From positions 1-27,466 of the IMG/VR virus record IMGVR_UViG_3300025727_000528: a stretch of 27,466 nt of DNA; one strand, 5' to 3'. The stretch comes from a virus. Position numbers and translations under genes: made by a program. Position 1 is the stretch's first letter, and each line of letters opens with the position of its first letter. Positions 1 through 27,466 of the stretch are shown piece by piece. The notes under the pieces were generated by a model. The model made no database searches, was not told where the DNA came from, and saw only the letters and a program-made list of their open reading frames with translations.

Positions 1-45
1 GAACCAAAAGAGGGCTTGTTTAAAAGGTTATTTGGGAGGGAATAG
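1..45 (+). CDS. 3' end of an upstream gene (partial)
   Basis: Frame 1 is open from the first base to a TAG at 43-45 and reads EPKEGLFKRLFGRE. This basic C-terminal tail would be the end of a gene that begins outside the window. It is followed directly by an intergenic promoter region, which fits a gene end here. Fourteen residues are too few to assign a family, and the reading frame could be open by chance. Confidence 0.35.
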   Translation, partial: EPKEGLFKRLFGRE

Positions 46-51
46 TTACTA

Positions 52-81
52 ACACCCTATCCCTTGACAATGACACCCTAT
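52..81 (+). promoter_or_regulatory. direct repeats ACACCCTAT straddling P1 (putative operator)
   Basis: ACACCCTAT occurs at 52-60 and 73-81. The start-to-start distance is 21 bp, about two helical turns. The first copy lies upstream of the -35 box and the second lies in the promoter spacer. The same 9-mer recurs at 473-481 (reverse orientation) and 678-686, and an 8-base version is at 541-548. Placement on a strong promoter suggests a repressor site. The regulator itself is not visible in the window. Confidence 0.45.
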
Positions 82-91
82 AGCTTATAAT
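64..91 (+). promoter_or_regulatory. sigma70-type promoter P1 for the early small-gene cluster
   Basis: A perfect -35 box TTGACA (64-69) and a perfect -10 box TATAAT (86-91) are separated by 16 bp. Transcription should start near 98, about 23 bases before the first ATG at 121. Both boxes match the E. coli-type consensus, so the host RNA polymerase probably reads it directly. The -35 box lies between two copies of a 9-base direct repeat, which makes repression likely. Confidence 0.7.
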
Positions 92-120
92 AGAAGTATT
101 ACTAGATAAGCAATATTGTT

Positions 121-282
121 ATGGAACTAACAACCAAGTGCGAACTATGTGATTATCAGGCCTCATTTTACCGCGATATAAAAGACAGGCCATTGCAGGG
201 ATGTAAGAATGAGGAATGTCTATTATTCGGGGAAAGATTTGTTATAGGAAGTCCACTACCTAAAGTTTTAAAAGTAAATTAA
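121..282 (+). CDS. small Cys-rich (zinc-ribbon-like) protein, 53 aa
   Basis: This 53-residue ORF starts at the first ATG downstream of P1 and ends with TAA at 280-282. It has two cysteine pairs: C7-x2-C10 (CELC) and C28-x4-C33 (CKNEEC). Their spacing suggests a small zinc-binding fold. No family is recognised. Small zinc-ribbon proteins are common among early phage genes and often bind nucleic acid or host proteins, but that role is inference here. No Shine-Dalgarno is visible. The next gene starts two bases after this one stops, so the two are probably co-transcribed. Confidence 0.55.
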   Translation: MELTTKCELCDYQASFYRDIKDRPLQGCKNEECLLFGERFVIGSPLPKVLKVN

Positions 283-284
283 AT

Positions 285-428
285 ATGAAACCATACATAA
301 CCCACAAAGGAATGAAAATAGAAGTAGAAATACTAGAAGAAAAAACCTCTTATGGTCGTAAGAGATACTTAATCAAACCAACCACAGGAGAAGGCACAGC
401 AGTCGTAGAGAACCTCAAGGGGGTTTAG
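285..428 (+). CDS. small hypothetical protein, 47 aa
   Basis: An ORF of 47 residues from ATG at 285 to TAG at 426-428, beginning two bases after the previous stop. It is basic in the middle (KTSYGRKRYLIKP) with alternating hydrophobic and charged residues that suggest a small beta-rich fold. No family is recognised. Its tight packing behind the previous gene and its amino-acid composition support a real gene, but its length leaves room for doubt. Confidence 0.45.
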   Translation: MKPYITHKGMKIEVEILEEKTSYGRKRYLIKPTTGEGTAVVENLKGV

Positions 429-473
429 TTCATTGATGGGGGTAAGAGAGGTATAAAATGGTTCTGTATCTTA

Positions 474-548
474 TAGGGTGTGGCATCCTTAGAAGCGAAA
501 TTGCTAAAATAGCTTCCACCATCCCCACCAGTGAATTACCACACCCTA
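474..548 (+). repeat. 10-bp perfect inverted repeat enclosing an inner hairpin
   Basis: TAGGGTGTGG (474-483) is the exact reverse complement of CCACACCCTA (539-548), with 55 bases between. Inside lies a second inverted pair, GAAGC (492-496) with GCTTC (512-516). The whole fills most of the 429-579 gap between two small genes. It could fold as a structured 5' leader for the gene at 580, or the arms could be two facing copies of the operator-like ACACCCTA element. No U-run follows the right arm, so it is not a simple terminator. Confidence 0.45.
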
Positions 549-579
549 ACCAAGGCTTATCAATTTAATAATAAAAGAT

Positions 580-840
580 ATGAAATATAGAAAAAAACCA
601 GTGATAGTAGAAGCAATATTAGTTCAACCACAATATAAAAATCTTGATGAGATTATTGATTTCGTTGGAGATAGTTTACACCCTATTGAAAGACGACCAG
701 ACTATGTTTTGAAAATAAAGACGCTAGAGGGCGACCACAATGTAAGTTATGGCGATTTTATTATAAAAGGAATTAAAGGCGAATTTTATCCCTGCAAGCC
801 AGATATATTTGAAGCTACTTATGAGAAAGTAGAGGATTAA
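580..840 (+). CDS. PGDYG-like conserved phage protein, 86 aa
   Basis: The protein begins MKYRKKPVIVEAI and carries YGDFIIKGIKGEFYPCKPD in its C-terminal half, then ends in an acidic tail. The pairing of 'KKPVxVEA' at the start with 'G-D-(W/F)-I-I-K-G-x-K-G-E-F-Y-P-C-K-P-D-I-F' is typical of the PGDYG-type phage proteins found in many tailed phages. Their function is unknown. The full length matches the usual 80-110 residues. It is preceded by the structured 429-579 region and followed 13 bases later by another small gene. The ATG lies in an A-rich context without a clear ribosome-binding site. Confidence 0.75.
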   Translation: MKYRKKPVIVEAILVQPQYKNLDEIIDFVGDSLHPIERRPDYVLKIKTLEGDHNVSYGDFIIKGIKGEFYPCKPDIFEATYEKVED

Positions 841-853
841 CCAAGGCAATATT

Positions 854-1078
854 ATGGAAAAAGAAAAAAAACAAATAATTAAAATATTAGGAATAAATGA
901 AAATGCAGAATGGGCTGATATTTTTGCAGAGATAGGAAAGTTGCAAGAAAGAGCACAGAAAATACCGCCAATGTATATACCACCGTACAAAGAACCAGAT
1001 AATCCCTTAAACACTAATCCAAACTTGCACTATCATGGCACACTTCCCTGTTATAATAACCCTTGTGTCTGGTGCTAA
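854..1078 (+). CDS. hypothetical protein with Pro/Cys-rich tail, 74 aa
   Basis: The first 35 residues look helical and charged (MEKEKKQIIKILGINENAEW). The rest is rich in Pro, Tyr and Asn (IPPMYIPPYKEPDNP) and ends in a Cys- and Trp-containing tail (CYNNPCVWC). The pattern of a helical head with an extended Pro-rich tail is seen in several small phage proteins, but no family is recognised. The three cysteines near the end might bind metal with the preceding His residues (LHYHG). It sits in a run of co-directional small genes. Confidence 0.5.
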   Translation: MEKEKKQIIKILGINENAEWADIFAEIGKLQERAQKIPPMYIPPYKEPDNPLNTNPNLHYHGTLPCYNNPCVWC

Positions 1079-1110
1079 CCCAACACTTACAAGAATAATT
1101 AGAAAGAGAT

Positions 1111-1317
1111 ATGGAACAATTAAAATGGTATCAAAAAATAATATATTGGTTAGTTGAATTAAGTTTTCGCTATAACTGCGAAAAAGGTCGCCACAAATGG
1201 GGATATACATTATCTGAAAGCGGGGTTGTTTATTTAGATGATGAAAAAGTACCAAAAGAATTATGGCATTGTTTAGATTGTGAAATTAAGAAATACACCC
1301 CAAACAAAGAATTATAA
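1111..1317 (+). CDS. small protein with CxxC motif, 68 aa
   Basis: The N-terminal 20 residues are amphipathic and aromatic (WYQKIIYWLVELSF). They are followed by C23-x4-H28 (CEKGRH) and by a CLDC pair at residues 54-57. The Cys/His spacing suggests a single zinc site. The amphipathic start could be a membrane-binding helix rather than a full transmembrane segment. No family is recognised. It is co-directional with its neighbours and separated from them by short AT-rich gaps. Confidence 0.5.
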   Translation: MEQLKWYQKIIYWLVELSFRYNCEKGRHKWGYTLSESGVVYLDDEKVPKELWHCLDCEIKKYTPNKEL

Positions 1318-1335
1318 CAACTAATAAAATCATTT

Positions 1336-1518
1336 ATGGAGAAAGAAAAAATTACAATAGAATATTTTCCACTTAATGAACCACAACAGGAAACATTAAG
1401 AAGGATAAAGAAATTAGCAAAAACATCTCATTTTATAGATATTAGATTTAGAGATAATGGAGAATATAAAATAGAGCAAGCAGATTTTTTACGGGAAATA
1501 CTAAAACAAATAATCTAA
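1336..1518 (+). CDS. small hypothetical protein, 60 aa
   Basis: A 60-residue charged protein (MEKEKITIEYFPLNEPQQET) with a predicted strand-helix-strand-helix pattern and no cysteines. No domain is recognised. Spacing is 18 bases from the upstream gene and 5 bases to the next, and the coding frame is the only long one in this stretch. Both points support a real gene of the early cluster. Confidence 0.45.
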   Translation: MEKEKITIEYFPLNEPQQETLRRIKKLAKTSHFIDIRFRDNGEYKIEQADFLREILKQII

Positions 1519-1523
1519 CCCCT

Positions 1524-1817
1524 ATGGAAATAAAAGAAATACGAAGTAAAGTATTAGATGACCATATTTGTAGATTTAATGATGGTGAACAGCTTTGTTA
1601 TTGCTTCACTAAAGGTTTTGACGCTGGTTTCCACACACTACTACAAAGTGAGATTGAGAGGCTTGAAACGGAAAAAATAGGGCAGAATGTTATCATAAAT
1701 AAAATTGCAAGAGCTAAATATAAAGAAGCTAATCACGACAATGGCTACAACCAAGCCCTCACAGACACCATCACCCATTATAAGAAGTTACAGGAGAGTA
1801 TAAATAAAGAAATATGA
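1524..1817 (+). CDS. hypothetical helical protein, 97 aa
   Basis: The middle section (LQSEIERLETEKIGQNVIINK) has heptad-like spacing of Leu and Ile and may form a short coiled coil. The C-terminal part (GYNQALTDTITHYKKLQ) resembles helical tails of small phage proteins of unknown function. No family assignment is possible. Its stop codon overlaps the next start by four bases (ATGA at 1814-1817), so the two genes are probably translationally coupled. Confidence 0.55.
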   Translation: MEIKEIRSKVLDDHICRFNDGEQLCYCFTKGFDAGFHTLLQSEIERLETEKIGQNVIINKIARAKYKEANHDNGYNQALTDTITHYKKLQESINKEI

Positions 1818-1969
1818 AAAAATACGAATATAAATGGTTAAGTACCAATTCCATAGAAGAATTGAATAAGCATGCTCAAAATGGTTGGCGTGTTATATCT
1901 ACAAGTTACTCTGCTGGTGGGAATATATTGTCAATTTTTTTAGAAAGAGAAAAGGACTTGTGCAAGTAA
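1814..1969 (+). CDS. DUF4177-like small protein, 51 aa
   Basis: The 51-residue product starts KKYEYKWL, continues with IEELNKHAQNGWRVIS and ends FLEREK. This order, a 'YEYK' strand, then a helix with 'LN..G..GW.(V/L)(I/V)S', then a final 'F.ER' strand, is the layout of DUF4177 proteins, a short family of unknown function common in bacteria and phages. The length fits a minimal member. It starts inside the stop codon of the preceding gene and is the last gene before the promoter of the sugar cassette. Confidence 0.6.
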   Translation: MKKYEYKWLSTNSIEELNKHAQNGWRVISTSYSAGGNILSIFLEREKDLCK

Positions 1970-1987
1970 GAGTTAAATAAATAAGGC

Positions 1988-2017
1988 TTGACGTAGGTAA
2001 ACAATTAAAGGTATAAT
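1988..2017 (+). promoter_or_regulatory. sigma70-type promoter P2 for the sugar cassette
   Basis: TTGACG (1988-1993, one mismatch to consensus) and TATAAT (2012-2017, perfect) are separated by 18 bp. The predicted start site is near 2024. It lies in the only real gap before the cassette. There is no comparable gap between 2189 and 10251, so this is the obvious promoter for that whole block. Confidence 0.6.
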
Positions 2018-2024
2018 GGGAAGA

Positions 2025-2213
2025 ATGTTACACCTCATATTCAGTGTACTAAAACTATCTCCTCTAAGACCAGACTGGTGGTACGCAAATATAATAGATA
2101 ATAAGAATTATCCCCACCCTCACATTGAAAAAAAACAGTATAGTGATAAAATATTAAGAATAAGACAAAAAAATCTTAACCAAGACAAATGGCAGATATC
2201 AAGCAAAAAATAA
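2025..2213 (+). CDS. possible leaderless small ORF in the cassette leader, 62 aa
   Basis: The reading frame is open from ATG 2016 to 2213, but that ATG overlaps the -10 box of P2. The first ATG that could lie on the P2 transcript is at 2025, almost exactly at the predicted start site, so translation would have to be leaderless. The product is aromatic then basic (PDWWYANIIDNKNYPHPHIE) and matches no family known to me. It overlaps the transketolase gene by 25 bases. It may equally be an untranslated leader. Confidence 0.25.
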   Translation: MLHLIFSVLKLSPLRPDWWYANIIDNKNYPHPHIEKKQYSDKILRIRQKNLNQDKWQISSKK

Positions 2214-2836
2214 GAAAAGATATATTAGAAGCATCATTCTCTGCAGGTGCTTGTCATATCGGCAGTTCGTTAAGCTGTGTAGATATAATGGTAGATTTAT
2301 TTTACAAGACATTACAAAAAGATGATGTCTTTTTATTTGGTAAAGCTAGTGGTGTAGCCACATATTACTCAATACTAGCTGACAAAGGTATATTTCCAAA
2401 AGAGAAACTCCCCTATTATCTTAAAAACTATCCATTACCGAGTGTAGAAGTACCAAGTGTAGTACATAGCTTTGGAAGTTTAGGACATGGACTTTCAGTA
2501 GCTTGTGGTATGGCTTTAGGAGACAGGAAAAGAAAAGTATATATATTACTTTCAGATGGAGAGTGTCAGGAGGGTTCAACATACGAGGCAGTCCTATTCG
2601 CAAAACAACATAAGCTTAAAAATTTGTATGTAATTATTGATAATAATTCTTTACAAGCTCTCGGAAAGACAGATGATATTTTAAAAGTAGACTTTAGTTT
2701 CTTCAAAAGAAATTTACCAAATTGTAGAGTTGTAAAAACAATTAAAGGTAAAGGGGTAGATTTTATGAAAGGGTACGAATGGCACTATGAGAATTTATCA
2801 GAAGAACTGTTGGATAAAGCACTTAAACAAATATAG
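2189..2836 (+). CDS. transketolase, N-terminal (TPP-binding) subunit, 215 aa
   Basis: This is the thiamine-diphosphate-binding half of a split transketolase. Visible family features, in order, are H23 in AGACHIGSS; SFGSLGHGLSVACGMALG at 94-111; the metal/TPP motif beginning SDGECQEG (122-129) and ending IIDNN (149-153), equivalent to GDG-x24-27-NN; and TIKGKGVDF (184-192). The first Gly of GDG is Ser here. Families of this type transfer two-carbon ketol units between sugars. The protein is shorter than typical N-terminal subunits (about 270 residues). Its partner starts two bases after this stop. In a cassette of nucleotide-sugar enzymes its substrate is probably a modified sugar phosphate, but which one cannot be read from the sequence. 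The ATG has no Shine-Dalgarno. Confidence 0.85.
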   Translation: MADIKQKIRKDILEASFSAGACHIGSSLSCVDIMVDLFYKTLQKDDVFLFGKASGVATYYSILADKGIFPKEKLPYYLKNYPLPSVEVPSVVHSFGSLGHGLSVACGMALGDRKRKVYILLSDGECQEGSTYEAVLFAKQHKLKNLYVIIDNNSLQALGKTDDILKVDFSFFKRNLPNCRVVKTIKGKGVDFMKGYEWHYENLSEELLDKALKQI

Positions 2837-2837
2837 T

Positions 2838-3302
2838 ATGGATTTAAGACAACCATTTTTTGATGAGATATTAAAGATTGCAAAAAAAGATAAAGATATC
2901 TTAGTGCTTATATGTGATTTGGGGTATTCATTTTATGAAAAATTTGAGAAAGAATTACCTAATCAAATTATTAATATGGGTATAGCTGAACAAAATGCAA
3001 TTGGTGTAGCAGCAGGTTTAGCTAGAGCAGGGAAGAAACCATATGTATATTCAGGTTCAATCTTTCTCTCATCAAGGGCTAATGAGTTTATAAGAGATGA
3101 TGTGGCTTATGCAAATCTAAATGTTAAGTTGATAGGTACTGGAGCATCAGGCTTTTTAGGCTTCACACATAACTGGATGGGCAAAGAGAATGATTTAGAC
3201 CTAATTAAGAACATGCCGAACATAACACATTGTAACCCGACAAAGAGAGAGACATTAAAAAAAGCATTATTAAGTAATAAACCATTATATATAAGAATAT
3301 GA
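2838..3302 (+). CDS. transketolase, C-terminal (pyrimidine-binding) subunit, 154 aa
   Basis: The frame is open upstream from 2787, but that start lies inside the N-terminal subunit gene. ATG 2838 follows directly after its stop and gives the expected N-terminus (MDLRQPFFDEIL). The key motif INMGIAEQNAIGVAAGLA contains E51, the conserved glutamate that activates the TPP cofactor. The Transket_pyr domain is complete through NPTKRETLKKAL, but the protein then stops at about 154 residues. Normal C-terminal subunits are about 300 residues and carry a further Transketolase_C domain, which is missing. An active site would have to form with the 2189-2836 product. It ends in a 4-base ATGA overlap with the aminotransferase. 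Confidence 0.83.
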   Translation: MDLRQPFFDEILKIAKKDKDILVLICDLGYSFYEKFEKELPNQIINMGIAEQNAIGVAAGLARAGKKPYVYSGSIFLSSRANEFIRDDVAYANLNVKLIGTGASGFLGFTHNWMGKENDLDLIKNMPNITHCNPTKRETLKKALLSNKPLYIRI

Positions 3303-4345
3303 GTATAAAATTTTTTGACCCCGCAAAACAATATTTAAAGTACAAAGACGAAATAGATGAAGCTATGCAAGATGTTCTCTTGAGAGGAGATTTAATATTA
3401 AGAAAAGATGTAGAAGAGTTTGAGGAAAATCTAGCTAAGTTTGTAGGTACAAAATACGCAACTGCTCTCAACTCGGGAACAGACGCCCTCTTCTTAACTT
3501 TAAAGATGTTAGGAGTTAAAGAGGGAGACAATGTGATTACCTGCGGACACACTTTTCACGCTACAGTAGAAGCTATACATAACTGTGGAGCTACACCAGT
3601 ATTAGTAAATGTAGGAGAAGATGGAATGATGAATGTAGACGAAGTCTTAGAAAAGATAAACCCATTTACCAAAGCGATAATTCCAGTACATCTTATGGGT
3701 GACATGTGCGATATGAAAGCCCTAACAGAAGGAACTGACTTGCCTATCATTGAAGATGCTTGTCAGGCTCTTGGTGCTGAAAGAGATGGAAAGAAAGCAG
3801 GAGCTTGGGGTTGGGCTGGTTGTTTCTCATTCTACCCTGCTAAGATATTAGGTTGCTTTGGAGATGGTGGAGCTATCACAACAAATGACAAAGAATTAGC
3901 TGATGAGATGAAAGATTTAAGAAATCACTATAAATATAACCCTGGCAAGTGGGGATATAATTCACGTTTAGATAACTTACACGCCGCAGTTCTTAATGTG
4001 AAGATTAAATACTTACCAAAAATGTTGGCGAGGAGGCAAGAGATAGCAGATTTATATGATTACAATTTAAGTCATATTAAGGAGATTACATTACCAGTAA
4101 TGAGAAAAGGTAGAGTATATCAGGATTATATTATAAGAATAGAACATAGAGATTGGTTGGAGAATTTCTTGGAAGGAAGCGATATAGAGACAATGAAAAA
4201 CGACTATCACTTCCCTGCTGATTGTCCTAAACCGTTAAAAACTGTAGAACTAGAGCAACAGACATTAAGACTTCCTTGTAATGATGTAATAACAGACGAA
4301 GAAGTACATAAAGTAATTGAGGCAATACATGAATACTATAGTTGA
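3299..4345 (+). CDS. DegT/DnrJ/EryC1/StrS-family sugar aminotransferase (WbpE-like)
   Basis: A full-length (348 aa) PLP-dependent aminotransferase that would move an amino group onto a keto-sugar nucleotide. Landmarks are NSGTDALFLTLKML (58-71, phosphate binding), IIEDACQALGA (150-160, with D153 contacting the PLP ring nitrogen), and FSFYPAKILGCFGDGGA (177-191), in which K182 forms the Schiff base. With the WbpB/WlbA-type oxidase at 5847 in the same operon, the best-supported role is transamination of a 3-keto UDP-sugar, as WbpE does in making UDP-GlcNAc(3NH2)A. DegT proteins acting at C4 look similar, so the position is inference. It starts within the stop of the preceding gene. Confidence 0.9.
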   Translation: MSIKFFDPAKQYLKYKDEIDEAMQDVLLRGDLILRKDVEEFEENLAKFVGTKYATALNSGTDALFLTLKMLGVKEGDNVITCGHTFHATVEAIHNCGATPVLVNVGEDGMMNVDEVLEKINPFTKAIIPVHLMGDMCDMKALTEGTDLPIIEDACQALGAERDGKKAGAWGWAGCFSFYPAKILGCFGDGGAITTNDKELADEMKDLRNHYKYNPGKWGYNSRLDNLHAAVLNVKIKYLPKMLARRQEIADLYDYNLSHIKEITLPVMRKGRVYQDYIIRIEHRDWLENFLEGSDIETMKNDYHFPADCPKPLKTVELEQQTLRLPCNDVITDEEVHKVIEAIHEYYS

Positions 4346-5159
4346 TAAAAGAATATTAATTTCGGGGGGTGCAGGTTCAATTGGTAGTGAGCTTGTAAGA
4401 CAGCTTGCCATTGATAATAAGATTTTTATCTTGGACATAAATGAAAATAATACCTTTCTTTTAAGGGAAGAGATGAGAGAAAAAGGATATTGGGTACATT
4501 CAAGAACTGGAGATATTAAATGCAAGAGTACCGTGTTTGATGTGTTTAGTGACTTTAAACCAGAGATAGTATTTCATTGTGCAGCACTTAAACATGTAAC
4601 ACCAAACGAGGAATATCCTAGAGAAGCGGTAGAGACTAACATACTAGGAACTTTAAACTTAATTGAAGAAGCAAAGAAGTGGGAATGTTTAGAGAAGTTT
4701 GTATTTATCTCAACAGATAAGGTCGTTAATGCAAACTGTAATATGGGAATTACAAAGCTGTGTGCAGAGGGGTTAGTGAAAGGTGCAGGAGAGAAATTTG
4801 TCGCAGTAAGGTTTGGTAATGTAATGAACAGTCAAGGTAGTGTATTGAAGATATGGGAACGACAAGTAAGGAATAAAGAACCTATCACGATTACAGATAA
4901 GAGAATGGAGCGATATATGATGACAATACCAGAAGCATGTCACTTAGTAATAGAAGCAGGACTTAAAGGAAAGAATGGGGAAACTTGGATACTAAATATG
5001 GGAGAGCTAAAGAAGATAATAGATTTAAAAGAAGAGCTGTACCCTGATTATCCAATTAAAGAAGTAGGAATAAGAACAGGGGAAACATTAGACGAAAAAC
5101 TAATGACACAAGATGAAGAGAGGATTGCGATTATTAAAGATAAATTTTATATAATATGA
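4329..5159 (+). CDS. CapD/WbpM/FlaA1-type NDP-sugar 4,6-dehydratase
   Basis: A member of the Polysacc_synt_2 (CapD-like) short-chain dehydrogenase family. The Rossmann motif ILISGGAGSIGSEL (9-22) is followed by VFHCAALKHV (81-90) and FISTDKVVNANCNMGITK (126-143). D130 and K131 match the catalytic pair of inverting UDP-GlcNAc 4,6-dehydratases. The position that is Tyr in FlaA1/PseB is Met139, as in WbpM-type enzymes. The expected product is a UDP-4-keto-6-deoxy-HexNAc. I chose ATG 4329 (276 aa) rather than the in-frame TTG at 4317, since it gives the normal distance to the Rossmann motif. Soluble homologues are usually about 330 residues, so the C-terminus is short. It overlaps the upstream gene by 17 bases and the downstream gene by four. 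Confidence 0.85.
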   Translation: MNTIVDKRILISGGAGSIGSELVRQLAIDNKIFILDINENNTFLLREEMREKGYWVHSRTGDIKCKSTVFDVFSDFKPEIVFHCAALKHVTPNEEYPREAVETNILGTLNLIEEAKKWECLEKFVFISTDKVVNANCNMGITKLCAEGLVKGAGEKFVAVRFGNVMNSQGSVLKIWERQVRNKEPITITDKRMERYMMTIPEACHLVIEAGLKGKNGETWILNMGELKKIIDLKEELYPDYPIKEVGIRTGETLDEKLMTQDEERIAIIKDKFYII

Positions 5160-5857
5160 CATCACTGACAATAGGAGAGGGAGAAATAGGAAAATCTTTA
5201 CACCAAGTCTTAATGCAAAGACATAATGCTTTTATAAGAGATAAGGAGGATTTAGAATTAAAAGGAGTAGAAGTATTAAATATTTGCTATCCATATTCAA
5301 AGGATTTTGTAAAAATAACAAAGAAATATATCAAGCAATATAAACCTAAAGTAACTATCATTCATAGTACAGTTAAAGCAGGCACGACAAGTAAATGTGG
5401 AGATATGGTGGTACATAGCCCAGTACACGGTAAACACCCAGACTTAACAGGAGGTATCAAGACGTTCACTAAGTACGTAGGTGGAGATAATACTTATGCA
5501 GTTTATATAGCAGATAAGTTCTTAAAAGAAGCGGGGATTAAAACTAAAATAGTTGCCAATGCTAAAACTTCAGAACTTTCTAAAGTTCTTTGCACTTCAT
5601 ATTATGGTTGGAATATTTTATTTATGAAGGAAGTAGCTAAGATATGTAAGAAAGAAGGTGTGCCATTCCATGAAGTATATACAGATTGGAACTGGTTATA
5701 TAATGTAGGCTATGGAAAATTAGATATGCCACAGTTTGTAAGACCAGTACTTGACCCAATACAAGGTAAGATAGGAGGTCATTGTGTTGTAAATAACTGT
5801 GACTTATTAGATAGCTTTATTACTAGAACAATTAAAGAAAAGAATAATGAAATCTAA
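5156..5857 (+). CDS. short UDP-glucose/GDP-mannose dehydrogenase-type protein (WbpA-like)
   Basis: Resembles nucleotide-sugar 6-dehydrogenases, which oxidise a UDP-hexose to a uronic acid with two NAD. Visible features are a short N-terminal Rossmann motif (LTIGEGEIGKSL, 4-15), IIHSTVKAGTTSK (68-80, equivalent to 'STV.PGTT'), the central helical region with AKTSELSKV (136-144), and GKIGGHC (204-210), where C210 corresponds to the catalytic cysteine. At 233 residues it is little more than half the normal 400-450. It ends just after the cysteine and so lacks the C-terminal UDP-binding domain. No frameshifted remainder follows, because the next gene starts at once in another family. It may be a minimal enzyme or one with altered function. 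Confidence 0.7.
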   Translation: MTSLTIGEGEIGKSLHQVLMQRHNAFIRDKEDLELKGVEVLNICYPYSKDFVKITKKYIKQYKPKVTIIHSTVKAGTTSKCGDMVVHSPVHGKHPDLTGGIKTFTKYVGGDNTYAVYIADKFLKEAGIKTKIVANAKTSELSKVLCTSYYGWNILFMKEVAKICKKEGVPFHEVYTDWNWLYNVGYGKLDMPQFVRPVLDPIQGKIGGHCVVNNCDLLDSFITRTIKEKNNEI

Positions 5858-6614
5858 ATTTGCAATAATTGGTTCAGAGGGTTTTATAGCACCCCGACAT
5901 AAACAAGCAATAGAAAAGCTAGGAGCTGAAGTATTTTTAAGTTGTGACAAAGAAAGGGATTGGGTTGAGATGTTTAACCATCCAGATTTTGATGAAGTAA
6001 CACATGTTTCTATTTGTACTCCTAATTATCTACATTCAGTCATAACTCGTGAAGCTCTGCTTAAAGGAAAGAAAGTCTTATGTGAAAAGCCTTTGAGTAT
6101 AAACGGAACTGAAGGATTAGATGGGGTTAAGACTGTGCTTCAATTAAGATATCATCCAGAACTTCAGAAGATAAACAAACCTAAGGAATTACAAGTAACC
6201 GCTAAGATGTTTAGAGATGATAAGTATTGGAAGTCTTGGAAAGGTAATGAAGTAATGTCAGGTGGGATATTATATAATCTTGGTGTTCATTATGTTGACC
6301 TCGCTATCTTCTTACTTGGAGACTCTTGGGAGATTATAGATGTATATAAGACAGATAAGAAAGTAACTGCAACAGTAAGATTTGGAGAAAGTTTAGCTAA
6401 CTTTCATATAGAAGTAGTAAATAATAGAGATGAGCAAGGTCGTAAGCTCATAGCTGATGGAAAAGAAATAACATTATCAAATCAAGACAATCTCTCTTAT
6501 GAAGATTTACATACTGAGGTATACAAAGAGTTCCTAGCTGGTCGAGGTATAGGAATAGATGAATCAGAGAAAAGTCTTAAACTAATAAGTGCAATATGTC
6601 AATACAAAAAGTAG
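5847..6614 (+). CDS. Gfo/Idh/MocA-type oxidoreductase, WbpB/WlbA-like
   Basis: An NAD(P)-dependent sugar oxidoreductase of 255 residues. The N-terminus KFAIIGSEGFIAPRHKQAI (4-22), the segment VSICTPNYLHS (54-64), CEKPL (79-83) with catalytic K81, VLQLRYHPEL (97-106), YWKSWKG (127-133) and GGILYNLGVHYVDL (139-152), with N144, H148 and D151, together match WbpB/WlbA. That enzyme oxidises C3 of UDP-GlcNAcA to the 3-keto sugar used by WbpE. The C-terminal YEDLHTEVYKEFLAGRGIGI is also typical. It is about 60 residues shorter than WlbA. Its neighbours, the WbpA-like gene and the DegT aminotransferase, are the enzymes before and after it in that pathway. Confidence 0.85.
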   Translation: MKSKFAIIGSEGFIAPRHKQAIEKLGAEVFLSCDKERDWVEMFNHPDFDEVTHVSICTPNYLHSVITREALLKGKKVLCEKPLSINGTEGLDGVKTVLQLRYHPELQKINKPKELQVTAKMFRDDKYWKSWKGNEVMSGGILYNLGVHYVDLAIFLLGDSWEIIDVYKTDKKVTATVRFGESLANFHIEVVNNRDEQGRKLIADGKEITLSNQDNLSYEDLHTEVYKEFLAGRGIGIDESEKSLKLISAICQYKK

Positions 6615-6829
6615 AAGAAGAAATAGAAAAAGCAGTATCCAAAATCAGTATTGATGATTGGAGGGAGATATTTGAGAAACAAGGTCTAGGATATTTAATT
6701 AGTAGTGTGCCTTCAAATAAAGATGTTTTAATATTTAGACAAGGAGACAGATATGCTCACTACAGTTTCAAGACATTATTAAACGTGAATAAGCCTAATG
6801 AACCGATATGTGTTCAAAAGATTAAATAA
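6596..6829 (+). CDS. small hypothetical protein in the sugar cassette, 77 aa
   Basis: A 77-residue acidic then mixed protein that begins with a charged helix (VEEEIEKAVSKISIDDWREI) followed by probable beta strands (VLIFRQGDRYAHYSF). No family is recognised. It overlaps the oxidoreductase by 19 bases, and the next likely start lies one base after its stop, so it is embedded in the operon. It could be a small partner of the neighbouring sugar enzymes, but nothing in the sequence shows this. Confidence 0.55.
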   Translation: MSIQKVEEEIEKAVSKISIDDWREIFEKQGLGYLISSVPSNKDVLIFRQGDRYAHYSFKTLLNVNKPNEPICVQKIK

Positions 6830-6830
6830 T

Positions 6831-7877
6831 ATGCAAACACAATGTAAACGCTGTGTAATGGACGGAAGTGCAACTGAGATAGTCTTTACAGACACAGGTT
6901 GTAACTTCTGTGACACAGCAGTAAAACAAGAGAAGATAAGATTGAGTGAGATTAAGAATCACAGGAAAGTTATAGATGCTATTAAAAAAGCAGGTAAGGG
7001 TAAGAAGTATGACTGTCTTCTTGGTCTTTCTGGGGGTGTAGATAGCTCCACTTGTCTTATGAAGTTAGTAGAGAATGGGATAAGACCTCTATGTTTCTCA
7101 CTAGACAACGGCTGGAATGACCCTAAAGCAGATGCAAATGTAGAGAGATTAGTAAAGAAAGCAGGAGTAACACATATCAATCATAAAATAGACTTAGAGA
7201 AGTTCAAAGAATTACAGACAGCTTTCTTAAGAGGAGGTATAAAGAATGTAGAAGCAACAACAGACCATATACTCTTTGCCCTTACATATAAAATGATAGT
7301 AGATAACAAACTCAAGTATGTAATATCAGGTGGTAATCAGGCAACTGAAAGTATAATGCCAGCTTCTTGGGGTGAAGATGCAAGAGATTTATACTGGATT
7401 AAAAGTGTATATAAGGCTATAATAGGTAGGAAACTAACAGGATTACCAACTATCTCACTACTCAGAGAGCAATACTATCGCCTCTTTAAAAAGTTTAAGA
7501 CTATCAACTTACTTGACTACTACACTTATGACAGAGAAGAAGCTATTAAGAAACTTCAAGAGTGGTGTGGATATGAACCTTATGGGGAAAAACATTGTGA
7601 AAGTGTATGGACTCACTGGTTTCAGAACTATTATTTGTTTGAGAAGTGGGGAATTGACAAAAGAAAAGCACATCTCTCTTCTCTTATAATGTCAGGACAG
7701 ATGACAAGAGATGAAGCGTTACATGAAATAAGTAAATGTCCTGTGTACCCAGAGCTAGGGATAGAGCAGAAAGTAATGAGATATCCTAAAAGGTCGTATG
7801 ATGACTATCCTAATTCAAGGAAAGTTAGAAGATTAGTAAGTAAATTATATCGTTATGCAAAATTATTGGTTTCATAG
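6831..7877 (+). CDS. N-acetyl sugar amidotransferase (WbpG/PseA family)
   Basis: The product (348 aa) belongs to the ATP-PPase group that turns an N-acetyl group on a sugar into an acetamidino group. The N-terminal CKRCVMDG (5-12) and CNFC (24-27) form the four-cysteine metal site typical of N-acetyl sugar amidotransferases, and LGLSGGVDSST (64-74) is the PP-loop that binds ATP. FSLDNGWN and VISGGNQATESIM are further family segments. I chose ATG 6831, not the upstream 6798 start, because it puts the cysteine motif at the very N-terminus and abuts the upstream stop. WbpG works with a HisH/HisF-type ammonia-delivering pair; none is in this window. Confidence 0.88.
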   Translation: MQTQCKRCVMDGSATEIVFTDTGCNFCDTAVKQEKIRLSEIKNHRKVIDAIKKAGKGKKYDCLLGLSGGVDSSTCLMKLVENGIRPLCFSLDNGWNDPKADANVERLVKKAGVTHINHKIDLEKFKELQTAFLRGGIKNVEATTDHILFALTYKMIVDNKLKYVISGGNQATESIMPASWGEDARDLYWIKSVYKAIIGRKLTGLPTISLLREQYYRLFKKFKTINLLDYYTYDREEAIKKLQEWCGYEPYGEKHCESVWTHWFQNYYLFEKWGIDKRKAHLSSLIMSGQMTRDEALHEISKCPVYPELGIEQKVMRYPKRSYDDYPNSRKVRRLVSKLYRYAKLLVS

Positions 7878-8727
7878 AATCGCCCCGTCATTAGGAGAGT
7901 TGGAAGGAACTCCTGATGATGTATGGGGAACTGAAGATTATTATTTACTAGATGGGAGTATTGAAGATATTGAAGCTCCAACAGTATTCTTTGGTCTTTA
8001 TGGACTCAATGACTTCTACACCCTATGGCGACACAAAGGATATAAAGCTATTCTCTGGGCTGGTTCAGATATCCGCCACTTCCAAAATGGTTACTTCCTA
8101 GATGACGCAGGTAATATAAGAATAGACTCAACACCACTAGCACAATGGATAGACAAGAACTGTGATAACTGGGTAGAGAATGAGGTTGAGTATCAAGCAT
8201 TATTAGAGATGGGAATAACAGCTAAGGTATGTCCGTCTTTTATGGGTAATGTAGATGATTATAAAATAGAATATAAACCATCAGAAAGACCTCAAGTATA
8301 TCTAAGTGTTAGTGGAGATAACTTTCAACTTTATGGCTGGGATATTGTAGAACAGATAGCAGACCAGTGCCAAATAGACTTTCATTTATACGGCAACACA
8401 GTAGAATGGAAAACTAAACACTCAAATGTATTTGTGCATGGTCGAGTACCCAAAGAGCAAATGAATGAAGAGATAAAGAAAATGCAGTCAGGTCTTAGGT
8501 TGTGTGCCTTTGATGGTTTCTCTGAGGTATTAGCCAAGAGTGTACTATGGGGTCAATATCCTATAACCTTTGAGAGTTTCAAATATAAACACATAGATGG
8601 CTTTAGAAACCTTAAGCACTTGGTGCAGATACTAAACAGGTTAAGACTTAAGACAAAACCAAATGAATTAGGGAGGACTTATTACTTAAATACTTTAAAT
8701 AAATACTTATGGAATCAGAAAAAGTAA
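7855..8727 (+). CDS. putative glycosyltransferase (GT-B-like), 290 aa
   Basis: The N-terminal half has alternating beta-alpha segments (APTVFFGLYGL, KAILWAGSDIRHF) and the C-terminal half contains VFVHGRVPKEQMNEEIKKM and then LCAFDGFSEVLAKSVLWGQY. A 'G.V....M......' segment followed by an E-containing segment resembling 'E....A..EA...G.P' is the usual sugar-nucleotide-binding C-terminal part of GT4-like GT-B enzymes. The match is by pattern only. The protein is shorter than typical GT4 enzymes (350-400 aa). Its place directly after the amidotransferase (23-base overlap) and before a second transferase-like gene fits transfer of the cassette's sugar product. Confidence 0.6.
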   Translation: MQNYWFHRIAPSLGELEGTPDDVWGTEDYYLLDGSIEDIEAPTVFFGLYGLNDFYTLWRHKGYKAILWAGSDIRHFQNGYFLDDAGNIRIDSTPLAQWIDKNCDNWVENEVEYQALLEMGITAKVCPSFMGNVDDYKIEYKPSERPQVYLSVSGDNFQLYGWDIVEQIADQCQIDFHLYGNTVEWKTKHSNVFVHGRVPKEQMNEEIKKMQSGLRLCAFDGFSEVLAKSVLWGQYPITFESFKYKHIDGFRNLKHLVQILNRLRLKTKPNELGRTYYLNTLNKYLWNQKK

Positions 8728-9629
8728 ATCATTTTATGTACTGTCCTTTCACAGGATTGGGACTATATAACGGACATAGAGGTAAGAGATGGCTCAAGAA
8801 TAGGATTAAGATATTCAAGCAGTTTGTCTCCCCTTCCCTACTGGCACAGACCAATAAAGACTTCATTCTGTGGATTTCGTGGCGTCATAGCGATAGGGGA
8901 GAGGGGATTATTGACGAGTTTAAGCGGTATTTAGACGAAAGGTTTGAAAAGGTCGTATTTACTTATTCTGGTGTCTGTTTCTGGGATGATAAGTATTCTG
9001 ACGAGATAGCAAGAGAAAGACTGATAGATGCTATACATGGTTCTATGGGTGATTTACTTAATGTGATGAATGATAGCGATACAGTGCTTATGACGATACA
9101 GCCTAGTGACGATTGTTACAACACAAGTGCAGTAGCTAGAATACAGGAGGCATTGAAAGATGATACTGTTCAATTTGTAGGATATAAGAGTGGTTATGTA
9201 ATGGATTATAAAACTGGTGAGATTAGAGAATGGAATCCAACAACAACTCCCCCATTCTATACAATTAAGTTTACTAAGGAGACATTTGGTATGCACCACC
9301 CACTTAAACACTTAGAATACACAGGACCATACAAATCACACGAGTATGTCAAAGATTATCTTAATGGACAGTATTTTCTAGAAAGAGGTTTTATAGTCGG
9401 AACTCACGGGGAGAATATCTCAACCATATTTAAACATCCATTCACAGGTGAGAAAGTTGGAGAGGGGACAAAACATTTCTTTGGATTAGAGGATACTGGA
9501 CTATTGAAACTTAACACAAGTATTCGCAAGACAGTAATGAGAAAACTTCCCCACAACTGGCAGAAGAAACTACGTTATTTATTAGGGGAACGCTTTTATG
9601 CAAAACTATATGATTTCATTCGTTCGTAA
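8709..9629 (+). CDS. putative rhamnosyltransferase-type glycosyltransferase, 306 aa
   Basis: The start FMYCPFTGLGLYNGHRG, then WLKNRIKIFKQFVSPSLLAQT (WL...R...F....PSL.aQT) and FILWISWRHSDRG resemble the putative rhamnosyl transferase family (Pfam Rhamno_transf). A D-D pair in IQPSDDCYN (130-138) occupies the place of the metal-binding DxD motif of GT-A folds. The sugar transferred need not be rhamnose; here it could be the amino sugar made by the cassette. The C-terminus is basic with amphipathic helices (RKLPHNWQKKLRYLLG), possibly for membrane association. It overlaps its upstream neighbour by 19 bases and its downstream neighbour by 32. Confidence 0.65.
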   Translation: MESEKVNHFMYCPFTGLGLYNGHRGKRWLKNRIKIFKQFVSPSLLAQTNKDFILWISWRHSDRGEGIIDEFKRYLDERFEKVVFTYSGVCFWDDKYSDEIARERLIDAIHGSMGDLLNVMNDSDTVLMTIQPSDDCYNTSAVARIQEALKDDTVQFVGYKSGYVMDYKTGEIREWNPTTTPPFYTIKFTKETFGMHHPLKHLEYTGPYKSHEYVKDYLNGQYFLERGFIVGTHGENISTIFKHPFTGEKVGEGTKHFFGLEDTGLLKLNTSIRKTVMRKLPHNWQKKLRYLLGERFYAKLYDFIRS

Positions 9630-10251
9630 TTGGTTTAAGACCACAAAAAAGCATACACAGTATTGGCAGAACAGGATTATGGATTGGGATAAAGACTATC
9701 TTAGCTCTTGGAATCATCCTCACAGGCAATTCTTATCTATCTTGCTCACTCGTTTCCCTTGGATGTCACTACTAGAGGTCGGTTGTGCTAGTGGTCCTAA
9801 CTTATTAAACATAGTTAAGAACTTTCAAGGTAAGCAGGTAGGTGGTATAGATATAAGTGAAGATGCAATAGATTTAGCTAAGAAGACATTTCAGGGTGCA
9901 TTTTTAAAGGTCGGCTCGGTAGAAGATATTATGATGTCAGACAATTCAACTGATGTTGTACTATCAGATATGGCTTTGATTTATGTATCAAATCCTAACA
10001 AAGCAATTAAAGAGATAAAGCGTGTGACTCGTAAGTATGTACTATTTTCTGAGTTGCACAGTGAGAGTTGGTATGGTAGAATGAGACTAAGATTAACTTC
10101 AGGTTACCATGCTCATAACTACAAGAAATTATTAACAAAGCATGGATTCTATAACTTAGAGTTCATTAAAATGACTGAGAAGATGTGGCCAGGGGGAAAT
10201 CCTCAAAAAGATTATGGTTACTTTATTCTAGGTCAAAAATCTAAATATTAA
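9598..10251 (+). CDS. SAM-dependent class I methyltransferase, 217 aa
   Basis: Motif I is SLLEVGCASGPNLLNI (57-72), followed by GGIDISEDAIDLAKKTF (82-98) for the SAM-ribose acidic loop and DVVLSDMALIYVSNP as motif II/post-II. This is a Methyltransf_11-type Rossmann methyltransferase. In surface-polysaccharide clusters such enzymes O- or N-methylate sugars or cap a chain end. The substrate cannot be read from the sequence. It is the last gene of the cassette, starting 32 bases inside the preceding gene and ending two bases before the next start. The overlap supports membership in the same transcript. Confidence 0.8.
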   Translation: MQNYMISFVRNWFKTTKKHTQYWQNRIMDWDKDYLSSWNHPHRQFLSILLTRFPWMSLLEVGCASGPNLLNIVKNFQGKQVGGIDISEDAIDLAKKTFQGAFLKVGSVEDIMMSDNSTDVVLSDMALIYVSNPNKAIKEIKRVTRKYVLFSELHSESWYGRMRLRLTSGYHAHNYKKLLTKHGFYNLEFIKMTEKMWPGGNPQKDYGYFILGQKSKY

Positions 10252-10253
10252 AC

Positions 10254-10721
10254 ATGATAATACTATACACAATAATGGCGTTGCTACTCGTCATAGCAGT
10301 AGTAGAGATAATAAGACTAAGACTCACTACTAGGAACATATCAAAGAAAGCGCACTACAAGCAGAAACTAAGAGGTACAGAAAGAATGCGTTGGGATTTA
10401 GAGTTTAAAGTAGAAAAGACAAATCAAATAAGAGAAGATGTAAGAAAGGAATACGATTATATGAAATCAAGAGTAGCTACTGTGGAAGAAAGTTTAAAGA
10501 CTGAAAAGGACAAAGCAGAAAAAGCTAACTTAGAAGATAAAAAGGTGATAGCAACAAAAGACGCTGAAAGACTATTAAATCAAATCAAGGCACTAGACTT
10601 AGAAGTAAATGGATGTAAACCTTGTCAGCAATATCCTGATGGACACACAGGTATAGTAGACCAAATAGCTTCAATGAGAGAGTTAGAGGGTATGTTAAGT
10701 AATTATATTAGAACACTATAA
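10254..10721 (+). CDS. membrane-anchored coiled-coil protein, 155 aa
   Basis: Residues 2-21 (IILYTIMALLLVIAVVEIIR) form one transmembrane segment followed by basic residues. About 80 residues of charged, coiled-coil-like helix follow, then a Cys pair in NGCKPCQQYPDG. A single N-terminal membrane helix with a long coiled coil is the layout of inner-membrane spanins of phage lysis systems, but no lysis partners are seen here and the location before the terminases is not diagnostic. It could also be a chain-length-like or scaffold protein linked to the sugar cassette. Function is left open. Confidence 0.6.
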   Translation: MIILYTIMALLLVIAVVEIIRLRLTTRNISKKAHYKQKLRGTERMRWDLEFKVEKTNQIREDVRKEYDYMKSRVATVEESLKTEKDKAEKANLEDKKVIATKDAERLLNQIKALDLEVNGCKPCQQYPDGHTGIVDQIASMRELEGMLSNYIRTL

Positions 10722-10723
10722 TC

Positions 10724-10759
10724 ATGGCTTGTAAAAAGAAAGGTAAAAAGAAGAAGTAA
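10724..10759 (+). CDS. possible micro-ORF, 11 aa Lys-rich peptide
   Basis: ATG at 10724 opens a frame reading MACKKKGKKKK with a TAA stop at 10757-10759. It starts two bases after the preceding stop, as real genes in this genome do. Eight of eleven residues are lysine. It could be a tiny nucleic-acid-binding peptide or an accident of A-rich sequence. Confidence 0.3.
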   Translation: MACKKKGKKKK

Positions 10760-10788
10760 CCACTTACAACTGATAAATAACTGATTAT

Positions 10789-11100
10789 ATGGAGAAAAAA
10801 GATACAAAATTCAAATCAGGAGCAGAATGGACAGGGAATGCTAGTGGTAGACCCAAAGGTTCTATAAGTATAAAAGATAAGATAAGAAAGCATTTAGAAA
10901 ACAACCCAGAGAAGTTAGAAGAACTTGTTAAGTTTTACATGGAGAATGAACAACCTGTAATGCGTAAACTCTTATGGGAAATGTTAGATGGTAAACCAGA
11001 ACAAACAGTAGATATGGAATTAATAGTACCTAAACCAATACTAGATGTACCAAAAGACTCAAGCGACAACAAAGATATCACAATTGAGCAAGAGGATTAG
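10789..11100 (+). CDS. terminase small subunit (DUF5681-like), 103 aa
   Basis: The N-terminal segment FKSGAEWTGNASGRPKGS resembles the 'FKPGQSGNP.GRPKGS' signature of DUF5681, which occurs in phage proteins next to the large terminase. It is followed by a helical region (IKDKIRKHLENNPEKLEELV) and an acidic tail. Small terminases recognise phage DNA at the packaging start and hand it to the large subunit. The assignment rests on the motif and on the large terminase immediately downstream. The two coding regions overlap by 56 bases, more than usual. Confidence 0.7.
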   Translation: MEKKDTKFKSGAEWTGNASGRPKGSISIKDKIRKHLENNPEKLEELVKFYMENEQPVMRKLLWEMLDGKPEQTVDMELIVPKPILDVPKDSSDNKDITIEQED

Positions 11101-12235
11101 AGCAGTACAAGGTGGAACATCAGCAAGTAAGACAGTAAGTATAGTTCTATGGCTCATAGCTCTAGCACAAAGTGATAAGAAACCAACATTAACATCTATA
11201 GTTTCTGAGTCTTTTCCTCATTTAAAGAGAGGTGTTATGAGAGACTTCTTAATGATAATGCAAGAGCATGGTTACTTTGTAGACAAGAGATGGAATAAGT
11301 CAGACTATACATATACATTTGAAACAGGAAGTAAAATAGAGTTCTTTTCAGTAGACCAACCCAGTAAAGTAAGAGGACCAAGACGTGATAGACTATTCAT
11401 CAACGAGGCTAACAACATACCTTATGAAGCCTTTGACCAATTAGAGGTCAGAACTAAAGACTTTATATACCTAGACTGGAATCCAACCAATGAGTTCTGG
11501 TTCTATGAAGAAGTTAAAAGTAGAGATGACACAGAGCTTATAATCCTTACATACTTAGACAATGAAGCTCTTAGTAAAGAGATTGTAGATTCTATTGAAC
11601 AGCGTAAAGAGAAGAAGTCTTGGTGGAAAGTATATGGTGAAGGACAGCTAGGAGAAGTAGAGGGTAAAATATACAAAGGTTGGAATATAATAGATGAGAT
11701 ACCTAAACATGCCAGACTAGAACGTAGAGGTATGGACTTTGGCTATTCAAATGACCCTACAGCTTTGATAGATATCTATAAGTATGATGGTGGTTACATA
11801 TTAGATGAAGTTCTTTATAGAAAAGGAATGCTGAATAAGCAAATAGCCGATACAATAAATAACCAAGAGCAAGATACACTAGTAATAGCTGACAGTGCAG
11901 AGCCTAAGAGTATTGATGAGATAAGAGGTTATGGTGTTAATATAATAGGAGCAGAGAAAGGAGCTGACTCAGTAAGAAATGGTATACAGGTAGTACAAGA
12001 CCAGAAGATATCTATAACCAAAAGGTCGACTAACACAATCAAAGAGTATCGTAACTACATGTGGAAGAAAGATAAGGACGATAACTTTATAAGTCCTAAT
12101 GTGCCAGAAGATATCTTCAATCACTCTATGGATGCAATAAGATATGGGCTATCTTCAGTACTCAAACAGCCGAACTTCAAGATGCCATCACAATCAGCAC
12201 CAGTTAACCCTTATTATAATGAACTAGGAATATGA
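11045..12235 (+). CDS. terminase large subunit (PBSX/Terminase_3-type)
   Basis: The DNA-packaging motor, 396 aa. The ATPase has a Walker A GGTSASKT at 23-30, preceded by the typical RIRAVQ, and a Walker B-like LFINEAN at 117-123. A coupling motif WNPT lies at 145-148. The C-terminal nuclease domain shows MDFGYSNDPTA (230-240, D231), IADSAEP (281-287, D283) and HSMDAIRYGL (360-369, D363), the three acidic positions of the RNase H-like fold. ATG 11045 is the only ATG that leaves the ATPase domain intact, although it lies inside the small terminase gene. The length is close to the family norm of about 400-430. Its stop overlaps the next start by four bases. Confidence 0.92.
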   Translation: MYQKTQATTKISQLSKRIRAVQGGTSASKTVSIVLWLIALAQSDKKPTLTSIVSESFPHLKRGVMRDFLMIMQEHGYFVDKRWNKSDYTYTFETGSKIEFFSVDQPSKVRGPRRDRLFINEANNIPYEAFDQLEVRTKDFIYLDWNPTNEFWFYEEVKSRDDTELIILTYLDNEALSKEIVDSIEQRKEKKSWWKVYGEGQLGEVEGKIYKGWNIIDEIPKHARLERRGMDFGYSNDPTALIDIYKYDGGYILDEVLYRKGMLNKQIADTINNQEQDTLVIADSAEPKSIDEIRGYGVNIIGAEKGADSVRNGIQVVQDQKISITKRSTNTIKEYRNYMWKKDKDDNFISPNVPEDIFNHSMDAIRYGLSSVLKQPNFKMPSQSAPVNPYYNELGI

Positions 12236-12423
12236 TAATAGAAATAGATGTACCAGATAAAGGAGAGACTAACGCCTTTAAATATCAAGAGATAATAACT
12301 GCTCTTATTGGTTCTGGTGCATTTGATTTACAGAACGGTAAAGCTGTGTTACACTTTGACCAGAGTGGTACGTTCCAAGGTGTTCAATTAGACTATTGGG
12401 CTTTTAGGAGGAAGAAAAAATGA
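12232..12423 (+). CDS. small hypothetical protein, 63 aa
   Basis: A 63-residue protein with a beta-rich first half (MIIEIDVPDKGE), a central helix (KYQEIITALIGSG) and a basic end (WAFRRKKK). No family is recognised. It is joined to its neighbours by 4-base overlaps on both sides (12232-12235 and 12420-12423), so it is very probably translated. The codons for its basic end also provide the Shine-Dalgarno sequence AGGAGG for the next gene. Confidence 0.6.
   Translation: MIIEIDVPDKGETNAFKYQEIITALIGSGAFDLQNGKAVLHFDQSGTFQGVQLDYWAFRRKKK
12407..12412 (+). promoter_or_regulatory. strong Shine-Dalgarno AGGAGG before the acetyltransferase
   Basis: AGGAGG lies at 12407-12412, within the last codons of the preceding gene, seven bases before ATG 12420. 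It is the clearest ribosome-binding site I found. Most other genes here, including terminase, portal and capsid, have only AT-rich sequence upstream of the start. It may be a by-product of the Arg-Arg codons it overlaps. Confidence 0.5.
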
Positions 12424-12767
12424 ATGAAAGAAAGTTTGTATTCATAGGAGACGAGGTAGTAATGGGAAAGAATGTAAACTATCAGGAGTTTGTGTTTATT
12501 CCGAATGGAGTTACAATAGGTGATAATGTATTCATAGGACCACATGTTTGCTTTACAAATGACAAACATCCGCCATCTAAAGGTAAAGAGTGGAGACCGA
12601 TAATTGTGGAGGATGATGTGATTATAGGAGCTAATGCTACAATATTACCAGGAGTCACTTTAAGAAAAGGTTGTGTTGTTGGCGCAGGTGCAGTAGTAAC
12701 AAAGAACGTTAAGAGTTGTACGACTGTTGTCGGTAATCCTGCAAAACCACTTGACAACCAAATCTAA
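12420..12767 (+). CDS. left-handed beta-helix N-acetyltransferase (WbpD/WlbB-like)
   Basis: The 115-residue product is made of hexapeptide repeats ([LIV]-G-x4): VTIGDNVFIGPHV (31-43), VIIGANATILPGV (67-79) and CVVGAGAVVTKNV (85-97), ending VVGNPAKP (103-110). FTNDKHPP (45-52) followed by W58 matches the 'F.ND.yP' loop of WbpD/WlbB, which N-acetylate the 3-amino group of UDP-GlcNAc(3NH2)A. It is shorter than those (about 190 aa), having fewer coils. This is the step that the cassette at 2189-10251 lacks, yet the gene sits between terminase and portal. Other acyltransferases of this fold share the general repeats, so the substrate is inference. Confidence 0.78.
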   Translation: MNERKFVFIGDEVVMGKNVNYQEFVFIPNGVTIGDNVFIGPHVCFTNDKHPPSKGKEWRPIIVEDDVIIGANATILPGVTLRKGCVVGAGAVVTKNVKSCTTVVGNPAKPLDNQI

Positions 12768-12778
12768 CATAGTACACT
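12751..12778 (+). promoter_or_regulatory. putative promoter P3 ahead of the portal transcription unit
   Basis: TTGACA (12751-12756) and TACACT (12773-12778) are 16 bp apart, overlapping the end of the acetyltransferase gene. The -35 is perfect; the -10 matches TATAAT at four of six positions. The same pair of hexamers occurs at 19541-19569, again just ahead of a terminator-like hairpin, which makes chance less likely. Confidence 0.45.
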
Positions 12779-12803
12779 TAATTTAATAATATCCTAACCC
12801 CCA

Positions 12804-12840
12804 AAGGGCGGAGTCTTTAACCAGACTTCGCTCTTATTTT
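12804..12840 (+). terminator. Rho-independent terminator / leader hairpin before portal
   Basis: A 13-bp stem pairs 12804-12816 with 12823-12835 across a 6-base loop (TTAACC), with two G-U pairs and no mismatches, followed by ATTTTAT. This is a strong intrinsic terminator. It ends just before the portal ATG at 12848. Because a promoter-like element lies upstream of it (12751-12778), it may act as an attenuator in the portal leader rather than only ending upstream transcripts. Confidence 0.8.
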
Positions 12841-12847
12841 ATATAAT

Positions 12848-14572
12848 ATGCCAGATGAAACACCAGATTTAGTTACAGATACATTAATGGAACGTCTTAT
12901 AGCAGAGAAGACAGCCTCAACTGAGTTACAAGAACGTAAACATGAGGATTGGAAAGATAACTATGAACTGTATCGTAATAAAATAAAGACAAATCGCTTA
13001 ACACAACGTCAAGCGGTTAATATCCCGTTGATGAAAGAGACAATTAAAACTCTTCTATCTAAGATAGATGATGCACCAAACATAGAATGGCAAGAACAAG
13101 GAGGAGATGAAGACAAAGAAATACTATTCCAAGAGATGTGGGATGCTAACTTTAGAGAAAACAAACTAGAACTCACAGATGTGATAGATAAGAAGAATGT
13201 ATTGCTTTATGGGATAAGTACAAAGAAACTTAATATATCTAATCAAGGAATAGATATAGACACACTCGATGTCTATGATATTACCTTTGACCCGTTGATG
13301 AATGTAGGGGATATAGAATCAGCACGGTATGTAGTCCAGCAAAACATATTTAGGACTATACAAGAGATATTAGCTGATGATAGATACACAACAGAGGGTA
13401 AGAATGAGCTAAAGAGATGGCTTGATTCAACACCAGGACTTACACAGAGTGAAGAAAATAAGAAAATCTTTGAAAAGAAGATGGAAAGGTTAGAATCTAT
13501 GGGTGTAGAACATTCTGACTTTGCTTTGATTGCAGGGGGGGATAGACTTGTAAATCTTACAGAACATTACACACAAGTATGGAACTCTGATAAGAAAGAA
13601 TGGGAAAGGCGAGTTGTTGTGTATGCAGATAACCAAGTAGAACTGTCTAATGATACACTTAAAGACTTAATAGGTGTTGATTTCTGGCCGTTCACAGTAT
13701 GGGTAGAAGACCCTGAAACTACTGATATATACTCTGATTCAGTAGCAGACCTAGTAAGAACACCAAATAAGGTAATGAATGTATGGTTCTCACAACTTGT
13801 GGAGAACAGGACATTAAAGAACTTCCAAATGCACTGGTTCTTACCTAATCAGAACTACACACCTCAAACTTACACACCAGGACCAGGAGTTATGCTTCCA
13901 GCTCCACCAGGAGAAGATATTAATAAAGTTATAAAACCAGTAGAAGTATCAGGACTTGATGACACAATGCCAGCTATTCAAACTCTTACAAATATAGTAG
14001 AGAGGGGAACTGGCGCTACTGCTATTGAGAAAGGGGAGAGTGAAAAGGGAAGTCAAACTCTTGGAGAAATAGAGATACTTACAGGTAAGTCAGTAGAAAG
14101 GACTATTGGTATGGCTAAGTTCTATAAGATGGCTTGGTATGAGATAGCTTGGAAGTGGGCTAAACTTATGCACCAAAACAAACCAAGAGTTATAAGCCTA
14201 TACAAAGTAGGACGAAGCGGTAAGTTATATTCAAAGAAAGTATACGCTTCTGACTGGGCTTCTAAAGATGGTTATGAGCCACAAGTAATATCATCTTCTG
14301 AACAAGAACAAGAGTCATTCAAGACAATTCAGAAGTTCACATTTATTCTTCAACAGTTCCCTGAAAACCAAGCTCTTAAAGAGATAGCACAAAAGAGAAT
14401 GCTTGATGTTCTTAATCTGTCTCCTGAAGAGCTTAAACAGGTAGAAGAAGCTGAGACGGGGCAACCAGTACAGCAAATATTAGGTCCACAAGGAGAACAA
14501 TCTCCTCAGCAACCTGATAATACTGGGCTTGTTGGAGACATACAGAACAGTTTAGCCGAATTAACAGCATAG
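12848..14572 (+). CDS. portal protein, 574 aa
   Basis: Forms the dodecameric ring at one capsid vertex through which DNA passes. Evidence is position (after the large terminase), length, and the portal-like sequence pattern: an N-terminal segment ending RQAVNIPLMKETIKTLLSK, followed by DVYDITFDPL and IESARYVVQQ, the 'wing' region, and TLTNIVERGTGATAIEKG in the central part. The C-terminal 40 residues are Gln/Pro-rich and acidic. The layout is closer to podovirus-type portals than to the HK97-type. It begins eight bases after the leader hairpin tail, in the context TATAATATG, with no Shine-Dalgarno. Confidence 0.8.
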   Translation: MPDETPDLVTDTLMERLIAEKTASTELQERKHEDWKDNYELYRNKIKTNRLTQRQAVNIPLMKETIKTLLSKIDDAPNIEWQEQGGDEDKEILFQEMWDANFRENKLELTDVIDKKNVLLYGISTKKLNISNQGIDIDTLDVYDITFDPLMNVGDIESARYVVQQNIFRTIQEILADDRYTTEGKNELKRWLDSTPGLTQSEENKKIFEKKMERLESMGVEHSDFALIAGGDRLVNLTEHYTQVWNSDKKEWERRVVVYADNQVELSNDTLKDLIGVDFWPFTVWVEDPETTDIYSDSVADLVRTPNKVMNVWFSQLVENRTLKNFQMHWFLPNQNYTPQTYTPGPGVMLPAPPGEDINKVIKPVEVSGLDDTMPAIQTLTNIVERGTGATAIEKGESEKGSQTLGEIEILTGKSVERTIGMAKFYKMAWYEIAWKWAKLMHQNKPRVISLYKVGRSGKLYSKKVYASDWASKDGYEPQVISSSEQEQESFKTIQKFTFILQQFPENQALKEIAQKRMLDVLNLSPEELKQVEEAETGQPVQQILGPQGEQSPQQPDNTGLVGDIQNSLAELTA

Positions 14573-14573
14573 T

Positions 14574-16406
14574 ATGGCAAGCGAGTTCCTTAAAAAAGTA
14601 GATGCGGAACTGAAACAAAAGGTTCGTGATAAGAAACAGGACGCAAAGGATGAGATTAAGACAGGTCTCCTATCTTTTATGTTGGAGAATGTAAGTGACA
14701 AGATAGTAAGTGGATTCACAAAAGCATTAAGTTCACTAAAACTACCAACGCCCAAAGTTGAGGTAAAACCCCCTGTTGTTAATGTAACAGTACCTGACAT
14801 CGTAATACCCGAAATAAAGGCACCCGAGGTCAAAATACCCCAAATAAGTGTACCTGAAGCTAAGGTTACAGTGGAACTTCCTGATATGCCTGAGATTAAG
14901 ATACCTGAAATAAAAGTCCCTACACCTCAGGTAACTGTGAATGTAGAGAAACCTGACACACCAATCATTCCACCTATTGAGATACCAGAGGTAATGATGC
15001 CTGATGAAATGACTGTGAAAGGTGGGGACAGTCCTCTACCAGTTAAAATGGTGGATGATGAGGGTAAGCCTATTAGTTTCCCTAGTGGAGGTGGAAATAG
15101 TAGTAAGATAGGTAAATCAAGTATCTTGAATGCAGATGGAAGTAAAATCAATCCAGCAACAGAAGAAAAGCAAAACACTTTAATTGCTAATCAAACCAAC
15201 AACACACAGAAAGTACAGATAACAGCACAAGATAGTCCATCAATAGATGCCTTTGCTCGTTGGAGAGTATCTAATCCTGAGACAATATTTGATTCAAAGC
15301 AATTATGGGATAGCGCACCTCTATTTTGGGATGATTCAGAAGTATCAGGTGGTTCTACAACATCAGTCCATTCCACAGACACAGCTTCAACTGTAATAGG
15401 TGTAGCACTCAATACAGCAGGACGTAGAGTACGGCAGACATTTATGCGGTTTAATTATCAGCCTGGGAAGAGTCAGTTAATTTTTGCAACAGGAACACTT
15501 GATAAATTAGGAGGTGAAACAGGTATCACAAGAGGGTGGGGATATTACGATGATGATAATGGAATATTCTTAAAAGACAATGAAGGAACAGTACAGTTTG
15601 TTATACGTTCTAAAGCAACAGGCAGTGTGGTAAACGACCCTGTATCTCAAGCTAGTTGGAATCTTGATACAATGGATGGAAATGGAGCTAGTGGGATTGA
15701 TTTAGACTTTACCAAATCACAAATAACTATTATAGACCTTGAATGGCTTGGTGTTGGACGAGTACGAGCTGGATTCGTCATAGCAGGTATTCCTATTTAT
15801 GTTCATGAGTTTAATCATTCTAATGTTCTTAGTGGAGTATATATGTCTACACCTAACTTACCGATGCGTTATGAGATAGAAAATGATGGAACTGGCGTAG
15901 CTTCAACACTTGAACATATTTGTTGTTCTGTAATGTCAGAAGGAGGATTGCAGAAGACTGGGATATTAAGACACTTTGATTCAGGTGCGGTATCAGGTTT
16001 ATCGGCAGGAACTTCTTATGCTATTTTAGGCATAAAACTGAAATCAACTCATCTAGATGCATCAGTGATTATTGAAAATATATCAGCACTTGCTACTACA
16101 CAGAATGACCAAGCACACTGGGATTTGATTTTAAATCCTACGGTAGCAGGAACATTTACTTATGCAGATGCTACAAATAGTGCATTACAAACAGCAACAG
16201 GAGCATCAACAAATACAATTACAAATGGGATTGATATAGATGGAGGATACTTTTCAACAGTAGCACCAACAAGTATTACGACACCAAATGCACTTAGATT
16301 AGGAGCTAAAATAGATAATACAGTAGATGAAATTGTAATTATCGTAACACCAATTACCAACAACATCACAGTCCACGCATCAATGACAATAAGAGAATTA
16401 TCATAA
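14574..16406 (+). CDS. large virion protein with V-x-V-P stalk, 610 aa
   Basis: Residues 1-55 are helical and charged. Residues 57-147 are a Pro/Val/Ile repeat region (PDIVIPEIKAPEVKIPQISV) with a proline every few residues, probably an extended stalk. The segment MPDEMTVKG then PLPVKMVDDEG closes it. From about 219 (SPSIDAFARWRVSNPETIFD) to the end is a large beta-rich domain of a type seen in many uncultured phages, with no known function to me. It starts one base after the portal stop. A head fibre, decoration or tail-spike-like role fits, but none is proven. The gene at 16719 shares the same N-terminal plan with a different C-terminus. Confidence 0.65.
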   Translation: MASEFLKKVDAELKQKVRDKKQDAKDEIKTGLLSFMLENVSDKIVSGFTKALSSLKLPTPKVEVKPPVVNVTVPDIVIPEIKAPEVKIPQISVPEAKVTVELPDMPEIKIPEIKVPTPQVTVNVEKPDTPIIPPIEIPEVMMPDEMTVKGGDSPLPVKMVDDEGKPISFPSGGGNSSKIGKSSILNADGSKINPATEEKQNTLIANQTNNTQKVQITAQDSPSIDAFARWRVSNPETIFDSKQLWDSAPLFWDDSEVSGGSTTSVHSTDTASTVIGVALNTAGRRVRQTFMRFNYQPGKSQLIFATGTLDKLGGETGITRGWGYYDDDNGIFLKDNEGTVQFVIRSKATGSVVNDPVSQASWNLDTMDGNGASGIDLDFTKSQITIIDLEWLGVGRVRAGFVIAGIPIYVHEFNHSNVLSGVYMSTPNLPMRYEIENDGTGVASTLEHICCSVMSEGGLQKTGILRHFDSGAVSGLSAGTSYAILGIKLKSTHLDASVIIENISALATTQNDQAHWDLILNPTVAGTFTYADATNSALQTATGASTNTITNGIDIDGGYFSTVAPTSITTPNALRLGAKIDNTVDEIVIIVTPITNNITVHASMTIRELS

Positions 16407-16407
16407 T

Positions 16408-16692
16408 ATGGCAAACGTAGTAATAACATCAACAGCAAATAGTATTAAAGTAGATTTAGGAGTTTACAGTTCTGCTCTTGGATATGACAAAGTGACAATA
16501 AGAAAGGATAAACTTATAGATATTAAATTAAAGAATGGAGATACTTTTGTTGAGGCAGTAGTTTTACAGGATGGAAAGTGGACAGTATCATATAATACAG
16601 TGGCTAACGCACTTGTAGTTGATACAATAGACACAGAAGCACCGACAGATAATTCTGATTTATATGACAAATTAATAGCTTTAATAGCGTAA
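16408..16692 (+). CDS. small structural-type protein, 94 aa
   Basis: A beta-rich 94-residue protein (MANVVITSTANSIKVDLGVY), ending in a short helix (DLYDKLIALIA). It starts one base after its neighbour stops and is flanked by the two large stalk proteins, so it is likely a virion component or a cofactor of one of them. No family is recognised. Confidence 0.55.
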   Translation: MANVVITSTANSIKVDLGVYSSALGYDKVTIRKDKLIDIKLKNGDTFVEAVVLQDGKWTVSYNTVANALVVDTIDTEAPTDNSDLYDKLIALIA

Positions 16693-16718
16693 ATTATTAA
16701 CAATTAACAACAATTATT

Positions 16719-18206
16719 ATGGCAAATGATGATTTAAACATAGCAAATAATGCTATCAACAACGCACGAGGGAAGATGATAAACAATGAATTTAAGCGAG
16801 ACCGCTCAAACATTGTATCTTCTGTCGCTGCGGAAGTGGCAAGAATGTTTAAGCCATTCTTGAAAGAGATAAGAGAGACAGCACAAGTAGATAAATCAGA
16901 TTTACTAAATGCTCTTTCTCAAATAACAGTAGAGGGAACACCGTCAAATGTGACTGTTCCTGAGATTAAAGTACCAACAATTAACGTACCAGAACCACGA
17001 GTTCATGTAACCGTACCACCTATTAGAGTACCTGATGTGGTTATGCCTGACGAGATGAACATACGGGGATTCGTAGGACTAATGGGCGTTGATTTACAAA
17101 ATCCTTTACCAGTTCAGTTAAGGGATGAGAATGGTGCAATAGTTAATTTATTAGAAAACATCACAGCTATTTCAGGTGGAGGTGGCGGAGGTGGAAGTAG
17201 AGGAACTGTTAAGATTATAAATGACAGTGGAAGTCCAGTACCAATTACAGGTACACTTTCAGCTACACTTTCAGCAGATACAGGAAGTGGGGAAATAGGT
17301 GGTGAAACACTAAGAATAGTACAAGCAACAAATGCGATATCTTCTGTAAATGTAGTAGATGCTTTTGGTTCTACTTCAGCAACAGGAGTATTTAATGCAG
17401 ATAACAGAGTAAGAGTATCAGTAGAAACAGGAGGTTCAGGACTTACAGACGCAGAACTTAGAGCTACATCAGTACCTGTATCACAAGTATCTGGTGCAAC
17501 AGCAAGTGTTAATGTAGTAAGTACAGTAGGATTAACTGATACAGAGCTTAGAGCTTCAACATTGGATGTCAAACAAGTAAGTGGGGCATCATCAAGTGTA
17601 AATGTTCTCAGCACAGTAGGATTAACAGACACCGAGTTAAGGGCTTCTACACTAGATGTAAAACAAGTATCAGGGGCTATTTACTCTGTAGAAGTAACAA
17701 ATATTATAGCTTCAACTACAGCAATTATAGGAGACAAAGCAGCAGATGAAGCAGATGGTGACTCTAATCCAATCAAGGTAGGAGGTGTAGCAAGGACAGC
17801 TAATGCTTCAGCAGTAGGAAACGGTGATAGAGTATCAGCAACATTTGATACAAGAGGAAGACAAGTAGTGTTACCTTATAATGTAAGAGATTTAAGAGCT
17901 ACAGCTTATGTATCACTAGCTACTGGTACGGAAGCTACACTATTAGCAGCTTCAGCAGGAGAGTTCCACGACCTTGTATGGGTAATGGGAGCTAATCAAT
18001 CAGATGCAGCTGTCTTAGTAGATATTAGAGCTGTTACAGCAGGTAATGTTTCTATGAGTCTAGAGATACCTGCAAACAGTACCGCTGGTATAGCTCCACC
18101 GATACCATACCCACAAGCAGATACAGGTAATAACTGGACTGTAGATATGGGAGATATTACAGGTACAACAGTAGATATAACGGCATTATTCACTAAAGAA
18201 GTATAA
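16719..18206 (+). CDS. second stalk-type virion protein with 30-aa tandem repeats, 495 aa
   Basis: Residues 1-70 are helical. Residues 78-112 repeat the V-P stalk seen in the 14574 product (NVTVPEIKVPTINVPEPRVH) and end in MPDEMNIRG, then PLPVQLRDENG, as in that protein. A run of seven glycines (153-159) is a flexible hinge. Three 30-residue repeats (GLTDTELRASTLDVKQVSG and variants) lie at about 241-330. The C-terminal part (KVGGVARTANASAVGNGDR onward) is a beta-rich domain frequent in environmental phages. It is probably a fibre- or decoration-type virion protein. The last base of its stop is also the first base of the next start. Confidence 0.65.
   Translation: MANDDLNIANNAINNARGKMINNEFKRDRSNIVSSVAAEVARMFKPFLKEIRETAQVDKSDLLNALSQITVEGTPSNVTVPEIKVPTINVPEPRVHVTVPPIRVPDVVMPDEMNIRGFVGLMGVDLQNPLPVQLRDENGAIVNLLENITAISGGGGGGGSRGTVKIINDSGSPVPITGTLSATLSADTGSGEIGGETLRIVQATNAISSVNVVDAFGSTSATGVFNADNRVRVSVETGGSGLTDAELRATSVPVSQVSGATASVNVVSTVGLTDTELRASTLDVKQVSGASSSVNVLSTVGLTDTELRASTLDVKQVSGAIYSVEVTNIIASTTAIIGDKAADEADGDSNPIKVGGVARTANASAVGNGDRVSATFDTRGRQVVLPYNVRDLRATAYVSLATGTEATLLAASAGEFHDLVWVMGANQSDAAVLVDIRAVTAGNVSMSLEIPANSTAGIAPPIPYPQADTGNNWTVDMGDITGTTVDITALFTKEV
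17439..17708 (+). repeat. three 90-bp tandem repeats within a virion gene
   Basis: Copies begin at 17439, 17529 and 17619, exactly 90 bases apart, so each adds 30 residues in frame. The second and third copies are nearly identical at protein level (VGLTDTELRASTLDVKQVSG in both), while the first is more divergent (SGLTDAELRATSVPVSQVSG). At DNA level the copies differ mostly at third codon positions, which indicates older duplication held by selection on the protein. Confidence 0.8.
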
Positions 18207-18499
18207 TGGACTTTCAAAAAATCCTAACAAAACAAGAAGAGTATAGAAAAAAGCGAGGTAAATACTTCCAAGTTCTTAAAGGCGGCAAAAAACCTAAAAG
18301 TAGAAATGATGCGGAAGAATACAAAGATGTAGATTATACAGATATACCACCAGATATTGAAATTCATACACATGAAGGTACTGATGAAATTGGTTTTACA
18401 GTGGTAGAAAGAAAAACAGAGTTAGGAAAAGATTATGTAAAACAAACAGGTCATGGAATAGGTCGTACAAAGGATTGGCAAGAAGTAATTAAAATATAA
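18206..18499 (+). CDS. hypothetical protein, 97 aa
   Basis: A strongly charged 97-residue protein: a basic N-terminal helix (ILTKQEEYRKKRGKYFQVLK), an acidic middle (VDYTDIPPDIEIHTHEGTDE) and a mixed C-terminus. No family is recognised. Its start overlaps the preceding stop by one base, and the next gene begins two bases after its end, so it belongs to the structural operon. Confidence 0.55.
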   Translation: MDFQKILTKQEEYRKKRGKYFQVLKGGKKPKSRNDAEEYKDVDYTDIPPDIEIHTHEGTDEIGFTVVERKTELGKDYVKQTGHGIGRTKDWQEVIKI

Positions 18500-18501
18500 T
18501 T

Positions 18502-19239
18502 ATGGCACTAACAGATAATTTACAAGGATACTGGGACTTAGATGAAGAGAGTGGTACACGTGCAGACAGTACTGCTAATGGTAATACTCTTCAAGATGCG
18601 AATACAGTTCTTTTTGGTACTGGAATTATTGATAATGCGGCGGATTTTGAAGAAGCTAATGATGAACGTCTCACTATTACTGATGCCGCCCAAACAGGAC
18701 TAGACATAGCTGGTTCAGATATGACTGTATCAATGTGGGTTAAAATGGAGTCACAACCACCAGGAGGGAATCAAATAATGTTCCTTCAGAAGTCTCCACA
18801 ATCAGGTAATGAAGGGTATGCAATAACATATCATGATACTTTAGGTCTTCGTTTTGCAATCAATAATGGTGGTAATGAGACAAAGAGTTTTACCAAAGAC
18901 TTTACTAACGGCACTTGGTTTCATATTGTATGTCGTTACACACTAAGTTCAAAGGAGTTCTCCGTATGGTTTGACGGAGTAGAACAAACACCACAGACAG
19001 GGACAAAGGTAGGTGCATCTGACAACTCAGATGATTTTGTTATAGGTGCTGATGCAACTGTTTCAGCACCAACTATGGATGGACTTATAGATGAAGTGGG
19101 AATATGGGATAGTGCTTTAACTGATGAAGAAATAGGTCAATTATACAATGACGGAGACGGTTTAGCTTATCCTCTAGTTCCAGCGGCAGGAGGTAGCACT
19201 ACACCAGTACCAACTTTATTAACATTAAACGTAGGTTAA
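18502..19239 (+). CDS. LamG/concanavalin A-like lectin-fold protein, 245 aa
   Basis: The sequence follows the LamG-like jelly-roll (Laminin_G_3) plan: LQGYWDLDEESGTRADSTANG at the start, then MTVSMWVKM, then NGTWFHIVCRY, FSVWFDGV and finally MDGLIDEVGIWDSALTDEEI. Each of these blocks is a hallmark of the family. A short Ser/Thr/Pro-rich tail follows (about 227-245). Such domains bind carbohydrate or decorate phage heads and tails. In a phage carrying a sugar cassette, binding of host surface glycan is an attractive idea but only inference. Confidence 0.8.
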   Translation: MALTDNLQGYWDLDEESGTRADSTANGNTLQDANTVLFGTGIIDNAADFEEANDERLTITDAAQTGLDIAGSDMTVSMWVKMESQPPGGNQIMFLQKSPQSGNEGYAITYHDTLGLRFAINNGGNETKSFTKDFTNGTWFHIVCRYTLSSKEFSVWFDGVEQTPQTGTKVGASDNSDDFVIGADATVSAPTMDGLIDEVGIWDSALTDEEIGQLYNDGDGLAYPLVPAAGGSTTPVPTLLTLNVG

Positions 19240-19240
19240 T

Positions 19241-19561
19241 ATGAACAATATACTATCAAAAATCTTCAAGAAGAGAGGAATTAAAGACGTAACAGAGCTT
19301 GATAAGGAAGAAAGACAACAGTTTGAACAATGGCAAGCTGTCCTTAATAAGGAAGAAATACAGATTAAAGACATTGTAGAGTTTTGTGAGGGTGCTAAGA
19401 ATATGATAGAGGCACAGTTCGGAGACATAGATATGGAAGATAGGAAGAAATCTATGTTAGCTTTACAGCATTCTATCTACCGAACATTCACAGAACTAAT
19501 CCACGCACCGACAACAGAGAAGGAAAACCTAACAAGATACTTGACAGATTTATTAAAGTAA
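19241..19561 (+). CDS. hypothetical helical protein, 106 aa
   Basis: A mostly helical, charged protein (VTELDKEERQQFEQWQAVLN), ending with RYLTDLLK. The short Gln/Glu-rich helices and position between structural genes suggest a small assembly protein; no family is recognised. Its final codons overlap the promoter-like element P4, and a terminator follows, so this gene ends the portal transcription unit. Confidence 0.55.
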   Translation: MNNILSKIFKKRGIKDVTELDKEERQQFEQWQAVLNKEEIQIKDIVEFCEGAKNMIEAQFGDIDMEDRKKSMLALQHSIYRTFTELIHAPTTEKENLTRYLTDLLK

Positions 19562-19569
19562 TTTACACT
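19541..19569 (+). promoter_or_regulatory. putative promoter P4 ahead of the scaffold/capsid unit
   Basis: TTGACA (19541-19546) and TACACT (19564-19569) are separated by 17 bp, the ideal spacing. Both hexamers are identical to those of P3 at 12751-12778. As there, the element overlaps the 3' end of a gene and is followed about 27 bases later by a terminator hairpin. The predicted transcript would begin near 19576. Confidence 0.5.
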
Positions 19570-19596
19570 AAAAGTAATTAAATACCCTAACCATAC

Positions 19597-19635
19597 AAAG
19601 GCGGGAACTTCATCAAGGAGTTCTCGTCTTTTTAT
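19597..19635 (+). terminator. Rho-independent terminator / leader hairpin before capsid genes
   Basis: A 13-bp stem pairs 19597-19609 with 19619-19631 across a 9-base loop, with two G-U pairs and a T-run at its 3' edge (TTTTTATT). It is preceded by CCTAACC, as is the hairpin at 12804-12840, and the two stems share the outline AAAGG(G)CGG. It lies between P4 and the next start at 19654. Confidence 0.8.
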
Positions 19636-19653
19636 TAACTAAACACAAAAAAT

Positions 19654-19830
19654 ATGTCATTTGGAAATACATCAAAAGATTTTAAGATAAAAGGAGCTAA
19701 CTTTGCAGGCAGTCTAAAGCCTGACCCAGTAGCTGAAAGAAAGGTCACATCAACAGCTATCGGTAATCAACCACATGCTGGTGCTGGTGATAGATTTGGT
19801 AGCCCAATAAATGGAGGCAAGGCTAAATAG
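19654..19830 (+). CDS. small Gly-rich hypothetical protein, 58 aa
   Basis: A 58-residue basic protein rich in Gly, Ala and Lys (MSFGNTSKDFKIKGANFAGS, ending GGKAK), with little predicted secondary structure. It lies alone between two hairpins, directly upstream of the scaffold gene. The A-rich leader before its ATG and consistent codon use support translation. No family is recognised; a minor head protein is possible. Confidence 0.55.
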   Translation: MSFGNTSKDFKIKGANFAGSLKPDPVAERKVTSTAIGNQPHAGAGDRFGSPINGGKAK

Positions 19831-19841
19831 CTTTACAGGGG

Positions 19842-19868
19842 GCGTGCATCTTACACACGCATTTTATT
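19842..19868 (+). terminator. weak terminator-like hairpin before the scaffold gene
   Basis: GCGTG (19842-19846) pairs with CACGC (19856-19860) across nine bases, followed by ATTTTATT. The 5-bp stem is GC-rich but short. It would give partial termination at most, perhaps tuning expression of the small upstream gene against the scaffold and capsid. Confidence 0.4.
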
Positions 19869-19890
19869 AGAGAACCATTAACTCATAAAT

Positions 19891-20487
19891 ATGGAAAATA
19901 ATAAAGAGGAAGTAGTGCCTCAAAATCCAGCTACAGAAGAGACAGCCGAAGTAGAAACTGAGGTTGTCGTTGAGGAAACTAAGACTGAAGAAGATACAGT
20001 ATCTCCTGAAGACTTAGAAGAACTCAAGAAGAAGGCTGACGTTAGTTCTCAGAACTTTGAGAGAGCTAAGAAAGCCGAAGCTCGTGTTAAAGAGCTTGAA
20101 TTATCAGACACTAACGATAGTTCTTCTGAATTTGAAGATGAGGATGTTAGTAAGTTGAAAAACGATGTTACGGCTTTACAGTCAGAACTCGGACAATCTA
20201 AACTTACTAAGAAGTACCCGCAACTTGAAGAGACTTGGGAAGACTTTGAAAAGTACCACCAAGACCCTGAAAATGCAGGTATGAAACTTGAGACCGCAGC
20301 CAAAGCCTTTCTAGTAGATAAAGATTTACTAGGAACTAGGCGTAAAGGGCTTGAAAAGGCCACTGGTGGTAACAAAGCACCTCAAACAACAGGAATGTCC
20401 CTTGAAGACATAGAGAATGTTCGTAAGAACGATGGTCCTAAGTATCGTGAGATGCTTAAAAAGGGTCAGATTAAGTTCAAGGGGTAG
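19891..20487 (+). CDS. capsid scaffolding protein, 198 aa
   Basis: A highly acidic N-terminal region (residues 1-45, rich in Glu and Val), a central coiled coil (LEELKKKADVSSQNFERAKK and SKLKNDVTALQSELGQSK) and a basic C-terminal end (KYREMLKKGQIKFKG). This charge layout, the length and the position directly before the major capsid gene are what is expected of a phage scaffolding protein, which assembles inside the procapsid and leaves before packaging. No protease motif is visible. Confidence 0.75.
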   Translation: MENNKEEVVPQNPATEETAEVETEVVVEETKTEEDTVSPEDLEELKKKADVSSQNFERAKKAEARVKELELSDTNDSSSEFEDEDVSKLKNDVTALQSELGQSKLTKKYPQLEETWEDFEKYHQDPENAGMKLETAAKAFLVDKDLLGTRRKGLEKATGGNKAPQTTGMSLEDIENVRKNDGPKYREMLKKGQIKFKG

Positions 20488-20517
20488 GTCGCAGAAGACT
20501 ATATAATATAAAATAAT

Positions 20518-21840
20518 ATGGCAACATTAAGTAATTTTGGTGAACAATTTGCATCTAAGGTACTCCGAAAGGTATACCAGAGTGCAGTTGTTGACGCTAT
20601 TGCAAACAGAAACTACGAAGGAGACATTAAAAAGCCAGGAGATAGAGTAAACATTCTATCTTTCCTTAACGATATACTACTAAGTGACTACACAGTTGGG
20701 TCAGACATGCCGTCTGAAACAATCGTAGACCACGAAGATATACTTATCGTAGAGAAAAGAAAGAGTTACAACTTCTCTCTTGACCGATTGGAAGACCTCT
20801 TCACATACGGTGGAGATATTCCTGATGTCCTTGTTGAGAACTCTGCTAAAGTACTTGAGCGAGAAATTGATACATATGTATTGAATAAGACCGCTGAAAA
20901 TGCTAAAGCAGGTTCATGGATTGGTACAAACATCATAGTAGCTGGCTCAGGTCAGACTATGGCATCTATTGCTACAACAGCAACAGGCGGAACAGTAACA
21001 ATCTCAACCAACGTAGTGAATGGAGGTGGAGTATCACCTGCTGAAAACCCAGCAGATGGTCTTCTTTACATGACAGGGTTTGAAGGTTCAGACCTATTCA
21101 AAGGATTCCGACTTCGTTCAACAGCAGCCTTTGTTTCTCCTTGGTATAGAATATCAGGAGTTACAAGTTCAATCTCAGCTACTCTTACAGAGTGGGATGA
21201 GGCAACAGGAGGTTCTGACTTTGCAGAAGGAGACACACTACGTGGACTCTTCGGTGGAGACGGTATTTCATTCCCTAAATATGGAGATGGAAATGCTAAA
21301 TTGACAACAATGGCAAGTCTTGGATGGGAGATTCAAGCAGCAATCGCAACAGCGGTTACAGCTTCTACTATCTATGACCAAACAACTCTTCTATCAGAAG
21401 CGTTGGATGAAAACGAAGTTCCAACGGAATCTCGTAAAATCACACTACCGCCATCAGGTATCACTATGCTTCGTCAAGCTAGTGAACTACAACCTACAGG
21501 AATTGCTGAGATTTTCTCAGGTACAGTTCTAAATGGTCGTGTAATGCGACTTGGTGGGTTTGATGTTCACTCAGCAGCAGGTTCAAGAGTATCTACTAGA
21601 ACAGGTCGCTCAACAGCGGCAGGATTTGGTGGAGACCTTGCACTAACGGCAGGAGTAACAGGTTACCAGATTCCAGCAAACCAAATCGGTTTCGTTACAT
21701 TTGCAGACAAATGGAGTGAGTCCCGAGTTGTAGATGCTGAAAAGCAATTTGCTAAACTATATCAAGGACTATTCCTCTACGGAGCGAAAGTACCTGATTT
21801 AGCAAGGAAGCTTGGAGCTATGCTCTTTGGTAGTTTTTAG
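20518..21840 (+). CDS. major capsid protein, 440 aa
   Basis: Identified by position after the scaffold, length and sequence style: N-terminal arm (MATLSNFGEQFASKVLRKVY), an E-loop-like segment (VGSDMPSETIVDHEDILIVE), a long spine-helix-like region (VLVENSAKVLEREIDTYVLN) and a C-terminal region with YGAKVPDLARKLGAMLFG. This fits an HK97-fold coat protein. Residues of roughly 135-240 are Gly/Thr/Ser-rich beta sequence and may be an inserted surface domain, as in P22-like coat proteins. In this gene several codons appear GC-richer than in the sugar cassette, as expected for a highly expressed gene. No Shine-Dalgarno precedes the ATG. Confidence 0.8.
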   Translation: MATLSNFGEQFASKVLRKVYQSAVVDAIANRNYEGDIKKPGDRVNILSFLNDILLSDYTVGSDMPSETIVDHEDILIVEKRKSYNFSLDRLEDLFTYGGDIPDVLVENSAKVLEREIDTYVLNKTAENAKAGSWIGTNIIVAGSGQTMASIATTATGGTVTISTNVVNGGGVSPAENPADGLLYMTGFEGSDLFKGFRLRSTAAFVSPWYRISGVTSSISATLTEWDEATGGSDFAEGDTLRGLFGGDGISFPKYGDGNAKLTTMASLGWEIQAAIATAVTASTIYDQTTLLSEALDENEVPTESRKITLPPSGITMLRQASELQPTGIAEIFSGTVLNGRVMRLGGFDVHSAAGSRVSTRTGRSTAAGFGGDLALTAGVTGYQIPANQIGFVTFADKWSESRVVDAEKQFAKLYQGLFLYGAKVPDLARKLGAMLFGSF

Positions 21841-21841
21841 T

Positions 21842-21913
21842 AGCTAATTAGCTCGTTCGTAGTCGGACATTTCTCCTTTCGCAGAATGCCTGACTACACG
21901 AAAGGGAGCGAGC
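21842..21913 (+). promoter_or_regulatory. structured region after the capsid gene, with alternative hairpins
   Basis: Directly after the capsid stop is a 12-base perfect palindrome, AGCTAATTAGCT (21842-21853). Overlapping it, GCTCG (21851-21855) can pair with CGAGC (21909-21913) and GTAGTC (21859-21864) with GACTAC (21892-21897). In competition, CTCCTTTCG (21873-21881) can pair with CGAAAGGGAG (21899-21908, one bulge). The two folds share bases only partly but cannot form together in full. There is no T-run, so this is not a standard terminator. Confidence 0.5.
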
Positions 21914-21921
21914 ATACCCTT

Positions 21922-22677
21922 ATGTTTATAAAACTAAAAAGACTGTTCTTTAAAATTTTACGGAAGAACCCAGCTAAGATGCCTATGGTTCAATACTGGA
22001 AACATACTAATGCTGTACAAGCAAAAGTAATGGAAATAGATGGTGTTACAGTGATGCAAATGGATGGAGAACCCCATATATTCCCTGGATTCCCTCGTGG
22101 TTGGCTCTTATATGGTCAATTATCTAAACTAAAGCATGAAATAAAGAATCAGATATTTAACGATAACTGGTCTAATTTAGAGACAAATGAACCATTTAAT
22201 GTGTGTAAACCACTAGAAAACATCTATGAATTGATGAAAGATACTGAATATGACAGGCTACCTGCTAGTAAAATGGTTAAGTCTGTAAGAGAGATACATA
22301 GAGCGTGGACTAAGATAGGTACACACCTACAATTAAGGGACTTAATATGTTTTATCTTACAAGAAGATGACTCTTATCGTTTTAGACTTCAATGGCTAGC
22401 TTCATACTTCCCTATTCTTAAGTTTTTTAACCCAGCAAAGGCGTTTACAAAAGCACTACCTTGGTTAGAACATGGAGAAATAATAGGAGATATGAAAGAA
22501 AGGCAGAGGTTATTTCGTAGGATTATAACCACACTACTTGAAGATGAGAGTGTCAGACAGCAGTTTAATGCACTTTTTAGAGAGATAAGATGGCGAAGAG
22601 TTAAATTAAGTAAAGCAGATAAGTACTTCTTTAGAGGTAAATACTACAAAGTAGACTTAGATAAGTTTGATTACTAA
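21922..22677 (+). CDS. conserved-type phage head/tail protein, function unknown, 251 aa
   Basis: The frame is open from ATG 21886, but the first 12 codons from there would lie inside the hairpin region. ATG 21922 gives a basic, phage-like N-terminus (MFIKLKRLFFKILRKNPAKM), so I prefer it. The protein is alpha/beta and rich in aromatic and basic residues (FPGFPRGWLLYGQLSKLKHE, REIHRAWTKIGTHLQLRD). No family is recognised. Its place between capsid and tail genes suggests a head-completion or connector role. The final A of its stop starts the next ATG. Confidence 0.6.
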   Translation: MFIKLKRLFFKILRKNPAKMPMVQYWKHTNAVQAKVMEIDGVTVMQMDGEPHIFPGFPRGWLLYGQLSKLKHEIKNQIFNDNWSNLETNEPFNVCKPLENIYELMKDTEYDRLPASKMVKSVREIHRAWTKIGTHLQLRDLICFILQEDDSYRFRLQWLASYFPILKFFNPAKAFTKALPWLEHGEIIGDMKERQRLFRRIITTLLEDESVRQQFNALFREIRWRRVKLSKADKYFFRGKYYKVDLDKFDY

Positions 22678-22802
22678 TGAAGACTACAAGAAATACAAAA
22701 GTTTGTAAGAAATGTGGAGTAGAGATACCAAAAGGTATATTTTGCAGGTTTCATCAAGAGAGAAAAGTTATTGAAAATAATATATGGCATCAACAGAAAT
22801 AA
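22677..22802 (+). CDS. small zinc-finger-like protein, 41 aa
   Basis: ATG 22677 shares a base with the preceding stop and the frame runs to TAA at 22800-22802, 19 bases into the next gene. The sequence contains VCKKCGVEIPKGIFCRFHQ, with C10-x2-C13 and C23-x2-H26, a clear single zinc site. Tiny proteins of this 'CxxCG..IP.G.fC..H' kind resemble rubredoxin-type zinc knuckles. Function is unknown; overlaps on both sides support translation. Confidence 0.6.
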   Translation: MKTTRNTKVCKKCGVEIPKGIFCRFHQERKVIENNIWHQQK

Positions 22803-24136
22803 AAGCATTAAGTTTCATATCAGGAGAGAGTTCATCCCCTGACTTATCAGATGGTGGTTTCTCACCAGACTCATTTGGTATAAACTTATCCAAGACAAAA
22901 GGGATGCTTTATTTCACAGAGAGTCCAACAGAAAGAGCTGGTGTGACTCTCACAGGTAATATAGTAGCCTCTTGCGTAGACCCTGCACTTACAGGTAATG
23001 ATGCTTATTATATAGCAGATGATGGTTCTTTCTATACATATAATGGAACTACATTTACTGATAAAAGAGCTGCCGCAGCAAACTATACTTATCAACTTGG
23101 TTCAACAGATATGATTCCTTTTAATGATGGAAACTTCTACTTCACCTCAAAGACAACAATAGGGCAGTTTGATAACAATATGGGAACTGTTACAGAAGAT
23201 TGGTGGAGTGGATTAGATTCATCATATCGTCATCCTGTAGAAGTGGTGGAAAAGAAGCTCTTTGTAGGAGATAAAAACCTAATTCTTTACTATGATGGCA
23301 CAACTTCAGGTACAGCGTTTACCCTACCAGCAGGACAGAATATAACCTCATTACGAAAACACCCTAATGGTACTTCCCTGCTCGCCTTTACAGGTGGTAC
23401 AGCAGACTTCTCACACACTAGAAATGGTGCAGGGAAAGTGTATTACTGTGACCCTACTTTACAAGGAGCATCAGTAGATGGGTGGAGTAGAGAAGTAGAG
23501 CTAGAGGCACAGGTGGAGGGTACAAGGAATGTAGGAGGTACTATATTTGTAACTTGGGGTAAGAATGTAGGTATATTTGATGGTAATGGACTAACTCCCT
23601 TAAATAAGGTATTAGAAACATCAGGTACTACTTACTCACAAAGTATGACTAATATGGAGGATATCTTTGTTATAAGAGATGGTCGGTTGGTTCTATGTTA
23701 TGGGAATCTAGGTAATGGAAATGCTTGGTGGAAACTACACAGAGAAGCAGTAGATGATATAAACAATCTTCATTATAAAGGAGATAATGTTCTTTTAATG
23801 GCAACAGATAATGACGACTTAAATGAAATAGACTTAGATACTGCTGGTACAAATGGACAGTTTAGAACTAATAGAATGACTTATAATAGTGAGGTAGAGG
23901 TTAAAAGATTTGATTTAATACATGATGAAACTACTATAAGTACAGTTGCTACTTTTTCTGAAGTAAAATTAGATGGCTCAACAAATATAATAGAGAGTAA
24001 AGAATACTCAACAGCTACACACTTTACACGCTTCCCCTCAGATATTAAATCAAATATGTTTCAGTTTGGAATAAATCCATCATCAGGAGCAATAGGATAT
24101 AAATATATAAGAATAGGATATGACCCAATCAAATAA
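22784..24136 (+). CDS. tail-type structural protein, beta-propeller-like, 450 aa
   Basis: A beta-rich protein with repeated blocks of about 40-50 residues that each contain an aromatic and Gly/Asp turn (YYIADDGSFYTYNGTTF, LFVGDKNLILYYDGT, IFVTWGKNVGIFDGNGL, DNVLLMATDNDDLNEIDLD). Such repeats suggest a beta-propeller, like tail nozzle or hub proteins of podoviruses. The N-terminal segment (ALSFISGESSSPDLSDGGF) is extended. The location between the capsid gene and the adaptor-like gene fits. The assignment rests on pattern and context only. Confidence 0.55.
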   Translation: MASTEIKALSFISGESSSPDLSDGGFSPDSFGINLSKTKGMLYFTESPTERAGVTLTGNIVASCVDPALTGNDAYYIADDGSFYTYNGTTFTDKRAAAANYTYQLGSTDMIPFNDGNFYFTSKTTIGQFDNNMGTVTEDWWSGLDSSYRHPVEVVEKKLFVGDKNLILYYDGTTSGTAFTLPAGQNITSLRKHPNGTSLLAFTGGTADFSHTRNGAGKVYYCDPTLQGASVDGWSREVELEAQVEGTRNVGGTIFVTWGKNVGIFDGNGLTPLNKVLETSGTTYSQSMTNMEDIFVIRDGRLVLCYGNLGNGNAWWKLHREAVDDINNLHYKGDNVLLMATDNDDLNEIDLDTAGTNGQFRTNRMTYNSEVEVKRFDLIHDETTISTVATFSEVKLDGSTNIIESKEYSTATHFTRFPSDIKSNMFQFGINPSSGAIGYKYIRIGYDPIK

Positions 24137-24335
24137 CATAGCACCAGAAGTACCAAATGAAAACCACATTCTTAACATAGAAGGGTTTATAGAGACCTTT
24201 ACAGAAGCACCCACTTATACACCAAAGAAACTCTCACAACAGGTCGTCTTAGTGAGAGCAGGGGGAAGCACATCAGCTTACTTCTATGACACACTTAATA
24301 CACAATGGAATCAGGTAACCTTAACTTCAATATAA
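24120..24335 (+). CDS. small hypothetical structural protein, 71 aa
   Basis: A 71-residue protein with an extended, Asn/Pro-rich N-terminus and a beta-hairpin-like C-terminus (QVVLVRAGGSTSAYFYDTLN). It overlaps the upstream gene by 17 bases and is one base from the downstream start, so it belongs to the tail operon. The C-terminal 'VRAGGSTSAYFYD...WN' pattern recurs in small environmental phage proteins of unknown role. Confidence 0.55.
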   Translation: MTQSNNIAPEVPNENHILNIEGFIETFTEAPTYTPKKLSQQVVLVRAGGSTSAYFYDTLNTQWNQVTLTSI

Positions 24336-24336
24336 T

Positions 24337-25038
24337 ATGTTAGTCACATCAAATGATATAAAAAATGACGTAATAGTAAAACTAGGTATCACAACTACCA
24401 CAGCTTTTTATACTGACGCAATCTTAGATGATTGGATTCAACAAGCAGAGAGATGGGCTACTGCTTATAGGAAATGGCCTTTCTCAGAGGGTAAACAAGA
24501 AACTACTTATACCTCAGCTAATGAGGAATGGAACTTTGAAGGAATTAAAGCAGACTCTATACGAATACTACAAATAGGAGGTAAGAGATTTGAAAAGGTT
24601 ACTTTTGAAGACTATCAAATATTTAAAGAAGAGGAAGCATCAGGAACAGATAAAATCTTCTCTGACTTTGGTAGAACTGTATATATAAATCCTAACACAG
24701 ACGCATCAGGTACTCTTACAACTTGGGGTCAATTCCCACCTGTAGCTATTGATATGACTGAGCTTACTTCAACAACAATCTTCTCTAATGGAGATGAGGA
24801 GGGTAATACCGCTATTGTGGAAGAGGTGCTTTCGTATGCTAATACAAGAGAAAAGAAAGAAGACGTAGCAAACTTCCATCATGACAGAGCAACACAGATA
24901 CTAGACGGAGTATTTAAGAATTACCTTGATGAACAATTTAACTATAAGACATACAAGACTAGAGGAGGTATGTTTAAAAGAGTTAATGTGGTTCATGGAG
25001 ATATACAAGATGCCCTTATAAAACGTAATCAATTCTAA
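24337..25038 (+). CDS. head-tail adaptor/connector-like protein, 233 aa
   Basis: The N-terminal half is helical (IKNDVIVKLGI, ILDDWIQQAERWATAYRKWPF), then strands (IRILQIGGKRFEKVTFEDYQ, RTVYINPNTDASGTLTTWGQ) and a final helical section (ATQILDGVFKNYLDEQF). Small helical adaptor proteins that dock under the portal, such as P22 gp4-like accessory factors, have this type of N-terminus. The position among tail genes supports it. Confidence is moderate, as no unique motif is present. Confidence 0.55.
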   Translation: MLVTSNDIKNDVIVKLGITTTTAFYTDAILDDWIQQAERWATAYRKWPFSEGKQETTYTSANEEWNFEGIKADSIRILQIGGKRFEKVTFEDYQIFKEEEASGTDKIFSDFGRTVYINPNTDASGTLTTWGQFPPVAIDMTELTSTTIFSNGDEEGNTAIVEEVLSYANTREKKEDVANFHHDRATQILDGVFKNYLDEQFNYKTYKTRGGMFKRVNVVHGDIQDALIKRNQF

Positions 25039-25039
25039 T

Positions 25040-26833
25040 ATGGCAATTCAACATCAAGTACAAGCAGGAGATACAGTTTCAGCAATAGCAAAGCGTTTTA
25101 ATGTACGCCCTGAAGATGTTTCTGGTTTTCGCTCAAATGACCCTAATGTAATCTTCCCAGGGGAAACTTTAAATATTCAACAGCAAACACTAGCACCAGA
25201 GGGTACACCACAAGCTCCACAGCAAGGACAAGTGGTAGATGGTTCAGCTCTACAACCAGCACAAGGTCAAAACGTAGTAGCTCCAACCCCTGAACTTCCT
25301 GCATCAGTAGAACAAACAGCACAGATACAACCTGCACAGCCCCCAGTGGATGCAGGAGCGGGTGCAATAACAGAAACTATTAAACAGTCAGGGGAGCAGG
25401 CAGAAGCCCCTACAGTGGCTGTTACGCCTGAAACTCCCATATCTCCAATACAAGACCTTGCAGACCAGACTTTTGAACAAGCTGCGGCAAGTGCAGAGAG
25501 CTTCTTTACACCATCAGGAGCAGAAATATCACCAGAGGGAGAACTTGTAAACCCACCAGAAGAACAACTAGACCAAGCTCTAGGTCAGTTTGGTATCTCA
25601 GGAGAAGCAGTAGGTCAAGGTTTTCAAACTAACCCATTTGGTACTATTTCAGATATAGTACAACAAGTAATGCAGATGACAGGACTTCCTGATACTAGAG
25701 AACAAGTAACCAGTACAGCAAATGAAATTGAAGACTTAGAGAATGAAAGAGATAGACAAATAGCAGATATACAAGATGACCCATTCTCATCAGTGTCTTC
25801 TAAACGACAAAGAGCTCAAAATGTAAGTGATACTTTTGATAAAAGAATAAATGCAAGAGTAAACAAACTCACACTTCTACAATCAGGGCAAGAAACAGCA
25901 AGACGGCAAGCACAATTCGCAGCTACAACTGCTATTAACTTATTTGGACAACAGCAAGAGTTCCAAGCAGATGAGGTAGAAAGGATATTAGATAGAGAAG
26001 AGAAGCAGTTAGAGGCGGAAAGGGGACTAGGAAAAGAAAAACTGGAAAGCCAATTATTACAAGAAAGAATTACGAGTGAACGATTAAGTCAAGCTAAAAC
26101 GAAAGCACAAACCGCAGGAATTATTGCAGATACAAGTGGTATATCAACTGAAGCATCAGGACAATTTGCAGGTATTATAGATGCAGCGTCTAACCTTGTA
26201 GGAGCAGAAAGGGGAAAGACAAGTAGGCGTGCTATAACAAAAGCTGTTGCTGATGGAGATTATGCAACCGCATATGCGGAAGTTGCTAATAATGTTGAAG
26301 CATCACTTACTGGCACAGTAAAAACTCGTTTTGCTAATTCAAGAAATGATATACAAGTAATGGCGGGTATGCGTAATACTATTGAACAATATGCAGCAGA
26401 GGGAGGGGATATGAGTTTATTGAGAGGTAAAACAGAAGAAATAGAGCGTAAACTAGGAATACTTGCTGAAGACCCTAAAGCAACAGCAATAGCGGTACAA
26501 TTACAAAGAGAATTCCAAACATATAGGAATATAATGACAGGAGCAGCCTTTACACCAGCAGAATCACGAGAATACGCATCTGTAAACCCACGAAGTACAG
26601 CAAGTATAGAACTTAACTTAGCTACAATAGACGGAGCATTAAATCAACTTGAGAATAGAATTACAGGGACAGTAAACGCTAGAATACCAACAGCCTCTAA
26701 ACTTTTTGATGTTGTTACAGGTGAAGCACAGTTAGACTTAGACCCAGCAACAGCACCAGTAGGAACTATGTTAAATATGGGTGGGTCGGTATATAGAAAG
26801 ATAGGAGAAGATGAATATGAGTTAATACAATAA
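25040..26833 (+). CDS. LysM-domain internal virion/ejection-type protein, 597 aa
   Basis: Residues 5-47 form a LysM module (HQVQAGDTVSAIAKRFNV through FPGETLNIQ), a fold that binds peptidoglycan or other GlcNAc-containing chains. Residues 48-150 are a Gln/Pro/Ala-rich linker. Residues of roughly 225-355 are long charged helices of coiled-coil type (EDLENERDRQIADIQDD). The C-terminal domain ends GTMLNMGGSVYRKIGEDEYE. A cell-wall-binding tip with long helices, located after the adaptor, suggests a protein ejected into or through the cell wall at infection. No lytic catalytic domain is visible. Confidence 0.65.
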   Translation: MAIQHQVQAGDTVSAIAKRFNVRPEDVSGFRSNDPNVIFPGETLNIQQQTLAPEGTPQAPQQGQVVDGSALQPAQGQNVVAPTPELPASVEQTAQIQPAQPPVDAGAGAITETIKQSGEQAEAPTVAVTPETPISPIQDLADQTFEQAAASAESFFTPSGAEISPEGELVNPPEEQLDQALGQFGISGEAVGQGFQTNPFGTISDIVQQVMQMTGLPDTREQVTSTANEIEDLENERDRQIADIQDDPFSSVSSKRQRAQNVSDTFDKRINARVNKLTLLQSGQETARRQAQFAATTAINLFGQQQEFQADEVERILDREEKQLEAERGLGKEKLESQLLQERITSERLSQAKTKAQTAGIIADTSGISTEASGQFAGIIDAASNLVGAERGKTSRRAITKAVADGDYATAYAEVANNVEASLTGTVKTRFANSRNDIQVMAGMRNTIEQYAAEGGDMSLLRGKTEEIERKLGILAEDPKATAIAVQLQREFQTYRNIMTGAAFTPAESREYASVNPRSTASIELNLATIDGALNQLENRITGTVNARIPTASKLFDVVTGEAQLDLDPATAPVGTMLNMGGSVYRKIGEDEYELIQ

Positions 26834-26837
26834 TATT

Positions 26838-27466
26838 ATGGCAACATTTACACTAGCACAATTACAAGAACAACATGGAGAGGTAAAACCCAAAAAGGTC
26901 TTTTCTTTGGAAGACATACAGCAACAACAAACCCAACAAACACAAGGTAATCAGTTTGAATTAGGTGAAAGGTCTACCGAGGGTCTTAGTGGTGTAGGTA
27001 AGTTTGTACTTGGTGCAACAGGTGGTAGAAAAATAGCAGAGGGATTAGGACAGGCTATTGCAGCCCCAGGAATTCAAAGAACTTTGGCTAAAGAGCAAGA
27101 AGAAACATTTGCAATGCAACAAAAAGGATTAGAACTTATACGAGCTAAAAGAGCAAGGGGGGAAGATACATCACGATTAGAGAAAGCCTTAGAGGGAAGT
27201 AGAGAATTAACAGCATTTTTAGCAGGTTCACAACAAGACTTTGGAGAATCACTTGTCACTGGTAAAGAGATAGCTGGTTCAGCATTACGGTTAGGAACAT
27301 TCGCAGCAGGTGGAACTCTTGGAAAGTTTGCAACGAAAGCATTTGCACTTGGTAAAGCTACAACCTTTGCAGGCGGTGCATTGCGAGGTGCGGGGGCTGG
27401 AGCAGCTACTGGTGGAGTATTTGGAGGTGCTACAGGTGCTGGTGTAGCCCTAGAGGAGGGCAAGGG
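26838..27466 (+). CDS. Gly/Ala-rich virion protein, runs off the window (partial)
   Basis: ATG 26838 opens a frame that has no stop before the window ends (at least 209 codons). It begins with a Gln-rich stretch (FTLAQLQEQHGEVKPKKVFS and DIQQQQTQQTQGNQF), goes on with charged helices (GLELIRAKRARGEDTSRLEK) and then a Gly/Ala-rich, hydrophobic region (TFAGGALRGAGAGAATGGVF). Gly/Ala-rich hydrophobic stretches of this kind occur in internal ejection proteins and tape-measure-like proteins that insert in membranes. Its place right after the LysM protein supports an ejection-complex role. The long antisense frame here is a shadow of this gene. Confidence 0.65.
   Translation, partial: MATFTLAQLQEQHGEVKPKKVFSLEDIQQQQTQQTQGNQFELGERSTEGLSGVGKFVLGATGGRKIAEGLGQAIAAPGIQRTLAKEQEETFAMQQKGLELIRAKRARGEDTSRLEKALEGSRELTAFLAGSQQDFGESLVTGKEIAGSALRLGTFAAGGTLGKFATKAFALGKATTFAGGALRGAGAGAATGGVFGGATGAGVALEEGK

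Follow-up and report, generated by a model that had tools for sequence, protein, structure and literature searches.

The window analysed here, the whole 27,466-nt stretch of viral DNA, encodes two proteins, P1 and P2, whose genes are located between the portal and the scaffold genes, directly behind the portal (Table 1); the MCP is encoded further on, at 20518-21840. The portal and adaptor of the window's virus are of the SU10 type, which indicates a short-tailed phage; the portal had no match among 50,697 phage records.

Table 1. Features of the P1-P2 region and related genes, with positions in the 27,466-nt window
Feature	Position	Strand	Basis or remark
P1, stalked fibre protein 1 (candidate)	14574..16406	+	ORF, 610 aa; phrog_1645 match residues 205-608
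P1 helical N-terminal part, aa 1-56	14574..14741	+	AF2 helices 2-21, 27-53; similar to P2-type N-termini by profile
P1 V-x-V-P stalk, aa 57-140	14742..14993	+	Pro spaced mostly 5 residues
P1 MPDEM / PLPV block (anchor end), aa 141-176	14994..15101	+	L035 DNA homology ends at 15102
P1 head, aa 205-610	15186..16403	+	aa 236-456 predicted concanavalin-A-like
gp94, small protein after P1 head, 94 aa	16408..16692	+	ORF
P2, stalked fibre protein 2 (candidate)	16719..18206	+	ORF, 495 aa
P2 helical N-terminal part, aa 1-75	16719..16943	+	AF2 helices 2-55, 59-69
P2 V-x-V-P stalk, aa 76-108	16944..17042	+	
P2 MPDEM / PLPV block, aa 109-147	17043..17159	+	
Mid-P2 direct repeats, 3 x 90 nt (30 aa each)	17438..17707	+	DNA homology to L003 and L035 lost here
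P2 C-terminal jelly-roll domain, aa 373-495	17835..18203	+	AF2 model
gp97, 97 aa, between P2 and LamG	18206..18499	+	L003 copy 48% identical
LamG-domain protein, 245 aa, candidate third surface module	18502..19239	+	PF13385
Tail-appendage slot, 71-aa protein	24120-24335		Window's own virus

P1 and P2 share a homologous N-terminal anchor. BLASTP aligned the two proteins at 40% identity over 73 aa (E 3e-13), and in a shuffle test with 500 shuffles the whole anchors scored 141 compared with 41 ± 7 for shuffled sequences (z 13.9; 0/500). The Pro/Val stalk and the MPDEMxxxG block, both of which the original prediction had assigned to the two proteins, were borne out (z 6.3 for the V-x-V-P stalk and z 10.5 for the MPDEM/PLPV block, each with 0/500 shuffles). 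The second predicted block is present in both proteins, as PLPVKMVDDEG in P1 and PLPVQLRDENG in P2, but its motif is better written PLPVxxxDxxG than PLPV..xDExG. Similarly, a shared helical N-terminus was not above chance when P1 and P2 were compared as a pair only (z 0.5), but did emerge when the N-terminal helices were compared as profiles (hhalign probability 86%, E 5e-6; 95%, E 2.6e-8, with the relative L061 added). Beyond the anchor, divergence is as complete as had been proposed; the two heads scored under the shuffle mean (z -1.0) and are therefore considered unrelated, and homology between them was rejected. AF2 modelled the N-terminal helices with pLDDT of about 50-68 in P1 and about 50-75 for P1 and P2 together; the P1 stalk, with pLDDT under 50, was not resolved, and the prediction therefore gives no proof of where the stalk is located. 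The outcomes that the original prediction named as refuting, a stalk inside the capsid or tail tube or N-termini of unrelated folds, were not observed. Sequence searches of solved structures with P1, P2, and the P1 anchor returned chance-level names only and no phage fibre, and searches by sequence with the P1-head and P2-tip profiles also returned chance-level names only.

The P1 head belongs to the virion structural protein family phrog_1645 (E 8.2e-89; residues 205-608 on profile positions 29-438 of 440) and is 38.8% identical to a protein of HMO-2011; the phrog_1645 proteins of HMO-2011 and of cyanomyoviruses represent the same domain. The head is predicted to form a concanavalin-A-like lectin/glucanase jelly-roll sandwich; its model matched 3d6e best in VIA (Z 16.8, rmsd 2.7, 171 residues), and the best-ranked VIA matches were largely GH16-type folds. 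The GH16 catalytic motif is E-x-D-x(x)-E. While the fold would thus fit a GH16 enzyme, this motif was found in 0/15 members of the P1-head family, none of which had a GH16 Pfam match; an enzyme was therefore rejected and the head is termed lectin-like. The predicted fold also matches that predicted for a 418-aa protein of HFTV1 (E 1.5e-15), which by its length is gp20. Elsewhere, phrog_1645 stands alone or behind other N-termini, and among the loci examined it is joined to the stalk only in the window's virus. P2, by comparison, carries a repeat region followed by a tip that AF2 models as a small jelly roll (pLDDT mostly 82-93 from aa 391).

A portal scan that took in 80 of 146 relatives was used to survey the same position in related phages. 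With the window included, the 81 portal-bearing records formed 63 groups at 95% identity, of which 11 with <1 kb downstream of the portal were dropped and 52 were counted. By a motif-count criterion, a stalk protein was identified downstream of the portal in 43/52 groups, as compared to 2/185 control ORFs; these 43 include one false positive by eye (L206, which has no stalk) and one weak case (L222). The stalk protein is the first gene of at least 150 aa behind the portal in 41 groups, and L240, a portal relative in a MAG that lay outside the survey count, lacks a stalk gene downstream of the portal. Among the 29 groups that span the whole interval, 20 have one stalk protein, 6 have two, and 3 have none. 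The 53 stalk proteins fell into 9 head clusters by single-linkage BLAST, the largest of which (36 proteins) may join heads via shared repeats and includes some members, e.g., L176, that do not score with the P2-tip profile. The original prediction, that the anchor was duplicated and that its C-terminal modules can be swapped among related phages, thus holds in this survey.

Exchange of heads is also visible at the DNA level. In a blastn comparison of the window with the relative L035, homology ends at 15102, where the P1 anchor ends, and returns at 16693; the L035 anchor bears a phrog_8198 head in the place where the window's P1 bears phrog_1645. Heads matching phrog_8198 were found on the stalk proteins of L035 (E 9e-23), L039 (E 3e-41), and L049 (E 1e-34), and heads of both families otherwise occur without such a stalk. 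In general, the heads vary far more than the flanking genes. A further relative, L003, has 0 mismatches to the window over 11284-16867 and an abrupt break at 16868; because a divergent strain (L031, 93.7% identical) shares metagenome 3300040985 with L003, this contig may be an assembly chimera and was set aside as proof of a natural swap, and the swap thus rests on L035, L039, and L049.

That relatives carry other tips on the stalk points to a set of host-gripping fibres that are exchangeable and that most likely sit on the head. We favour the receptor-binding or head-fibre role originally proposed for P1 and P2, and regard it as somewhat probable that these proteins are paralogous stalked virion fibres that are anchored most likely on the head and carry exchangeable cell-gripping heads. 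The data show the homology of the anchors, the exchange of heads, the duplication, and the location of the genes beside the portal, whereas virion location, oligomeric state, and sugar binding are what we infer for both proteins. Under this model, the common N-terminal anchor (the helical start, V-x-V-P stalk, PLPV block, and a Gly-rich hinge) would dock on the particle, with the head shell as the likeliest site, and the C-terminal head would point outward and grip the cell surface, probably a glycan. The P1 tip would be a concanavalin-A-like lectin-fold head, and P2 would present its repeat region and small jelly-roll tip. Recombination at the anchor end would account for the exchange of heads among phages, and some lineages have a duplicated anchor gene, so that two specificities would be possible on one virion. 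A conserved anchor with a variable, presumably outward domain, as expected of head fibres such as phi29 gp8.5 and crAss001 gp21 and gp29, was found among the relatives of P1 and P2, and in two relatives such a gene coexists with a distinct candidate tail-fibre gene. Specifically, L039 encodes a stalk protein and a separate 287-aa gene product beside the adaptor (Gly_rich_2; phrog_863, E 2e-34), and L061/G004 encodes a stalk protein and a 744-aa product beside the adaptor (Beta_helix, Laminin_G_3, phrog_1980 tail fiber).

These separate appendage genes are a reason that head fibres are preferred over tail fibres; stand-alone copies of the P2 tip, encoded upstream of the scaffold/MCP, also favour the head. 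As tail fibres, P1 and P2 would dock with the helical N-terminus to the portal or adaptor, and both heads would be the tail's primary receptor-binding proteins. We consider tail fibres a rather unlikely alternative. The P1 and P2 genes lie directly behind the portal, and in SU10 the long tail fibres are likewise joined to the adaptor through their N-termini (PMC9509320). In addition, the tail-appendage slot of the window's virus holds only a 71-aa protein, and no other fibre gene was seen in G001, a nearly identical and apparently complete relative; P1 and P2 could therefore act as tail fibres in this virus. On the other hand, P1 and P2 are not encoded in the tail module beside the adaptor or nozzle, where a tail-fibre gene would be expected, and the stalk gene may be missing altogether (3/29 groups), which fits an accessory head fibre.

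An improbable alternative is a role of the stalk proteins in capsid cementing or decoration, chiefly to stabilise the shell, with heads that vary by drift. The modelled P2 tip does resemble trimeric cement proteins, including that of KHP40 (7dou; Foldseek E 7e-6, VIA Z 8.5) and that of Pam1 (7eel; VIA Z 7.8), and stand-alone copies of the tip are found upstream of the scaffold/MCP. The Z scores of 7.8-8.5 with phage cement and turret proteins are tied with those for polyomavirus VP1 (9.2) and CBM36 (8.4), and we interpret these model-based matches as reflecting a widespread type of jelly roll. That one anchor carries unrelated heads (9 clusters among 53 proteins) suits an exchange of specificity better than a constant structural role, the P1 head is predicted to be a large lectin-type fold, and most groups have a single stalk protein (20/29) or none (3/29). 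Very improbable is a V-x-V-P part inside the particle, as in a tape-measure or ejection-type protein. The stalk proteins of L046, L049, and L035 do match phrog_33360, annotated as tail length tape measure, but weakly (E 0.0003, 0.0014, and 0.0024, respectively) and in the N-terminal and stalk part, whose composition is biased. An SU10-type portal and adaptor point to a short tail, in which there is no tape measure; the heads form compact beta domains known from other virion proteins, and candidates for ejection proteins (597 and 627 aa) are encoded separately.

If P1 and P2 are head fibres, they would resemble those of crAss001, in which gp21 (a trimer) and gp29 (a dimer) are head fibres and gp21 is numbered right after the portal gp20 (PMC10172136). 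As would apply to P1 and P2, a crAss001 virion has two different head fibres with short N-terminal anchors in capsid pockets and differing outward C-terminal domains; by contrast, its trimer and dimer occupy different hexon pockets, and the passages on these fibres do not mention kinship of the anchors (PMC10172136), whereas the anchors of P1 and P2 are paralogous and bear a long V-x-V-P stalk. HFTV1, whose gp20 resembles the P1 head in predicted fold, also has turrets, i.e., stalked capsid knobs with a putative glycan-active domain; gp20 was detected by MS in purified virions, its place in the virion is not given in the passages describing it, and the turret proteins gp30 and gp31 are distinct from gp20 and have a deacetylase-like head (PMC12494034). 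The head spikes of RcGTA are flexible, bind host capsule polysaccharide, and have only a short N-terminus fixed to the head, but, unlike the P1-P2 pair, they consist of one fibre that is seated on a base protein of pentameric form (PMC7296036). SU10 was rejected as a head-fibre model, as its gp10 is described as an Ig-like candidate without density (PMC9509320) and is not comparable. The term "head fiber" is absent from the main texts of the papers on Sulfitobacter phage GT1 and Vibrio phage Peru-2. Our literature search found nothing on exchangeable paired stalk fibres, and we do not claim that these are absent from print.

Conservation of the anchor and exchange of the head are classic for tail spikes. 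Modular tail spikes and receptor-binding proteins likewise combine a conserved N-terminal anchor with an often-replaced C-terminus (PMC10386132), as do those of Klebsiella phages. However, these are tail proteins, while the P1 and P2 genes lie between portal and scaffold; here the pattern occurs on an anchor in the portal-scaffold slot and with a paralogous anchor pair in one genome, in a lineage without an isolate in the phage collection searched. The phrog_1645 family gains a predicted lectin fold. Should P1 and P2 be head fibres, the widespread phrog_1645 and phrog_8198 would be linked to adhesion on the outside of the virion, and it would become testable whether a phage head can carry two exchangeable specificities of adhesion. 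More tentatively, the whole uncultivated short-tailed lineage may encode beside the portal one universal socket, a novel type of trimeric V-x-V-P stalk with a terminal PLPV/Gly-rich coupling, into which at least 9 unrelated adhesin heads are plugged; in some members a duplicated socket would give two specificities per capsid, and phage families would swap heads both at this coupling and at the 30-residue repeats.

Smaller genes accompany P1 and P2. The idea that gp94 is a chaperone travelling with the phrog_1645 head was rejected, as no relative of gp94 was found outside the window's virus at E up to 1 among the loci examined. The nearby LamG-like gene noted in the original prediction was confirmed to encode this domain (PF13385, Laminin_G_3; E 5e-26, 92.1 bits against a gathering cut-off of 27.6); it occupies a variable slot, and LamG proteins with 24-43% identity are encoded between portal and MCP in four relatives (L003, L049, L065, and L068).

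The window derives from a tailed phage and covers part of its genome. In profile searches, its terminase matched PF17288/PF04466, its portal matched SU10_portal (E 7e-14), a 233-aa protein matched SU10_adaptor (E 1.6e-6), and another product matched major head protein profiles. The genes are arranged in the order terL, a 63-aa ORF, a 115-aa ORF, portal, P1 and gp94, followed by P2, gp97, the LamG gene, gp106, a scaffold-like gene and MCP, where P1 and P2 are the two stalked proteins; scaffold, nozzle and ejection protein are named by position rather than through profile matches. The portal matched none of 50,697 phage records, which places the virus in a lineage without an isolate in that collection. 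The 115-aa ORF, conserved at 50-75% in relatives, resembles by eye a hexapeptide-repeat acetyltransferase, and its PHROG matches carry no function.

Coordinates of features in the window and in relative loci
Feature	Sequence	Position	Strand
Sugar-nucleotide and glycosyl-transfer gene cluster	window	2189-10251	
115-aa ORF between terL and portal	window	12420-12767	
P1 (610 aa)	window	14574-16406	+
gp94	window	16408-16692	+
P2 (495 aa)	window	16719-18206	+
Three 90-nt repeats in P2 middle	window	17438-17707	
gp97	window	18206-18499	+
LamG gene	window	18502-19239	+
Product matching major head protein profiles	window	from 20518	
71-aa tail-slot protein	window	24120-24335	
233-aa SU10_adaptor match	window	from 24337	
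Short or stand-alone P2-tip copy	L062	4591-4959	
Short or stand-alone P2-tip copy	L069	8017-8376	
Short or stand-alone P2-tip copy	L064	2979-3626	
Short or stand-alone P2-tip copy	L071	5947-6399	
327-aa stalked protein	L046	7959-8942	

The original prediction, that P1 and P2 share an anchor (helical N-terminus, V-x-V-P stalk and MPDEM/PLPV block) and carry divergent C-terminal heads, was correct in both observations. The proteins aligned by BLASTP at 40% over 73 aa (E 3e-13), and none of 500 shuffles reached the observed score for the whole anchors (z 13.9), the MPDEM/PLPV block (z 10.5) or the stalk (z 6.3), in which prolines frequently recur at a 5-residue spacing; the heads were unrelated in the same test (z -1.0). 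Compared alone, the N-terminal helical parts of P1 and P2 scored at chance level in 500 shuffles (z 0.5); as profiles, P1-type and P2-type N-termini matched with 86% probability (E 5e-6), rising to 95% (E 2.6e-8) when the relative locus L061 was added. A protein directly behind the portal of a distant phage (L046) has the same V-x-V-P stalk with a Gly linker and an NPLPV block.

The proposed duplicated anchor with interchangeable heads is supported as far as sequence reaches. DNA of the relative L035 aligns to the window as far as 15102, where the P1 anchor ends (aa 176), and again from 16693, just before P2; the near-identical L036-L038 break at the same positions. In the L035 protein the anchor is retained (67% identity) but the C-terminal head is phrog_8198 (E 9e-23), also the alternative head in L039 (E 3e-41) and L049 (E 1e-34), whereas the window's P1 head is phrog_1645; elsewhere, both families occur as free-standing proteins or joined to other N-termini. 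The P2 tip, its C-terminal jelly-roll domain, is conserved across relatives (about 50-57% identity), and DNA homology is lost at the repeats in the P2 middle in L003 and L035. L003 is identical to the window over 11284-16867 and divergent from 16868 onward; identity is 100% across the preceding 5.6 kb and falls to about 80-90% at this single point within the P2 helical region; the break reflects either a recent crossover or a chimeric contig and, because of the possible mixed assembly, was not used as support for swapping.

Since earlier loci had been found through P1 or P2, we seeded a survey with a portal alignment, keeping 80 of 146 relatives, which together with the window formed 63 groups at 95% portal identity, 52 of them with at least 1 kb downstream. 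Stalk proteins were found in 43 of these 52 and were the first gene of at least 150 aa in 41 of the 43, as compared to 2/185 control ORFs (at least 200 aa, upstream of or including the portal); L206 was a false positive of the stalk motif count. Among the 29 groups spanning portal to scaffold/MCP, 3 had no stalk protein, 20 had one and 6 had two (6, 22 and 11, respectively, in the 39 groups that have 4 kb or more). PLPV-like blocks were present in 49/54 stalk proteins and MPDEM-like blocks in 29/54, with both in order in 28/54 as opposed to 18/431 other ORFs. The 53 stalk proteins with heads of at least 80 aa fell into nine head clusters (sizes 36, 6 and 5, and six singletons, including the window's P1 head), bearing out the expectation of swapped C-termini in related phages. 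Three portal relatives (L240, L241 and L242) lie in metagenome-assembled genomes that are labelled Elusimicrobia bacterium (0.1 um fraction of groundwater), archaeon ARS1334 and bacterium nzgw467, and are either host hints or misbinned viruses; no stalk gene was found behind the L240 portal.

In an AF2 model of P1 built with 22 sequences, the head is well modelled, with most 10-residue blocks from aa 251 scoring above 80, while the N-terminal helices are poorly predicted and the stalk is wholly unpredicted. Residues 236-456 of the model match concanavalin-A-like folds (best Z 16.8). A GH16 enzyme was rejected because the catalytic motif is absent from all 15 members of the head family, which also has no Pfam GH16 match; the P1 head is thus predicted to be lectin-like. 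Comparison with predicted viral structures paired the model with a 418-aa HFTV1 protein (E 1.5e-15), and also with proteins from HHTV-1, HHTV-2 and HGTV-1 and with S-TIM5 proteins annotated "virion structural protein and packaging". The sole 418-aa CDS of HFTV1 is gp20, which adjoins MCP and, as a cryo-EM paper reports, was one of the proteins that mass spectrometry identified (PMC12494034). The P2 tip is a predicted jelly roll; phage cement proteins and the HFTV1 turret are among its top matches, but unrelated jelly rolls, viral and carbohydrate-binding, tie with them. Short or stand-alone tip copies just upstream of scaffold/MCP in four relatives are perhaps decoration proteins.

We infer virion location and binding for P1 and P2, and somewhat favor head fibers. 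Precedents are the crAss001 head fibers gp21 and gp29, described as plugging their N-termini into hexon pockets and thought to provide two binding specificities (PMC10172136), and RcGTA head fibers, described as binding capsule (PMC7296036). That P1 and P2 are instead tail fibers appears rather unlikely. In the tail module, the slot flanked by the nozzle-like 450-aa protein and the adaptor holds a 71-aa protein in the window (73 aa in L038 and L060), as opposed to tail fiber or beta-helix spike genes of 287-744 aa in relatives: 287 aa in L039 (Gly_rich_2, phrog_863), 332 aa in L071, and 744 aa with Beta_helix and Laminin_G_3 in G004, the contig of L061. L039 and L061 thus have a tail appendage alongside stalk proteins, and the tail fiber of the window's virus may be reduced. 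Repeats of 126-127 bp at the ends of G004 and of the 40,032-bp G001, which is the window's virus, suggest that both are complete genomes; outside the window, no other fiber candidate was seen in G001.

The LamG gene, put forward as a possible third surface module, is real (PF13385). LamG proteins at 24-43% identity lie between portal and MCP in L003, L049, L065 and L068, with different proteins in this slot in other relatives, and the presence of the domain on the G004 tail spike fits an adhesive role. Upstream of terL, a gene cluster encodes a transketolase-like pair, DegT aminotransferase, Polysacc_synt_2, GFO_IDH_MocA oxidoreductase and Rhamno_transf, and could serve virion glycosylation or host-surface alteration; judged by eye, similar genes are present in G004 (L163, L164).
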